Of a DNA stretch of 64,000 nucleotides, positions 1 to 64,000 are shown one piece after another. A model generated the notes under the pieces. The model was not told where the DNA came from, did not search any database, and saw only the letters and a list, made by a program, of their open reading frames with translations. The stretch is from Thiomicrorhabdus sediminis (lineage in GTDB: Bacteria > Pseudomonadota > Gammaproteobacteria > Thiomicrospirales > Thiomicrospiraceae). A program made the position numbers and the translations under genes. The number at the start of each line of letters is the position of its first letter. Position 1 is the stretch's first letter. The stretch lies in the NCBI RefSeq assembly GCF_005885815.1, contig NZ_CP040602.1, positions 2,247,630-2,311,629 on the forward strand, in the 5' to 3' direction.

Positions 1-758
1 AGCATCTTGGCATCAGCACCTTTGCCGATTACCTACAGCGTTTCGGTTTCCCGCAGGATGAAATCAACCTGCACCGCGACCTGTCATTGGCATTGGGTAG
101 CGTACAATTCACCCCTCTCGAAGTCGCTCGTGGTTATGCCACCTTCTCCAATACAGGCTATCTGATCGAGCCTTATCTGATTGAAGAGGTCAGAGACTTT
201 AATGGTGACTTGCTGTTTAAGGCTGAACCCAAACGTGCCTGTTTACATAACCAATGTATTGAAGGCGACAACCTGAATGCACCAAGAGTGATTGAAGAAC
301 GTAACGCCTATATCATGACCAGCATTATGCAGGATGTGATTCGCATTGGTTCCGGTAGAAAGGCGCGCGCTTTACAACGTGAAGATATTGCCGGTAAAAC
401 CGGTACCACTAACGAGCAAAAAGACGCCTGGTTCTCCGGCTTCAATGGCAATATTGTTACCACTGTATGGACCGGTTTCGACACCCCATCGACCCTGGGT
501 AGAAGTGAAGTCGGTGGGCGCGCATCCTTGCCTATCTGGATGGAGTATATGGAATTGGCATTAAAAGCTTACCCGAATATTCCGTTTATGCAGCCGGAAG
601 GGCTGGTGAATATTCAGATTGATAAGGATACAGGTCAAGCGGTACCGGTTGGTACACCGGGAGCCGTTGAAGAGATCTTTAGAGAAGAAAACGCACCGGA
701 AATTCCAAGCGTCAGTCAGAAAAAAATCGAAGAAATTACCGAAGACCTATTTGAATAG
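1..758 (+). CDS. mrcA: Penicillin-binding protein 1A, C-terminal part (partial)
   Basis: This is the 3' end of a bifunctional peptidoglycan synthase; the open frame enters the window at base 3 with no start codon. It covers the end of the transpeptidase domain. Visible are the family stretch around LSLALGSVQFTPLEVARGYA, the KTGTT box near base 400 (the KTG active-site triad that lines the beta-lactam-binding pocket) and the DAWFSGF stretch just after it. The product would cross-link peptidoglycan in the periplasm, anchored by an N-terminal membrane helix outside the window. It ends 20 bases before the next gene. The family assignment is secure; the mrcA name rests on similarity to the PBP1A rather than the PBP1B branch. 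Confidence 0.9.
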   Translation, partial: HLGISTFADYLQRFGFPQDEINLHRDLSLALGSVQFTPLEVARGYATFSNTGYLIEPYLIEEVRDFNGDLLFKAEPKRACLHNQCIEGDNLNAPRVIEERNAYIMTSIMQDVIRIGSGRKARALQREDIAGKTGTTNEQKDAWFSGFNGNIVTTVWTGFDTPSTLGRSEVGGRASLPIWMEYMELALKAYPNIPFMQPEGLVNIQIDKDTGQAVPVGTPGAVEEIFREENAPEIPSVSQKKIEEITEDLFE

Positions 759-778
759 ATAACAAACAAGGAGCCGCT

Positions 779-1675
779 ATGGATTGGCAAGCATTTTCTG
801 AATACCTCAGCAATCAACTCAACCAACCAATCCATATCGAAACGGCTCATTCGGTTGCCGGCGGAGATATCCATCAAGCCTACCAACTGCATTGTCACGA
901 CAAAAATCTGTTCTTAAAGCTCAATCAAGCTCACCTGCTACCTCTGTTTGCCTGTGAAGCACATGGCTTAGCGGCGATTCAACGCAGCTTAACCATGCGC
1001 TGCCCTAAAGTGCTCGGTTATGGCGAATACAACAACCAAGCCTGGCTGTTAATGGAGCACCTGGAGTTGACTCATCAGGGCGATGACTTCGAGCGCGGTC
1101 GCTCCTTGGCACATATGCATCATACGGTGAATCGGGATGCTCAACCCTTTGGCTGGTTTGAAGACAACTATATCGGTCATAGCGCACAAAACAACGCATG
1201 GCATAGTGACTGGACTGATTTTTACGGCTCGCAACGACTCAAACCTCAACTCGAATTGGCACAACTGCGTGGTGCCGGTAAAGAGCTTTTTGACTTAGGT
1301 CACCAGTTGATTGCACACCTCGACTATTGGTTTAGCGATTATCAGCCCGAAGCTTCGCTTCTCCATGGTGACCTGTGGGGTGGCAATAGCGCTTTTATCA
1401 AAGACAAAAATGGGAATGAACCGGTTATTTTTGATCCCGCTTGTTACTATGGCGACCGCGAAACGGACTTGGCCATGACCGAACTGTTTGGCGGCTTCAG
1501 CCGCGATTTTTATGACGGTTATCAAAGCGTTTTTCCAATTGATGCTGGCTATCAACAACGAAAATCGCTCTATAACCTTTACCATATTCTCAATCACTTC
1601 AACCTGTTTGGCGGTCACTACGAGCATCAGGCACTCAACAGCATCAAGCAACTATTGGCGCAATGCAGCACTTGA
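779..1675 (+). CDS. Fructosamine kinase family protein
   Basis: This 298-residue cytosolic protein belongs to the fructosamine-3-kinase/ketosamine-kinase family of the protein-kinase-like (APH) fold. Motifs seen are the N-terminal AGGDIHQAY nucleotide loop, LLHGDLWGGN (catalytic loop with Asp and Asn) and IFDPACYYGDRETDLAM (metal-binding DxD-like region). Members phosphorylate sugar-protein adducts, or sugar adducts of small amines, so that the adducts fall apart. Length is normal for the bacterial family. An AAGGAG ribosome-binding site lies just upstream of the ATG, and the gene follows the PBP gene closely, so the two may be cotranscribed. The true substrate of bacterial members is generally unknown. 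Confidence 0.88.
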   Translation: MDWQAFSEYLSNQLNQPIHIETAHSVAGGDIHQAYQLHCHDKNLFLKLNQAHLLPLFACEAHGLAAIQRSLTMRCPKVLGYGEYNNQAWLLMEHLELTHQGDDFERGRSLAHMHHTVNRDAQPFGWFEDNYIGHSAQNNAWHSDWTDFYGSQRLKPQLELAQLRGAGKELFDLGHQLIAHLDYWFSDYQPEASLLHGDLWGGNSAFIKDKNGNEPVIFDPACYYGDRETDLAMTELFGGFSRDFYDGYQSVFPIDAGYQQRKSLYNLYHILNHFNLFGGHYEHQALNSIKQLLAQCST

Positions 1676-1698
1676 TGGCGTTGTTTCGGCGGCAAACT

Positions 1699-2442
<744 letters not shown>

Positions 2443-2469
2443 GCCAGATAGCGGCTGAATACAGCCAAT

Positions 2470-2519
2470 AAAAAACCCTTACTTACTGCCCGAACAGGTA
2501 GCTGAATTAAGGGTTTTTT
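2470..2519. terminator. Bidirectional terminator between adk and the GGDEF/EAL gene
   Basis: A hairpin with arms AAAAACCCTTA and TAAGGGTTTTT lies in the 103-base gap between convergent genes. It has T-runs on both strands and would serve both. Confidence 0.85.
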
Positions 2520-2545
2520 ATTGCTTAAAATATTACGGGCAAGTA

Positions 2546-5479
2546 TCAGCCTTTAGCACTCAAGAATTTCTCTTCCATAACCTCTGCCAGCACCGGTCTA
2601 CTGAATCCATAACCCTGATACTCATCACAACTGTTCTGCTGCAAGAACTCTAACTGAGCATCGGTTTCCACCCCTTCGGCAATCGTTGAATAGCCAAGAC
2701 TTTCTGCCATCTGAATAATCGCCGACACAATCGCTCTGTCATCGTCATTGGTAGCAATATCTCGCACAAACGACTGGTCGATTTTCAGTTTATGGATATT
2801 GAACTGTTTGAGATAACTCAATGAAGAATAGCCGGTACCGAAATCATCAATCGCCAATCGAATGCCTTTAGCATGCAGCTTATTCAAGGCTGTAATCGCC
2901 CGTGTCGGGTTTTCCATCATCATCGATTCGGTCAACTCCAACTCTAGATACTCCGGTGGAATCTCATACTTTTTCAACAAAGCTTCAATTGATTTATCCA
3001 ACCCTTCATTCTTAAACTGTAACGCTGATAGGTTAACCGCCATAACAACTGGCTGAAACCCTTTATCGAGCCAGCTGCGCAACTGTTTAAGCGCGGTCTC
3101 CAAGACCCACTCACCAAGCGGCAGAATCAAGCCATTGCTTTCCGCTTGAGGAATAAAATCCAGTGGCGGAATAATTCCCATTTCGGGGTGCTTCCAGCGA
3201 ATTAATGCCTCCACCCCTTTCAAACGTTTAGTTTGTATATCAACTTGCGGCTGATATTCGAGATAAAACTGTTTCTGAGTCAAAGCTTCATGCATTGCCG
3301 AATCAATTTTAAGGATACGGCTGACATTAAGCTGCATCTCATTATCAAAGAATAGATAGGTGTCGATGCCAATCTGTTTGGCTCTTGCCAAGGCGGTGTC
3401 CGAACTCTGAAATAACAGCGAAAAGTCATTGCCATTTTCCGGATACATGGCAATCCCCATCGATGCGGTCATTAACACCTGTTCGGATTTGACCACAAAG
3501 TTATGTTTGAGCACTTCCTTTACTTTATTCACCAGTTGAATAATTTGCTGAGTATTGGTTGACGGCATTAAGATGGCAAACTCATCACCCCCCAATCTGG
3601 CAAGTGTATCTTTTGCCGAAATGGTCGATTTCAAACGTCTGGCAAACTCAACCAACACCTCATCACCGGCAGAGTGCCCTAGAGAATCATTCAGGTTTTT
3701 AAAACGGTCCAAACCAATTAACAGTAAACCGACCTGAAGTTTGAGTTGTCTGGCATTATCTAAAACATAATTGGCACGTTCCACCAGCAGTTGCCGGTTT
3801 GGCAATTCCGTCAAAATATCGTAATGCATCAATTTTTCTATGCGCGTTTGCGAAGCAAGTTTTTCTGTCAAATCGACAATAGATGCCAAGACATAGTTCT
3901 CTTCACTGCCTTTGATTGGTGTCAAACTGACTTCGACGCGGAATTCCTCACCGTTTTGACGTTTGGCAAACAACATTCGGTTTGCCGCCATCTCACGCTG
4001 CTGCATATTTTGCATATAGCCATCAACTAAAGACGAATGCTGCTCATGCATCGAATTAGGCACCAAAATTTCAATCGGCTGTGTAAGCAGTTCTTCATCC
4101 TTATAACCAAACAGAAGATTGGCTTTCTTGTTGGCCAGAACGATGCAGCCTTGTTTGTCTACCATTATCATTGCATTTGGCGAAGCTTGCAAAGCGGATC
4201 GAAACCGTTCATGCTCGATACGGCGATGAGTCACATCGGTGTGGGTACCAATAACCTCAACAATGTTACCGAATTTATCGCGTCCTTCTTTGCCTCGCGA
4301 ATAAATCCAACGATAATCGCCATTTTTATGTTTGAAGCGCACCTCGACTTCAAACAACTCATTTTTTCCAAGTGTTTGCTTGTGAGATTGTATGGCCTCT
4401 TCAAATATGGCCTTATCATCAGGATGAAGCAGGCTTTGCAATGCAGAGAAGCTGTTTGCCAGCTCATGATCGTTATAACCGAGCTGGCGCTTGAGAATCG
4501 GTGACAAATAGACATAATCGCCACCCAAAGGCCAACGCCAAAGCCCGGTATCCGTTGAAGTTACCGCCAAATCCAGCGTTTCTTGCGATTCCTTAAGTCG
4601 ATTAAAGGGGATATCGATGGCTTCGACAACTATCGCTCTATAGATCATAAAATAAGCGACTACCTTATAGAGGTGCCCCATAATGTTATAAACGCCGGTC
4701 ATGGTCGAATACCAGGTGAAATAAAGCTCACTCATCGCTGTAACCAGCACCGCACCGATTAACAGCGGAACATGAAGGCTGCGAGGTCGGTTTAATTGTG
4801 TTAGCAATATTAAAGCGGTGAGCACATTCATACCGATAATGACATATTCGAGATTTTTCTTAAGATCCGTTAAGCCCTGTCCCTCAACAAACCAAACCGG
4901 CATTAAATCAATTCGGTAAATGACCAGCCATAAAAATACCAAGGTAAAGGTTAATGAAGCGATAAAAATTGCGGTTCGATTTAAATGCAACTCAATTTTA
5001 CTGACCAGATAGATCGCCAATAACAACAGACCAAAAGCACTGATAAAACGTGCCGCCATCCAGAAATTCAAATGTTTTTGTACGTCGTTATGACTGAGAA
5101 AATCCGGCATGCCACCATAGGAAACGGCATGGAAATAATCGAAAATGCCGACATTAAAAAAGATTAATGAAAGCAACAACAAGCTGCTTGGCAGTTTATG
5201 GTTCGCCACATTCCAGCCAACAATAAAAACCATCAATGAGATAAATACCGAGACCATTTCCATAGCCAAATGTAGCGATAGATACGACGCCACATAGGTG
5301 TATTGCTCAGTTATATCAATAACACCTAAAATCAATTGAATTGAGGCTAAGACAGCAATAATCATTGCTACGCCCCAGAAGCTCGTCTGGTAGGCAGGAT
5401 GCAAAGTTAAAAACGTTTTCGGCTGGAGAGCCAATTCCGTGTTGGGCATTTTTAATAATCCAATTTTCAAGTCCGTCAC
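2546..5479 (-). CDS. Membrane-bound MASE3-like/PAS/PAS/GGDEF/EAL cyclic-di-GMP protein
   Basis: This 977-residue sensor has about eight hydrophobic helices in the first 300 residues. The pattern, including FHAVSYGGMPDF, resembles the MASE3 sensor. Two PAS domains follow (about 300-425 and 425-550), then GGDEF (about 555-710, intact RLGGDEFAIL) and EAL (about 725-970, intact EALIRW and EGVET). Both catalytic signatures look complete, so it could make and/or degrade cyclic-di-GMP. The signal sensed is unknown. The first possible start is a GTG; a second start at 5449 would shorten it by ten residues. It is monocistronic and convergent with adk. Confidence 0.92.
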   Translation of the reverse strand: MTDLKIGLLKMPNTELALQPKTFLTLHPAYQTSFWGVAMIIAVLASIQLILGVIDITEQYTYVASYLSLHLAMEMVSVFISLMVFIVGWNVANHKLPSSLLLLSLIFFNVGIFDYFHAVSYGGMPDFLSHNDVQKHLNFWMAARFISAFGLLLLAIYLVSKIELHLNRTAIFIASLTFTLVFLWLVIYRIDLMPVWFVEGQGLTDLKKNLEYVIIGMNVLTALILLTQLNRPRSLHVPLLIGAVLVTAMSELYFTWYSTMTGVYNIMGHLYKVVAYFMIYRAIVVEAIDIPFNRLKESQETLDLAVTSTDTGLWRWPLGGDYVYLSPILKRQLGYNDHELANSFSALQSLLHPDDKAIFEEAIQSHKQTLGKNELFEVEVRFKHKNGDYRWIYSRGKEGRDKFGNIVEVIGTHTDVTHRRIEHERFRSALQASPNAMIMVDKQGCIVLANKKANLLFGYKDEELLTQPIEILVPNSMHEQHSSLVDGYMQNMQQREMAANRMLFAKRQNGEEFRVEVSLTPIKGSEENYVLASIVDLTEKLASQTRIEKLMHYDILTELPNRQLLVERANYVLDNARQLKLQVGLLLIGLDRFKNLNDSLGHSAGDEVLVEFARRLKSTISAKDTLARLGGDEFAILMPSTNTQQIIQLVNKVKEVLKHNFVVKSEQVLMTASMGIAMYPENGNDFSLLFQSSDTALARAKQIGIDTYLFFDNEMQLNVSRILKIDSAMHEALTQKQFYLEYQPQVDIQTKRLKGVEALIRWKHPEMGIIPPLDFIPQAESNGLILPLGEWVLETALKQLRSWLDKGFQPVVMAVNLSALQFKNEGLDKSIEALLKKYEIPPEYLELELTESMMMENPTRAITALNKLHAKGIRLAIDDFGTGYSSLSYLKQFNIHKLKIDQSFVRDIATNDDDRAIVSAIIQMAESLGYSTIAEGVETDAQLEFLQQNSCDEYQGYGFSRPVLAEVMEEKFLSAKG

Positions 5480-6041
5480 TGTCTGCTTAATTGATTTTGC
5501 ACCGAATCATCATAAGGTCTTTACCATTCGATTGGCCGCAGTGTTACTTGAAGCTAGAAAGGGAGACAGATTTTAGGCAAATATCTCTATGTTATCAGTT
5601 ATATCACAAATCACAGCAACCGGCATCGAGGGCAAGCATATAATCTCGTTACAGTACTCTATCACGCGACCTTGCGACTCAGACCTAAACTAATCAACCG
5701 TTTGATATCTATCATCTTTTTGAGCAATTATTGCCTAGCATTTGTCATTTACCCAAAAAAAAATGTTTTAATAAGACTATGCATACCATCTATAGAGCAG
5801 AACTGCAAAATGCAAACAAATGGGGAAACAAAACTTCTCAATCGACGTGCCTTCTGCTCTATCTAAGGTATTTGGCCAATTACTTACAGCCACTTGTTGA
5901 TGAGAGATTATGCACAAAAGTGATGGCGGGCAGAGAGGGTTAACTCTTCATTCTGATAAAGCCTATAGCTATTAAACAATTACCGGTAATTTGACCGATG
6001 CTAGAGGCCAGAACGCCAATTTCAGGCATCATCGAGGAAGT
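5480..6041. other. Intergenic region between divergent genes
   Basis: About 560 A/T-rich bases separate the divergent GGDEF/EAL and antiporter genes. Only short open frames without family resemblance are present. The region must hold both promoters, but I see no strong match to a -35/-10 pair. Confidence 0.5.
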
Positions 6042-7685
6042 ATGTTGGAAAGCAGTTTTTTGGAATTCAGCGCCTTATTAGGCATTTCAGCAGTAATGGG
6101 GCTGTTAGCGTTACAATTGCGCCAACCCTTGATTGTTGCCTTTATCGCTGTAGGTATACTGGTTGGCCCCTCTGTTCTCGGCCTAGTCCAAAGCAATGAA
6201 AAACTTGAGCTGCTTGCCCACTTGGGTATTGCCATCCTACTGTTTGTAGTGGGCTTGAAACTAGATCTACAAATTATCCGAAGTTTAGGTTTGGTTGCTT
6301 TATTAACCGGCTTGGGACAAGTGTTTTTTACCTCTGTTGTTGGTTTTTTTATTGCTCTGGCTATGGGCATTAGCCCTATTGGCGCGCTATATATTGCAGT
6401 CGCGCTAACCTTTTCCAGCACCATTATTATCGTCAAGTTATTGTCCGATAAACGGGAACTCGATTCTTTACATGGGCGTATCGCCATTGGTTTTTTGATT
6501 GTGCAGGATATCATTGTCATTATAGCGATGATTACCTTAACAGCCATAGGCCAGTCTTCTCAGAGTGGCAATATTTCTTATGAAGTATTTTCTACCATAC
6601 TTAAGGGGCTTGTAATGCTATTTGTGGTAGCCATTTTAATGCGTTACTTCATTCCGGGCTTATTAAACCGTTTAGCACATTCACCTGAGCTACTCATTTT
6701 ATTTGCGATATCGTGGGCTGTACTGGGCGCGTCCGCAGGTTACCTGCTTGGATTTAGTCAAGAAGTAGGAGCATTCCTCGCGGGGGTTTCTCTGGCTTCT
6801 ACCCATTACCGTGAATTAATAGGCGCGCGCTTGGTGAGTTTACGGGATTTTTTGTTACTGTTCTTTTTTATCAATCTAGGTGCCAATTTGGATATCAGCA
6901 ATTTAGGTTTGCAAATTATCCCTGCCATCATGTTATCTGTGTTTGTATTGATCGGTAACCCCCTTATTGTAATGGTCATTATGGGCTACATAGGATACCG
7001 AAAACGTACTGGTTTTTTAGCAGGACTGACCGTCGCGCAAATTAGTGAATTCTCATTGATACTTGCGGCTCTCGGTTATAACCTAGGACATATTGATGAA
7101 CAAGCGGTGGCTTTAATCACCCTAGTAGGACTGATTACAATCTCCGCATCGACCTATATGATAATCTACTCACAGAAACTTTATGAAAAGCTCGCTCCCT
7201 ATTTAGGCATTTTTGAACGTTCAGAACCATTCAGGGAACTCGAACTTGACCAACAGCCCTCTCACAAGAAGACAGATGTCATTGTATTTGGCTTGGGACG
7301 TTTAGGCATGAAAATAGCGCAGAGTCTGCAAAACGAGGGTTTGAACGTGTTAGCCGTCGACTTCAATCCTGAACTGTTAAAATCCTCCTCGCAACATGGC
7401 GTTCCCACTAGGTACGGCGATGCAGAAGATCCGGAATTCATTCTCAATTTACCTTTATCTGAAACAAAATGGCTTATCAGTACTTTACCCGACAAGTCTA
7501 TAAATATAGGCATATTGAAATGCTTGAAAGAATCCGGCTATCAAGGAAGGACAGCCGTAGCAGCCTATCGGCAATCGGACAGTGATGTCTTAATCAATCA
7601 AGGTGCCGATATGACTCTTATTCCTTACCAAGATGCTGCTATAGAGGCGGTAACTCGGATTTTAAACGCATCAGGAGGTAAATAG
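6042..7685 (+). CDS. Kef-type cation:proton antiporter (CPA2) with RCK domain
   Basis: This inner-membrane transporter exchanges monovalent cations (probably K+ or Na+) for protons. About 12 hydrophobic segments cover residues 5-390, followed by a cytosolic TrkA-N/RCK nucleotide-binding domain from about residue 405 (VIVFGLGRLGMKIAQSL, with a Rossmann glycine pattern). It resembles the YbaL/KefB branch and lacks an obvious second RCK_C domain. The ATG at 6042 is chosen because GAGGA precedes it by three bases and the hydrophobic region starts right after; an in-frame upstream start at 5991 is possible. The stop lies four bases before the next gene, so the pair is an operon. Confidence 0.88.
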   Translation: MLESSFLEFSALLGISAVMGLLALQLRQPLIVAFIAVGILVGPSVLGLVQSNEKLELLAHLGIAILLFVVGLKLDLQIIRSLGLVALLTGLGQVFFTSVVGFFIALAMGISPIGALYIAVALTFSSTIIIVKLLSDKRELDSLHGRIAIGFLIVQDIIVIIAMITLTAIGQSSQSGNISYEVFSTILKGLVMLFVVAILMRYFIPGLLNRLAHSPELLILFAISWAVLGASAGYLLGFSQEVGAFLAGVSLASTHYRELIGARLVSLRDFLLLFFFINLGANLDISNLGLQIIPAIMLSVFVLIGNPLIVMVIMGYIGYRKRTGFLAGLTVAQISEFSLILAALGYNLGHIDEQAVALITLVGLITISASTYMIIYSQKLYEKLAPYLGIFERSEPFRELELDQQPSHKKTDVIVFGLGRLGMKIAQSLQNEGLNVLAVDFNPELLKSSSQHGVPTRYGDAEDPEFILNLPLSETKWLISTLPDKSINIGILKCLKESGYQGRTAVAAYRQSDSDVLINQGADMTLIPYQDAAIEAVTRILNASGGK

Positions 7686-7688
7686 ATT

Positions 7689-8666
7689 ATGGACACTTTA
7701 AAGACAATCCTTTTTGTATCTGAAAAGGGTTTGCAACAAGAGCAGAATTTATTTTCATGGACTCTTGAGTTGGCGGCAAGACATAATGCGGTATTAAAGG
7801 TGCTTCGCGTTTTGCCAGCCGTATCGTCTAGTTTTGCCTCTTGGCTAGAAAACAGCACCCCGGAAAGTATGCAAAAACAGCAACAAGCAATGCAGATAGA
7901 CGATATCAAGTCTTGGTTACAACAGGCTGAACAGCTAAAGGTTAAGACCACACTAGACGTCCAATTTGGGAAATTGTTCTTTAAGGTTATTGAACAAGTG
8001 CTGACAACTGATGCGGATTTAGTGGTTAAACTGTCTGATGATACCGACAGTATCGACAATACCTTATTTGGCAGTCAGGATCTCCACCTACTGCGTAAAT
8101 GCCCCTGCGCCGTACTACTTCATAAAAACGGAAACAAACTGCCCTATAAAAACGTCGTAGCAAGTATTGACGTGGAGACCGATTTTCTGAGTGATGATTA
8201 TGCTAAAAGCCCCCGTCCAACTCTGGACCCACAGCGCTTAAATTCACGTATTATGAATTGGGCGACACAACTTTATCCAGAAACTAACCTGAGAGTGATT
8301 CATGCATGGATGCCAGAAGGAGAGGAGTTGATCTATCATTGGAATACAGATTGGTCTGAGGAAGATATCTACGCATTTAATGAAAAGGAGCGTCATTTAC
8401 ACCAAAAGGCAATGGATCTGGAAGTGGAACCCTATTACCAAAAAGACCCTAATCTACAAACGGTATTGACCAAAGGGTTGCCACAAAAGGTCATTTCTGA
8501 TTGGCTGACTCAGCACCCATGCGACCTTTTAGTCATGGGAACGGTTGCTCGTGTCGGTATTGCAGGATGGTTTATAGGCAATACCGCGGAAGAAATTCTA
8601 CAACAGGTAAATTGCTCGGTTTTGGCCGTTAAACCTAAAGAATTTGTCACACCAATCAAGCTATAG
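7689..8666 (+). CDS. Tandem universal stress protein (UspE-like)
   Basis: This 325-residue cytosolic protein has two Usp domains, about residues 1-150 and 150-320. The second ends in the recognisable GTVARVGIAGWFIGNTAEEI and VNCSVLAVKP stretches. The arrangement matches UspE-type proteins, which act in stress and growth arrest. AGGAGG (7674-7679) overlaps the end of the antiporter gene, so translation follows directly. Its pairing with a Kef-type antiporter suggests it responds to membrane or ionic stress. That role is inferred. Confidence 0.85.
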   Translation: MDTLKTILFVSEKGLQQEQNLFSWTLELAARHNAVLKVLRVLPAVSSSFASWLENSTPESMQKQQQAMQIDDIKSWLQQAEQLKVKTTLDVQFGKLFFKVIEQVLTTDADLVVKLSDDTDSIDNTLFGSQDLHLLRKCPCAVLLHKNGNKLPYKNVVASIDVETDFLSDDYAKSPRPTLDPQRLNSRIMNWATQLYPETNLRVIHAWMPEGEELIYHWNTDWSEEDIYAFNEKERHLHQKAMDLEVEPYYQKDPNLQTVLTKGLPQKVISDWLTQHPCDLLVMGTVARVGIAGWFIGNTAEEILQQVNCSVLAVKPKEFVTPIKL

Positions 8667-8776
8667 AGAAAAGAATTGTTGCTGAACTAAATCCACAAAA
8701 CCGATGCCAATGACCGAACAAAAATGCTACCCGTTTGGCCACAAAAAATAAAATTAACATATTTCAAAAATAATAT

Positions 8777-8806
8777 TTGACAGTTCCCCCCCCCCCTCTA
8801 TAAAAT
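8777..8806 (+). promoter_or_regulatory. Orphan tRNA-Phe promoter (left copy)
   Basis: TTGACA at 8777-8782 and TATAAA at 8799-8804 match the promoter in front of the intact tRNA-Phe at 49352-49380. Here the spacer is replaced by a run of eleven Cs (8786-8796). It now drives only a truncated tRNA. Confidence 0.6.
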
Positions 8807-8811
8807 ACGCC

Positions 8812-8861
8812 CCATCTGATTTAGGCCTGATAGCTCAGTCGGTAGAGCAAGGGATTGAAAA
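8812..8861 (+). repeat. Left attachment repeat (attL)
   Basis: These 50 bases are identical to 49386-49435. They span 12 bases of leader and the first 38 bases of tRNA-Phe, up to the anticodon loop. Similarity to the right copy, with mismatches, extends upstream through the promoter. Confidence 0.88.
8824..8861 (+). pseudogene. Truncated tRNA-Phe (5' half only)
   Basis: This is identical to the first 38 bases of the intact tRNA-Phe at 49398. It runs from the acceptor 5' strand through the D arm into the anticodon loop, then diverges at 8862. There is no T arm or 3' acceptor strand, so it cannot make a tRNA. Confidence 0.9.
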
Positions 8862-8911
8862 CCCTTTTAGAGCCAATAATATTAAAATAAATAAAAATAC
8901 AGATTATTATC

Positions 8912-8936
8912 AAAGCCCGTTTTTACGGGCTTTTTT
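8912..8936 (+). terminator. Rho-independent terminator after the orphan tRNA half
   Basis: The stem GCCCGT/ACGGGC has a TTTT loop and is followed by six Ts. It would stop transcripts from the orphan tRNA promoter before they enter the island. Confidence 0.85.
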
Positions 8937-9079
8937 GTACATAAAATAAAAATACAATCGTATCAAATTAAGCATGTTAATATTTTATACATTTTATTAA
9001 CCAATACTTTTTGATACGCTATATGGAGAAAAGGACTAAACATCTGTAGGCAAATTCATGCGATTTAAAACCAACTCTC

Positions 9080-12000
9080 ATGACAAAAATTGAGCAACTT
9101 TTACAGCACTTCTCTGAATCTGATAAGAGGCTGTTTCATCCTGTTATAGAAAAATTCACAGGTGGCAAAAACCCTCTTATTGCCCCAACACTTTCGCAGC
9201 TCCACAAAACCTCTCGAACACTTCTTCAGATTGCCCATGAAGAAAACGTAATACACTTCGATGAAACTGAACTAAACTTCATCAAAGCATTAAACAGCAA
9301 AAATACTGACTTGCTTTATGCCTTTGGGGAAAGAGGTGACACAAAGAAACAACACGCAATAGATCTCCGAAAATACCCGACCTACTATGCGTTAAACGCT
9401 CTGCACGAAAAAAGCCCTTTACTATTTCATGCCGTAACAAAAATCCTAGTCTGGAATTACGCGAATAATAACGAACTCATCCAGAGTAGAACCTCTTATC
9501 TCGTGGACACTCTGTTCAACCAAGAGCACCAAATCACTAACACGCTGTCCGAACTGATTAAAAGCCTTACTGAAAACAATGAGAACGCTGATCTTATTTT
9601 GATTGCTTCAAAAATCAGAAATGAAGCATTCCGAATGGCGCATGAACTTGATGATAACGAAAACAAGATTGCAGAAACCCTTGTCTACTTAATTGATCAG
9701 GCATTTTCGTCTCATCAAGCACAAAACCCAGATTTGCTTGAACCAGCCACCATTACTGAGAACGATACTCAAGATTCGCCTATCATTTTCAATCCTGCCC
9801 ACTCTCAAGAAGACAGCACTGAGATTGAAGACATTTCAATTGAAATAGTTCCAAAAGATGTTGCGGAAAAGTCCACGTACTATCAACGTGGATATGCACA
9901 ACAAACACAACTGAAGAACGCCAAGCGTGCTCAGTTTCTCGACAATGCCTCGGAAGTACTTACCAAGATTGAAAAAGAACACTTAATTTCCCTGGCGTTA
10001 GACGAAAATAGTGATGTGGCTTTTGCTGTTTTGTTTTCTCTGGCAACCCATGCAGAGCCGAGTTTTTGGTGGGACTGGCCTATTGGTTCGATTGATAAAT
10101 CGCCAAGCACTGAGTGCATAATCGATATTGATAAATTCCTGTGGAGACATCCTGTTTCACTTGGAAAACGCTTTTGGAAGCCGACCGAAGAACAAAAACC
10201 TTTCGTGCACCCTAGCCAACAATACATCACCCTTCCTTTAGCAACAGAACTGTGTGATTTTATCGCTAAACGAAGTAACTCAAATCAAACCCTAGGCCAA
10301 ATCCTTCATCTATCCAAAGATCAGATTAACGAGTCGTGTGATGTTTGGCTAAGGAAGAATATCGATTTTGGCCGCCGCATCACCATCTCCAAGGTTCGAA
10401 ATTTCCTCTACTGGCAAATCATGATTAACCGTTTTGACGAAACGGCCGCCAGTTTCATCTGTGCACAACCTATTTTACAAACGCCACAAGGCAATACCTA
10501 CACAAGCATTCAACAGACAGAACTTCAACGCATTTATACAGAAGCATTGCCACAACTGTCTTTTGGCATTGTACACACAGAATCTGACCCACTTATTGGA
10601 AGCAACTTGTTAGCAAAGGAATCATACCTGAAAGAGGTATTTAACCAGCTTGCCAACACCTCAACTGAAAAGGTCATTTCTGCCAATACAAACCCCTCGC
10701 TATCCAATCTGATAGACGCTCATAATGCACTCACAAGCTACTGCATTATGTTTGGACTTCTGGTGACTGCTCACCGTCCAAACATAGATCCATTTGCCCG
10801 TTATGCCGACATAATATGGGACATTCACAGCATAATGATTAGTGATAAAATCGTGAATGAAGGACATGCTACCAGAGTGGCTATTTTTTCCAGCTCTTTT
10901 AAAATCCAGTTAAAACGATATACAAAGCATCTTGTCGAACTTGCTGAAAGACTCCAGGCTTTTGACTATGTCGATGAAGCCAATCAGGTGATGGATCTTC
11001 TATGCGTTACTACGCCCAAACACCTCCCATTTTTCTTCTACCTGTCATGCGGTGACGAACAACTAACATTTCAAAGCGTATCAGAAAAAACGTTAACTGA
11101 GTACATCCCTGACTTTCAACTTCCTTTCAATTTTGGTCGACACTTTTTGTCATCCGTTTTACGCGATAAAAACATACCAGCTGAATTCATCAACTATCAG
11201 CTAGGACACCAAGGGCCAGGTGAAGAACCCTACAGTTCATCATCGCCATTATGCGCAGAAATGGTTTCTAAAGTTTTATTGTCCGTACTTGATGAAATCT
11301 GTGAACAACTAGAAATCAGAGCCATCCACGGCATTCAGACTAGCCAATCCGTTAAGCCCAAGGACACATCGAAAGCCAAAAAAGAGATTACCTTTGACTC
11401 AACTCATGAACTGGGCCCTATAAAACGAATCAAAGCATTTCGTGACTTAAAAAAAGCATCCCGAAAACTGGTAGCCACCGTGTTTCAAAATTACATTACC
11501 AGTCAAGAACACGACCTCCTCGAAGACAACCAAACCGTGATTCTCTCGGAAGCGGTTGACCGAATAGTTCAAGGCTCAAAAAACTATCTGGCTCAAAACC
11601 TGAAAGTATTTTCTTATCTACTAAAGCGCCATGCCAAAAAACACAATTTGAAAATCACCTTGCCAAACAAACTCCTCCAAATCAAAAACGAGGAGTCTCC
11701 TTTTGACTATTTGAGGTTACCGCTATGGCATAAAATGCGACTTGCCCGAGAAACATTTGTTAAATCGCTAGAAAGTACGGATTTTGAAAAGATTAGCAAT
11801 ACGGCCTTATGGGGCTACTTTTTCCTATCACTCATTCTGTTTTCGAGATTTACTCACAAACAGCGTTACCCTTTGATTGTTAACGCCATTCTAAGTGATG
11901 ACCTGTGGGGACATGAAGAAAAGCTTTATCTAGACTTAACAACGCGTGAAAACCAAGTACAAAGAATCGCCCTGGAACCCGTCACCGCGCTGCTGGCAAT

Positions 12001-14482
12001 CAAATTAATTGAGAGACGAAATTGTTCACCCCTCAAGCCCCTTTCGCTTTTACAGGTTCAAAAGACCATCGAAAAAACCTTAAGATCCGTTGTGCATGAT
12101 GAATCGATGACATTTAACGAGCTTATTACCGGCGCAGAAATGGATTGTAAACTCTTTATGCCGGGGATTTTGGCGGCTGTGCAATCCGGTGAAAGAAAGA
12201 CCGCATCTCTCAACAAAGAGAGTTTTTTACGCGTGGTCACGGACACGCGTCTTAACCTATATGAAGAAAAACAAAAGCACGCACCAGAGTCTAAACCTAA
12301 TCTTGAATTACTGTCGCTATTACCGGTTATTTCAAAACTGCCCTCTTCTCATCAGGATTATCAAACGCTGGAAAAGATGTTAAAAGGGTTCCGCAAATAT
12401 TTGAACGAGCCCGGACGACTTAATCGAAAAGAACTCACCACTAAAATTAGCTATGAGCTACACAGATTAAATACATTTGAAACGCCTCCACCACAAATCG
12501 TTTACTTAATCGGTATGTGGGCGGCAGAACGTTTAAATTCACCCGGGGAAAAAAAGGAATCACTCAGCTTCAGCACCGTATACGATTATTTTTTAATTCT
12601 GGATAGACGACTACTTGAACACTTCATGCATCGTGACGTACTCAGTGAAGAACTAGACAGCCTTATCGAGACCTATAACGCCATTATTCTTTCACATACT
12701 GACGAAGATCAGTCTTTGGCTGCCGCTCAGATTATCAATTTCCATAATCTGGTCTGCTCAAAATACTTAGGGCTTTCTGAAATCAGAAAAGACGAATTGG
12801 AATTCGCGAGCAGTCATCAAGAGGAAAGCATTGATGCAAACTTCATAACGATTGCTGAAAAAACCAAAATTGACAACTACTTAACCGCTAAAGACAGATA
12901 CTCTCATGATCTAGGGTTACAGTTTTCTTTGATTCTAACCTGCTATGCCAAGCTGGGGTTTCGCGCCAATGAACTCTTCAAATTAGAATCTCGAGATGTG
13001 ATTCACGCCAACCATGGATACAAAGGCTACTTCACCTGTAGACATAATCGCCACGGCAGACAAAAAAATGCCAACAGTCATCGCAATGTTTTTTCAACGG
13101 GGAAACTGACACCAACCGAAAGTGATGTGCTGCAAAAATGGATAACCATCAGAGCACCCCAATCTGCGGACCATTTTTGGATTTATGATTCCGATACCAA
13201 AGAACAAAATAAACTCGCTTTTCAACGCACCTTAACAGAAGCGGTTCGCATCATCACCGGAGATATTTCTTTATCTATCCGAAACTTGCGCCATACCGCA
13301 GCCACGCTTGAGTTTTTGGGATACTTTCAATATCTGAATGATTTTTTGAATAACCCAATTGATGACGTGTGTCATTCATTCCAGATAGATTCCTGGTATG
13401 AACAAGATGTTGCCAATTACATTAATGACCGATTTAAAAACACATACCCGTCAAGACGCTTTGCCTATCGCATCGCCCAGTTGTTAGGGCATGGCTCACC
13501 CTATACCACGCTAAAAAATTACTCTCATTTTTATGAGTTTGTCATACCGATGTTCCAACATCGTGGATTATCTGAGGTCACAAACCAAGCCATTGTGAAT
13601 CTCACCCCTGTTTATAAGATTGAGAATCTTCGCAATATAAAAAGCCGCATCGGCAAAAAAACCACATCAAACAAACCTGATATCCTCGCAAAGCAAGTGC
13701 TAAATGACGTGGCGCGAAAAGCCCTCTCGGGCTATCAAAATATTCACTCGGCAATCACTCCACTTCGTGCCAGAGGCAAACTGCCTCGGCCCGAGCCAGC
13801 TAATCGCCAACCCGATTTAAGCATTATTCAAATTTACGAAATACTTTGTCTACTTGCGCGCAATAATATCGATGACCTATTAATTGCAGAGCGATTTAAC
13901 CTCAGCCAACAACAGCTTACTCAACTCAAGGCGGACTGCCTCGAACTTTTTGAGCGTACCGGCCTGAATCCGGGAGATTGGCAAGGCGAAGATTTTGAAA
14001 GCCCGATGTCTTCAGAAGAGGGTGAGCCATTACCGAACGCGATGCCTTTGAAAGACTCTTTAAACCTGTTAAGCAAAATCAATACGTTGGCATGTGAAAA
14101 AGATGAGGAATTTACAACGCTCATACAACTGTGGGAACAGTACGTTCAGCCACAGAAAAACTTTTGGTTTTTCGAAAAACGCTTTCAGCAAACAGAGATG
14201 ATTCGATTACTCAACGAAGTAATCGATATACCGTGTGATTTGATTGTACTGACATCCGATGCCGAAGCGTTAAAAACAGTGAAAGAGGAACAATTTGAAG
14301 ACAGCATTCGCATTCGTTATGCAAAACGGGGCACGTCCTTACCTATCGCTCGCTTGCGTCAACCCCACTTGAACAAGAAAATCAAAGGCGTTGCCATCAT
14401 CAACCAGAATGACACGCGCTTTTTAAACAGTGAACTTAACCAAGTGTTTTTCTTAGCTCGCTTGAGACTCGATTGGCTCTAA
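9080..14482 (+). CDS. Giant protein with two tyrosine-recombinase-like catalytic domains
   Basis: This 1800-residue protein is far larger than ordinary tyrosine recombinases (300-450). The C-terminal catalytic domain (about 1260-1490) shows Arg1295 in FRANEL, Arg1404 in RNLRHTAA (the usual HxxR His is Arg1401), His1471 in LLGHGS and candidate Tyr1481. A second similar pattern occurs earlier: Arg566 in TAHRPN, a K/R-rich strand at SDKIVNEGHATR, Arg687-His688 in FGRHFLSS, His710 in QLGHQG and Tyr718. So it appears to be a tandem double recombinase, the first domain possibly degenerate. The N-terminal 400 residues and the last 300 are unassigned. It is the first island gene, beside the left att repeat, and its 3' end overlaps the convergent next gene by 30 bases. 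Presumed role: DNA rearrangement or island mobility. Confidence 0.75.
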   Translation: MTKIEQLLQHFSESDKRLFHPVIEKFTGGKNPLIAPTLSQLHKTSRTLLQIAHEENVIHFDETELNFIKALNSKNTDLLYAFGERGDTKKQHAIDLRKYPTYYALNALHEKSPLLFHAVTKILVWNYANNNELIQSRTSYLVDTLFNQEHQITNTLSELIKSLTENNENADLILIASKIRNEAFRMAHELDDNENKIAETLVYLIDQAFSSHQAQNPDLLEPATITENDTQDSPIIFNPAHSQEDSTEIEDISIEIVPKDVAEKSTYYQRGYAQQTQLKNAKRAQFLDNASEVLTKIEKEHLISLALDENSDVAFAVLFSLATHAEPSFWWDWPIGSIDKSPSTECIIDIDKFLWRHPVSLGKRFWKPTEEQKPFVHPSQQYITLPLATELCDFIAKRSNSNQTLGQILHLSKDQINESCDVWLRKNIDFGRRITISKVRNFLYWQIMINRFDETAASFICAQPILQTPQGNTYTSIQQTELQRIYTEALPQLSFGIVHTESDPLIGSNLLAKESYLKEVFNQLANTSTEKVISANTNPSLSNLIDAHNALTSYCIMFGLLVTAHRPNIDPFARYADIIWDIHSIMISDKIVNEGHATRVAIFSSSFKIQLKRYTKHLVELAERLQAFDYVDEANQVMDLLCVTTPKHLPFFFYLSCGDEQLTFQSVSEKTLTEYIPDFQLPFNFGRHFLSSVLRDKNIPAEFINYQLGHQGPGEEPYSSSSPLCAEMVSKVLLSVLDEICEQLEIRAIHGIQTSQSVKPKDTSKAKKEITFDSTHELGPIKRIKAFRDLKKASRKLVATVFQNYITSQEHDLLEDNQTVILSEAVDRIVQGSKNYLAQNLKVFSYLLKRHAKKHNLKITLPNKLLQIKNEESPFDYLRLPLWHKMRLARETFVKSLESTDFEKISNTALWGYFFLSLILFSRFTHKQRYPLIVNAILSDDLWGHEEKLYLDLTTRENQVQRIALEPVTALLAIKLIERRNCSPLKPLSLLQVQKTIEKTLRSVVHDESMTFNELITGAEMDCKLFMPGILAAVQSGERKTASLNKESFLRVVTDTRLNLYEEKQKHAPESKPNLELLSLLPVISKLPSSHQDYQTLEKMLKGFRKYLNEPGRLNRKELTTKISYELHRLNTFETPPPQIVYLIGMWAAERLNSPGEKKESLSFSTVYDYFLILDRRLLEHFMHRDVLSEELDSLIETYNAIILSHTDEDQSLAAAQIINFHNLVCSKYLGLSEIRKDELEFASSHQEESIDANFITIAEKTKIDNYLTAKDRYSHDLGLQFSLILTCYAKLGFRANELFKLESRDVIHANHGYKGYFTCRHNRHGRQKNANSHRNVFSTGKLTPTESDVLQKWITIRAPQSADHFWIYDSDTKEQNKLAFQRTLTEAVRIITGDISLSIRNLRHTAATLEFLGYFQYLNDFLNNPIDDVCHSFQIDSWYEQDVANYINDRFKNTYPSRRFAYRIAQLLGHGSPYTTLKNYSHFYEFVIPMFQHRGLSEVTNQAIVNLTPVYKIENLRNIKSRIGKKTTSNKPDILAKQVLNDVARKALSGYQNIHSAITPLRARGKLPRPEPANRQPDLSIIQIYEILCLLARNNIDDLLIAERFNLSQQQLTQLKADCLELFERTGLNPGDWQGEDFESPMSSEEGEPLPNAMPLKDSLNLLSKINTLACEKDEEFTTLIQLWEQYVQPQKNFWFFEKRFQQTEMIRLLNEVIDIPCDLIVLTSDAEALKTVKEEQFEDSIRIRYAKRGTSLPIARLRQPHLNKKIKGVAIINQNDTRFLNSELNQVFFLARLRLDWL

Positions 14483-15412
14483 AAAAAGATCCGACTGAGG
14501 ATCATTGTTATGATTTAGGTTCGCCTCATAGATCTCCATTGCCTCGCCCTTACCAAAAGAGAAAAACACCTCTTTGGGGGTAATCTTTCGATTTTTGCCA
14601 TTACCAGCATTCAACTGCTCCAAGTTGGAGAAAGAAATGTCAAATGGGCGGCTCGCAAGCAAATGGGCACAAAACATCGCACTATGATTTTTGTTGCCAA
14701 AGGATAAAGGTATCAATAACTTTCTGGTGTACCCATTGGTATCTTCAATTTCAATTTCGGCTGTGCTTTTTTGAATACCGATAATATTTGCCTTATAGCA
14801 TTCTTGATAGAAATCAAAACTGGCGATTTGCGAAATTTGCTTTATTCTGCTGCTCGTCAAATTGGTTATCAAAGGCTGGTCTGTATTGGGCGCACAAAGA
14901 CCAAGGCTTTCAATTTTCTTTAAACTTGCTTCATCCCGAATCAAGCAGCTTTTACTCTTGATTTCTTCGAGCTTTTCATTCATCTCTAAAGCAGCCCCAT
15001 CTGAACTGCTTTCAGCATCAAATTCATTGGCGATTTTCGCCACCTCTTCCATCAATTGAAACTCGAGATCCTTCAAATCTTGGTACTGCTCTTCTACCGA
15101 TCCCCAAAGATCTCCTTGAAATTTAAGTACCTGAAATTCGACGTCTGCAATACTGGTTTGCGTGTCGATAAATGCAACAATTTTTCCCTTCTGAAAAGCT
15201 TTACCATCATTAGGGTCTGGCAACTTCATAGCTTCTATGAGTTTCAAAAAGAGATGTTTCATCTGCCTGACTTCCTGATTAGAAATGGCATCCATCTCCT
15301 TAACACTCATCACGTAAAGAACCTTTCCATCGTCTGCAGGCATAAAATCGGTGGGCACCGAAATCTTCTCTAAGACCCTATATGAAACTGTATTTTCCAC
15401 GTATCGAATCAC
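14453..15412 (-). CDS. Hypothetical protein, 319 aa, convergent with the giant recombinase
   Basis: I do not recognise this protein. It starts at a GTG preceded by AAGG. No signal peptide or membrane helix is apparent. A charged helical stretch at about residues 95-150 may be a coiled coil. The C-terminal part (about 180-310) looks like mixed alpha/beta. Its last ten codons overlap the end of the recombinase gene on the other strand, so the two genes have been kept tightly together. It could be a partner or antagonist of the recombinase, which is inference from position only. Confidence 0.6.
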   Translation of the reverse strand: MIRYVENTVSYRVLEKISVPTDFMPADDGKVLYVMSVKEMDAISNQEVRQMKHLFLKLIEAMKLPDPNDGKAFQKGKIVAFIDTQTSIADVEFQVLKFQGDLWGSVEEQYQDLKDLEFQLMEEVAKIANEFDAESSSDGAALEMNEKLEEIKSKSCLIRDEASLKKIESLGLCAPNTDQPLITNLTSSRIKQISQIASFDFYQECYKANIIGIQKSTAEIEIEDTNGYTRKLLIPLSFGNKNHSAMFCAHLLASRPFDISFSNLEQLNAGNGKNRKITPKEVFFSFGKGEAMEIYEANLNHNNDPQSDLFLEPIESQAS

Positions 15413-15460
15413 CTTATAATTGAATTAAACTTTTAGATTACCCAGTCAGATTTTTTGCAA

Positions 15461-16078
15461 TCAACTTGACTTGAGCACCCGACTAACATGTGAATTTCTA
15501 ACACCGTTTGCCCATACGAACTTAGGCCTAAACATAAGTCGGTATACAGCAAGCAGCATAAAAAAGATCAAGCCAATAAACATCTCCCCGAGACTCCATA
15601 ACTTTAATTTTTCCGTCGCATCCGTCAAATTCAACTGTGATTTTTTCTGATCAAAAACACTTTGATCACAAGATATCGTATTGGCATAAGGAATGAGCGC
15701 AGAACCATATTTTTCGAGATAATGAAGAACTCCCAGATAGCATTCGACTTTGTCTACGCGTTGTTCATCGACGGGGACGTTATATGTCTTCTGAATCCAG
15801 GCAGAAAATTCCGCTTGGTGCTGATAGTAATTTGTATAAAGACTGTGAACAAAAATGCCTAGCATCAACCCAACAAACAACAAAACGCCTAAAAAGATTT
15901 TCGACAATAGGCTTTGATTGTAAATTTGTTCGAATTCTTCTCGATCTGGAATATTGCCGCCTTGTTCACGTTGCAGCAACGCTCTTCTCTGTAATTCAGC
16001 TTGAAGAGTGATTACAGCCGTAAAAAGAATGAGCACAAAGATAAAAAGTCCTAAAAACTGAATCAGAAATACATTCAT
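15461..16078 (-). CDS. Small inner-membrane protein with conserved Cys pair (left-end paralogue)
   Basis: This 205-residue protein has an N-terminal helix (about 5-25), a second helix (about 60-80), a middle soluble loop and a third helix near residues 165-185. The loop contains YYQHQ, ECYLGVLHY and SCDQSVF. The same layout, YYQEQ, QCYRGYLHY and PCDLEIF, recurs in the 151-residue protein at 45476-45931 at the other end of the island. The two proteins are therefore homologous and share a Cys pair that could form a periplasmic disulfide. GGGAGG precedes the start. Function is unknown; the gene lies 48 bases upstream of the 319-aa gene on the same strand and may be cotranscribed with it. Confidence 0.72.
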   Translation of the reverse strand: MNVFLIQFLGLFIFVLILFTAVITLQAELQRRALLQREQGGNIPDREEFEQIYNQSLLSKIFLGVLLFVGLMLGIFVHSLYTNYYQHQAEFSAWIQKTYNVPVDEQRVDKVECYLGVLHYLEKYGSALIPYANTISCDQSVFDQKKSQLNLTDATEKLKLWSLGEMFIGLIFFMLLAVYRLMFRPKFVWANGVRNSHVSRVLKSS

Positions 16079-16326
16079 TCAAACCTCCCCATACAACACG
16101 AAACCACTTGAATCATAACTGAAACCGAGGCATTTATAAATAAAAAAATAAAACTGTAACCACTTGTTTTAAATACAGTTTCTCAACGCGAGCCCAGATT
16201 TATTTTAATTCTCAGTGAGAGTGATTTTTAGATGTTATTAAAAGGTGTTTTTTACTGCAAACCGACGGTTTTAAGAGACAGTAATTCATGGAAAAGGGCA
16301 CTGGGTGCTTGTGCTACTGCTAACAA

Positions 16327-16491
16327 TTAATTGGATGTTTTAACAGGAGCATTGTCGTTTTGTGCATATTCTTGTATCAAGTAACCACTAATTATCGACG
16401 CAAATTCCCCTCTCATTGGCGATAACAATCCAGTTATTGCCGTTACTTGTTCTCCACTGGTTGCCATTTCAAATTCCCAACTTAAGGCCAT
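16327..16491 (-). CDS. Possible small ORF, 54 aa
   Basis: An open frame (MALSWEFEMATSGEQV...) follows the hairpin that ends the istB remnant. The composition is plausible for a short soluble peptide, but no good ribosome-binding site is seen and I do not recognise a family. It may be part of the IS relic rather than a gene. Confidence 0.25.
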   Translation of the reverse strand: MALSWEFEMATSGEQVTAITGLLSPMRGEFASIISGYLIQEYAQNDNAPVKTSN

Positions 16492-16520
16492 AAAAAAGCC
16501 ACTCAGTTGAAAGTGGCTTT
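16492..16520 (-). terminator. Terminator downstream of the istB remnant
   Basis: The stem AAAGCCACT/AGTGGCTTT has a seven- to eight-base loop and a T-run on the minus strand. It lies directly after the istB remnant. Confidence 0.75.
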
Positions 16521-16533
16521 AAAGAAGTAAAAC

Positions 16534-17091
16534 TTATTTTTTTCTTAACTTTCGCATTGACTCTCCTTTGAATTCAATGCGATATGAACCTCCTGTTATC
16601 CTATCTAAAATTGCGTCAGCAGCGGTTGGATTACCAGAAGATAAATAGTCGTGCCATTTACTCATAGGTAACTGGCTGGTGACAATTGTCGATTTAGTTG
16701 TTGATCGGCTATCGATAATTTCTAGCAAATCTCCTCGTCCTTGGGTATTAATTGGTGAAACACCGAGATCATCAAGAATCAGTAAATCGACCTTGGTTAA
16801 CTTTGCCAATTTTGAATGGAAAGTTCCGTCCACATGAGCTAATTTGAATTCCTCAAGTAAAATTGGAAGTCTCTGAAAGCTAACTTTCAATCCTTCTCGA
16901 CAAGCTTTTTCACCAAGAGCACAAGCTTTCCATGTCTTCTCTGTACCAGCGGGTCCTGTCAGAACAAGATCAATTCCATGCTTTAGCCATTCAAGATCTT
17001 TTAATCCTTCCACCATTGGGCAAATAAAAGAGACACCTTGTAAGGCTATATCCTGCTTTAATGACGTCACCAACAATAAAAGCCGTTTCAA
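16534..17091 (-). pseudogene. istB: IstB-like ATPase of an IS21-family element, 5'-truncated
   Basis: The 185 residues match the ATPase and C-terminal part of IstB, the helper of IS21 transposition. Seen are LILDDLGVSP (Walker B), VTSQLPMSKWHDY, ADAILDRITGGSYRIE and GESMRK. About the first 70 residues of the family are missing, and Walker A reads GPAGTEKT where the family has GxGKT/S. The frame now opens with a TTG that lies inside a yeeE relic, so the truncation point is a junction. No istA is present. It is therefore a dead IS21 fragment. Confidence 0.88.
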
Positions 17092-17215
17092 TTGGCAAAA
17101 CCTAATTTGAATAAAAGTCCGTGCGTGTCATCAACTAAGCCATCAGAGACATCAATGCGACCAGCGACATGGCTTGAATCATCGTTGCTCAACATCCACT
17201 GCGTTGAGCATCCCC
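17089..17215 (-). pseudogene. Relic of a YeeE/YedE sulfur-transport gene
   Basis: The DNA aligns with 36601-36690 inside the intact yeeE gene of the same island. A 20-base stretch (GCCATCAGAGACATCAATGC) is identical in both. Read on the minus strand, one frame gives SLVALMSLMA followed by a TAG stop and TRTDFYSN, against LVALMSLMA-YLITRTDFYAN in the intact protein. A frameshift joins it to an upstream GCSTQWML segment matching GCGMRNLV. Stops and a frameshift mean it is dead. It directly abuts the truncated istB. Confidence 0.8.
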
Positions 17216-17402
17216 GAGTAAATTCAACACTGAGATAAGGCAAAGTTTGGGAAAAATTATGAACAATCAACGATTCATTATTGATTTTTTAAACTGCCAC
17301 AAAGTAATAAATAGCTCACATTTGATGAATACACTTTTCATAGTCTGCTTCTATTTACACTTTGAGACAGTTATTTCATCACTTCAATTAAAAATTCTTT
17401 AC

Positions 17403-17819
17403 TCATCTTGAATGAGGCATATCCCTTTCATCCATCATTTGGCCTTGACTGTGAGGCATATTTCCTTCATCCATCATTTGGCCTTGGTCACGAGGCATAT
17501 TTCGTTCATTCATCATATGCTCTTGTCCAGGAGGCATTCCTCTTAAAGGCACTCCCCTCTGCTTTGCCCGCTCTTCCATTCTCATATGATTTAAACGTAA
17601 AATTTCCTCTCGTTCTTCAGGAGTTTTAGCGTGCTCCATTTTATGCTGATGCTCCCTCTTTTCTTCAGGGGTCATTAAATGCCAGCCAATTATATGGTCA
17701 CCATCCATGGACTGAATAGCATGTGTCCGTGGATATGCATGATCCGATGCTAATGCATTACCGCTTAGTAAGCCTAAGCTTCCAGAGACAACTAGAATAA
17801 TTAAATTTTGTTTCAACAT
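17403..17819 (-). CDS. Secreted Met/Gln-rich repeat protein at the end of the copper operon
   Basis: This protein of about 138 residues has a clear signal peptide (MLKQNLIILVVSGSLGLLSGNALA). A charged helical region (WHLMTPEEKREHQHKMEHAKTPEE...) follows, and the C-terminus consists of about three imperfect 13-residue repeats of the form NMPxxQGQMMDE. The ATG at 17819 is chosen over an earlier frame start because GAGGA precedes it and the signal peptide begins there. Methionine and histidine residues suggest periplasmic copper binding. The gene is last in the minus-strand copper cluster. I know the charged motif only from small periplasmic proteins near metal-resistance genes. Confidence 0.7.
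   Translation of the reverse strand: MLKQNLIILVVSGSLGLLSGNALASDHAYPRTHAIQSMDGDHIIGWHLMTPEEKREHQHKMEHAKTPEEREEILRLNHMRMEERAKQRGVPLRGMPPGQEHMMNERNMPRDQGQMMDEGNMPHSQGQMMDERDMPHSR
17408..17530 (-). repeat. Tandem 39-bp repeats encoding Met-rich 13-residue units
   Basis: Three imperfect units contain the shared core CATCATTTGGCCTTG. They encode (N/D)MP-xxQGQMMDE. Copy number could vary by slippage. Confidence 0.75.
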
Positions 17820-17950
17820 AACATTATCCTCATAAACAGGTTGCTTTAGACATCTAAAATTGACCAACACAACCCTTAATCGGTCACTAAAAATAGTTTT
17901 AGATGGATCAAAACTTTGATATAAACCTCCTTTATTGATAACTACATTTA

Positions 17951-20278
17951 TTAAATCTTTACTCTTTTTAACCTTAATGCATTGGCGATTACAGATACAG
18001 AACTAAAACTCATCGCTGCCGCTGCAATTATTGGTGAAAGCAGCAAACCAAAGAAGGGGTAAAAAACTCCAGCAGCAATCGGAACACCAGAAGCGTTATA
18101 GATAAAAGCAAAGAATAAATTTTGGCGGATATTCTTCATCGTAGCGCGGCTCAATTTATGCGCTCTTACAATGCCATTTAAATCACCTTTAACCAACGTT
18201 ATAGTGGCGCTCTCCATTGCTACATCGGTTCCCGTTCCCATAGCGATACCTACTTGTGCTTGGGCTAAGGCCGGCGCATCATTCACACCATCCCCTGCCA
18301 TGGCAACAACATACCCCTCATCCTGAAAACGTTTTATCCAATTCGCTTTATCCTCTGGTAACACCTCCGCTTCAATTTGGTCGATGTTGAGCTTACGACC
18401 CACTGCATTTGCCGTGTCTTGGTTATCTCCGGTCAACATCACAACCTTTATACCTTCCGCATGAAGTGAATTTATCGCCTCTTGCGTTGTGTTTTTGATC
18501 GGGTCAGCCACAATCAACATTCCGGCAAACACTTCATCAATTGCAACAAACATCACGGTTTGACCTTGTGATCGATAATCCAAAATAGCTTTACTTAAAT
18601 GACCGAGTTCAATATTGATGGATTCCATAAATTTTTGATTACCAATCGCTACAGTCTGACCATTAACATTGCCCGATACCCCTTTACCTGTAACAGATGA
18701 AAAATCTGAGACTGGACTGAGCTTTATTGCTTCCTGCTCTGCTGAATCTACAATTGCTTCTGCCAATGGGTGCTCACTTGCTCTTTCCAAACTAGCCGCA
18801 AAATGCAAAACCTCCTTTCTTTGATAGCTTGATTCCACTTCCACCGCAACCAACTTGGGTTTTCCCTCTGTAAGGGTGCCCGTTTTGTCCACAACCAATA
18901 AGTTAACCTTTTCCATCATCTCTAAGGCTTCTGCATTTTTGATGAGTACTCCGTACTGTGCACCAAGTCCAGTACCCACCATAATAGACACAGGGGTAGC
19001 TAACCCCAGAGCACAAGGACAAGCAACAATCAATACTGTAACCGCACTCACTAATGCATAGGCCAAACTCGGATCTGGACCAAACGCCCACCAAGCAAAG
19101 AAAGCAACAATTGCAATGATTACAACAACAGGAACAAAATAAGAGGAAACGATATCCGCTAAATTTTGGATAGGGGCTCTAGAGCGCTGTGCATTAGCGA
19201 CCATCTCAACTATTTGAGAGAGCAGAGTATCCTTCCCCACTTTTTCAGCCTTCATTAACAAGCTACCGGAGCCATTAATCGTCGCACCAATCAAATTATC
19301 ATTAACGGACTTTTCAACGGGAATGGGTTCCCCACTGACCATCGACTCATCTACGAAACTCTTTCCTTGAGTCACAAAGCCATCTACGGGCACTTTATCT
19401 CCCGGTTTGACTCTTAAAATGTCACCAACTTTGATCTCAGTTAATGCCACTTCTTTTTCAGTTCCATCCTGCTCTAATCGCCAGGTCGTATTGGGCGCTA
19501 AACCTAATAACTTTTGGATTGCTTGATTGGTTTTTGATCGAGCTTGCAATTCGAGAACCTGCCCTAACAGAACCAATGCGGTAATCACCGCTGCCGCTTC
19601 GAAATAAACATGTACCAAACCAGCTTGAGACTGCATATCAGACGGGAAAACATGAGGAAGAAGTAGCGCAACCACGCTATAGGACCATGCAACGCCCACG
19701 CCAATCGAGATTAACGTGAACATATTTAGGTTCCAGGTTTTTATAGAATTCCATCCCCTAACAAAAAAAGAAAGCCCTCCCCAGATCACTACAGGAGTAG
19801 CTAAAATGAACTGAACCCACTGAATCTGACGAACATTTAAACTAGCAGGTAAGGTTTCAGGAAATAAATCCATCCACATTGCCAGAATAAATACGGGAAC
19901 AGAAAATAAAGTACTAACCCAAAAACGACGTTTCATATCTTTGAGTTCAGAAGCCTCCCCTGTACTTTCAGACAAACCAGTCAGGATGGGCTCTAGCGCC
20001 ATTCCGCATATCGGGCAGTTACCTGGATGATCTTGCACAATTTCATGATGCATTGGGCAGGTATAGCTCACCGGACTGCTATTGGAAATACTTGCTGATA
20101 TCCTTTGTTCAGAAAGGTATTTTTCTGGATGATGAATAAACTTTTGTTGGCAGCTCTCACCACAGAAATAAAATGTCTGTCCTTGAAAATTATGAGAATA
20201 CTTATCATCACGAACCCTCATTTCACATACAGGATCAATGAATGTTTTTTTTGTACTTGATCGCTGAGACGTCATCAT
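17951..20278 (-). CDS. copA: Copper-exporting P1B-type ATPase
   Basis: This 775-residue inner-membrane pump exports Cu(I) from the cytosol. Domains in order: a YHS metal-binding domain (about 15-55, DPVCEMRV and YFCGESCQ), a heavy-metal-binding domain (about 72-100, YTCPMHHEI...[10 protein letters not shown]), then the ATPase core. The core has the membrane CPC motif ([11 protein letters not shown]), the phosphorylated Asp464 in [19 protein letters not shown] and [10 protein letters not shown]. Late-helix YNASGVP and MSFSSVSV match the copper (IB-1) group. It lacks a classic N-terminal CxxC HMA domain. It follows the SHOCT gene in the same-strand copper operon. A silver role is also possible. 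Confidence 0.93.
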
Positions 20279-20337
20279 AATTTTCCCCTCATCTATCTGT
20301 GCTAACTGGTTTTAAATCACGCATTACTTCTAAGCAA

Positions 20338-20553
20338 TTAAGAGAGAAGTGTTTTTTTCTGCTCCTCAAACTCTTCTTTTGTAATCTCTCCTTTTGCATA
20401 GCGCTTTTTTAATATTTCAAGAGCCGATTCTGAATCACCACGTTGCTGAAAAATCACCTTGAGGCCTATAAGTACTAATACAATTAAAATTAACCAGAAT
20501 ATCCACATATGCCCTCCCATAAAGTTCAGCATAGACTCGTCATAAAATTCCAT
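20338..20553 (-). CDS. Small membrane-anchored SHOCT-domain protein
   Basis: This protein of about 71 residues has one transmembrane helix (MWIFWLILIVLVLIGLKVIF) and a C-terminal SHOCT motif (ALEILKKRYAKGEITKEEFEEQKKTL). The ATG at 20553 has GGGAG eight bases upstream; an in-frame start at 20568 is less likely. Such small proteins commonly accompany CopA-type ATPases and multicopper oxidases. SHOCT is thought to mediate oligomerisation. The exact role is unknown. Confidence 0.8.
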   Translation of the reverse strand: MEFYDESMLNFMGGHMWIFWLILIVLVLIGLKVIFQQRGDSESALEILKKRYAKGEITKEEFEEQKKTLLS

Positions 20554-20592
20554 AAAGCAACTCCCCATAGTTGATACATTTAAGCTATTGAC

Positions 20593-22101
20593 CTACACCA
20601 CAATAAATTGCCCCATCATTCCCGCATCTTCATGTTCCAAAATATGGCAATGGTACATATAAGCATCAGATGAACTTGAATATGGGCCTGTTGGCAACAA
20701 AATTTTTACCGTTTCATCCTTATGAACGGTTACAGTATCTTTTAATCCCAATTCCCATGAAAGTGGAGGCTTTCCATTTCTTTCAAGCACTTTGAATTGT
20801 GTGTTATGTACATGAAAAGGATGGTGCATCATGGAAGGGTTTTGCAGTTCCCAGATTTCAAAGGTGTTTACTTTGAGTGTTTCGTTAACGACATTCATAT
20901 CCCAGCTTTGCCCATTGATAGAGAAACCGCCGTTACCAAACATCATTTGAGGACCCATTTGCATTTCTAAATTCATTTTTCGAGTTTGGGCGACTGCTTG
21001 ATTAGACCAATCTGGAAGTGGAACAAGCTGGCTAAGAGTTTTAGCTTTAACCCGTTCCGAGTGTCTAGGATCGATATGCATTAAATCGAATGTTTGATCT
21101 AAGTTTCCACGATCCATGCCTCTCATCATACCCATTGATAGGTTTCCGTAACCTTTAATTGTACGCAGAGATATGGACTTTCGATCAGATAAATCAACAA
21201 TGATTTCCGCTCGTTCAGATGGTGCCAAACGCACTCTATTAGTCGTGATGGCTTGGCTCAAAAGGCCGCCATCAGTGGCAATTAATTCAAATGGTCTTAA
21301 ATCAGAAAAAACCAGGTCATAAAATCTCGCATTAGACGCATTGTGTAGGCGGAGGCGAATGCGGGTTTTCTCTGGTTCCAGTACAGAGTTAGCAACTCCA
21401 TTAACTAGCATTACGTTACCATGCATTCCTTGCATTTTATTCATGCGCTGATTGTTGTAGTAGAATTCTCCTGCTTCATCAAATGAACGATCCATTATGA
21501 TGACAGGATAATCATCAACGCCATATTCATGCGGTAGGTTTAATGCTTTATCACGTTCCTCATCAATAATTTGCATTTGTCCGCCAAGGCCCTTCCAGAC
21601 TTGCACACCGGTTTTATGGTGAGTATGAGAGTGATAAAAAAGAGTGGATGGTTCATTAATCACTTTCCATTCAGCATTCCAAGTTTTGTTAGGTGCAATT
21701 TCTTGATGCGGGCCTCCGTCCTCACTAGCCGGCAGAATCATCCCGTGCCAATGCAATGCAACAGGTTCATTGAGTTGATTATTGACTTGCATTTGTATGG
21801 TTTGCCCTTTTTTCATTTGAAGGACGGGGGCAAGGAATGGTTGGTTGATACCTAATGTCTGAGTTGTCGTGTCAGGCAGGATGCGAGTTTCACCCTGCTG
21901 TATTTTTAATTTAAAGACCTGTTTGCCATGATCACTTTCGCCTCTTTCAACAGGTGGTAAATTGAATGTACGCAATGGAAATTTTGCGGTTAAAAATTCT
22001 GTGTCGGCAGAAGGTTGAGCACTTATTCCAGAACTATTTAAGCCTGTTAAAATGCCTGCTGCTGTAGCAAAGCTCTTAGTAATAAAGTCACGTCTTTTCA
22101 T
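20593..22101 (-). CDS. Multicopper oxidase, Tat-exported
   Basis: This 502-residue periplasmic oxidase oxidises Cu(I) to the less toxic Cu(II), using O2. A twin-arginine signal opens the protein (MKRRDFITKS). All copper-site boxes are present: HWHGMI (about 118), YHSHTHH (about 155), HHPFHVH (about 430) and YHCHILEHEDAGMM near the C-terminus. It resembles the CueO/McoC group more than PcoA. It lies between the cytochrome c and SHOCT genes in the operon. It is the second multicopper oxidase there, the other being CopA at 23409-25454. Confidence 0.92.
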   Translation of the reverse strand: MKRRDFITKSFATAAGILTGLNSSGISAQPSADTEFLTAKFPLRTFNLPPVERGESDHGKQVFKLKIQQGETRILPDTTTQTLGINQPFLAPVLQMKKGQTIQMQVNNQLNEPVALHWHGMILPASEDGGPHQEIAPNKTWNAEWKVINEPSTLFYHSHTHHKTGVQVWKGLGGQMQIIDEERDKALNLPHEYGVDDYPVIIMDRSFDEAGEFYYNNQRMNKMQGMHGNVMLVNGVANSVLEPEKTRIRLRLHNASNARFYDLVFSDLRPFELIATDGGLLSQAITTNRVRLAPSERAEIIVDLSDRKSISLRTIKGYGNLSMGMMRGMDRGNLDQTFDLMHIDPRHSERVKAKTLSQLVPLPDWSNQAVAQTRKMNLEMQMGPQMMFGNGGFSINGQSWDMNVVNETLKVNTFEIWELQNPSMMHHPFHVHNTQFKVLERNGKPPLSWELGLKDTVTVHKDETVKILLPTGPYSSSSDAYMYHCHILEHEDAGMMGQFIVV

Positions 22102-22111
22102 AGTGTTCTCC

Positions 22112-22597
22112 TTACTTTAGGCCGCCACGGCTCAGCCAAGCCTGATAAATTTCGTCTGACCAAAAATTTTGGAAATAAGCAATCGCTTGCAATCGCTCTG
22201 TTTGCGATAATTTATCTTTGAATCCCGGCATAGTGCCTCCCAAAGGAATGCCACCATAGACAATGGTACGATTGAGAATTTTTAAAGGGTGATGCCAAGC
22301 GTGCGCGGAACCATTTAAAGGTGGTGCTGGGTATTTGCCATTATCCAGAGTTTGTTTCCAATCTTTCACCAGACCTTGTGCCTGATCTCCGTGGCATGCT
22401 GCACAATTGGCTAAGAATACTTTTTTACCCATTTGTACATCTGTAGTTGAATACCATCGTTTTGTTGTTTCTTTTTCAGAATAAACGGTACTGTTATTAG
22501 CACTACTAGTATCATTTTCGGATGATTTCGATTGTGTGTTTGTATCTGTACAAGCAGACAATAAAGAAGTACTTAAAAGAATAAACAAGTATTTCAT
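22112..22597 (-). CDS. Lipoprotein cytochrome c
   Basis: This 161-residue protein has a lipobox (LLSAC) after a short hydrophobic signal. One haem c site reads CAACHG at about residue 68, and a candidate axial Met lies in GTMPGF. It ends ten bases before the downstream multicopper oxidase gene. A membrane-tethered cytochrome here could pass electrons from copper oxidation to the respiratory chain. That role is inferred. Confidence 0.88.
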   Translation of the reverse strand: MKYLFILLSTSLLSACTDTNTQSKSSENDTSSANNSTVYSEKETTKRWYSTTDVQMGKKVFLANCAACHGDQAQGLVKDWKQTLDNGKYPAPPLNGSAHAWHHPLKILNRTIVYGGIPLGGTMPGFKDKLSQTERLQAIAYFQNFWSDEIYQAWLSRGGLK

Positions 22598-22666
22598 ACA
22601 ATTTCCTTAGACTTGTATAAGTTAAGGAAGCTTTAGTTTTTACAGCCTCCTTAACCGAATAAAAAA

Positions 22667-23383
22667 TTAGAACCAGAAACGAACCCCAGCGACTAAGCTG
22701 GTTTCTTGTTCCTTACCGCCTTCAGCCTTGACATAGTCTGCTGTTGTGCCAAAGAATTGGTTGTAGGTCAAACCAATATAAGGCGCAAATTTACGGGTGA
22801 TTTCGTAACGCAGACGTAAGCCTATATTTAGGTTGGATAACCCCGAACCTGTGCCCATTTTTTCGTTATCAAAAGAATATGCACTTAGCGCAATACTAGG
22901 CGTTAAAATCAGCTTTTGAGTGAATAACGCCTCATATTCCGATTCTAAACGAATCCCCAGGCCATCAGAGTTTGCCAATAAAAGCGCATTGGTTTCAAAG
23001 AAGTAGGGAGCAAGACCTTGCAGACCAATAGCAGCCCAGGTTTGGTTGGCTTCAGGTGCCGTGTCATAAGCCAATCCCAGTTGTAAATCCCAAAACTTTT
23101 CTACGGGTGTTGAATACAGCAGTTGGTTTTCAGATTCGTTCTGCCCTTGAACGCTTTCACCTTCGGACTTGAGGTATAGCTTATGCCAGTCTTTACCTAC
23201 CCATGCGCTTGCCGCCCAACCTGTCGGGTTGTTTTCCTGATTGCTTATTTCCAGGTTATCCACGATTAAAGAGGCCAGTAATGGATCTCTTTCGCCGCCC
23301 GCTTGGGCAATCCCTGTTATCAAAGTTGTTGCAAAAAATGCTTGAATCAAAATAGAAACTGGTTTTTGAATTAGATTTTTCAT
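22667..23383 (-). CDS. copB: Copper resistance outer-membrane protein CopB
   Basis: This 238-residue protein has a signal peptide (cleavage after GIAQA) and a predicted outer-membrane beta-barrel. The family ending YIGLTYNQFFG...LVAGVRFWF terminates in Phe. It lacks the Met/His-rich N-terminal segment that many CopB proteins carry, so it is a short form. CopB works with CopA to sequester or move copper at the cell surface. The gene is 25 bases downstream of the copA oxidase gene. Confidence 0.9.
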   Translation of the reverse strand: MKNLIQKPVSILIQAFFATTLITGIAQAGGERDPLLASLIVDNLEISNQENNPTGWAASAWVGKDWHKLYLKSEGESVQGQNESENQLLYSTPVEKFWDLQLGLAYDTAPEANQTWAAIGLQGLAPYFFETNALLLANSDGLGIRLESEYEALFTQKLILTPSIALSAYSFDNEKMGTGSGLSNLNIGLRLRYEITRKFAPYIGLTYNQFFGTTADYVKAEGGKEQETSLVAGVRFWF

Positions 23384-23408
23384 GATTTCATCCCTTTTAT
23401 TTCACCGG

Positions 23409-25454
23409 TTATCGAATTTGTACGCGTCTAAACATGCCCATCATGTGATAGAGCATGTGGCAGTGGAATGCCCAATCGCCTCGCGCATCCATCGTCACGC
23501 GGTAACTTATTTTCGCGCCCGGTTGTACGACTATCGTATGTTTTCTCGGAATATGATTTTCATCCCCGGTTTCTAAATCACTCCAGACACCATGAAGGTG
23601 CATAGGGTGATTCATCATCGTATCGTTAATAAATGTGATACGAATTCGTTCACCGTATTGGAACTTTAACGGCGGTGCTTCATCAAAAGGAATACCATCA
23701 ATCGACCACATATAACGCTCCATATTCCCTGTTAGGTGCAGAACGAGTTCTTTGCTTGGTTTTGGTTCATGACGGGTCGGGTAGAGGTTTTTAAGGTCGG
23801 CATAGGTCAGAACCCTGCGACCGTTATTACGCAACCCTACGCCGGGATCATCCAAACGATACTTGGCCCCCATAGCACGCATATCAATTTGTGGCCCCTC
23901 TTTTCTAGGCACCTCTATTTGTGGAAGTTGAGGATTCATATCCATTGGAATCACAGCTGAATCCAAATCAACATTCATTGCCTGTGCATTGTGAGAGTGT
24001 TTGGAGTGGTCAACGTCACTTACATCCATGCCCATTTTCATTTTTTCCATCGCTAACGCGTGGCTGTAATCAGGGGTTTCATGTGCCATTGGCGCATTAT
24101 GATCGGAATGACCATCAGAGTGATTATTCATCGAATTCATGTCGTGTCCCGAGTGATCCATGGTGTTATTATTCATTGAACTCATATCGTGACCGGAGTG
24201 ATCCATAGAACTGTTGTTCATTGACTCCATATCGTGACCGGAGTGATCCATGCTGTTGTTGTTCATTGAACCCATATCGTGACCGGAGTGATCCATCCCC
24301 ATATCGGTCATGGTTAGAATCGGTAACGGATCCATTTCGGGTGTCTCAGCAATCTGATTAGCATCCGTAGTTAATGAACCGATGGCATAACCTGTACGGT
24401 CAATGGATTGTGCAAAAATGGCATAAGCTGTTTGTTTTGAATCCGGTTCGACGATTACGTCATAGGTTTCTGCCACACCGATTCTGAATTCATCCACCTC
24501 TACAGGTTGAATGAGGTTCCCATCGGCAGCAATGACCGTCATTTTTATCCCAGGAATGCGAACATCAAAAAATGTCATCGCGGCGGCATTAATAAAACGT
24601 AGACGAACTTTTTTGCCAGCCTCAATTTGTGCACGCCAGTGAGCGTTAGGAGATAAGCCGTTCATCAGATAGGTGTAGGTTGCACCGGAAACGTCAGATA
24701 TATCGCGATCTGTCATTTTCATGGTGTTCCACATTTTTCTATTTTCCCAAGCTTTGGCAAAGCCAATTTCGCTGACTTCGTTAAAAAAGTCACCAACGGT
24801 TCTCTGACCAATATTGTAGAAATCTCCCATTTTTTTCAGGTTGGCATAGATGGTCTCTGGTGCAGTATCAGACCAATCAGAAAGCTGTACAATGTAGTCA
24901 TAATCCGATTGCACAGGTTCACTTTCTTTGGGAAGGATGACAATTGCACCGTATACGCCAGTCTGTTCCTGGTATGCGGAGTGGCTGTGATACCAGTAGG
25001 TACCCGTTTGCTGAATCGTAAATTGATAGGTATAGGTCTCGCCTGGTTTTATGCCATCAAAACTGAATCCAGGAACACCGTCCATATTGGTTGGCAAGAT
25101 GAGACCATGCCAGTGAATAGACGAATCCACATCCAATTCGTTTTTTACTCTTAAGGTGACGGTATCGCCTTCTCTGAATACCAATGTAGGGGCTGGAAGT
25201 GAGCCGTTGACCAAGGTTGCCACACGTGTTTTACCGGTGATATTGACACGTTTTTCTGCAATGGTTAAGTCAAACTCGGTCCCACTTAAAAGAGATTGTC
25301 TTGGGTAAAATTTCTCTGTGTTGTTTGAGATAAACTCATTGTTGGCTAGAGCTCGGGGAATTTGAGCCCCCAGAGCAGCCGCTGTCGAGGCTAAGGTAAC
25401 GCCTTTCACAAATTGACGACGTGATAGTTGATTATTTTGAATATTAGTCTTCAT
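23409..25454 (-). CDS. copA: Copper resistance multicopper oxidase CopA/PcoA family
   Basis: This 681-residue periplasmic protein has a Tat signal (LSRRQFVKGVTLAS). Cupredoxin copper boxes are HWHGLILPTN, YWYHSHSAYQEQTG, HPMHLHG and AFHCHMLYHMMGMF. A methionine/histidine-rich insert at about residues 385-460 consists of four 15-residue repeats beginning MDHSGHDM, followed by further MxxDHS motifs. The insert is typical of PcoA/CopA and probably binds many copper ions. It is the second gene of the minus-strand operon. The symbol copA in this family denotes the oxidase and not the ATPase. Confidence 0.93.
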   Translation of the reverse strand: MKTNIQNNQLSRRQFVKGVTLASTAAALGAQIPRALANNEFISNNTEKFYPRQSLLSGTEFDLTIAEKRVNITGKTRVATLVNGSLPAPTLVFREGDTVTLRVKNELDVDSSIHWHGLILPTNMDGVPGFSFDGIKPGETYTYQFTIQQTGTYWYHSHSAYQEQTGVYGAIVILPKESEPVQSDYDYIVQLSDWSDTAPETIYANLKKMGDFYNIGQRTVGDFFNEVSEIGFAKAWENRKMWNTMKMTDRDISDVSGATYTYLMNGLSPNAHWRAQIEAGKKVRLRFINAAAMTFFDVRIPGIKMTVIAADGNLIQPVEVDEFRIGVAETYDVIVEPDSKQTAYAIFAQSIDRTGYAIGSLTTDANQIAETPEMDPLPILTMTDMGMDHSGHDMGSMNNNSMDHSGHDMESMNNSSMDHSGHDMSSMNNNTMDHSGHDMNSMNNHSDGHSDHNAPMAHETPDYSHALAMEKMKMGMDVSDVDHSKHSHNAQAMNVDLDSAVIPMDMNPQLPQIEVPRKEGPQIDMRAMGAKYRLDDPGVGLRNNGRRVLTYADLKNLYPTRHEPKPSKELVLHLTGNMERYMWSIDGIPFDEAPPLKFQYGERIRITFINDTMMNHPMHLHGVWSDLETGDENHIPRKHTIVVQPGAKISYRVTMDARGDWAFHCHMLYHMMGMFRRVQIR
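24118..24297 (-). repeat. Four 45-bp tandem repeats in the copA oxidase gene
   Basis: Each unit encodes a variant of MDHSGHDM-x-SMNN-x-x. The units are nearly identical at DNA level (GTGACCGGAGTGATCCAT recurs), which points to recent expansion. Confidence 0.85.
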
Positions 25455-25574
25455 GACCTAACTCCTTAAAAACAAAAGTAAAAAATTACAATTCAATGTT
25501 TTAAGGCGAAAGCAGAGTTTTTGCTAAACGATATTTAGGTATACGTTTAGGTTAATCTTAGGTTTCTCGCCTTG

Positions 25575-25952
25575 TTAGGCGATAGAGGAAGGTGGAGGGG
25601 TTTCAGGTTTAGTGAAACGTGTATTGAATTCGAATACTTGCGGTTCAACGTTAGAAACAACAGTAGTTTCATTAAGCCCAGCAGGATTAAGATTATTTAG
25701 ATAAATTGTTGAGCTGTGAAGAGAGAGACACAAAACATCGACACAAGAATCTGTGCAGCAACTCTGAACATGCGTCACGTCACTATTAAAATGCATACAT
25801 CCAACGTCTTTAGGCATATCTTGCATATTTGTATGCATCATTTGCATTTGCATTTTTTCCGCGCCATTAATCATGGACATATCTATCCCAGCCCATGCTG
25901 AACCAGCAAGGCTTTGAATGAGAAATAACATGATTAGGAACTTTTTAAACAT
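25575..25952 (-). CDS. Small secreted Met/Cys protein (CopL-like position)
   Basis: This 125-residue protein has a signal peptide ending AGSAWA. A Met-rich run (MQMQMMHTNMQDMP) and four or five Cys residues (GCMHF, SCCTDSC, LCLSL) follow. The tail is proline-rich (ETPPPSSIA). It is the first gene of the copper operon, where CopL-type proteins are often found. The metal-binding composition fits that, but sequence identity to CopL is not established here. Its overall design (signal, metal-binding residues, PPP near the end) resembles the His-rich protein at 27752-28123. Confidence 0.65.
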   Translation of the reverse strand: MFKKFLIMLFLIQSLAGSAWAGIDMSMINGAEKMQMQMMHTNMQDMPKDVGCMHFNSDVTHVQSCCTDSCVDVLCLSLHSSTIYLNNLNPAGLNETTVVSNVEPQVFEFNTRFTKPETPPPSSIA

Positions 25953-25989
25953 GATGTCATCTGAGTTATATGTTTATTATTAAATTCTA

Positions 25990-26017
25990 ATACTACTCTT
26001 TTTGATTTAATAATCAA
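25990..26017 (-). promoter_or_regulatory. Candidate promoter of the copper operon
   Basis: On the minus strand, TTGATT (26017-26012) and TAGTAT (25995-25990) are 16 bases apart, about 40 bases upstream of the first gene. I see no clear dyad typical of CueR or CopR sites. Confidence 0.4.
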
Positions 26018-26069
26018 GAGCTTTAAACGTAGCATTCTGCAACAGGGCTCTTTTAGTTTTGTTAAAGTC

Positions 26070-26215
26070 TAATAGTACTAGGCTCCTAATCATAGTTGAA
26101 CATGAACAGCCTGTTTATGCCGAGTAAAACCAACAATATCGATCAGTTATATAAAATTGCTCAGAAATCTCACGTCCGTAATCCCCTATATTTTTATTTA
26201 CAGATGAGAGCTAAT
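26070..26215 (-). pseudogene. Relic of a DUF6428-type gene (first copy)
   Basis: On the minus strand the DNA aligns with the larger relic at 40863-41411. It contains YGREISEQFYITD (against DGRVIPTQFHITD) and, after an internal deletion of about 70 bases, TRHKQAVHVQL (against TRHEQAVHFQL). Several stops interrupt it. It lies between the copper operon promoter and the IS30 element. Confidence 0.7.
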
Positions 26216-26241
26216 TGAGTTCAAAGTGTAACCAAATAAAT

Positions 26242-26294
26242 AGCAATAGGTGGGGAAATTAAAACAGCAAACTCTGGATACCTCAATGCAGCAA
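26242..26294. repeat. AGCAA motif repeated at exact 24-bp spacing (copy 1)
   Basis: AGCAA occurs at 26242, 26266 and 26290. The same spacing recurs beside the other DUF6428 relic at 41445-41497. Regularly spaced short repeats are typical of IS21-family termini, where they bind transposase. No complete IS21 element is present. Confidence 0.55.
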
Positions 26295-26454
26295 TACTAT
26301 GTGCCTTTAAACGCTAATACTCAGTTTTGGACAAAAGAGTATAAAATACGTGAAAGTGCTTCAGTTTGAGGTCTTATTTATCAGATGAGGCATTCATCCG
26401 CCAGAAATGGTTCCTAGCACGGTTTGGGAATTAAAGAGATTACTCAAGTCTTCT

Positions 26455-26492
26455 AAAAAGCACTTAGCCAGTATTGGCAAGGGCTTTTTCTT
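26455..26492 (+). terminator. Possible terminator before the IS30 element
   Basis: AAAAAGC...TTGCCA-type imperfect hairpin (AAAAAGCACTTAGCCA/TGGCAAGGGCTTTTT) followed by Ts. The stem has mismatches. Confidence 0.45.
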
Positions 26493-26512
26493 TTTTGACT
26501 GAATCTTTTGAA

Positions 26513-27601
26513 TCGCAGTTTCAAGTAATAACTGCAATTTTCTAAATTATGCTGCAAGTAAATCTACTTGCAGCCCCATAAATAATTCATTAGGTGTCTT
26601 ACCACCTCGAGTTTTTCGAGGTCGGTTGTTTAATCGTTCCATGACCATTTGAGCTTGCTCTATTGTGACATCTCGCAAGTCTGTTCCCTTTGGAAAATAC
26701 TGATGTATCAGTCCATTGGTGTTTTCGTTAATCCCTCTTTCCCAAGAAGCATATAGATGGGCAAAATAAATATCAGCTTCCTGTGCTTTGGCCATCTGTT
26801 CATGTTCTGCGAACTCTTTGCAATTGTCGTAGGTTACGGTCAATACTCGTTCTTTCAAGGGGCTTAACACCTCAATCGCTGCCTGTTTAAGTTGCTCGGC
26901 GTTTTTACCTTTTAGTGGCACAATCACCGTGTAGAGTGTCTTGCACTCCACTAGTGTCAGTAGTGCGCCTTTATGACCCTTACCGATAATCGTATCGCCT
27001 TCCCAATCACCAATACGCGATTTTTGTTCCACGATTTTAGGACGCTCGTCAATCGATACTCGATTCACAATCTGACCTCTTCGGTCATACTTACCATAAC
27101 GCTTACGGTAGGGCTTATTCGCGATGCGTAAGTATGTATGCAAGGTGCCATTATTGGCTTTATCTCGGTAGAAGTATTGTTACATCGTTTCGTGATGAAG
27201 TTTCAAACCACGATGCCTTTCGAGATAATTTGAAACCTGTTCAGGGCTTAAATCCTGCTCTATCAATGTTCCTATCCAGTTTTGTACTTCTGTTGTCAGC
27301 TTGATATGTTTCTTAGCGGTACATCGACGTTCTTCTGCCAACCTATGAGCCTGCTGATGTCGATAACCTCTCATTCCTTTATTGCGTTTTAACTCGCGAC
27401 TGATGGTTGAGGGATGTCGATCAAGGTTACGTGCAATAGCTTTTTGTGTAAAACCTTCTTTCAAAAGTCCATAAATCTGGTATCGTTCACCTTCAGTCAA
27501 TTGGGTATATTTCATGTGCTAATCTCTTGGTCGGGAAAAGCCAATGAGTTTACCTCAACTGGCTTTCCTTTCTAGATTGCACTTATTATCCGAAACTGCG
27601 A
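26513..27601. mobile_element. IS30-family insertion sequence
   Basis: The element of about 1.09 kb is bounded by 26-bp inverted repeats at 26513-26538 and 27576-27601, which match at 22 of 26 positions and share GAAACTGCGA. It contains an IS30-type transposase gene that is interrupted by a stop. It separates the copper operon from the divalent-metal efflux operon. Confidence 0.85.
26547..27515 (-). pseudogene. IS30-family transposase with an internal stop
   Basis: The N-terminal half has the helix-turn-helix KAIARNLDRHPSTISRELKRN. The C-terminal half has the DDE core GDWEGDTIIGKGHKGALLTLVE, TYDNCKEFAEHE and YASWERGINENTNGLIHQYFP. A TAA at 27182-27180 lies in frame after HHETM, where the family normally has Tyr (HETIYxY). 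Reading on in the same frame restores a full transposase of about 322 codons. No frameshift is needed, so a single nonsense change inactivated it. Confidence 0.88.
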
Positions 27602-27707
27602 ATTAAATTTGGCAGATAAAATGCTTCTAGTGTTATCAGGCCTTACCAGAAATTGATTGGCTATCTAGGGCGACTCCAATAAAAATTTTTATTTTTTAAA
27701 AAATTGC

Positions 27708-27716
27708 TGTTATAAT
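27708..27716 (+). promoter_or_regulatory. Extended -10 promoter for the His-rich/RND operon
   Basis: TGTTATAAT (extended -10 TGn plus perfect TATAAT) lies 35 bases upstream of the ATG at 27752. The -35 region is T/A-rich and weak. Confidence 0.5.
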
Positions 27717-27751
27717 CCTGAATTGAATAGACAAATGATATTTATTGCGTC

Positions 27752-28123
27752 ATGTTGAAAATTAATTCAAATACAAAAAAATTAATTGCCTTAATCTTAG
27801 CTACGCAGCTATTATTGGCGATGTTTTTTGCCAATTTTCATCTAGGCATGACAGAACATGAGTTTGGCGAAAAATCGCATTACCATCTTTCACTAAACGA
27901 CCATAATCATCACCAAGATACTGATTATTTCAATGCTATAGCAGAATCATTCTCACATGAACACCATCATGCAGGTGAAATACACATTCATCTTAATCTT
28001 ATTGCATCAACCAGTTCAGTTCTAACTCCTCTAATCCCGCCTAGCTCGGAAGTAATCCCTTTATTGACTTCTGAAATCGGTTCATTTAGCCATCAACCTC
28101 TTTTGCCACCTCCAAACGCCTGA
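27752..28123 (+). CDS. Small exported histidine-rich protein upstream of RND efflux genes
   Basis: This 123-residue protein has an N-terminal hydrophobic signal or anchor (residues 8-27). A His/Asp-rich centre contains HYHLSLNDHNHHQ and SHEHHHAGEIHIHLN, and the end is LPPPNA. It probably binds Zn, Co, Ni or Cu in the periplasm. The position ahead of an efflux operon resembles CzcI-type accessory proteins, though homology is not demonstrated. The gene is 180 bases ahead of the TolC-like gene. Confidence 0.68.
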   Translation: MLKINSNTKKLIALILATQLLLAMFFANFHLGMTEHEFGEKSHYHLSLNDHNHHQDTDYFNAIAESFSHEHHHAGEIHIHLNLIASTSSVLTPLIPPSSEVIPLLTSEIGSFSHQPLLPPPNA

Positions 28124-28303
28124 TTTCATAACAAAACACACCCTTGCCAAGACTGAATAGTTTTAGGTTATAGCGTTTATAACTTAATTAATCAGCATTT
28201 CATTCAAGAGCACAACAGAGCTTTGCTATTTGTCAAAATAACGACAATCAAGGCGGCTTAATGCTCATGGCAAAAAATACTAATTGTTAATTATGAGGCC
28301 GTT

Positions 28304-29572
28304 ATGAAAACGAGTTCGTTTAGACCCACGTTATGGAAAATAACTGTGGTCTTATCTGTTTGCTTATGCTCAAAATCAGCTCTAGCGATTGAACCTTTAA
28401 GCGATATAACACTTAAGCAAGCTATAAAAAATACTTTAGACAATAATCCGGAGTTAAAAGAATATCCCTTTAAAATTCGCTACCAGAAAGCGCTTTCTAG
28501 ACAAGCGGAAATTAAGCCTACCCCCCAAATTTCTCTAGAAATAGAAAATATTTTGGGCACTCAAAACTATTCACTAGGTGAACAAAGTGAAATAACGCTA
28601 ACTTTGAGCCAAAACTTTGAGTTGGGCGAGAAGCTTTTCCATCGTTTAGCTCTTTCTCAGTCGAAGGAAGATAGCAATCACCTTGAATTTGAGCTTGCCA
28701 AGCTAGATATAGCTGCAGAAACAAGTCGACGTTTCTATGAAGTCGTCTATCTTCAACAATTATCGAGACTAATCAACGAGAATCTTTCTAAACAAAAGTT
28801 ACTTTACAAAAAAATAAATAGATTGGCCCAAGAAGGCATTGCAGATCCCGTAGATCAAAGCAGGATTAAATTACTGCTTAAACAATCTAATCACCATTTA
28901 TTGTCAATCTCTAAACAAAATGACTTAGCCAAAATTCGTTTAAGTGCCATGTGGCAGAGTGATATTGACTTTGATAACGCTGTTGGTCTTTTTGATAGCA
29001 ACTTTCATACACCTTCGAAAGCAGGTTTACTCAATAAAATTGAAACCTCACCTTCTCAGCTCCATTATTTAGCACTTCAACGGATGGCTGATAACAACCT
29101 AAAGCTTGAGAAGGCAAAAGGGGTTCAAGACATAACTTTTGGAGTTGGCATAAAACACAAAAATTCTGATGCAGCGCAAACTATTAACTTTGGCATGTCT
29201 ATGCCTCTTGCATTCAACAATCCTAATCAGGGCCGTATAGAAGCGGCAAAAATTAAGTTACAAGAAAGTCGTACTCTGCAAAAAGAAAGTACACAAAAAC
29301 TTAAATTAAAAATAACTGAATACTGGATGTCCCTGAAAAATATAGAGGCCTCGTTACAAGACATCGATAGCCAGTTGGTACCAGAATCTGAAAAGTTACT
29401 CACAACAAGTTTGGCCGCTTATCAACGCGGTACTACCTCACTATTACAGGTAATGGAAGCACAACAAATTTTGTTTGAGCTTAGAACAAAACAGCTTGAT
29501 CTCAATAAGCAAAGACAACTTGTACTGCTTGAAATTGAACGGCTTGTTGGTACGCAACCTATTGCGCAATAG
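28304..29572 (+). CDS. TolC-family outer-membrane channel of a metal RND system
   Basis: This 422-residue protein has a signal peptide ending KSALA. Two internally similar OEP halves of long helices (about 40-215 and 225-415) follow, with late YQRGTTSLLQVMEAQQ as in CzcC/CusC proteins. It forms the outer-membrane exit of the tripartite pump. The next gene starts 12 bases later, so the three pump genes form one operon. Confidence 0.9.
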   Translation: MKTSSFRPTLWKITVVLSVCLCSKSALAIEPLSDITLKQAIKNTLDNNPELKEYPFKIRYQKALSRQAEIKPTPQISLEIENILGTQNYSLGEQSEITLTLSQNFELGEKLFHRLALSQSKEDSNHLEFELAKLDIAAETSRRFYEVVYLQQLSRLINENLSKQKLLYKKINRLAQEGIADPVDQSRIKLLLKQSNHHLLSISKQNDLAKIRLSAMWQSDIDFDNAVGLFDSNFHTPSKAGLLNKIETSPSQLHYLALQRMADNNLKLEKAKGVQDITFGVGIKHKNSDAAQTINFGMSMPLAFNNPNQGRIEAAKIKLQESRTLQKESTQKLKLKITEYWMSLKNIEASLQDIDSQLVPESEKLLTTSLAAYQRGTTSLLQVMEAQQILFELRTKQLDLNKQRQLVLLEIERLVGTQPIAQ

Positions 29573-29584
29573 AAAGGAATTAAT

Positions 29585-30898
29585 ATGAATTTAAAATCGA
29601 TACTACTAGCAATCTCTTTTGCTACCGCTGGCGCAACGGGATATGCGTTATATTCACAACTTCAGCATCACGATAATAGTACAGACAATCAAAATGACGT
29701 TCATGGAGAGCATTCAGGCCAAAGTGAGCATAATGATGATGTGCACAGACAAGATAATGAAACCGAAATGGTGGAAAAAAAAGGGAAGCATGGAGGCAAG
29801 CTGCTGTCTGATGGAAAATTCTCGATCGAAGTGACCATTCATGAAGCAGGCGTTCCACCGGAAATGAGGGTCTATGCATATGAAAATGGTCAACCTATTG
29901 ATTTAACACAAGTTGAACTTTTCATCACATTGGATCGCCTCGGTGGTAAGCAAGAGGTTTTGAACTTTAAGCCTGAAAAGGATTACTTATTGGGTAGTCA
30001 GGTTATTGCTGAACCTCACTCATATGACGTGAAAGTTTCAGCTCAATATGCTGGCAAGCTATATGAATGGGAATATGAAAGCCATGAAGGGCGAGCTTAC
30101 ATTTCGGATCGTTTGTTTGCTGAATCAGGTATGCAAACAGAGGTCGTTGGATCACAAACCATTAAGCAAAAAAGAGAACTTTTTGGAATTATTGTGGTGC
30201 CTCAAGATCAGAAAACAAGAGTATTTTCACCGTACCCCAGTAAAGTTAAAAAAGTGCACGTAAAAATTGGGGATGAAGTTCAAAAAGGGCAAATATTAGC
30301 GACCTTACAAAACATTAAAACATTGCAGACATATACGATAAAAAGCAGTACTAATGGCCTGATCAGCAACCTGTGGTCAAATACTGGCGAAATCGTTCAA
30401 AACGATCCTTTAATGCAAGTGTCAAATCTAGACAAGGTATGGGTTGAACTATCCGCTTTCCCGAAAGACATCGCGCGTTTAAACGTAGGACAAAATGTCG
30501 TGGTTAAATCCTTGGATGAGGCTCACCAAGTTTCAAGCACGTTGGACTATCTATCACCGACGATGACTGATGGTCATATCGCACGCGCTAGAACGGTGAT
30601 TGATAATTCTTCAGGTTATTGGAAGCCTGGAATGCATATTAAAGCGCAAGTGACCGTTGGTGAAAAAAAGGCCCCCCTTGCTATTAATCAAAAAGGTCTG
30701 CAGAGTTTTAGAAGCATGCCCGTTGTATTTGCAAAATACGGTAATGATTATGAAGTGAGAATGCTTGAGCTTGGCGAAGAAGATGAGCACTACATTGAGG
30801 TACTGGGAGGGATAGAACCCGGCACTGAGTATGCCACTGAAAACAGCTTTTTAGTCAAAGCAGACGCGTTGAAAAGCGGCGCGTCTCATGACCACTAA
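29585..30898 (+). CDS. Periplasmic adaptor (membrane fusion protein) of a metal RND system
   Basis: This 437-residue protein has an N-terminal membrane anchor or signal and then a His/Asp/Glu-rich segment (about 25-60, HHDNS...HGEHSGQSEHNDD). The adaptor core follows: lipoyl-type hairpin (KVKKVHVKIGDEVQKGQILATL), beta-barrel (VWVELSAFPKDIARLNVGQNV) and membrane-proximal domain. It resembles CzcB and CusB. The acidic/His-rich N-terminus may collect metal. It is 12 bases from the pump gene. Confidence 0.9.
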   Translation: MNLKSILLAISFATAGATGYALYSQLQHHDNSTDNQNDVHGEHSGQSEHNDDVHRQDNETEMVEKKGKHGGKLLSDGKFSIEVTIHEAGVPPEMRVYAYENGQPIDLTQVELFITLDRLGGKQEVLNFKPEKDYLLGSQVIAEPHSYDVKVSAQYAGKLYEWEYESHEGRAYISDRLFAESGMQTEVVGSQTIKQKRELFGIIVVPQDQKTRVFSPYPSKVKKVHVKIGDEVQKGQILATLQNIKTLQTYTIKSSTNGLISNLWSNTGEIVQNDPLMQVSNLDKVWVELSAFPKDIARLNVGQNVVVKSLDEAHQVSSTLDYLSPTMTDGHIARARTVIDNSSGYWKPGMHIKAQVTVGEKKAPLAINQKGLQSFRSMPVVFAKYGNDYEVRMLELGEEDEHYIEVLGGIEPGTEYATENSFLVKADALKSGASHDH

Positions 30899-30910
30899 GG
30901 AGCTGCTGAA

Positions 30911-33900
30911 ATGATACATTTTTTAACAAAGTTCTCTGTAGAGAAACGTTGGTTGATTATGATGTTCACCCTGTTACTGGTTGGATTAGGAATCTATAAC
31001 GCACAAAAACTTCCTATGGATGCCGTGCCTGACATTACTAATGTTCAGGTAATGATCAATACAGAAGCGGATGGCTTCACCCCATTGGAAGTTGAACAGC
31101 GCATCACTTTTTTAGTTGAAACAGCGATGTCCGGTATTCCTAATTTAGACTATACTCGCTCACTTTCGCGATATGGCTTGTCGCAGGTAACGGTCATTTT
31201 CAAAGAAGGTACAGACATCTACTGGGCCAGACAGCAAATTAGTGAACGTTTACAACAAGTCAATCTGCCACAAGGCCTGAAACCGTCAATGGGACCGATA
31301 GCAAGCGGATTAGGAGAAATCTTTACCTATGCTATCGTTGCTCAAGAACAGGCCAAGAAACCGGATGGTTCCAATTACACCGCTGAAGATCTGAAAATCA
31401 TCCAAGATTGGATTATCCGACCTCAAATGGTTAAGGTACCAGGGATAACTGAAATCAATACCGTAGGTGGTCATGAACGTCAGTATCAAGTTGCACCAAA
31501 TCCCGAGAAGTTACTCGCCTTCAAAGTGACGCTTGAACAAGTAATGGATGCTCTCTATAAGAACAACCAAAACATAGGTTCAGGTTATATCGAGAAGAAT
31601 GGTGAGCAATGGTTAGTTCGTTCTGCAGGGCAATTAAAAACGCTGGAAGATATTGAGAATTTAACGGTGGCAAAACTTGATGATGCCCCTGTAAATTTAA
31701 AAGATGTCGCTACCGTTAGCATTGCTAATCCGCTTCGAACGGGTGCTGCGACTTTAAATGGTCAAGAGACGGTGTTGGGAACAGCTTTCATGCTACTGGG
31801 TGAAAACAGTCGAACGGTAGCTAAAGCGATTGCAAACAAACTGGAAGAGGTTAACTTAAGTTTGCCTCCCGGTGTGGTTGCAGAGCCTCTTTATAACCGT
31901 ACTACACTGGTTGATAAAACTATTGCAACAGTAGAAAAGAACCTTTTCGAAGGTGCGGTTTTAGTTATTGTTATCCTTTTCCTGTTTTTAGGAAATGTTC
32001 GTGCCGCAATTATCACTGCTTTAATCATTCCGTTGAGTATGTTATTTGCCATATCTGGCATGGCTGCAAACCGAGTATCTGGAAACTTGATGAGTCTTGG
32101 CGCAATTGACTTTGGGTTGATTGTTGATGGTGCGGTCATAGTGACAGAAAATGCACTATTACGGCTAGGACAACAACAGAAAAAATTAGGTCGATTACTC
32201 AGCTTGCAAGAACGGTTTGAAGTCATTATCAACAGCACTCGAGAAGTATTTCAACCAGCGGTATTTGGTGTTTTCATCATCATGCTTGTTTATATCCCGA
32301 TATTCGCTCTTAGCGGTGTTGAAGGCAAAATGTTTGAACCTATGGCCTTTACCGTTGTTGCCGCATTGATGGGTGCTTTAGTACTGACTGTCACCTTTAT
32401 TCCCGCAGCAATTGCCATTTTTGTTAAAGGGCAAGTTCAACATAAAGAAAACCTGATTATGCGTGGCGTACGACGAGGTTATTCTCCACTTCTTCGCATG
32501 GCAATAGACGCTCCTGTAGCCGTTGTTATGTTAGCCAGTTCAATTGTGATTTTGGCAAGCATGCAGGTTAATAAAATGGGCGTTGAGTTTATGCCTCAAC
32601 TAGATGAGCATGACATAGCGCTACACTCCTTAAGAATTACTGGAACAGGATTAGATCAGTCTGTTGAAATGCAACATGTGCTAGAAAAAAACATTACGAA
32701 ACTGCCAGAAGTAAAGTATGTTTTTGCCAAGATTGGTACCCCAGAAGTCGCCACTGATCCTATGCCGCCAAATATCGCGGATACGTATTTGATTCTCAAG
32801 CCTAAATCCGAATGGCCTGATCCAAATAAAACAAAAGCAGAGTTTGTTGGTGAATTACGAGAAATCATTACTCAGGTTCCGGGAAACAATTATGAAATCA
32901 CTCAACCTATTGAGATGCGTTTCAATGAATTGATTTCCGGTGTCCGCTCTGATGTTGCGGTTCGTATCTATGGCGATGACTTGGATACATTGGCACAAGT
33001 TGGTGAAAAGACAAGCAAAATGCTTCAAGGGATTGCAGGTGGAGAAGATGTTCGTGTGGAATCGACCGAAGGGTTACCTCTTATTAACATTGAACCAGAT
33101 AGAGAACACTTGTCTCTAATTGGTCTCAGCATTGCCGATTTACAAAATTCGGTACAACTTGCAATCAACGGTCAGCAAACGGGATGGATCTATGAAGGGG
33201 ATCGACGCTTTAAATTAGTTGTCCGTCTTGACGAAACTTATCGTACAGATCCACGCGCTATCGAGCGTTTGCCAATTCCTATTCCAAACTCAGACAATCA
33301 AGAGCTGAAATATGTGCCTTTAGGAGAGGTCGCCGAGGTTCAAATCACAGAAGGCCCAAGTAAAATCAACCGTCAAAATGGCAAACGTAATATTGTCATT
33401 ACAGCCAACGTCAGAGATCGTGATTTGGGTAGTTATGTCGAAGAAGTTAAATCTAGTATTCAGGAAAATCTAATATTACCTTCAGGTTACTGGATTGAAT
33501 ATGATGGTACTTACAAACAATTACAGTCTGCTCAAGAACGACTTTCTTGGATTATTCCGTTGGTTTTATTGATGATTTTAGGTTTGCTTTATAACGCCTT
33601 TAACTCAATGAGAGATGCTTTAATTATCTTTACTGCAATTCCACTGGCTTTGAGTGGAGGTCTCTTTGCTCTGGAATTGAGAGATATGCCTTTGTCACTT
33701 TCGGCCATGGTTGGTTTTATTGCGCTATCAGGAATAGCGGTTTTGAATGGTGTGGTTTTACTCTCCTTCATTCGACAGTTGCGAGATAAAGGTCTTGACC
33801 TATTAACCGCTATTCAAGATGGCGTTTCGCAACGCTTAAGACCTGTGTTGATGACAGCATTAGTTGCTAGCCTTGGTTTTATTCCTATGGCCCTCAACTC

Positions 33901-34042
33901 AGGTGCAGGTGCCGAAGTGCAAAAGCCGTTAGCAACAGTCGTTATTGGCGGCATTATGACCTCAACATTACTGACTTTAGTTGTATTACCTGCCTTATAC
34001 CAACTCGTTTACTCTTTTAAAAAAATTAAACTTACAAAATAA
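30911..34042 (+). CDS. Heavy-metal RND efflux pump, divalent-cation type (CzcA-like)
   Basis: This 1043-residue inner-membrane proton antiporter has about 12 helices in the usual RND pattern. Helix 4 carries DFGLIVDGAVIVTEN with Asp400, Asp406 and Glu413. That matches the CzcA-type (Zn/Co/Cd/Ni) signature rather than CusA, which has Ala in place of these acids. So although copper genes lie nearby, the pump probably exports divalent cations. Length is typical. It is the third gene of the pump operon and is followed 16 bases later by a lipoprotein gene. Confidence 0.92.
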   Translation: MIHFLTKFSVEKRWLIMMFTLLLVGLGIYNAQKLPMDAVPDITNVQVMINTEADGFTPLEVEQRITFLVETAMSGIPNLDYTRSLSRYGLSQVTVIFKEGTDIYWARQQISERLQQVNLPQGLKPSMGPIASGLGEIFTYAIVAQEQAKKPDGSNYTAEDLKIIQDWIIRPQMVKVPGITEINTVGGHERQYQVAPNPEKLLAFKVTLEQVMDALYKNNQNIGSGYIEKNGEQWLVRSAGQLKTLEDIENLTVAKLDDAPVNLKDVATVSIANPLRTGAATLNGQETVLGTAFMLLGENSRTVAKAIANKLEEVNLSLPPGVVAEPLYNRTTLVDKTIATVEKNLFEGAVLVIVILFLFLGNVRAAIITALIIPLSMLFAISGMAANRVSGNLMSLGAIDFGLIVDGAVIVTENALLRLGQQQKKLGRLLSLQERFEVIINSTREVFQPAVFGVFIIMLVYIPIFALSGVEGKMFEPMAFTVVAALMGALVLTVTFIPAAIAIFVKGQVQHKENLIMRGVRRGYSPLLRMAIDAPVAVVMLASSIVILASMQVNKMGVEFMPQLDEHDIALHSLRITGTGLDQSVEMQHVLEKNITKLPEVKYVFAKIGTPEVATDPMPPNIADTYLILKPKSEWPDPNKTKAEFVGELREIITQVPGNNYEITQPIEMRFNELISGVRSDVAVRIYGDDLDTLAQVGEKTSKMLQGIAGGEDVRVESTEGLPLINIEPDREHLSLIGLSIADLQNSVQLAINGQQTGWIYEGDRRFKLVVRLDETYRTDPRAIERLPIPIPNSDNQELKYVPLGEVAEVQITEGPSKINRQNGKRNIVITANVRDRDLGSYVEEVKSSIQENLILPSGYWIEYDGTYKQLQSAQERLSWIIPLVLLMILGLLYNAFNSMRDALIIFTAIPLALSGGLFALELRDMPLSLSAMVGFIALSGIAVLNGVVLLSFIRQLRDKGLDLLTAIQDGVSQRLRPVLMTALVASLGFIPMALNSGAGAEVQKPLATVVIGGIMTSTLLTLVVLPALYQLVYSFKKIKLTK

Positions 34043-34058
34043 ACAGGAAAAATAAAAA

Positions 34059-34469
34059 ATGTTACAAATAAATACTAAACAAATATTTAAAGCAATGTTT
34101 CTTTTCGCAAGCACAATATTAATTGCTACTGGTTGCGCCAATACTGCGGTTAAAAACCAAAATGATATACATATCTTAAAAGTAAACTCTTCTAAAGCCA
34201 AAATCCTTAATGCGGAACTCTTCCAGTTGGGCGATAAATGGGTCTTGAAAGGTCGAATCAACCGCCTTCCTTCCTATAGAGGGCCAACTTATGGACATTT
34301 GCATATTTCTGTTATAAATCATCAGGGAAAAACTTTAACAGAGCATGATGTGAATTATATGAGAGAGAGTCGTAATTCAATTACAGCTAGCTTTAGGAAG
34401 GAGTTAACAATTAACTTAGCAGCTAACAGCACCATAAAAATTACTCATTTCCCAACAAAAACTCATTAA
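34059..34469 (+). CDS. Small lipoprotein at the end of the RND operon
   Basis: This 136-residue protein has a lipobox (LIATGC) and a soluble domain with beta-strand character (KWVLKGRINRLPSYRG, GHLHISVINHQGKTL). I do not recognise a named family. Its place just after the pump suggests a periplasmic accessory role. Confidence 0.65.
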   Translation: MLQINTKQIFKAMFLFASTILIATGCANTAVKNQNDIHILKVNSSKAKILNAELFQLGDKWVLKGRINRLPSYRGPTYGHLHISVINHQGKTLTEHDVNYMRESRNSITASFRKELTINLAANSTIKITHFPTKTH

Positions 34470-34582
34470 AAACCTTCCTTTGATTGCCTTATTCACAGGC
34501 AATCAAAGGAACAAATAGATTTTGTGCAAAATAACAAGCTATTTGGTGCTCTACAAGTAAAATACACTGATAATTTCAGAGA

Positions 34583-35236
34583 TTATTTCACTTCTCGAGC
34601 TTGCCACTCTGGATAACCTTCAATCAAACGTTGGGCCTCATACCCCTTTGCATGTAGGGTTTCGATAGCCTGCTGTGACCACATACAATAAGGCCCACGA
34701 CAATAGATGATGACCGGTTGCTGCGGGTTCAGCTGAGAAATACTTTTTGGCAATTCATCAATAGGTATATTGATAGCACTGGGAAGATGTCCCGCTGAAA
34801 ATTCGTCCTGTGGGCGCACATCAAGCAATGTAAAAGGCTGATCGGAGAGTTGCATTTTTTTTAAAGCTTGCAAAGAAATAGGTTCAAACGGTGTATCTGG
34901 CTTGATGTGTTCGGCTAATAATGACTGCATTTCTTCCAGTTGGGTTTCAGCAACCTCTCGAAGGCTTACAATTAAGCGAAACACAGAGTCGTCACTTAAG
35001 GCGTAAATGATGCGTAGACCTTCGCGACGGTTTTTTACCAAACCAGCCTGCTTGAGATTCTGTAAATGCTTCGAAACATTGGCAACACTCAGCCCCAGTT
35101 TTTGATGGAGAGTATCTACATCGCACTCACCCTGTGTAAGTATATCCAGAATCATCAGACGATTAGCTTGACCCAAGGATTTACTCACCTGTGCAAGTTG
35201 CTCAAATAAATTGCGTTTAAGTGGTTGAGATGACAT
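34583..35236 (-). CDS. ArsR-type repressor fused to a rhodanese domain
   Basis: This 217-residue protein has an ArsR winged helix at about residues 10-95 (ANRLMILDILTQGECDVDTLHQKLGLSVANVSKHL). A rhodanese domain at about 120-215 follows, with active-site loop CRGPYC (nucleophile Cys plus a second Cys). Such fusions are thought to sense reactive sulfur through the rhodanese Cys and then release DNA. It is encoded next to persulfide and sulfur-transport genes. Two dyads directly upstream (35249-35279) may be its own operators. Confidence 0.9.
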   Translation of the reverse strand: MSSQPLKRNLFEQLAQVSKSLGQANRLMILDILTQGECDVDTLHQKLGLSVANVSKHLQNLKQAGLVKNRREGLRIIYALSDDSVFRLIVSLREVAETQLEEMQSLLAEHIKPDTPFEPISLQALKKMQLSDQPFTLLDVRPQDEFSAGHLPSAINIPIDELPKSISQLNPQQPVIIYCRGPYCMWSQQAIETLHAKGYEAQRLIEGYPEWQAREVK

Positions 35237-35248
35237 TGTTCAAAATTC

Positions 35249-35279
35249 TTCTATACATAGAAAATTCATTCTATATGAA
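35249..35279 (-). promoter_or_regulatory. Two dyads upstream of the ArsR-rhodanese gene
   Basis: TTCTAT-AC-ATAGAA (35249-35262) and TTCAT-N5-ATGAA (35265-35279) lie 13 to 43 bases ahead of the start codon. The position fits autoregulation. The sequence differs from the ATTCAAC operators at 37945-38113. Confidence 0.45.
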
Positions 35280-35336
35280 AAAACGACAGTTACACCATCT
35301 AAATGATGTGTAATGCCGGATTGCTGTGAGTCGAAT

Positions 35337-35912
35337 CTATTTAGTTGCAATGACCGCAAAGTGCCACGGACAGCTATCACTAATGTCTGGGTTTCGAACC
35401 AGATTGAATCCAGCTTCCAGACACCACTGATTCACAGTTTCAGGAGTTGGTCGTAACGCTAAATCGGGTCCACGGGGCGTTTCAATATCGCTACGCCAAT
35501 GAATAATCAGAAGATGTCCTCCTGAATCTAAGATGTCATAAACATGGCTTAATAAACGCTGAGGATTGCCAAAGTGTAACAAGTTAAATGCCGTTACCAA
35601 ACTAAGCGAACCAGAATCCATTCCAGTCCCCTCTGATAAGACATCCTTACAATGAATCTGCAATCTATCTGGAGTGAAATCATTAAACCGCGCTTGCAAA
35701 GCTGAACATATTTCAGGCTCAATATCATAGGCATGGATTTTTCCTTTAACAGATTCCATCAAAGCCTCGGTAAAGGTGCCATAACCCGCACCGAGTTCAG
35801 CTACATCTCCTGCCAGATATGCATCTGGTAGAAGTGTTTGCATCAGTCCGGTAGGGTCAAAAAAGCTTTCCCATAAATCTTGTTCTGGCATGTCGCTTTG
35901 CGGAACTTTCAT
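35337..35912 (-). CDS. Class I SAM-dependent methyltransferase
   Basis: This 191-residue cytosolic protein has the Rossmann methyltransferase motif VAELGAGYGTFTEALME (motif I), YDIEPE, and LVTAFNLLHF...LLSHVYDILDSGGHLLIIHW. It lies 38 bases after yeeE on the same strand, in the sulfur module. A thiol or sulfide/selenide substrate would fit the context, but nothing in the sequence fixes it. Confidence 0.82.
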   Translation of the reverse strand: MKVPQSDMPEQDLWESFFDPTGLMQTLLPDAYLAGDVAELGAGYGTFTEALMESVKGKIHAYDIEPEICSALQARFNDFTPDRLQIHCKDVLSEGTGMDSGSLSLVTAFNLLHFGNPQRLLSHVYDILDSGGHLLIIHWRSDIETPRGPDLALRPTPETVNQWCLEAGFNLVRNPDISDSCPWHFAVIATK

Positions 35913-35950
35913 TTATAGCAATCCATTGAGTTAAATTTCGGCAATTAACG

Positions 35951-37048
35951 TTATTGCCAACGTGACTCTAAACGAATACCTGTATAAGCGCCAGCGAGGA
36001 TAGATACTAAGGCGACAAATGACCCTAAAGCAAGCGTCGCCGAGCCGGAAAGACCATGACCGATTGAGCATCCCATTGCCAATACAGCGCCAAATCCAAC
36101 CAACAAGGCTCCAAGGCTTGAAATGATAAAGTCTCTGCCTGATGAAAAGCCTTCCAATTTAAAGCTTCCTTGAAGTAGCGAGCTGATAGCCGAGCCAATG
36201 ACCATGCCTAATACAGCAATTACGCCAAAACTTACTAACGCCCAATGCGTTTCAGATAGCCAGTAAACGACATCGCCCATCGGAGCGGCAAACGTAAATG
36301 ATTGAGTGCCTAGTCCCGCTGGTGGAGTATCCATAAAAGACGCCTCACCTTGAATATACTCAGCATAAGTACCACCTGTAAGGCTATATCCTGCTGTAAT
36401 CACACCACCAATAATCAAAGCCGTTGCGATTGGCTTAGCCTGTTTAAATGTAGAGGATTTTAGCAACCAGAAGAAGACGCCAAGGCCGATTAATACACCC
36501 AAAATCCAACGCAATGTAGCTGTGTACTCACTTTTGCCACTGACGATGCTGGCAAGATCTTGCGCACCGCTTTGTTCAAAAGTTACGCTCAACGGAGATA
36601 CAATTGGCAAGACCCAATTTGCATAAAAATCTGTGCGTGTTATCAAATAGGCCATCAGAGACATCAATGCAACCAGCCACACGGCTTTAAAGCTTCCTTG
36701 TCCAACACGTACCAGATTACGCATCCCGCATCCAGCCGCTAAAACCATGCCGAAGCCGAAAATGAACCCGCCAATGATATAGCGTCCCCAACTAAATTCA
36801 GCACTGCGATACGGAGGCATCGTCTGTGAAAGATCTACCCAGCCGGCACCCTCAACAATCGATGTGAAAATCATGGCCGCTGCTATTGCGCCGAAATAAG
36901 TTCCTAAACGGGCAAATTGTTTTTGACTCATCCAATCACGCATACCACCGACAGGACAAAACGCACTGCGTTGAGCGGTAAACCCGAAGATTACTGCTAA
37001 TGCCAATATACCAATGTAATAAGGCCAGAATGCCGTTAATAATTCCAT
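35951..37048 (-). CDS. YeeE/YedE-family sulfur (thiosulfate-type) transporter
   Basis: This inner-membrane protein of about 365 residues has about nine to ten helices. Conserved Cys motifs read GCGMRNLVRVGQGS and GCSIGHGLSGS, and an early FCPVGGMRDW contains a third Cys. These match the YeeE/TsuA family, which takes up thiosulfate or related sulfur through Cys relays. The ATG at 37048 is preferred because GAGGA precedes it; an in-frame start at 37072 is less likely. A dead relic of a related gene lies at 17089-17215. Confidence 0.9.
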   Translation of the reverse strand: MELLTAFWPYYIGILALAVIFGFTAQRSAFCPVGGMRDWMSQKQFARLGTYFGAIAAAMIFTSIVEGAGWVDLSQTMPPYRSAEFSWGRYIIGGFIFGFGMVLAAGCGMRNLVRVGQGSFKAVWLVALMSLMAYLITRTDFYANWVLPIVSPLSVTFEQSGAQDLASIVSGKSEYTATLRWILGVLIGLGVFFWLLKSSTFKQAKPIATALIIGGVITAGYSLTGGTYAEYIQGEASFMDTPPAGLGTQSFTFAAPMGDVVYWLSETHWALVSFGVIAVLGMVIGSAISSLLQGSFKLEGFSSGRDFIISSLGALLVGFGAVLAMGCSIGHGLSGSATLALGSFVALVSILAGAYTGIRLESRWQ

Positions 37049-37128
37049 ATTTGTTTTCCTCGGTGCATCCAATAAATCTCGCTTATGAGACTCAAGGATG
37101 TCTATTACTTTTTATTTCTTATTAAAGG

Positions 37129-37872
37129 TTATGATTTTTGGCTAGGGTTAAGATTGAAGGCCACAATGCCTTTCATCGCGTCCGGCTCTGGTAGAACTGT
37201 TCCCGCGACCTGTTTTACAAACGCTTCACGGTCCAGCTTTAGCGTAGCGTTGTAACGTTTTTCAAAACCAAGGGTAGACATAGGTTTCCCGCTGATGCCT
37301 GCACCGCATACACTGCCTGCTTGAGCCCCTGGCAGAATTTCCATGGTGTCCGACAGAGGCAGGATACGTCCGTGAATAGAGTCGTATAGCTTATTGGCCA
37401 TTTCCTCTTCTCTTCCGTGAAGATCCGGACGCCCGACACTGCCTACAAACAATGTGTGACCCGTTACCAGAAACCAAGGCTCGTCTGCTCGGGAACGGTC
37501 TGTCACCATTAATATAATGCTGTCATCCGTATGTCCCGGTGTATACATGACGTCGACTTCTACGTTTCCAGCTTTCACGATTTGACGGTCATCCAGTGGC
37601 ATAAAATCGCACTGTGCAGGAGAATCTTTGTGCAAGGCGTATTGCCCACCACTTCTTTGTGCTAACTCATAGCCTCCAGAATAGTGATCTGCATGAACAT
37701 GTGTATCGATAACGTAGGCTATTTTGATGCCCTTTTTCTCCGCCACATCCAAATACAAATCAATTTCATCTTGATGAACATCTACAGCAATGCCTAAACC
37801 TTGGCCAACACAACCTAACAGATAAGACAAAGAACCCGGTTCTGATGCCGGCGTATGCTGAAATAAAAACAT
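37129..37872 (-). CDS. Metallo-beta-lactamase-fold persulfide dioxygenase-like enzyme
   Basis: This 247-residue cytosolic protein has THVHADHYSGG (HxHxDH-type metal motif), YTPGHTDDS and VGRPDLHG, which place it in the ETHE1/Blh branch of the MBL fold. These enzymes oxidise glutathione persulfide to sulfite with a mononuclear iron. GAGGAA precedes the start. It heads the minus-strand sulfur operon (MBL, yeeE, methyltransferase). Its upstream region holds two copies of a perfect-armed operator. Confidence 0.85.
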   Translation of the reverse strand: MFLFQHTPASEPGSLSYLLGCVGQGLGIAVDVHQDEIDLYLDVAEKKGIKIAYVIDTHVHADHYSGGYELAQRSGGQYALHKDSPAQCDFMPLDDRQIVKAGNVEVDVMYTPGHTDDSIILMVTDRSRADEPWFLVTGHTLFVGSVGRPDLHGREEEMANKLYDSIHGRILPLSDTMEILPGAQAGSVCGAGISGKPMSTLGFEKRYNATLKLDREAFVKQVAGTVLPEPDAMKGIVAFNLNPSQKS

Positions 37873-37944
37873 GAGTATATTCCTCTATGACTTCCAAAAG
37901 TTCTAAATGCATGTTGAATGCACACTGCTTAGTTAAGCACCAAT

Positions 37945-37964
37945 ATTCAACCATTTAGTTGAAT
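37945..37964. promoter_or_regulatory. Operator copy 1, ATTCAAC-N6-GTTGAAT
   Basis: Perfect 7-base arms with spacer CATTTA lie 72 bases upstream of the persulfide dioxygenase start. It is one of three copies between divergent sulfur-module genes. Confidence 0.75.
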
Positions 37965-37990
37965 ATAAGCCACTATACCCACCTTCAATT

Positions 37991-38018
37991 CTTTATTCAA
38001 CCAAATGGTTGAATAAAG
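37991..38018. promoter_or_regulatory. Operator copy 2, extended palindrome
   Basis: The core ATTCAAC-CAAATG-GTTGAAT is extended by flanking bases to a 28-bp palindrome with arms of 13 of 14 paired positions. It is the best of the three copies and sits mid-way between the divergent genes. Confidence 0.78.
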
Positions 38019-38093
38019 TTTTTTATGCTTCATCAATTCTTTTAGGGGAAAAAAGATCCACCTGGTTTGCTTTATTTAGCCATAGCCCGTACC

Positions 38094-38113
38094 ATTCAAC
38101 CAATCAGTTGAAT
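38094..38113. promoter_or_regulatory. Operator copy 3, ATTCAAC-N6-GTTGAAT
   Basis: Perfect 7-base arms with spacer CAATCA lie 23 bases upstream of the MFS start codon. The position suits repression of the MFS gene. Confidence 0.75.
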
Positions 38114-38136
38114 TATATTTTTCTCAGGAGCAACAC

Positions 38137-39402
38137 ATGTCTCTCACTTCAAACATCGAACACGGCATCCATGTCAACCTACAGCAAATCATTCAGCAGT
38201 TGATACAGGTGTTTCTTGTTGGCCTAACCATTGGAATGACCCGCACCGTTGTGCCGGGACTAGCAGAAAGTGAGTTTGGACTCGTAGCACAAGCTTTTAT
38301 GAGTTTGGCTTTGTTTGTCGTAATCTTTGGGCTTGTTAAAGCCATTATGAATTTGCTGGCCGGTCATCTTAGTGACCGTTTTGGCCGTCGCCGCTTATTG
38401 ATTGCTGGTTGGCTTCTAGCTATACCTGTCCCACTTCTAATTTTTTATGCTCAATCGTGGGCATGGATATTATGGGCGATGGTTTTTCTGGGGCTTAACC
38501 AAGGTTTGTGTTGGTCAATGTCTCTTAACAGCAAACTGGATTTGGCAAAAGCAAGCCAGAAAGGTTTGATCAACGGATTTAACGAATTCTCAGGTTACGC
38601 AGCAGTAGGTATTGCTGGCTGGATTACTGCCTATTTGGCGGAACAGTATGGTGCTCGCGAGGCGTTACTCGGATTTGGGTTAGTTGTCATCGGTCTTGGG
38701 TTATTTCTAGCATTATGGAAAGTAATCGATACCCACCCATGGTCAAAATTGCATCAAGAAGTTCACCGAGAGGCCTTGGCAGCTAAAGGCGAAACCGTCA
38801 GTAATGAGCCGGTTTCACTGAAAAGTATGATGATTTATGCCACATTCAAGCAAAAAGAGCTGATGGCCCTCAATCAGGCAGGGCTTGTAGAGAAATTCAT
38901 TGATGCACTGGTATGGGTTTTTATGCCGGTATTCTTAATGAGTCAAGCTCAAACTCTAATTCAAGCCAGCGCAATTATCGCTATTTATGGTGTGGTATGG
39001 GGTGCATCACAGTTGATTACCGGACCTCTATCCGATAAATGGGGGCGCCGTGGATTAATCGTAGGAGGCTTTTGGCTTTGCGGAATCAGTAGCCTCTTAT
39101 TTGTCTGGGTTGAAAGCGTTTGGGCATGGTCATTATTGGCGGCTGCAATGGGCTTTGGAATGGCCATGCTTTACCCGACATTGGGTGCCGCTGTGGCGGA
39201 TGTTAGCGAACCTAAATGGCGAGCCAGTATTTTGGGAATTTATCGTTTTTGGCGTGATTTTGGTTACGCAGCAGGAGCTTTACTAATGGGGATCTTGGCG
39301 TTCTATACTGAATCGATCGTTTGGCCTTTCTATTTCGTGGGCGTAATGATGTTATTGTCCGGCCTGTGGGTCAAACTTGCGTTAAAACCTAATGAGGCGT
39401 AA
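38137..39402 (+). CDS. MFS transporter of the sulfur module
   Basis: This 421-residue inner-membrane protein has 12 predicted helices. The MFS loop motif is GHLSDRFGRRRLL between helices 2 and 3, with a second copy at GPLSDKWGRRGLI. CAGGAG precedes the ATG. It is divergent from the persulfide dioxygenase operon and shares its operators, so it is probably induced together with it. The substrate is unknown; export of sulfite or another sulfur compound, or an associated metal(loid), is possible. Confidence 0.85.
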   Translation: MSLTSNIEHGIHVNLQQIIQQLIQVFLVGLTIGMTRTVVPGLAESEFGLVAQAFMSLALFVVIFGLVKAIMNLLAGHLSDRFGRRRLLIAGWLLAIPVPLLIFYAQSWAWILWAMVFLGLNQGLCWSMSLNSKLDLAKASQKGLINGFNEFSGYAAVGIAGWITAYLAEQYGAREALLGFGLVVIGLGLFLALWKVIDTHPWSKLHQEVHREALAAKGETVSNEPVSLKSMMIYATFKQKELMALNQAGLVEKFIDALVWVFMPVFLMSQAQTLIQASAIIAIYGVVWGASQLITGPLSDKWGRRGLIVGGFWLCGISSLLFVWVESVWAWSLLAAAMGFGMAMLYPTLGAAVADVSEPKWRASILGIYRFWRDFGYAAGALLMGILAFYTESIVWPFYFVGVMMLLSGLWVKLALKPNEA

Positions 39403-39517
39403 CAGTTTATAAATTTAGGATGATAAAGATTTTTGAATACTTATATGTATAATTTTTAACATAAAGCCCTTATCGTTGATAAGACATGGTTTTTATTCCA
39501 ATCAAAGGAGATAGGTT

Positions 39518-40435
39518 ATGAAAAAAACATCGACATCTTTTCTTTCATTCTTGTTAGGTATGCAACTACTACTGTCTGCATTCTCAGCCCATGCGACAGA
39601 AATGAAAGAGATTAAGCAAACTTACAATGGTCTAACGGTCAATGCAAACCTGATGATGGTGGACGGAAAAGGTTATGGCGATGAAATGGTATTGCTAACA
39701 CATGGTACATTAACGCATAAAGACCGTTCCACCTATGCACAACTACAAAAAAATCTAGCTTCACAAGGTGTTAGCTCGCTTGCAATTAACCTTTCTCTAG
39801 GGGTGAATGATCGACATGGCGAGTACGATTGTGCCGTGCCTCACACTCATAAACATACTGATGCGCTTCAAGAGATTGGTTTTTGGCTAAACTGGTTAAA
39901 GAAGCAGGGCACTAAGCAAGTTACCCTAATGGGGCATTCGCGCGGTGGGAATCAGACTGCTTGGTACGCGGTCGCGCATGACAGTGATGCAATTAAGGAT
40001 GTGGTATTGATTGCACCTGCTACTGGTGAACAGCAGTCTGCTGATGAGTATGAACATAAGTATGGTAAGCCTCTTGAACCAATCTTGGAAAAAGCCAAGG
40101 CACTGGTTGCAGAAGGAAAAGGTGATACCATGCTCAAAGATACAGACTTTATCTACTGTAAAAAAGCTCAGGTAACTGCGGCATCATTTGTTGATTACTA
40201 TGATCCAAAACCACAGTTTGACACCCCTACAGTTTTACAAAATGTTAAAAAGCCGACATTGGTGATTATGGGAAGTGCAGACACTGTCGTGCCTGACCTT
40301 CCAGAAAAAATCAAACCTCTTGTGGATTCTGGGAAGGTAAAGACCTTGATGCTAGAAGATGCTGACCACCTTTTCCTCGATTTTGCGAATGAAGATATGG
40401 CGACAGCCGTTGTGGAATTTATTCAAGCTAACTGA
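39518..40435 (+). CDS. Secreted alpha/beta hydrolase
   Basis: This 305-residue protein has a signal peptide (cleavage near AFSAHA). The fold shows VLLTHGT (oxyanion region), the nucleophile elbow GHSRGG, a candidate acid at SADTVVP and a His at DADHLFLDF. It probably acts in the periplasm on an ester or thioester; the substrate is unknown. It follows the MFS gene on the same strand by 115 bases and may belong to the same transcription unit. Confidence 0.82.
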   Translation: MKKTSTSFLSFLLGMQLLLSAFSAHATEMKEIKQTYNGLTVNANLMMVDGKGYGDEMVLLTHGTLTHKDRSTYAQLQKNLASQGVSSLAINLSLGVNDRHGEYDCAVPHTHKHTDALQEIGFWLNWLKKQGTKQVTLMGHSRGGNQTAWYAVAHDSDAIKDVVLIAPATGEQQSADEYEHKYGKPLEPILEKAKALVAEGKGDTMLKDTDFIYCKKAQVTAASFVDYYDPKPQFDTPTVLQNVKKPTLVIMGSADTVVPDLPEKIKPLVDSGKVKTLMLEDADHLFLDFANEDMATAVVEFIQAN

Positions 40436-40519
40436 CTTTAACTTTTTCAATCCTACCGCCCTTTCTTATCAAGGGTGGGAGGAAAGTGTTTTTACTTGTT
40501 TTCAGCAAATGGAGGCTGT

Positions 40520-40876
40520 ATGAAAGTACTCTTGATTTTCAATAAAGAGCCTTATGATGGTACTGATGTCACTTGGAATGGCTTGAGACTAGCTAACCAA
40601 TTACATGAAGATAATCATGAAGTCAGAATATTTATTATGAATGATGCGGTTGATTTAGTCCGAGACATAAATGTTGACAATCAAACCTATGATCAAGATC
40701 TGGTCTCCATTCTGAATAATCTTATTGAAAAAGGAGTTGAAATAAAAGCTTGTGGAACCTGTATGTCGCGTTGCGGCATATATAAAAACAAGCCATATAT
40801 TCTCGGCGTTGACAAATCTACTATGAAAGACTTATCTAACTGGGTGACAAGTAGCGACAGGGTCATAAATTTATAA
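40520..40876 (+). CDS. DsrE-family sulfur-carrier-like protein
   Basis: This cytosolic protein of about 118 residues has the DsrE fold. The Cys-containing loop CGTCMSRCG near residue 81 is where DsrE-type proteins carry persulfide sulfur. The ATG at 40520 is chosen because GGAGG (40511-40515) lies just ahead; an upstream in-frame start at 40475 has no such site. Its 3' end overlaps the convergent DUF6428 relic by 14 bases. It fits the persulfide chemistry of the module. Confidence 0.85.
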   Translation: MKVLLIFNKEPYDGTDVTWNGLRLANQLHEDNHEVRIFIMNDAVDLVRDINVDNQTYDQDLVSILNNLIEKGVEIKACGTCMSRCGIYKNKPYILGVDKSTMKDLSNWVTSSDRVINL

Positions 40877-41411
40877 TATTTTTCAGCCAATTAGCAGCAA
40901 CCATTTGTATCTTTTGAAGTTGCACAACAAGTCTATTTCCCTTATCTACGCTAGTTGCATTACAGCAAGATGAGCTGGTTTGTCTCGCTCTATCTGCAGC
41001 AAGGCAATTGGTTTTCACACTATCCAGATAAAATACCAGTTGTGTACCTGTCTTTTTATAATCAATAATCTCAAATAGTGCAAACAATGACATTTCACCA
41101 ACTTCTACTTGATATTCAATTATGACTACCGATTCACTTTCACCAGAGTTCAATACACTCTGACTCTGTTCTATAATTTTCAATACCCTTGAGCTAGTCA
41201 GTTTGTGATCTAAATCATCACCTAACCATAGTTGAAAATGAACAGCCTGTTCATGTCGCGTAACACCACCGCAATCAATCAAATTACGGCTGACCACTCA
41301 AATATCTGTTATATGAAATTGTGTAGGAATCACACGTCCATCAGGCAATATAAATTTGATTGAACGTTCTGATACTTCTCTCATTAATTCGCGAAATAAA
41401 TGAAATTTCAT
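40863..41411 (-). pseudogene. DUF6428-type gene with an in-frame stop (second copy)
   Basis: A well-formed gene starts at ATG 41411 behind GAGGTG and encodes MKFHLFRELMREVSERSIKF... up to FHITDI. A TGA (41300-41298) then interrupts where a Gly codon (GGA) is expected, and the frame continues without shift as VVSRNLIDCGGVTRHEQAVHFQLW to a normal end at 40863. I recognise the family as DUF6428, often seen near arsenic and metal genes. The TGA makes it a probable nonsense-mutated gene; a smaller relic lies at 26070-26215. Confidence 0.75.
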
Positions 41412-41444
41412 ATAACACCTCGTTCAAAGTGGATCCATTTAAAT

Positions 41445-41497
41445 AGCAATTTATAGGAAGGGTAAAACAGCAATTACTGGGGAAATTGTTACAGCAA
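41445..41497. repeat. AGCAA motif repeated at exact 24-bp spacing (copy 2)
   Basis: AGCAA occurs at 41445, 41469 and 41493. It has the same position and spacing relative to the DUF6428 relic as copy 1 at 26242-26294. It could be a residual IS21-like terminus. Confidence 0.55.
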
Positions 41498-41546
41498 CAC
41501 TATGTTATTTTGACCAGTAATACCCACTTAAGCTTAATTGGTTCAG

Positions 41547-41563
41547 TGAATCGCCACTAATTT
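41547..41563 (+). repeat. 17-bp direct repeat left of the SIR2 pair
   Basis: TGAATCGCCACTAATTT is identical to 45371-45387. The two copies bracket the SIR2 and 941-residue genes exactly. Confidence 0.8.
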
Positions 41564-41572
41564 AGGGGAGGG

Positions 41573-44398
41573 TTACACCCCCATCTCCTTTCTTAGTTCT
41601 TTTAACCAAATTGCAGGTCTTTCCACACCTTTCTTTAAATATTCGCTTTCTATGTCCCTTGCCAAGCGAATACCTTCGGGACCTTCGCTTATTAAACTAG
41701 AGAATAGCTGGCGTATAGCATCCTCAGGGTAATCAGGAGTTGAGCCGTTTAGCATTTTCTTCCAGATATCATATGATTCATACGGTTGTGATTTACTAAT
41801 TTCTGCAATAGTAGACAATAATTCATATGAGTTATGAGACTCATCGGAATAAGGCGCAATTGCATGTAGTAGGGTTCGTCTTTCATCATCGATATGATCA
41901 ACAAACACAGCCCAGTGACACAAACCAGAAGCAAGTCGCCTCCCATCACGAGTTTCTACGTCTATAAGGTTTAGAATTCTAGGCCAGAGCTCATAGACTT
42001 TATTGCGAAGATCGATATCGTCCCTTTTCCGTAAGGTCCATATAAACCATATCAAATGACTAATCTCTTTTATTTGTCCACGTTCTAAGATAACCCTTAT
42101 TAAACTATCTTTATCATCAATACTTTCGAAATCATTTAGATAGGCGACAACAATATTCTCTATAGCTCTTTCTTCTACCTTGTCTTTAAGGTTTTCGTCA
42201 TCTAAGGCTTTTAATAAGTCTCCATGTGATTTTAAGAATTTAAATATTGGTTCATAGACTGTTCCAACATATGAATACCCCTGCATTGCACAAAGCCATT
42301 TAATGTAGTTATTCTGATCAAAGATAGTATCTAGATTATCGATAACCCAATCTTTAGACATGTACAAAAAGTTAGGCAAGTAATTAGTCACGAGCGTAGA
42401 AAATTCATATTCAGGATTATCGGAATCTGCCAATTTCAATTCCGTGTCATAGCGTGGCTGAAAATGATTCCAGATTTCTGAATGATCTTTATTGTTACGC
42501 TTGTCTGAAAGTCGACACAAACGTAAAGCCAAATTTATTAAAGCCTCAAGACAATGTCCTCTTGGGCTATTTATGGCTATAGAAACAGCATCACTACCTG
42601 TATTGAACTCATGACCAGTTTCGTTATCTAATATAATATTGATTATATCCTCGGCGATTTTTGAGTATTCTTCACCAAAAGCATGCTCATCTTTTCTTGT
42701 GCCAGACTGTATTAGACGACCTATACTGCTTATGATCCAGTACCTGTTAGCAACGAAGTGTTTTTGTTCTTTTGTATTTTTTTCATGCCAGAAATCTTCA
42801 TGTTTTATTACATAGAAACAGAAAGTTAATAACTCCCCCCAAAGATCATTCCATGGAAGTTTTGCGTCTTCATTCCATAACTCAGCATATGCCTCGATTA
42901 CTTCGTGAATATATGCCAATTTAAGATCAATGATTTTATTTAAATGCAAGTAATACTTAAGAGGCTCAGATTTAACTAATTGCCTGACGGATTTAACCAA
43001 GCCCTCTAAACCAGGCTCACGAAAGACTCCAGGATCTTCATACCCTTGGAGCGTTCTGATTAGGTCATCAATTGATAACGCCTTAAGATCATCAAGCGGT
43101 ATAGGTGATTCATTACCACCCCTGCCTACAGACATATAGCTTGAAAAATCAGGGTGTTCAGGTTCTGTTTTAGCTATTTTAATATTATGCTGATATAGCT
43201 TCTCTTCATTCTCTCCGTGTTCACGGATGGCAGCTAGCCATATTGCATGGTTATAAGCTGTTGCACCTTCATGAGGATTGTTGTCATCATCAAATCGCTC
43301 AATACTTGATATTAGAGACAAGGTGGTTTCTCTTTGTTCATTATTGAAACGATGGTAATTACATTTAAGAAAATGCCACATTTCATGCCTGTAATTACTT
43401 TCAAGATATATTTCATCTAGTAGCTTGTCAGTAACACCTGAAAGTATCTGATAATTGGCGTTAGTAGCATGAATGGCAAGCCTATGAACTATCTGGTAAT
43501 CCGACTGAAGCATATTGTTAACGAATTGGTATGCTTCATCAGGTTTTGATTTTAAATAGCTACCTAGAGAGTCTCTGTATGCATGTACGAGTATATTTTC
43601 CGCATCATCTCTGTGCTTGTTTTGTGTGTGCTCTTCTATAGCTGGCCGCCATATTGCAGACCATTGATCATTTCCCTGGTCTACAATGATAGCGATTAGT
43701 TGCTTCTCGAATAGTTCTATAGCTTCTCTGCCGAGATGCAATCCAGAAAGCTCTGCCACTTTCGTAGTGATTTTCTCTGCATGGTAATAATCAAATCTGA
43801 GAGCAGCCTCTCGCTTAGTGCGTTCACCCAATTTTCTTTCGAAAATGACTATTTTATACAGATAATCAAGTATCTTAAGTGAAACCTTGAGAGCATGCTC
43901 ATTATTAGAATTTAATAATGAAGGCAGCCACTTTTCGCCTATTTCCTGAGCAACAAGGCCACGTTCGTATATATCATCGAGCCAATAGTCAATTATCCAT
44001 AAGTCATCAACAGCAATATATTGATATGGAATGTTTGTTAAGACTTGGGAAAATTGCCACCAAGTTTTGTAATTGCTAAAGTCATTTTCCTTTGCATATT
44101 TGGTGACATCTATGAGTATTTGTAGAAATAATTCGCAATATTTCTGATTATTATTAATAGATAATTCATGAGAAGTCTTTACCAAATAATCGGTAATAGG
44201 CCAGACAGATATATTTACGTAACCTTCTTCCTTTGCTGGAACAGGTGCGGGATTATTGCTAGGGTTGAAGTACCCCCTTTCATTTAAGGAGTTAAACCAC
44301 TTGAGTCCTTTCACTTTTCTAAAAAAAAGAGGCTGAAGATCTACGTTTTGTTCAACACGTTGCAGAAGATCTAGTTCTTTGGCTGTTAGATCAGTCAT
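41573..44398 (-). CDS. Large alpha-helical partner of a SIR2 protein
   Basis: This protein of about 941 residues has no signal or membrane helix and looks helical throughout, with many short amphipathic helices reminiscent of HEAT/ARM-type repeats. I do not recognise a specific named domain; a DUF4020-type or DSR-type sensor is worth testing. The ATG at 44398 overlaps the SIR2 gene's stop by eight bases (ATGACTGA), so translation is coupled. An in-frame GTG or ATG upstream at 44425 is less likely. In SIR2 defence systems, a large helical region senses phage protein and controls the NADase. That role is inferred here. Confidence 0.75.
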   Translation of the reverse strand: MTDLTAKELDLLQRVEQNVDLQPLFFRKVKGLKWFNSLNERGYFNPSNNPAPVPAKEEGYVNISVWPITDYLVKTSHELSINNNQKYCELFLQILIDVTKYAKENDFSNYKTWWQFSQVLTNIPYQYIAVDDLWIIDYWLDDIYERGLVAQEIGEKWLPSLLNSNNEHALKVSLKILDYLYKIVIFERKLGERTKREAALRFDYYHAEKITTKVAELSGLHLGREAIELFEKQLIAIIVDQGNDQWSAIWRPAIEEHTQNKHRDDAENILVHAYRDSLGSYLKSKPDEAYQFVNNMLQSDYQIVHRLAIHATNANYQILSGVTDKLLDEIYLESNYRHEMWHFLKCNYHRFNNEQRETTLSLISSIERFDDDNNPHEGATAYNHAIWLAAIREHGENEEKLYQHNIKIAKTEPEHPDFSSYMSVGRGGNESPIPLDDLKALSIDDLIRTLQGYEDPGVFREPGLEGLVKSVRQLVKSEPLKYYLHLNKIIDLKLAYIHEVIEAYAELWNEDAKLPWNDLWGELLTFCFYVIKHEDFWHEKNTKEQKHFVANRYWIISSIGRLIQSGTRKDEHAFGEEYSKIAEDIINIILDNETGHEFNTGSDAVSIAINSPRGHCLEALINLALRLCRLSDKRNNKDHSEIWNHFQPRYDTELKLADSDNPEYEFSTLVTNYLPNFLYMSKDWVIDNLDTIFDQNNYIKWLCAMQGYSYVGTVYEPIFKFLKSHGDLLKALDDENLKDKVEERAIENIVVAYLNDFESIDDKDSLIRVILERGQIKEISHLIWFIWTLRKRDDIDLRNKVYELWPRILNLIDVETRDGRRLASGLCHWAVFVDHIDDERRTLLHAIAPYSDESHNSYELLSTIAEISKSQPYESYDIWKKMLNGSTPDYPEDAIRQLFSSLISEGPEGIRLARDIESEYLKKGVERPAIWLKELRKEMGV

Positions 44399-45320
44399 CA
44401 CCCAGAACCTCATCCATAAAGTCATTGTCGACTGCTAGAGGTGGTTTTCTTATCTCAATTAGGTTTACCCAGGATTTAACAATTCCTTCTAACTGATTAT
44501 AGTTTTCATGGTCGCGAACAAACCCTAACAGATGAACGCCGAACGATTTTTCATAATAATTATGGAGGTTCTCATACAAAGGCCTTTGACTTAGAAAAAA
44601 GCCTTGAAGGGCGAAACGCCTTCTGTCTCTAGTTTGTGAGACTGAGCCTCTCCTCAAGATATGTTCAAGTATCTCAGCTTCTTCTAATCCATACCCAAGA
44701 AATAGAACGGTCTTTTTCTCGAATAATTCCCCTAAAAATTCCTGAACATTCTCATTATCATAGTGTTCAAGGTAATCCTTTGTTGTTACGATCATAGTAC
44801 TGGGATTACTTTTTGCTCCATGCAAATGTACAACAGTCCCGGGTTCATTTAAAAGTTTTGCAAAAAAGTTATCCCTTTCAGAGACCCTGCTTACAGACAC
44901 AGGAGTGGTTGAACCATCTTTGGTTTCTAAGAATCTTGGTGCCAATAATTCATCATAGTTGGTTGTTACACATGGGCATCCAATGTCATTTATAGATTTA
45001 TAAATACTATCGCCTTCAGGTTTGTCCTTTAGGTGCTGGGCAATATTTAGATTGTAACCATTTTCTTTTGCAATTAAGTCTGCTATTGATAATTGTTTCT
45101 TTGGATCTAGGCTCTTTAATTGTTCTAATTCAGAATAATTCAAAAGCTCATTATCTCTTAAATCTTCTAGTACTAAACCAGCCAAATCACTCCAGGATGG
45201 CAACCCAAGAAGCATAGATGCGCCTGCACCGACGAAAAATACTAACTCACCATTTAGGCCAGCCTCAATTATCTCATCAGGCGGGCTAAATATTTCACGC
45301 AAATCAGGTGCTTTACTCAT
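44391..45320 (-). CDS. SIR2-like (putative NADase) protein of a defence pair
   Basis: This 309-residue protein has the SIR2 NAD-binding motif FFVGAGASMLLGLPSW at residues about 28-43. Active-site residues Asn121 and Asp123 lie in TTNYDELL, the candidate catalytic His167 in HLHG, and a closing LFLGYGLEEAE motif follows. The zinc-finger Cys residues of deacetylating sirtuins are not seen. It resembles the SIR2_2 group, whose members deplete NAD+ to abort phage infection. It is translationally coupled to the large downstream helical gene, and the pair is flanked by direct repeats. Confidence 0.85.
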   Translation of the reverse strand: MSKAPDLREIFSPPDEIIEAGLNGELVFFVGAGASMLLGLPSWSDLAGLVLEDLRDNELLNYSELEQLKSLDPKKQLSIADLIAKENGYNLNIAQHLKDKPEGDSIYKSINDIGCPCVTTNYDELLAPRFLETKDGSTTPVSVSRVSERDNFFAKLLNEPGTVVHLHGAKSNPSTMIVTTKDYLEHYDNENVQEFLGELFEKKTVLFLGYGLEEAEILEHILRRGSVSQTRDRRRFALQGFFLSQRPLYENLHNYYEKSFGVHLLGFVRDHENYNQLEGIVKSWVNLIEIRKPPLAVDNDFMDEVLGDD

Positions 45321-45370
45321 TATGATTGATGCTCACTTTCCCTGTTAGAAGGTCTTGCATAAGGCCGGGC

Positions 45371-45387
45371 TGAATCGCCACTAATTT
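45371..45387 (+). repeat. 17-bp direct repeat right of the SIR2 pair
   Basis: TGAATCGCCACTAATTT is identical to 41547-41563. It lies 51 bases upstream of the SIR2 start codon, so it may also overlap the promoter. Confidence 0.8.
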
Positions 45388-45475
45388 TGTAAACACTTTA
45401 GTAAGCCACAATCTATCCCAACACTGTAATTATTACTTAATATCATTATCTATGAATCACCCTATATTTCAAATG

Positions 45476-45931
45476 TTAATCAAATCTTTTTAGCCACTTA
45501 ATTAAGTGCATCATCAATGAATTTGAACCTTGTGATGAGTAGATTTCTTTTGTGCTCCTAAACACAAACAAAAATAAAACTGAAATTAACCCAGCTAACA
45601 CGGATATAAAATATTCAAAGGAATGTGGATTATGGTGTTGCTGTTCAAAAATCTCCAAGTCACAAGGCTTACTTGGTGAAATCGCTATCAGCCCAGAAAA
45701 GACTCCTGAATTAGGGTAATGCAGATAGCCTCGATAACACTGTAGACTAGCTACTACATCTTCAGAGACACCATAATTTTCTGCCAGTTTCGCTTTAATT
45801 GCATTTTGCTCTTGATAATATTGAGGCGCATATTGAGATATCGCCCAGATAGACCAAATCACTATCGCAAATGAAAACACGCTAAAGACACGCTCAATCC
45901 AGATAATTTCTTGTGTGTTGTGATAAGCCAT
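45476..45931 (-). CDS. Small inner-membrane protein with conserved Cys pair (right-end paralogue)
   Basis: This 151-residue protein has two helices (about 14-32 and 108-128) around a loop with YYQEQ, QCYRGYLHY and PCDLEIF. The loop is homologous to that of the 205-residue protein at 15461-16078, including both Cys residues. The N-terminal helix of the larger form is absent. GGAGGG precedes the start. It lies near the right-end recombination operon, as its paralogue lies near the left-end recombinase. Function is unknown. Confidence 0.72.
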   Translation of the reverse strand: MAYHNTQEIIWIERVFSVFSFAIVIWSIWAISQYAPQYYQEQNAIKAKLAENYGVSEDVVASLQCYRGYLHYPNSGVFSGLIAISPSKPCDLEIFEQQHHNPHSFEYFISVLAGLISVLFLFVFRSTKEIYSSQGSNSLMMHLIKWLKRFD

Positions 45932-46034
45932 AAAGCCCTCCTTTCAATGAATGAATAACACCTTTCTCAATGAGAATATCCTATTTCGCAATTCCGTCAA
46001 ATTTTGAGCCATTAACGAAAGGTTTATGGATAAT

Positions 46035-46982
46035 TCAATTCAAACGGTTTAGATAATGCTTATTACAACCAATACTCAGCTCCGCAAAATGGAAGTAATC
46101 CGGCTTGTCCTGAAAAGCCATACTGTTTAATGATGCCGATGTACTTAAGCGGTCTGCCATCTTGATAGCATTGCCTGTGACATAGCGGCACATTCCTTGA
46201 GATTCTTTCCAGGTCAACAGATACTGCAAAGCCTCAGCTCCTGACTGCCAATACTCCTGTAAGGTGTTAAGAGGTTCTGCAAGCATCATTAACGTGAATT
46301 GTTCATGATCGATAAGCCGTCCTGCTGAGGTATGTTGAATAAGCCCCAGTGTTTTAACTTTGCCGATATCATGAAAAAGTGCGGCCACCACGGCGACTTC
46401 TTTTTCTTTAGTTGAGATATCCAACAAAGCCTCCACCGTCTGCTTGGTCATAAACGCGCACTCCAACGAGTGCATCAACAATCCTCCTGGAAAGCTGTGA
46501 TGATGCCGCTTACTCGCCGGGATACTGACAAAAGTGGTCATTAATGAAGTATCCATCAAGACTTCTCTGGCAAACATGCGCAGTGGAATGACTTGCAGGC
46601 TCTCAATGAGGTCAAACAACTGATATAACGATCCAAAGTCATAACAGGCTTGATAGATGGGGAATAACTGCTCAAGTGTTAAGGTGCTTTTAAATAGACG
46701 CCAATTCAAAGCCATTTCGTTCGCATCTAACTCCACCCAAAGATATAAAGACTCGGTACTTTGTAGATGCAAGCTCTCGTAACGCTGACAGATCGAGCTG
46801 TAGAGTTGATTATCGACATTAATATAGTGCGTTAGGTGATCTTGGTCTATCAGGCTGACCTGACACCAACCGTAATCCGAACATCCTAAGTCGTGTCCAA
46901 AAACACCCGCATAACCAAGACGCTGCTTTCCTTTACCAACCTGCAAGTGGTTTTGTTCGCTATATGTGATGATAGGCTTCAT
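46035..46982 (-). CDS. HD-domain protein of the TraI_2/MobH-like type
   Basis: This 315-residue protein has a C-terminal HD hydrolase domain (about 145-300) with HHHSFPGGLLMHSLE and ALFHDIGKVKTL. The combination HHxxPGGLLxHSLE is seen in the TraI_2 domain of MobH-type relaxases and in YhaM-like exonucleases. The N-terminal half is unassigned. Its start overlaps the stop of the 107-aa gene by four bases (ATGA), and it is the last gene of the integrase operon. A nuclease or nucleotide phosphohydrolase role in element transfer is inferred. Confidence 0.78.
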   Translation of the reverse strand: MKPIITYSEQNHLQVGKGKQRLGYAGVFGHDLGCSDYGWCQVSLIDQDHLTHYINVDNQLYSSICQRYESLHLQSTESLYLWVELDANEMALNWRLFKSTLTLEQLFPIYQACYDFGSLYQLFDLIESLQVIPLRMFAREVLMDTSLMTTFVSIPASKRHHHSFPGGLLMHSLECAFMTKQTVEALLDISTKEKEVAVVAALFHDIGKVKTLGLIQHTSAGRLIDHEQFTLMMLAEPLNTLQEYWQSGAEALQYLLTWKESQGMCRYVTGNAIKMADRLSTSASLNSMAFQDKPDYFHFAELSIGCNKHYLNRLN

Positions 46983-47302
46983 TGATACACCTCCATCATT
47001 AACTGGTCTTTCAATCGGCTAATCAAGGTATCCAGTGCATCATCGGCATTCTGGATACCAGAAAGCTGCTCATAGACCCATAGCTGTAAAGCCTTTTTAT
47101 TGGTTGAGCATTCACCATGACCCAAGACAAAGGTTAAATAATCGCCGTCATGAATCTTAAACAGATACATCAGGTTGTTGACCAATCTATTAACGACTCT
47201 AGGGTCTTCTATCGGATAGACGCCCTCCTCTGAAAACGGGTTAGTGATAGATGGATGCTGTCGTGTTAAAAATGGGGTTTGAATTAGATTACGGTTCATC
47301 AT
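46979..47302 (-). CDS. Hypothetical 107-aa protein between integrase and HD genes
   Basis: I do not recognise this small soluble protein. It overlaps the integrase stop and the HD-protein start by four bases each, so all three are translationally coupled. It has no signal, membrane helix or Cys motif. It is probably an accessory of the recombination module. Confidence 0.65.
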   Translation of the reverse strand: MMNRNLIQTPFLTRQHPSITNPFSEEGVYPIEDPRVVNRLVNNLMYLFKIHDGDYLTFVLGHGECSTNKKALQLWVYEQLSGIQNADDALDTLISRLKDQLMMEVYQ

Positions 47303-48609
47303 AGCGTACCTCCAAAATGAGATGGATTACCTGGATTAAGAAACTGATCCCAAAAAGCCGATTCTTCGGCTTCAGCTTGATTTAGATCAACTTCATCACT
47401 GACGGTAATAGTCGTATCTTCTGTGTCTTCCTTTTTCCCTTGACCATGAAAGCCGTCAATATTGGAAGCAAGCAGCCGTTCCATTGCCGAGCCATCTTTT
47501 CGCGTCAAGTTCGGCACATAACGCGCATAGACACTAAACAACATGGTGGTGGTACTATGCCCCATCTGTTTGGCAATCCAGTTTGGGTTTTCACCCGCGG
47601 CCAACCAAAGGGTGGCAGCGGTATGACGTGTTTGATATGGCTTGCGATATTTGATCTTGAGATAGGCCAATAAAGGCGTCCACACTCGTCTTAAAAAATT
47701 AGGTGTATGAACCGGAGAGCCGTTATTGGCGTAAAACACCAAGTCGGACTCTTTATTTCGGTTTTTATACCGATCTTTAAGACAGTTAAACACTAATGTC
47801 GACATTTCTATCTCTCGTTGAGAACCATCATTTTTGGTGTATTCCCAGCGTCCCATAGAAAAGGTTTCTCTAACGAGAATCTCCCGCCGTTCAAAATCGA
47901 CGTTTTCCCATTTGAGGCCATCAATCTCACCGGTACGCATGCCGGTAAAGAACCGGACTAACAGATAGTCCCGCCAATCCGGTCGTACACTGGCTAAAAT
48001 CAGATTCACCTCTTGAATAGAAAAAGGATCAATATGCACCTTTTCTTCTTTAAGTGGTTTGATATTGAGATGAGGTGGCGTAAAATTGAATCGGTCAGCC
48101 GCTTCATTCATAATCATATTAAGACACTTAATAAACTTGTTAATGGTCTTAGGCTTTAACTTACCGTCCGATTGTTTGGCGACGTTAGAACGGTATTTTA
48201 AAATGTCACTTTTGGTGATTTGGCTGACTTCCATTTTTCCAAAATGGGGAATCAGTCGACTTTTCAAATACCGCCAATAAGTCTCTGCGGTCGATTTTCG
48301 CCATGTTGGCTCCATTTCAGAAAACCACTCTTTGGCAAAATCCTTAAACAAAGGTGTTTCTCTATAACCTGGCCGCTGTCTAGCTTCAATCTCTGCTAAT
48401 TTTTGCACCATAGGACTATTCGGAAAATATTTTCCATATTGAAACGCCCCCAAAGTAATCTCCGCTTGAATACGCTCCATAATCATTTCTAACTTTTTAC
48501 GGTTAGCTTTTGTGTCTGGTAAAGAGGTATATTCACGACACCGATTTTTACAATATTGGAAATCAAAATATAAATTTCCGGTATTCGATTTAACTCTTAT
48601 TTTTGCCAT
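47299..48609 (-). CDS. int: Phage-type tyrosine integrase of the island
   Basis: This 436-residue enzyme has an N-terminal arm-binding region (about 1-60), a SAM-like core-binding domain (about 85-170) and a catalytic domain (about 185-380). Catalytic features are Arg in FTGMRTGEIDGLKW, PYQTRHTAATL (Arg box of the tRNA-targeting integrase group), MGHSTTTMLFSVYARY (His and nucleophile Tyr). Its gene lies about 0.8 kb from the right att repeat. It most likely catalysed insertion into tRNA-Phe. It heads a coupled operon with the 107-aa and HD genes. Confidence 0.92.
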   Translation of the reverse strand: MAKIRVKSNTGNLYFDFQYCKNRCREYTSLPDTKANRKKLEMIMERIQAEITLGAFQYGKYFPNSPMVQKLAEIEARQRPGYRETPLFKDFAKEWFSEMEPTWRKSTAETYWRYLKSRLIPHFGKMEVSQITKSDILKYRSNVAKQSDGKLKPKTINKFIKCLNMIMNEAADRFNFTPPHLNIKPLKEEKVHIDPFSIQEVNLILASVRPDWRDYLLVRFFTGMRTGEIDGLKWENVDFERREILVRETFSMGRWEYTKNDGSQREIEMSTLVFNCLKDRYKNRNKESDLVFYANNGSPVHTPNFLRRVWTPLLAYLKIKYRKPYQTRHTAATLWLAAGENPNWIAKQMGHSTTTMLFSVYARYVPNLTRKDGSAMERLLASNIDGFHGQGKKEDTEDTTITVSDEVDLNQAEAEESAFWDQFLNPGNPSHFGGTL

Positions 48610-48635
48610 ATATTAATCTCCCAACAAAAATTTGA

Positions 48636-48878
48636 TTAATGTAGTCCCAGACATAAACCGCCATTAGCCATTGGAACTGCAAAATCAGATGATTCAGAGG
48701 CTTTATACATATCCTCTTCAATGTTCTCCCAGATGAATAAAATTTTTCGTTGCCCAAAAGGTCTAATGTAATGGCGACCTTCCAGTAAAACGCTATCTTT
48801 TAATTCATTACGGATGGTTCGCGGGTTGTACTTAATGCGTTCAGACAATTCTTCAGTAGTTAAATATGTAAAATCCAT
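48636..48878 (-). CDS. Excisionase/AlpA-like DNA-binding protein
   Basis: This 80-residue protein has a winged-helix-like DNA-binding pattern (YLTTEELSERIKYNPRTIRNEL and HYIRPFGQRKILFIW). It is the type often encoded just upstream of tRNA-integrating integrases, and its stop is 26 bases before the integrase start. It probably sets the direction of recombination. Confidence 0.8.
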   Translation of the reverse strand: MDFTYLTTEELSERIKYNPRTIRNELKDSVLLEGRHYIRPFGQRKILFIWENIEEDMYKASESSDFAVPMANGGLCLGLH

Positions 48879-49043
48879 GTTAAAATCCTTTTCTAAAAAC
48901 TAAACAAATAAATTCAATTCAATCGAAATAAAATTGATTTAGAATAGATTTTACATACATAAAATATATTTACAAGCATTTTTATTCATTTAAATTAAAT
49001 AAAATTAGTTCTAAATAGATTTTTCCACTTAAAGGGATTGAGC

Positions 49044-49253
49044 ATGATTAATTCGAACTTATCGACACTAATGGGAAGTAGACGCCTAAAGGTAATTGAT
49101 GTGGCGCGAGAACTAGGAGTTAATAGGAGCTCGATTGATTTACTGTATAACAACCAAGCTAAACGAGTTGATTTGGAAACACTGGACAAACTGTGTAAAT
49201 TCTTTGAATGCACACCAAATGACATTCTCAACTTCACAAATGAAGACAAATAA
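49044..49253 (+). CDS. XRE-family (Cro/C1-type) small regulator
   Basis: This 69-residue protein is almost entirely one helix-turn-helix domain (RRLKVIDVARELGVNRSSIDLLYNN...LCKFFECTPNDIL). The ATG at 49044 is preferred because AAGGGA precedes it; a TTG at 49038 is in frame. It is divergent from the excisionase-integrase operon, the classic place for an element repressor. The A/T-rich gap between them has inverted TTTAGAA/TTCTAAA cores. Confidence 0.82.
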   Translation: MINSNLSTLMGSRRLKVIDVARELGVNRSSIDLLYNNQAKRVDLETLDKLCKFFECTPNDILNFTNEDK

Positions 49254-49351
49254 AGTCTTCATGTCAAAACCCACTGAAGACAAGACAAAACGTCTCCAAT
49301 TTGTCCCTTTTTTGTCCCCAACAATTATTTATAAAAATAGCGAAATAATAT

Positions 49352-49380
49352 TTGACAGTCGCGAAGCCCGTCTATACAAT
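49352..49380 (+). promoter_or_regulatory. Promoter of the intact tRNA-Phe (right copy)
   Basis: TTGACA (49352-49357) and TACAAT (49375-49380) are 17 bases apart, ending 17 bases before the tRNA. It lies on the island side of the right repeat, so the element supplies this promoter. Confidence 0.75.
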
Positions 49381-49385
49381 ACGCT

Positions 49386-49435
49386 CCATCTGATTTAGGC
49401 CTGATAGCTCAGTCGGTAGAGCAAGGGATTGAAAA
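49386..49435 (+). repeat. Right attachment repeat (attR)
   Basis: These 50 bases are identical to 8812-8861 and end in the anticodon loop of the intact tRNA-Phe. Crossover must lie within this block. Confidence 0.88.
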
Positions 49436-49473
49436 TCCCTGTGTCCCTGGTTCGATTCCAGGTCAGGCCACCA
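49398..49473 (+). tRNA. tRNA-Phe (GAA)
   Basis: The 76 bases form a full cloverleaf. The acceptor stem pairs GGCCTGA with TCAGGCC, the anticodon loop is TTGAAAA with anticodon GAA, the T loop is TTCGATT, and CCA is encoded. It is the target site of the island. Confidence 0.97.
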
Positions 49474-49508
49474 TCTTTTCAAGTTGTTTTGTGTAAAATA
49501 ACTTACAT

Positions 49509-49592
<84 letters not shown>

Positions 49593-49597
49593 TATTC

Positions 49598-49634
49598 AAA
49601 AGCCTCGGTTACATTAGTAATCGGGGCTTTTTTA
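49598..49634. terminator. Terminator after the tRNA pair
   Basis: The hairpin AAAGCCTCGGTTA/TAATCGGGGCTTT with T-runs on either side can also end the convergent pgl transcript. Confidence 0.8.
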
Positions 49635-49672
49635 TTATCTATACAAAATCACTGGTGACGATACCAACGAAG

Positions 49673-50431
49673 TTAACTGACGGCGGCCTGGTCGACATAA
49701 AGTTTGTTTTGCCGCCCTTTCAACAAAGCAATCGGCAATGGTTGCTTATCAACCAACCACTGTTTTAAGGCATGATTTTTACCAGCCCCGGTCACCAGCT
49801 TTATCAAAAGACGGCTTTTACTGAAACTGATATAGTTCAAACTGACGCGCTCCGCAGGAGGTTTTGGGGAATGCTTATCTATAATAATCGGCGCGCAATT
49901 AAACCCTTTGGCATCGGCCGGAGTGCAATTGATCGGGGTCACCAGGTCACTTTCGTTATGTCCCGGAAACAGGCTCGCAGTGTGGCCGTCTTCACCCATT
50001 CCAACCAGCGCCAAATCAAACTCATCAACCGAGAAAATTTTACAGGCATAAGCATAGGCAGCCGTTTCCGCTCCCTGTTCGACCTCGATAAAATGCCTGT
50101 TCTGCTCTGGGATCAAAGAACCTTGCAACCAATGAACAAGCAATGCCTGACTGTTGCGTTCCGGGTCGGCCAATGGCAAGACTCGCTCGTCTCCCATATA
50201 GATCTGCCATTTACTCCAGTCCGTTGCACTTTGCGGTAAGGCCGACAACAACTGATAACACAAATTCGGGGTAGTACCACCTGCGGTAATAAAATGAAAA
50301 GCCGATTTTTCCTCAATCGCCTGATTAGCGATTTCCACAATCTCGGCAACCAACTGTTCCGCCAACTGCCGGCTATCGGCGAATACCTTGGCATTATCAG
50401 GCAGATACGGGTTCAGATTAGACTCACTCAT
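49673..50431 (-). CDS. pgl: 6-phosphogluconolactonase
   Basis: This cytosolic enzyme of about 252 residues hydrolyses 6-phosphogluconolactone. Family motifs are FHFITAGGTTPNL, YMGDERVLP and LVGMGEDGHTASLFPG. The ATG at 50431 is chosen because the family sequence starts there. The open frame extends upstream to 50623, but that part only shadows the end of zwf. The gene starts four bases after the zwf stop, which matches a zwf-pgl operon. Confidence 0.92.
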   Translation of the reverse strand: MSESNLNPYLPDNAKVFADSRQLAEQLVAEIVEIANQAIEEKSAFHFITAGGTTPNLCYQLLSALPQSATDWSKWQIYMGDERVLPLADPERNSQALLVHWLQGSLIPEQNRHFIEVEQGAETAAYAYACKIFSVDEFDLALVGMGEDGHTASLFPGHNESDLVTPINCTPADAKGFNCAPIIIDKHSPKPPAERVSLNYISFSKSRLLIKLVTGAGKNHALKQWLVDKQPLPIALLKGRQNKLYVDQAAVS

Positions 50432-50435
50432 TTTC

Positions 50436-51925
50436 CTAACCTTGGGTTTCCGCACAGTGCGGATTAATATAGGTTCGCCAACTCTGCTCAGGATGATCAA
50501 ACAGTTTTTCAGAACCTTCCGGCCCCCAGGAACCTGCCGGGTAGGTATCGATATAATCGGTCTGATTAGCCCATTGCGACAGAATCGGGTCGACCACATT
50601 CCACGCCGCCTTGACCTCATCAAAACGCAGGAACAAAGAACGGTCGCCTTTAATCACATCCAACAGCAGTTCTTCATAGGCATCAATTTTAGTCAGCGGA
50701 TCACATTGCATTGCCGCATCCAAACTGATTTGCTGGGTCTGGATCTCCAAACCGGGTTGCTTGGCAATCATTTCAATCTTAATGGATTCATTCGGCTGAA
50801 TACCGAAGACAATCCAGTTCGGTTCCATTTTTTTCACTTGAGAGTCGCGAAAGAACTGCTTCGGCGGATGCTTGAAACAAATGGAGACCAGCATTTTCGA
50901 CTGCTTCATATTCTTTCCGGTCTGGATATAAAACGGTACCCCTTCCCAACGCCAATTATCAATATAGACCTTCATCGCCGCATAGGTCTCGGTGACCGAA
51001 TCTTCGGCGACGCCGGGCTTCGAGATAGCTGCAAACACTCTCGCCGTTGACATTGCCGCGAGCGTATTGGGGCACGATAGGCGGAAGAATTGACCTGATT
51101 CTTTTTAATCGGTCGAATGGAGCGTAACAGTTTAACCTTTTCATCACGTAAAGCTTCTGCATCCATCGAAGCGGGCGGCTCCATCGCCACCAAAGCCAAG
51201 AGTTGCAACAGATGGCTTTGAATCATATCTCGCAAAGCGCCGCTATTATCGTAATAACCGGCACGACTGCCGACCGGCTTGTCTTCAGAATGGGTAATCT
51301 GAATATGGTCTATCGCATTTCGGTTCCACAAAGGTTCCATAATGGCATTGGCAAAACGAAACACCAGAACATTCTGTACCATCCCTTTACCTAGATAATG
51401 GTCGATACGATAGGTCTGCTCTTCGGATAACGCCTGACTGATCCGGTTTTGCAGGGAAATTGCCGACTCAAGGTCATAACCGAACGGTTTTTCCAAGACG
51501 ACACGTTTCCAGCCATTGGTTTCATCCAAAAGATCATTGTCATTCAAAGACTGGGTTACCTTGGCGAACAGATCAGGGCCTAGTGACAGATAAAACGCAA
51601 TATTATGCGGGAATTCCGCCTGCTGTAAAAAATCCGCCAGCTTGGCAAAACCCAGTTCATCGTTAATATCGAGTTGGAAATAACACATACGTTTGGCAAA
51701 ACGCTGAAACACCTTCTCGTCAATACCTCCGCGCGCCAAAGGTTCGATCTGCTCACGCAAATCTGCCATCCAATCATCCAGCTGCAAATCTCGGCGGCCT
51801 ATGGCGACAATGCGCATCTCATCAGGCAGTCGATTGACGCTATCGAGATGATAGAAGGCCGGCATTAACTTGGTCAGCGATAAATTACCTGTGGCACCAA
51901 AAACAACATAGGTACAGCTATCCAT
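50436..51925 (-). pseudogene. zwf: Glucose-6-phosphate dehydrogenase, split by two frameshifts as sequenced
   Basis: The N-terminal part (51925 to about 51072) shows [18 protein letters not shown] and the catalytic [13 protein letters not shown]. The C-terminal part (about 51015 to 50436) shows the family end. Between them, about 17 residues ([17 protein letters not shown]) lie in the third frame. So there are two one-base insertions, one at the GGGG run 51069-51072 and one near 51015-51020. Together they would give a protein of about 495 residues, normal for the enzyme. Two shifts within 60 bases in an otherwise intact operon may be sequencing errors. If real, the NADPH-producing entry step would be lost. 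Confidence 0.85.
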
Positions 51926-51939
51926 AATGCAAAGCTCCT

Positions 51940-53394
51940 TTAGACCTCGTAGGTTGTTGAACTGACATCGCCACCCGACTCAATCCAATCGGTATGGAAA
52001 AACTCTCCACGTGGAGCATCGACGCGCTCATAGGTATGAGCTCCGAAATAATCGCGTTGTGCCTGCAATAGATTGGCCGGCACCACTTCACTGCGATAGC
52101 CGTCAAAGAACGCCAATGCCGAACTTAAGGCTGGTGCAGCGATCTGGCTTTGAATGGCAAACACCAGCGCTTTACGCCATTGCGGTTCGGCTTGTTTAAT
52201 CGCCTTTTCAAAAAACACTGCCTGTAGCAAGTTTTCCAGTTCCGGTTTTGCCTCGTAAGCTTGTTTGATCTCTTCTAAAAATCGGCTGCGGATAATACAG
52301 CCGCCACGCCACATCAAAGCGATGCCGCCATAATTCAATTGCCAGCCATAGGCTTTAGCGGCTTCTGCCATCAACATATAGCCTTGAGTATAGGAGATGA
52401 TTTTTGAGGCATATAGAGCATCATGAATCGCATCAATCAAGTCCGCTTTTTCCGCTTCACTGTAATTTGCCTTATTCTCGGTTGGATAGAGTTTAGCCGC
52501 CGTGACACGCTGGGTTTTCAATGCCGATAAACATCGCGCATAGACCGACTCGGTAATCAAGGTAACCGGGATACCGAGTTCAAGAGAACTGATACCTGTC
52601 CATTTCCCGGTACCTTTTTGGCCGGCGGCATCAAGAATCTTATCCACCAGCGGTTCGCCGTCTTTATCCTTGAAGGTCAAAATCTCGGCGGTAATTTCAA
52701 TCAAGTAGGAGTCGAGTACACCTTGATTCCATTTGGCGAATACCTGCTGACATTCATCGGCCGACATTGACAAGCCTTCACGCATTAGCTGATAAGCTTC
52801 GGCAATTAACTGCATATCACCGTATTCAATGCCGTTGTGCACCATTTTCACATAGTGTCCGGCTCCCTTGTCGCCAACCCAATCACAACAAGGTTCTGTA
52901 CCGGCCTTGGCGGCAATCGCCTGAAAAATCGGCTTGACGCTTTGCCACGCCTCGGCATTACCACCAGGCATAATAGAGGGGCCAAAACGAGCGCCTTCTT
53001 CGCCACCGGAAACACCGGTACCGATAAATAAAATGCCCTTTTCCGCCAAGCTTTCGGTGCGCCTATTGGAATCGGTATAAAGTGAATTGCCGCCATCAAT
53101 AATAATGTCACCGGCATCAAGTAAAGGCACCAACTGATCAATAAAGGCATCGACCACTTCACCGGCCTTAACCATCAACATCACTTTGCGCGGAGCAGCA
53201 AGACTGTCGACAAGCTCCTGTAGCGAATAGGCGGCGGTGACGGGTAACTCATTGACACGACGATTGATAAAATCATCGGTTTTTTCTGAAGAACGGTTGT
53301 AAACACAGACATTAAAACCATGTTCAGCCATATTCAATACTAAGTTCTGGCCCATTACCGCCAGTCCGATCAGTCCAATATCTGCGCTTGCCAT
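51940..53394 (-). CDS. gnd: 6-phosphogluconate dehydrogenase, decarboxylating
   Basis: This cytosolic enzyme of about 484 residues converts 6-phosphogluconate to ribulose-5-phosphate with NADP+. Motifs are [14 protein letters not shown] (Rossmann), [19 protein letters not shown], and the catalytic [17 protein letters not shown]. The ATG at 53394 has GAGGAG just upstream; the earlier in-frame ATG at 53415 is less likely. It lies 14 bases upstream of zwf in the same direction. Confidence 0.95.
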
Positions 53395-53458
53395 TGGTGA
53401 CTCCTCATATTTCATGTTTATTCGTTTACCGCACGGGAATTGTTTGCTTTAAAACTTG

Positions 53459-55219
53459 CTACCAGAGGTTACTAATCCAGACCGTCTGGTAAGGTGCCAA
53501 GGTGATTTGCCCATATAGGTCCTCTATCATTTGACCGCTAATCAACTCTTTCCATTCATCCATATCAATCAGGTTAAGCTGGGTTAGATTCAATACCTGT
53601 GGCTGATTGGTAACATTATTGACGACAAAAATACTCTGATTGCGCATTAGACTCTGACGCCAGAAACCAAACAGGCCATCATCCAAGTGCAATGTAAACT
53701 GAGTGGCATTCGGGTGGAAGGCAGCCTGTTTTTTACGCAATTCAATCAAGCCTTTCATACCACTTAGCACCTGTGCATGCAGACTTTGCGGATCATCTAA
53801 CAAGGGCTGCAGTTCTTCCAAAGGCCATTTCTTACGGTTGATATCTCGATTATGCTCCGTTTTTGCCAAAGTTTCATAATCATTTTCGGTAGCTAGGAAT
53901 GAATGAATATAAATCGCCGGCACTCCTTCCAAGGCTATGGCAATCGCATGAGCACATAGCATTCGCGCCACCTGATATTCATCTTCCCCCTCATGGGTAC
54001 CTTTAAAGGCATCGATCAGGGATATATTGATTTCATAAGGGCTCTTTTCACCGTTCAAGCCGGCGCGCCAAGAAACCTTGGCTCCGAATGACTGTAAGCT
54101 ATGAATCATGTTCTGGATCTCTTCCGGATCAAGAATCCCCTCGGCCGGACGCACCCCAATCCCGTCATGACTGGCGATAAAGTTCAGATAGGTTGTCCCC
54201 ATCTGTGCCGGTGGCATTGACATCAACCAAGTTTTCAAATGACGGGCAGAACCGCTTAACATGGCGTTAATTAATAGAGGTGGCAAAGAGAAGTTATAGA
54301 CCATATGGGCTTCATTGGCATTACCAAAATAGGTCAAATTCTCTTTTTTCGGTACATTGGTTTCAGTGATGATAATCGCGGTCGGCAAACGGTATTCAAT
54401 TAAGGCGCGCATCAACTGAATAGCCTGATGCGTTTGCGGTAAATGGATACAACTGGTACCAATCTCTTTCCACAAGAAACCGATGGCATCCAAACGGAAG
54501 ATGCTCGCGCCATAATCGATATACATGGCGATTAAACGCATGACTTCGATAAACACATCAGGATTGGCGAAGTTCAAATCGATCTGGTCATGACTAAAGG
54601 TACACCAAACATATTTGTCACCATTTTTTGTAATGGTGTGACGCAATAACGGCGTAGTTCGCGGACGCACCACCGCCGATAAGTCTTCATCCGGCGAGGC
54701 TTGCACAAAGAAATCCTCATAGGTCGAATCGCCATCAATAAACGCTTTAAACCAAGGGTGTTCACTGGAACAATGATTCACTACCAGATCGGCCATAATT
54801 CGATAGCCATGGCTAATCTCTGTGACATCATGCCAATCGCCGAGCTGTGGATTGATTTTTTCATAATCGGAGACGGCAAAGCCGCCATCGGAACTGTATG
54901 GGTAATATGGCAAAATATGCACCATCGAGACCGATTCCTGCAGATTGTTATCGAGCATGGTCTTTAAGGTGTGTAGGGGCTTTTCGCCTTCGCTGATAAT
55001 AGAATCTCCATAGGTGATCAGCATAATGTCCTGCTGATCCCAATGCGATTTATGCGGAACAGGCAGCTGCACAGTTTGCGCATCAATAGCGCTGATGGCG
55101 GTCAATCTTTGTGCTAATTCCAGTGCATCGCTTTGCGGATAGAGGCTCTCAATCAAAGGTACAATCCGTTCCATTAAGGCGCCATAGGCGGGCGTGAATT
55201 CACTGTATGAATGTTGCAT
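53459..55219 (-). CDS. GH13 sugar phosphorylase, probably glucosylglycerate phosphorylase
   Basis: This 586-residue GH13 subfamily 18-like enzyme shows the catalytic nucleophile in FRLDAIGFLWK, the acid/base Glu in IITETNVP and the transition-state Asp in ASHDGIGVRP. It resembles sucrose phosphorylase and E. coli YcjM. Since glucosyl-3-phosphoglycerate synthase and phosphatase genes follow upstream, glucosylglycerate is the likely substrate. Phosphorolysis would give glucose-1-phosphate and glycerate. Sucrose phosphorylase is the alternative. It shares the strand with gnd, 64 bases away. Confidence 0.82.
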   Translation of the reverse strand: MQHSYSEFTPAYGALMERIVPLIESLYPQSDALELAQRLTAISAIDAQTVQLPVPHKSHWDQQDIMLITYGDSIISEGEKPLHTLKTMLDNNLQESVSMVHILPYYPYSSDGGFAVSDYEKINPQLGDWHDVTEISHGYRIMADLVVNHCSSEHPWFKAFIDGDSTYEDFFVQASPDEDLSAVVRPRTTPLLRHTITKNGDKYVWCTFSHDQIDLNFANPDVFIEVMRLIAMYIDYGASIFRLDAIGFLWKEIGTSCIHLPQTHQAIQLMRALIEYRLPTAIIITETNVPKKENLTYFGNANEAHMVYNFSLPPLLINAMLSGSARHLKTWLMSMPPAQMGTTYLNFIASHDGIGVRPAEGILDPEEIQNMIHSLQSFGAKVSWRAGLNGEKSPYEINISLIDAFKGTHEGEDEYQVARMLCAHAIAIALEGVPAIYIHSFLATENDYETLAKTEHNRDINRKKWPLEELQPLLDDPQSLHAQVLSGMKGLIELRKKQAAFHPNATQFTLHLDDGLFGFWRQSLMRNQSIFVVNNVTNQPQVLNLTQLNLIDMDEWKELISGQMIEDLYGQITLAPYQTVWISNLW

Positions 55220-55265
55220 ATCTGCCTCTTATATTATGGGTTTTGACAATTTACAAACGTGGACT

Positions 55266-56501
55266 CTATTTAGCGTACTGCTGCATATCCGCATCTACAG
55301 CGGCAATAATATCGTCCATTATGTCCGGAAAAGCTGCCGACACCCTGTTCCAAGATGGAATAAACGGGGTTTCCATTGGCGACTCCAAAAAATGTTTTCC
55401 GGCTTTGATTATGTTTTCCGAAAACAGTTCAACAGCACACTCTTCTTTATGCACATCAAGCGTCAAACCATTCATAATCGCATCGTTACGATAAGATTCG
55501 ATCAAATCCAGAGCGATGCGGTAATAGGTTGCCTTCAAGGAACGGAAACCCTCTTCGGTGAAAGTCACCCCTTCTGCCGCCAGCTTTCTAAAAAACGCCT
55601 TACTGATATCAATCGACATTTTCGACAGACCTTTTTTGGCGTCTTCCGCGGAAAGATCTTGATGCTTATGGTCATAAATATCGGCAATATCGACTTGGCA
55701 AATACGGTTAGAACTGATATTGCGCTTCATCTCCGACAAAACGCCGATTTCCAATCCCCAGTCGGATGGAATACGCAGGTCGGAAATCACCCCCTTGCGG
55801 AAGGCAAACTCACCGGCGAGCGGATAACGATAGGAGTCGATATGACTTAAATACTCATCGGCGCGCTCATTGACTTCACCGGCGGTTTTTTGTAAGGCGC
55901 GAATCAATGGCGTCACCAGCAAACGGGTCACGCGACCATTCATGGTCTGATTGGCAATTCGGGTATAAAAACCTTTGGCAAAATCATAGTTAAACTGTGG
56001 ATTGGCGACCGGATAGATCAATTTCGCCAGTAAAGAACGGTCATAGGTGACAATATCGCAATCATGCAAAGCAACCGATTCGACCTTATTGGAACCCAAA
56101 ACATAACCGATCATATACCACACATTACGCCCTTTGCCGGGGGCTTCCGGCGCAATCCCCTCTTCGACCAGTTTTTTGTGGATCGCTTTCATGCGCGGCC
56201 CATCATTCCAAATGACTTTGACGTTTTGTGGCAATACCGAGAAAAACTCCAAAGCATGTCGGTATTCGGATTCATCGGCGCGATCTAGGCCGATAATTAT
56301 CTCTTCCAGATAATCGACCGATTTGAGCTCTTCCACAATGGTTTTTAATGCCGGGGTTTGAAGTTCAGAATACAGGCTCGGCAACACCAATCCCAATGGG
56401 CGTTTTTTACTGAATTTTTTTAAGTCAGCTTCCATCTCTTCCAGCGGTCGATCCACTAAATTATGTAAGGTAGTGATAATGCCATTCTGATAAAAATCCA
56501 T
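55266..56501 (-). CDS. gpgS: Glucosyl-3-phosphoglycerate synthase-like glycosyltransferase
   Basis: This 411-residue GT81-type enzyme transfers glucose from a nucleotide sugar to 3-phosphoglycerate. GLDRADESEYRHA, PGKGRNVWYMIGYV and the metal-binding HDCDIVTYD (DxD type) are visible. It is the first dedicated step of glucosylglycerate synthesis. Mannosyl or other hexose specificity cannot be excluded from sequence alone. The phosphatase gene lies 105 bases upstream and the phosphorylase gene 46 bases downstream. Confidence 0.85.
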   Translation of the reverse strand: MDFYQNGIITTLHNLVDRPLEEMEADLKKFSKKRPLGLVLPSLYSELQTPALKTIVEELKSVDYLEEIIIGLDRADESEYRHALEFFSVLPQNVKVIWNDGPRMKAIHKKLVEEGIAPEAPGKGRNVWYMIGYVLGSNKVESVALHDCDIVTYDRSLLAKLIYPVANPQFNYDFAKGFYTRIANQTMNGRVTRLLVTPLIRALQKTAGEVNERADEYLSHIDSYRYPLAGEFAFRKGVISDLRIPSDWGLEIGVLSEMKRNISSNRICQVDIADIYDHKHQDLSAEDAKKGLSKMSIDISKAFFRKLAAEGVTFTEEGFRSLKATYYRIALDLIESYRNDAIMNGLTLDVHKEECAVELFSENIIKAGKHFLESPMETPFIPSWNRVSAAFPDIMDDIIAAVDADMQQYAK

Positions 56502-56606
56502 AAAAAACTCCTTCCCATCTTTGGGATTCTTGTATTTAAGACAGCTTTATAAACGTGCAAACCATCCGTGATATATCCTATTAACCTGTTTCAACATCGC
56601 TGACAT

Positions 56607-57431
56607 TTAATCTGTCAACCAATTCATAACCGCTTGATTCCAGCCCTTTGGGCCAAAATCATCCGACAACACAACCTTTGCGTGATTGACTTTCGGCGGC
56701 GCATTCACCGGAGAGCGAATGATTACCGGGCAATCACTGGCTTCAAGTAAAGCGATATCGTTATTACCATCCCCCAAAGCCATGGTTTCAATGGCATCCT
56801 GCCAATCCTGAAAATAATAGTTGCTCATATATTGCAACGCCTGGCCTTTATTGCTCGGCCCCATTAAATGGACAAAACGCCCGCCCTTAATCAATTGCCA
56901 ATGAAACTCCGCCAACATCTCCTGAAGCTGATAGAGCTTAGTTTGAGAATCCTGCCACAATAAGGGTTCACTAAAATATCTCTGCTTGGCTTGTTCCGCT
57001 TTATGCAAAGGCAACCCGGTGGATTCGGCAACCTGTTGCGCACTCATTTCGGAAAAACCGATGCAATCGATATTTAATTGCTCGCGATAATTTCTGAACA
57101 GTTCAATCGCATCGGATAATTCCATCTCATTCATAGAGATATAGTCATAACCCTGTTCGGATTGTTCCACCTTGGTATGACTTGGTAAACACTCCGGCTT
57201 TAATTGACCTGGCGGCCAGAAAATCCCCGCACCGTTTTCAACGATAAACGCATAGGGGTTGTCGATCTCTTGTTTTAACTCAATTACCTCAGCCGCTGTT
57301 TTACTGGTTGTCATAATCCATGGAATGCCTTGCGCATTCAGTTCTGAAATCGCCGGTAAAGCGGCACTGAAATCGTAATCATGATGATCGAGCAATGTGC
57401 CGTCCAAATCGGTAAACAGTAGCTTTCTCAC
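56607..57431 (-). CDS. gpgP: Glucosyl/mannosyl-3-phosphoglycerate phosphatase (HAD IIB)
   Basis: This 274-residue HAD hydrolase has LLFTDLDGTLLDHHDYD (nucleophile Asp), TTSKTAAE, and GDGNNDIALLEASD (metal-binding Asp pair). It has the Cof-type IIB cap and belongs to the MpgP/GpgP group, which removes phosphate from the sugar-phosphoglycerate to give the free compatible solute. The start is a GTG with AAGGA upstream. It heads the minus-strand cluster. Confidence 0.85.
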   Translation of the reverse strand: MRKLLFTDLDGTLLDHHDYDFSAALPAISELNAQGIPWIMTTSKTAAEVIELKQEIDNPYAFIVENGAGIFWPPGQLKPECLPSHTKVEQSEQGYDYISMNEMELSDAIELFRNYREQLNIDCIGFSEMSAQQVAESTGLPLHKAEQAKQRYFSEPLLWQDSQTKLYQLQEMLAEFHWQLIKGGRFVHLMGPSNKGQALQYMSNYYFQDWQDAIETMALGDGNNDIALLEASDCPVIIRSPVNAPPKVNHAKVVLSDDFGPKGWNQAVMNWLTD

Positions 57432-57432
57432 T

Positions 57433-57496
57433 TAACCATCCTTGGTTATTGCGGTTTAGCATTGCTAAACACCTTTGGCCTCTAAACCTTGAGGCC
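57433..57496 (-). promoter_or_regulatory. Three consecutive inverted repeats upstream of gpgP
   Basis: Hairpins TAACCA/TGGTTA (57433-57448), GTTTAGC/GCTAAAC (57454-57470) and GGCCTC/GAGGCC (57477-57496) line up directly ahead of the GTG start. They could be a leader RNA structure or protein sites controlling the solute cluster. Confidence 0.4.
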
Positions 57497-58054
57497 CTAA
57501 AAATAAAAACCGTTAAACTGGTCATCTGCCATTGCACTTTTATAAGGCAAAATAACAACAAATAAATCTATTAAGTGCAATCCGCGTGCCAACCTAGATA
57601 AACAAGATCTTTTCTGGCAATGCAAAGCAGTGTGTAAAAACAGTAACCGGCATTTATCAACAGGTGTTAACAATAATTAATAAAATCCAAATTAACTTTT
57701 TATTAACAATACCTTACTAATAAAACACCACCGAATCCAAACAACATTAATCAAAGCAAAATTCATTTTCAACTCAATATGCATCAGAACAAAAAAGCGA
57801 GCTATCATCGTTGCAAACAGGGCGCTACTTGCCGTTATGGCTACAATGACATTCGCTAAAACGCACCAATATAATGCACAAAACAATATCCTTTGTTATA
57901 CGCTGAATGGCACTATTGACTAAAGAAATGACCGAACCGAAAAACGCTTAAATATGCTATCCTTATGACAATTTATTAAGCCAGTACAAGAACCGCGTTG
58001 AAGCGCCTTACCTCTTCTGCTGAAGCAAACCTTTCCCATAAACAGGAGCACAAA
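57497..58054. other. A/T-rich intergenic region upstream of luxS
   Basis: About 560 bases between the divergent gpgP and luxS genes hold only short unconvincing frames. They must carry both promoters. I looked for an SAH-type riboswitch ahead of luxS and saw no clear one. Confidence 0.4.
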
Positions 58055-58576
58055 ATGCCTTTACTAGACAGCTTTACCGTAGACCACACCATTATGAAAG
58101 CGCCAGCTGTGCGTGTTGCCAAAACCATGACGTCGCCATCAGGCGACACCATTACCGTATTTGATTTGCGTTTTAATAAACCGAATGAATCGATGATGGG
58201 CGAAAAAGGCATTCATACACTGGAACACCTGTTTGCCGGTTTTATGCGTGACCACCTGAATGGTGACAAGGTCGAAATCATCGATATTTCACCAATGGGC
58301 TGCCGCACCGGTTTCTATATGAGCTTGCTGGGTTCACCTGACGAGCAGCAAGTCGCCGATGCCTGGTTGGCATCAATGAAAGATGTATTAGCGGTTGAGC
58401 GAATGGAAGACATTCCAGAGTTGAACGAATACCAGTGCGGAACCTTTATGATGCACTCACTGGAAGAAGCGAAACAAATTGCCAACGACATTATCAGCCA
58501 CGGTATCGGCGTTAATAAAAACCAGGAATTGGCGCTTTCGCAAAATAAACTGGAAGAACTAGGCAACCACGCTTAA
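58055..58576 (+). CDS. luxS: S-ribosylhomocysteine lyase
   Basis: This cytosolic metalloenzyme of about 173 residues cleaves S-ribosylhomocysteine to homocysteine and DPD, the precursor of AI-2. The metal site [12 protein letters not shown], the GCRTGFYM active-site Cys and the C-terminal CGTFMMHS motif are present. ATG at 58055 has CAGGAG upstream and matches the family start; an in-frame codon at 57998 is upstream of it. It is followed after 13 bases by mtnN, which makes its substrate. Confidence 0.96.
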
Positions 58577-58589
58577 TTAAGGATTGGAT

Positions 58590-59285
58590 ATGAGCAAAAT
58601 TGCCATTATCGGCGCAATGGATGAAGAAGTAACCCTTCTGCGCAGCAAATTAGAGAATATGCAAACCGAGCTTCATGCCGGTTTTGAGTACTACAGCGGC
58701 ACTCTGCACGATCACCAGGTCGTATTACTGCGCTCAGGTATCGGTAAGGTCAATGCGGCAATCAGCACGACCTTGCTATTACAGGTTTTCCAGCCCGATT
58801 ATGTGATCAATACCGGTTCTGCGGGCGGCTTTCATACCGACTTGGAAATTGGTGATATCGTGATCAGCAGCTCGGTATGCCATCACGATGTCGATGTCAC
58901 TCCATTCGGCTATGACCTGGGACAGATCCCTGGTTTACCGACCTGCTTCCTACCGGACAGCAAACTTGTAGAGGCGGCTCAACAGAGCATTGAAGCCTTG
59001 CAAGAAGTCGCGCACATGCATGGTTTGATTGCTACCGGTGATCGCTTCATGCATGACCCGGATGATGTCAATAAAACCCGTGACAGTTTCCCGGAAATGA
59101 TTGCCTGTGAAATGGAGGCGGCTGCGGTAGCGCAAGTCTGTCATACCTTTGACAAACCGTTTGTCATTATCCGCTCATTATCTGATATTGCCGGTAAAGA
59201 AAATGCCGTCAGTTTTGAAAAATACCTTGAGCAGGCAGCGACCCATTCCGCCAAAGTCATTATGGAAATGCTGAATCGCATCTAA
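58590..59285 (+). CDS. mtnN: 5'-methylthioadenosine/S-adenosylhomocysteine nucleosidase
   Basis: This cytosolic enzyme of about 231 residues removes adenine from MTA and SAH. Motifs are MDEEVTLL, LRSGIGKVNAA, NTGSAGGFH, EMEAAAVAQV and RSLSDIAGKEN. The ATG at 58590 has AAGGA ahead. It works directly before LuxS in the activated methyl cycle, and the pair forms an operon ended by a terminator. Confidence 0.95.
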   Translation: MSKIAIIGAMDEEVTLLRSKLENMQTELHAGFEYYSGTLHDHQVVLLRSGIGKVNAAISTTLLLQVFQPDYVINTGSAGGFHTDLEIGDIVISSSVCHHDVDVTPFGYDLGQIPGLPTCFLPDSKLVEAAQQSIEALQEVAHMHGLIATGDRFMHDPDDVNKTRDSFPEMIACEMEAAAVAQVCHTFDKPFVIIRSLSDIAGKENAVSFEKYLEQAATHSAKVIMEMLNRI

Positions 59286-59300
59286 TGCAAATGCATTAAT

Positions 59301-59328
59301 AAAAAGCCCGGTTTAAGCGGGCTTTTTT
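59301..59328 (+). terminator. Terminator of luxS-mtnN
   Basis: The stem AAAAAGCCCG/CGGGCTTTTT follows mtnN, with the T-run on the plus strand. Confidence 0.9.
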
Positions 59329-59380
59329 ATAAACCCGCCAAAACTGTCTTGGTCACAGCCCAGACACTTCAAAGCGAACT

Positions 59381-60037
59381 TTAACGCTCGGCCAGATCAC
59401 CTCGCTTTAATTGCTGAATTTGTCGAATAATCGGCTGGTAGAACAAGATAATGGCGACCATAGCGCCGAATAACGCCATTGCCATATCCGACTGGGTATC
59501 CCAGACATAGCCTTGGGTTCCCAAAAAAGACTCCGCCGCCTGCTCGGATAACAAAGCAACCCACCATTCGATTAATTCATAAAAAGCACTAATTGCCAGG
59601 GCAATACAAACACTGAAAAAACGAATCCAAGCGGCACTCTTGACCACTTCCAGACGAATCAGTATTTCTATCGCCAACATGGCCGGCACAAGCCCCTGGA
59701 AGAAATGACCGAGCTTGTCGTAGTTATTACGCTCGGAGCCCATCCATATAGCGATGTCATCAAATAAAGGCACCTCTGCATAGGTGTAATGACCACCAAT
59801 CATCAAGACAATGCAGTGCAATAAAATAAACAGATATAACAATGGCGTTAACGGAAACTTTTTTCGGCTTAAAACAAGCAGGAACAGGGCGATAATTGCC
59901 GGCAAAACCTCTAAAAACCACGTATAGCCATCAAAAGGCTTATATGCCGACCAGCTAAATACGCTGAAAAAGATAATTAACCACAACCAGTTGATCATGG
60001 ATAAAGAAAGAATTGAACTGTGTTGTTTTGAATTCAT
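59381..60037 (-). CDS. DUF2238/YjdF-like membrane protein
   Basis: This integral membrane protein of about 218 residues has six to seven helices. Conserved features are YDKLGHFFQGL, AFYELIEWW and the GTQGYVWDTQSDM stretch, which match the DUF2238 (YjdF) family. The ATG at 60037 is chosen because GGAG precedes it; an upstream in-frame start at 60106 overlaps the next gene. Function of the family is unknown. Confidence 0.82.
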   Translation of the reverse strand: MNSKQHSSILSLSMINWLWLIIFFSVFSWSAYKPFDGYTWFLEVLPAIIALFLLVLSRKKFPLTPLLYLFILLHCIVLMIGGHYTYAEVPLFDDIAIWMGSERNNYDKLGHFFQGLVPAMLAIEILIRLEVVKSAAWIRFFSVCIALAISAFYELIEWWVALLSEQAAESFLGTQGYVWDTQSDMAMALFGAMVAIILFYQPIIRQIQQLKRGDLAER

Positions 60038-60098
60038 GGAGGCTCCACAGGAAGCATAAAAACCGCTATCCATTGTGCCACAGATGAAAGGCTTTGAC

Positions 60099-61586
60099 TT
60101 AAGCAATCATCTCGGCAAATGCTTCACTATTTACCGGCTTACCCCAATATTCACCTTGTCCCATGGCGCAGCCGGCCTGCTGAACCATGTGCAACTGCTG
60201 GGCATCCTCCAAACCATTGGCAATAACACAGATATCCAAACTTTTAGCCATCATTACCAAAGCACTCAACCATTTCGATTGCGCATGCGCCACATCCAAC
60301 TTAAGCTCTTGTACATTGAGCTGAGCCAATAAAGCGATATCAATCGGTGACGAAGCAATATCCGTCAACGTAATTTGAAAACCTGCATGACTCAACTGCA
60401 TCAACACCTTAATCAATTGTTGGTCACTGTTTAGCTCCAGCGCTGAAAACTCGAGTTGGATCTGTGCCGGGGATAACTTGAACTTCTCAAGGCGTTGATT
60501 CATTAATTCAAGTAAATCGTTTTCTTGCCATAACGCCTTTACCACCGGTACCGATACCATCAAAGCATCTCGGCCTTTTGACCACTGCTGAAGATAGAAC
60601 AGGCCAGAATCCAATAACCAAAGCCCCAAGCCATAATGTGCATTGGATTGTTCCAACTCGGCTGTCCAGCAATTAAGACGAGGATTGTCCAACTCACTAT
60701 TTCGCCAATAAGCGGTTACGCTGGCACCAACGACTTTGTTGCCATGCAAATCAATCTGCGGTTCAAATAACAGCTCTATCTGATTATCGCTAACCGCCTG
60801 CTCAAGCTCTAACACTTGCGCGCTTTTTGCGGGAACCGCCCCCAAGTCACTATAGAAACGGAAGGTCTTGCGGCCACGATGTTTTGAATCATAAAGCGCC
60901 TTATCGGCATTCTCGATTAATTCAGCAGACGTGACCCCATCGCCCGGATAACGAGCCACGCCGATACTGGTAGAAACCTCGACATCCTTACCTGATAATA
61001 AGTAAGGACGGCCGACTTCATCAATAATGCGTTGGCAAATACTTTCCACCAATTCGCGGTCTTCTACATCGGCCAATAGAATCACGAACTCGTCGCCGCC
61101 TAAGCGACTGACAATATCACCTTCACGAACCGCAGAAATTAAACGCGCTCCGACATTCCTTAATAATTCATCACCGATTTGATGACCGCATTGGTCATTG
61201 ACCAACTTAAAACCGTCTAAATCCAAAAACAACAGACTAAACTCGGCACTCTCATTCCGGGCATTGATAACCAACTTTTCCAAGGTGTTATGAAAATAGG
61301 CGCGGTTAGGCAAATGCGTTAAAGCATCGTAGTTTGCCTGACGAAACAGTTCACGAGTACGCTGCTGCACCTGCTGCTCGACCAAGCTTTGGATTTGTTC
61401 GTCCAAATCACCGGTGTGCGAAAAGCGGTTTTGCAGTCCACGCATTAAATTTTTAACGCTAAAGCCCTGTGGTCTTTGATGACGCTGCCAACTGCTTAAT
61501 GAACGCGTCTGCTCGGATTCAAGCAAACGCGCCACATCACTTGCCGACTGACGTTCCGTTTTGACTGGATTGCTAAGTTCTAACAT
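60099..61586 (-). CDS. GGDEF protein with a degenerate EAL domain
   Basis: This 495-residue cytosolic protein has an N-terminal helical region (about 1-95). An intact GGDEF domain follows (about 100-260, RLGGDEFVILLAD), then an EAL-like domain (about 275-490). In the latter the EAL triad is replaced (VVGASVTAYW where EALIRW is expected), and the EGVET-type loop reads ANGLEDAQQ. The diguanylate cyclase part looks active, while the EAL part is probably a binding or sensing domain. It lacks membrane helices. Confidence 0.88.
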   Translation of the reverse strand: MLELSNPVKTERQSASDVARLLESEQTRSLSSWQRHQRPQGFSVKNLMRGLQNRFSHTGDLDEQIQSLVEQQVQQRTRELFRQANYDALTHLPNRAYFHNTLEKLVINARNESAEFSLLFLDLDGFKLVNDQCGHQIGDELLRNVGARLISAVREGDIVSRLGGDEFVILLADVEDRELVESICQRIIDEVGRPYLLSGKDVEVSTSIGVARYPGDGVTSAELIENADKALYDSKHRGRKTFRFYSDLGAVPAKSAQVLELEQAVSDNQIELLFEPQIDLHGNKVVGASVTAYWRNSELDNPRLNCWTAELEQSNAHYGLGLWLLDSGLFYLQQWSKGRDALMVSVPVVKALWQENDLLELMNQRLEKFKLSPAQIQLEFSALELNSDQQLIKVLMQLSHAGFQITLTDIASSPIDIALLAQLNVQELKLDVAHAQSKWLSALVMMAKSLDICVIANGLEDAQQLHMVQQAGCAMGQGEYWGKPVNSEAFAEMIA

Positions 61587-61737
61587 AGGCTACCCTCTTC
61601 GACCTTTTTCCTTGATCTTGCCACCGGGTTTAATTCAGTGTAAAAAATGGAAATACCGTATAATTAAAGTTTCGTATAATTCTGCCGTTAAACTGGCCTT
61701 ATAAAATTTCTATTCGTCTTAAAGCAAAGGAGATGCC

Positions 61738-62928
61738 ATGTCTGTTATTGGTACCCCATTTTCCCCTACAGCGGTTCGTGTTTTATTGTGTGGTGCCGGA
61801 GAACTCGGTAAAGAAGTCGCAATTGAATTACAACGTTTTGGTGTTGAAGTCATTGCTGCCGATCGCTACGCCAATGCCCCAGCCATGCAGGTTGCAGACC
61901 GCAGCCATGTTATTGATATGCTTGACGGAGAGGATTTAAGACGCATTATCGAATTGGAAAAACCGCATATGGTGGTGCCGGAAATAGAAGCCATTGCCAC
62001 AGACACCTTGGTCGCCATGGAACAAGAAGGCATCAAGGTGATTCCCACCGCACGTGCCACTAAATTGACAATGAACCGTGAAGGTATTCGCCGTCTTGCC
62101 GCTGAGGAACTCGGCCTACCAACATCCGCCTATGAATTTGCTGACCAGTTTGACGACTTTGCTGCCGCCGTGGAACGTATCGGCATGCCCTGCGTTGTTA
62201 AACCGATTATGAGCTCTTCGGGAAAAGGTCAAAGCGTCATTAAAAGCGCAGCCGACATTGAAAGTGCATGGCAATATGCGCAAGAAGGCGGGCGCGCTGG
62301 AAAAGGCCGCGTGATTATCGAAGGTTTTGTCGATTTTGATTATGAAATCACCTTATTGACAGTTCGCCACCGTGACGGCATTAGCTTCTGCTCACCGATT
62401 GGCCATTACCAGGAAGACGGTGACTACCGTCAATCATGGCAACCTGCAGCAATGACCGAAACCGCATTAAAAAGCTCACAGGAAATTGCTGAAAAAGTCA
62501 CCATGAACCTATGTGGTGAACAAGGACGCGGCATTTTCGGTGTTGAACTCTTTGTCAAAGGAGACAATGTCTATTTCAGCGAAGTTTCGCCTCGCCCACA
62601 CGATACCGGCCTGGTGACTTTATTATCGCAAGATCTATCCGAGTTCGCGCTGCATGTCAGGGCGATTCTTGATTTGCCGATTCCAAACATTGTGCAGCAT
62701 GGACCTTGTGCTTCAAGCGTTATTTTGCCGACCGGCACCTCCATGCAAACCAGCTTTAGCAATCTGTCAGAAGCGCTGGCAGAACCGGATACACAAATCA
62801 AACTTTTCGGTAAACCGGATATTTCCGGGCGCCGCCGCATGGGGGTTGCCATTGCTCGCGCAGAAACCGTTGAACAAGCGCTTGAAAAAGCCAAAAAAGC
62901 CGCTAATGCGGTTCAGGTCAGTTTTTAA
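61738..62928 (+). CDS. purT: Formate-dependent phosphoribosylglycinamide formyltransferase
   Basis: This 396-residue ATP-grasp enzyme forms formyl-GAR from GAR, formate and ATP in purine synthesis. Motifs are [46 protein letters not shown] and [20 protein letters not shown] precedes the start. It is monocistronic with its own terminator. Confidence 0.96.
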
Positions 62929-62962
62929 CTGCAAACTTACCCGTAAACATAGCCAATAAAAC

Positions 62963-63003
62963 ATTTTTTGCCGCTGTTAGAAATTTGACAGCGGCAATTT
63001 TTT
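62963..63003 (+). terminator. Terminator of purT
   Basis: The stem GCCGCTGT/ACAGCGGC (62970-62977/62988-62995) is followed by a run of Ts. Confidence 0.85.
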
Positions 63004-63224
63004 ACCCAATTCCCGCACCTTCCAAAGCCCACTTCTAAAAACACAAGCAACCCTATGTTTTCCCTATAAATCAACAAGATAAAAATACATCTCTTTTTAT
63101 TTTAAGAAAATGGCACAGCTAATGCTGTACGGCAGACAAAGCAAAAACTTAAGTGTGAATGTCATTGTTGATCGCACGAAGAGTTTAAAACTTAACAGCA
63201 CGCTAAACCACAAGGGAAACCAAC

Positions 63225-63659
63225 ATGACTTTGAATAACACAACAGCTGAATCAGTAAAGGCACCAATTCTTGAAGAATATCATCGCAACCAGGAAATGG
63301 AATCTCACCTAAAAGAAAACCCATATAAAACTGTTTTATTGCTATTGCAAGGAGCGGTCGATAAAGGTAACTTGGCAAAGGTTTGCCATCAAAGCCAGGC
63401 ACTGGTGGAAAAGGGCTTCCACCTAGGCCGTATGACTACTATTCTGGATGCATTACGTGACCGTTTACACCTGTCTGAAAATGCGCCGATCGCGTTCGAT
63501 TTGGATGAACTGTATCGTTATGCCGATCAAAGCATTCAAGAAGCGGTTTTTGAAAAAAACACCTTTTATCTAGATAGCGCAATCGAAATTCTTACCGAAC
63601 TGCGCGACGCTTGGCTGACTATGATGAAGCAGGCCGGAGAATTAAGCGATAACGACTAA
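63225..63659 (+). CDS. FliS-like flagellar export chaperone
   Basis: This 144-residue helical protein has the FliS pattern: NPYKTVLLLLQGAVDKGNLAK, LDALRDRLH, LDELYRYADQSIQEAV and LTELRDAWLTM. FliS binds the flagellin C-terminus in the cytosol before export. No other flagellar gene is in the window, so the family call rests on sequence pattern. AAGGGA precedes the ATG. Its own terminator follows. Confidence 0.68.
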   Translation: MTLNNTTAESVKAPILEEYHRNQEMESHLKENPYKTVLLLLQGAVDKGNLAKVCHQSQALVEKGFHLGRMTTILDALRDRLHLSENAPIAFDLDELYRYADQSIQEAVFEKNTFYLDSAIEILTELRDAWLTMMKQAGELSDND

Positions 63660-63688
63660 TCACGACATCAGCAACGATCTTTCTTTTT

Positions 63689-63712
63689 AACCGGGCACTG
63701 CCCGGTTTTTTT
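63689..63712 (+). terminator. Terminator of the fliS-like gene
   Basis: The stem AACCGGGCA/TGCCCGGTT with a short loop is followed by seven Ts. Confidence 0.88.
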
Positions 63713-63816
63713 ATTGTCCACTACCCCCACAACGCTTATCATAAGATTCATTAAAACCCTTTTTTATCAGCTATTTAGGCAACAACAAATAGAATGATTA
63801 AGAAACCATGAATCTA

Positions 63817-63843
63817 TTAGCACTCTCAAATAAAGAGTGCTAA
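63817..63843 (+). promoter_or_regulatory. CIRCE element (HrcA operator) upstream of rpoH
   Basis: TTAGCACTC-N9-GAGTGCTAA with perfect arms is the canonical CIRCE. It lies 36 bases ahead of the next start codon, so the HrcA repressor would control that gene. Confidence 0.92.
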
Positions 63844-63879
63844 AATAGAATTCATTAAGTTATTTGTTTAGGAGTTGAA

Positions 63880-64000
63880 ATGATGTCAAAAAAGATCAAT
63901 CAACAAGTCAAAGCCTCTCAAAGTTTGCCAGCATTAGCCAGCAACCCGGCTAATCTGATTCCTGGGCAGAATTTAGAGACTTATCTGCAAACCATACAAG
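63880..64000 (+). CDS. rpoH: RNA polymerase sigma-32 factor RpoH, N-terminus (partial)
   Basis: Only 40 codons are in the window (MMSKKINQQVKASQS...). The stretch LPALASNPANLIPGQNLETYLQTIQ resembles the start of sigma-32, where a GNLDSYI-type motif opens the sigma region. GGAG lies upstream; the second ATG (63883) is equally possible. The CIRCE element supports a heat-shock gene. With so short a fragment, another heat-shock sigma-like gene cannot be ruled out. Confidence 0.72.
   Translation, partial: MMSKKINQQVKASQSLPALASNPANLIPGQNLETYLQTIQ

Follow-up and report, generated by a model that had tools for sequence, protein, structure and literature searches.

The window (the whole 64,000-nucleotide stretch of Thiomicrorhabdus sediminis DNA that was analysed) contains a copper-resistance island of about 40.6 kb, at about 8865–49438, inserted in the anticodon loop of a tRNA-Phe gene. 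Beginning 215 bp inside its left end, an open reading frame with an ATG start, no internal stops and the exact ends given in Table 1 encodes P1, an 1800-residue product whose two modules, A and B, have tyrosine recombinase (TR) folds; an ordinary integrase, Int, lies at the opposite end. With an intact tRNA gene at one end, its cognate fragment at the other and an integrase inside, the whole has the organization of a tRNA-integrated genomic island. Its cargo at 17951–34042 comprises copper and heavy-metal genes (for a copper P-type ATPase, multicopper oxidases and CusA/CzcA-type efflux). Also in the island are the remnant of an IS21-type element, an IstB-like ATPase (16534–17091, minus strand) matching positions 80–235 of the 238-position family model, and two overlapping minus-strand frames (41573–44425 and 44391–45320) that jointly cover the defence protein Dsr1 (SIR2) and so represent a split version of its gene, the 309-residue frame matching positions 8–284 of the model and the 950-residue frame positions 308–1215.

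Table 1. Features of P1, the island ends and adjoining genes (positions in the window)
Feature	Position	Strand	Description
attL	8768..8864	+	tRNA-Phe promoter region and 5' half; tRNA nt 1–38 at 8824–8861 exact; 90% identical to right copy
Terminator-like hairpin and T run	8912..8936	+	Between tRNA fragment and P1; read by eye; within sub-threshold Trp_leader match (E 0.94)
P1	9080..14482	+	1800 aa; modules A (TR fold) and B (complete TR) naturally fused in one chain
Module A, TR fold	10598..11317	+	Residues 507–746; R566, K590, R687-H688, G709-H710; Y718 present in P1, unconserved in family
Module B, core-binding domain	12491..12817	+	Residues ~1138–1246; XerH, XerA and lambda Int structure matches begin at model residues 341–349
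Module B, catalytic TR domain	12818..13555	+	Residues 1247–1492; R1295, K1329, R1404-H1405, H1471, Y1481
C	14453..15412	-	Convergent 319-aa ORF overlapping P1 3' end; L015 has a relative in the same place (23% identity)
TraI_2/HD-domain protein	46035..46982	-	Adjoins integrase; also near tRNA-Phe in G007, G008, G015, G030
Int	47299..48609	-	Ordinary arm-type tyrosine integrase (Arm-DNA-bind_2, Phage_int_SAM_3, Phage_integrase); near attR
attR	49343..49438	+	Right copy of 97-bp repeat; promoter region and 5' half of intact tRNA-Phe
Intact tRNA-Phe (GAA)	49398..49473	+	Right end of island

The left copy of the terminal repeat holds a truncated tRNA-Phe whose nucleotides 1–38 are identical to those of the right copy, and joining the flanks after nucleotide 38 restores an intact tRNA-Phe at the empty site, the left end alone giving none. 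Together, these observations place the crossover within the anticodon loop TTGAAAA, which the stem arms AGGGA and TCCCT enclose, or adjacent to it, with AGGGA-TTGAAAA-CCCTT as the model attP. The promoter region of the left fragment includes a run of 11 C (8786–8796) that is absent from the right copy. The flanks show partial synteny with other genomes at the tRNA-Phe locus: a sibling (G025) has window genes 1–2442 upstream of its tRNA-Phe, and three genomes (G015, G008, G009) have the right-flank genes downstream of theirs, while the tRNA-Phe loci of G014 and G021 had no close flank genes. The USP gene at the left edge of the island was rejected as an anchor for the empty site, tRNA-Phe lying beside it in none of 13 sibling regions, so that the left-flank synteny depends on one sibling. 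A search for repeats around P1 itself found weak pairs only, and no clear ends of its own.

The original prediction, of one polypeptide with two TR catalytic domains, one of them perhaps regulatory, was sound as regards the frame and its folds. Two AlphaFold2 models, built from alignments of P1 with its relatives (A6, nine rows; A7, 10 rows), are weak overall (mean pLDDT 49.8 and 57.8) but have confident TR cores. In VIA-align comparisons of these models, the best match to module A is 4a8e (Z 13.6, rmsd 2.7, 166 residues aligned, model 507–746), and that to module B is 5jk0_A (Z 14.4, rmsd 12.7 over two domains), or, for the catalytic domain of B alone, 5u91_E (Z 13.4, rmsd 3.3, 179 aligned). 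The matches of module B include XerH, XerA and Cre, with Z of 13–14, its core-binding domain preceding the catalytic one. For A and B alike, the table of 50 rows consists of TRs or type IB topoisomerases in 48 cases and of SroF of phage phi3T in the remaining two. Foldseek alone gave module A a single match under E 0.001, to XerA (8e-4).

Sequence profiles were less informative. Profile comparison with solved chains linked B to an archaeal XerC-like protein (E 1.5e-7) and A only to XerD (E 0.31). HMM searches of the sequence libraries recognized the C-terminal half alone, which gives weak matches to Pfam Phage_integrase (residues 1285–1409, E 0.0017) and to integrases in PHROGs (E 0.0065); NCBIfam and PADLOC yielded no families for P1 up to E 1. 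Aligning A with B by hhalign was uninformative. Two further stretches, residues 255–424 in A and 883–1060 in B (window 9842–10351 and 11726–12259), resemble, in predicted topology and in motifs read by eye, degenerate N-terminal subdomains of TRs, but we dropped them as additional TR folds after profile searches of solved structures found no TR there and hhalign of both alignments gave nothing.

Which residues has the family kept? Counts were made on 35 A and 33 B sequences, including the window protein and the members used to build the profiles. The residues singled out beforehand are where they were said to be (R566, R687-H688, G709-H710 and Y718 in A; R1295, R1401, R1404, H1471 and Y1481 in B), and module B has a TR fold with the full R-K-H/R-R-H-Y set: R1295 and K1329 occur in 33/33 sequences, and R1404, H1471 and Y1481 in 32/33, with one gap each. 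It is true of P1 that Arg1401 stands in place of the usual His of HxxR, but 28 of the 33 sequences have His. In module A, R566 (33/35), K590 (34/35), R687 (35/35), H688 (30/35) and H710 (35/35) are conserved, and column 718 has W in 14 sequences, Y in six, F in five, H in three, A in two, Q, G, E and L in one each, and one gap. Since the pocket residues are retained and the Tyr718 column is mostly something else, A in most members looks, on this alignment, like a pseudo-recombinase whose phosphate pocket is intact, though P1 keeps the tyrosine. Thus two TR folds in one chain, one perhaps non-catalytic, are borne out by fold and conservation, and P1 does have a tyrosine in both; as a family trait, however, two catalytic domains are not supported, the A tyrosine being absent from 28 of the 34 sequences with a letter there.

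Relatives of P1 with conserved residues in both halves (as judged from alignments) were found in eight of 95 relative genomes searched, its own included; a first scan of genome contigs with P1 had found none. The relatives known by name are Thiomicrorhabdus marina, Hydrogenovibrio sp. SC-1 and Thiomicrospira microaerophila. The A profile matched 13/62 genomes of the family and 19/369 of a class-level sample (the window's own genome being in both). Relatives also occur on plasmids, in Ketogulonicigenium and Vibrio cyclitrophicus, with a B relative in 232 Acinetobacter records. Phage records gave no matches, and viral contigs searched with alignment A5 gave no relatives. In most relatives A and B are separate neighbouring genes, so covalent fusion is not general. 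Wherever both were mapped, the two share a strand, with A upstream of B and the pair adjacent or overlapping (one small ORF intervenes in the L020/L084 pair); loci with A or B alone are mostly at contig ends. A and B share one ORF in the window and in L016, L017, L072, L073, L074 and L076, and partly in L070. In a tree of 34 A modules (L074 was dropped by the coverage filter), fused members occupy three places (window/L016/L017; L073/L076; and L072 beside the split L075), with supports of 0.91–0.997, and the split L015 sits inside the first group; on this tree, fusion or fission of A and B happened several times. The L015 split falls at about P1 residue 1056–1104, a different point from that in other pairs, and would be either a later fission or a draft error.

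The surroundings of A recall the left end of our island. In a BLAST comparison of the 2 kb upstream of A with 35 tRNAs, nearly all from the window's genome, 35 entries were tried (L020 being entered twice), of which 31 with at least 1500 nt upstream were counted, together with 225 control blocks from the same loci. tRNA genes or fragments were detected in 15/31 entries against 2/225 control blocks (Fisher 5e-14, the entries not being independent), and none in the other 16. Among the 15, L066 has only an intact tRNA, and in L020 a single fragment is seen from both sides. Leaving aside these two and a second, outward-facing fragment in L018, each fragment's end towards A lies at nucleotides 27–51, mostly 27–41. 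The tRNAs involved are those for Phe, Arg, Val, Asp and Met, with 5' fragments of tRNA-Phe also in G007, G030, G008, L019, L020 and L084. By eye, L070 has a tRNA 3' half upstream of A that the BLAST missed. In L018 (4980–5330) the A gene is preceded by 3' halves of both tRNA-Asn and tRNA-Val, perhaps scars of successive islands.

The tRNA represented by the A-side fragment was expected, intact, near Int. It was found there in G059 (Phe) and G047:C4 (Arg tct), and not in G015 (Val), G172:C2 (Arg) or the G047:C20 stretch (Phe). In Aeromonas caviae, where Int, B and A are grouped, the 3' half of a tRNA-Asp lies past A and the intact tRNA-Asp 46 kb away; the latter marks the far end, 37 kb from Int, rather than lying beside Int. 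tRNA-Phe adjoins Int in G033, G051, G056 and G047:C28, where the A-side fragment was unavailable; tRNA-Arg(acg) does so in G074, and G012 has a tRNA-Arg fragment only. The Int stretches of G304, G084 and G115 contained no tRNA.

With homologues of Int defined at E 1e-20, Int is present in 12 of the 13 A-bearing family genomes and in none of the 49 without A (62 genomes; Fisher 6e-12, uncorrected for phylogeny). It lies on the opposite strand about 2–37 kb beyond B in G000, G008, G012, G015, G030, G033, G059 and G047:C4, and 58 kb from an A remnant in G051. At class level, 10 of the 18 other A-bearing genomes were tried; five (G115, G304, G172, G084, G074) have a nearby TR convergent with B, in every case matching Int, and none was found in the other five (G203, G231, G282, G218, G068), contigs ending there in G203 and G068. 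Int is also convergent with, and near, A-B in Aeromonas. In four plasmid A-B loci (L026, L091, L092, L093), the stretch fetched contained no homologue of Int, and no tRNA fragment lay within 2 kb. Around a tRNA-Phe fragment in G047:C20, Int and A point away from each other, as would be expected of attP or of a tandem. The same contig holds two equal-scoring copies of one A-B pair (L020/L084). One copy is arranged head to head with another A-B pair, a tRNA-Phe fragment lying between them; the other copy and Int diverge, with a second fragment of this kind in between.

Which of the two goes with the target? Among seven tRNA-Phe islands (21 pairs), Int, compared as the whole protein, is 70–94% identical (mean 78), against 17–71% (mean 27) for A and 15–79% (mean 30) for B, both compared over profile columns of the catalytic domain. 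The window and G030 differ in this way (Int 82, A 19, B 20), and the other 99 pairs average 49, 21 and 22, respectively. Int, not A-B, therefore goes with the tRNA-Phe target, and this is the strongest result against A-B being the integrase itself; an earlier candidate role for A-B, as a tRNA-Phe-specific integrase, is made unlikely by this comparison and by the presence of an ordinary Int. On these identities, A-B either evolves very fast or swaps between islands.

The usual working unit of tyrosine recombinases is a tetramer of equivalent single-domain subunits, of which half are active at any one time. The island ends at tRNA-Phe and the second, ordinary integrase change what P1 most likely does from what was first supposed: the likely role of A-B would be that of a partner recombinase in island integration or excision. 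We favour, with middling confidence, the view that P1, in which two TR-fold modules are fused as a pair, belongs to the recombination locus of a tRNA-anticodon-loop island and works with Int. In the circular island the A-B and Int genes would be divergent and flank attP, and integration would put them at opposite ends. A-B would bind the inverted repeat of the anticodon stem around the 7-bp loop (TTGAAAA), B serving as the catalytic recombinase, having the residues needed to cut and rejoin, and A holding the other half-site through its conserved phosphate-binding pocket, in most relatives with no nucleophile to offer. Linkage of A to B would place one live subunit and one dead one at each site, and with Int might make strand exchange asymmetric (confined to one strand) or limited to one direction, for example excision. 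The two folds, the conservation of residues, the ends of the island, the tRNA restored at the empty site and the genomic linkage with Int are observed; action of A-B on att DNA, the one-strand mode and the division of labour with Int are inferred. Against this reading are the tracking of the target by Int, the four plasmid loci, the 16 entries lacking a fragment, the expected tRNA missing in three stretches and far-placed in Aeromonas, the presence of Tyr718 in P1, and a left-flank synteny that comes from one sibling.

Another reading gives A-B the role of an att-bound regulator (of directionality or immunity, or excluding competing islands at the same tRNA), Int alone integrating and excising the island. 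This would account for the extreme divergence of A-B where Int is conserved, and is favoured by the completeness of the arm-type Int and its closeness to attR, by the target following Int, and by A adjoining an att end in many loci; but the full catalytic set of B, with its almost invariant tyrosine, would be needless in a mere binding factor, and we consider this alternative possible and less probable than a partnership of A-B with Int. An elaboration of that partnership is more doubtful still: P1 might be a pre-wired live/dead hetero-pair, imposing asymmetry on the synapse and limiting exchange at tRNA anticodon loops to a single strand (copy-out-like); the pair would be a swappable module found in islands together with a conserved Int, different in layout from SEs and GInts (discussed below), and fused more than once.

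Could both domains of P1 be catalytic, making it a true double recombinase? P1 has every residue of the A set, Y718 included, and two of its three clade-mates (L015 and L017) have Tyr in that column too, but the third (L016) has Phe, Tyr occurs there in so few of the family, His and Tyr are spaced by 8 in A but by 10 in B, and residues 706–729, around Y718, have pLDDT below 50 in the module A model, all of which makes this improbable. Least probable of all is that A-B forms an element of its own, lodged at one end of an island with an ordinary integrase, as the plasmid pairs might suggest, for all 12 Int-bearing family genomes have A, A is close to tRNA fragments in different lineages, and the repeats around P1 are weak.

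The closest working analogy to a partnership of A-B with Int is provided by SEs, in which, as far as the available text describes, an ordinary TR, a TR-fold protein lacking the nucleophile (Tfp) and a large TR are found in one mobile element, in an intA-tfp-intB operon; circle junctions were not formed in knockouts of intA, intB or CDS4 (srap), and deletion of tfp was not achieved (PMC10214605). The differences are that A-B stands apart from a convergent Int, so that the window lacks the intA-tfp-intB-srap gene block; that Tfp is reported to be without the RHRY motif, whereas A keeps R-K-R-H-H; and that SE sites carry a 6-bp footprint, in place of the tRNA anticodon loop seen here (PMC10214605). 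The A and B profiles gave no significant HMM scores with SE proteins, and hhalign of A with Tfp and of B with IntB was weak, as it was between A and B themselves. GInts (ginABCD) likewise have several TR-related proteins, three of them, one being incomplete (GinC), reported as essential together; the gene order here does not correspond to their four-gene operon at one end of the element, as described in the available part of that account (PMC5385486). Nor do the sizes and residues of A and B correspond to those of RIT elements, described in the available text as three TRs of 315–410 residues, all with the catalytic tyrosine (PMC10214605). The tRNA islands catalogued by Islander resemble ours in having an integrase, an intact tRNA gene and a displaced fragment, and the part of that account available recognizes anticodon-centred sites as a known class and gives 5' fragments in 159 of 3919 islands (PMC4383910); our island differs in having a second, paired recombinase system at its other end. 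A literature search on fused or tandem TRs found nothing relevant. The words 'inactive', 'fusion' and 'degenerate' are absent from PMC8138268, and the available part of a paper on Hydrogenovibrio islands makes no mention of the A-B system (PMC6501319).

Multi-recombinase islands are a known kind, and what is new here is the natural fusion of an active recombinase with a usually inactive one. A partner that mostly lacks the nucleophile, retains the pocket, and in several lineages is in one chain with an active B offers a direct test of strand bias or direction imposed by dead subunits. P1 belongs to a widespread, poorly annotated, putative partner system of tRNA islands: Ketogulonicigenium has both genes labelled 'hypothetical protein', and the two Acinetobacter plasmids examined have A as 'hypothetical'. 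The family suggests that some tRNA islands carry a second recombination system missed in annotation.

The Gamma-mobile-trio, of which GmtX and GmtZ are members, resembles this system in being a multi-gene recombinase locus in Gammaproteobacteria. The name Gamma-Mobile-Trio appears in the parts available of PMC12715929 and PMC12259885, and the family name GmtY is given by NCBIfam. None of 25 A or B members matched the NCBIfam Gmt models at E 0.01, and hhalign of A with the protein in the GmtZ position was uninformative. A gamma-mobile-trio-like operon does occur in L103 (G172:C9, 7519–12173), with ORFs of 441, 908 and 200 residues and GmtY scoring over the NCBIfam cut-off, and the same genome also carries two A-B loci.
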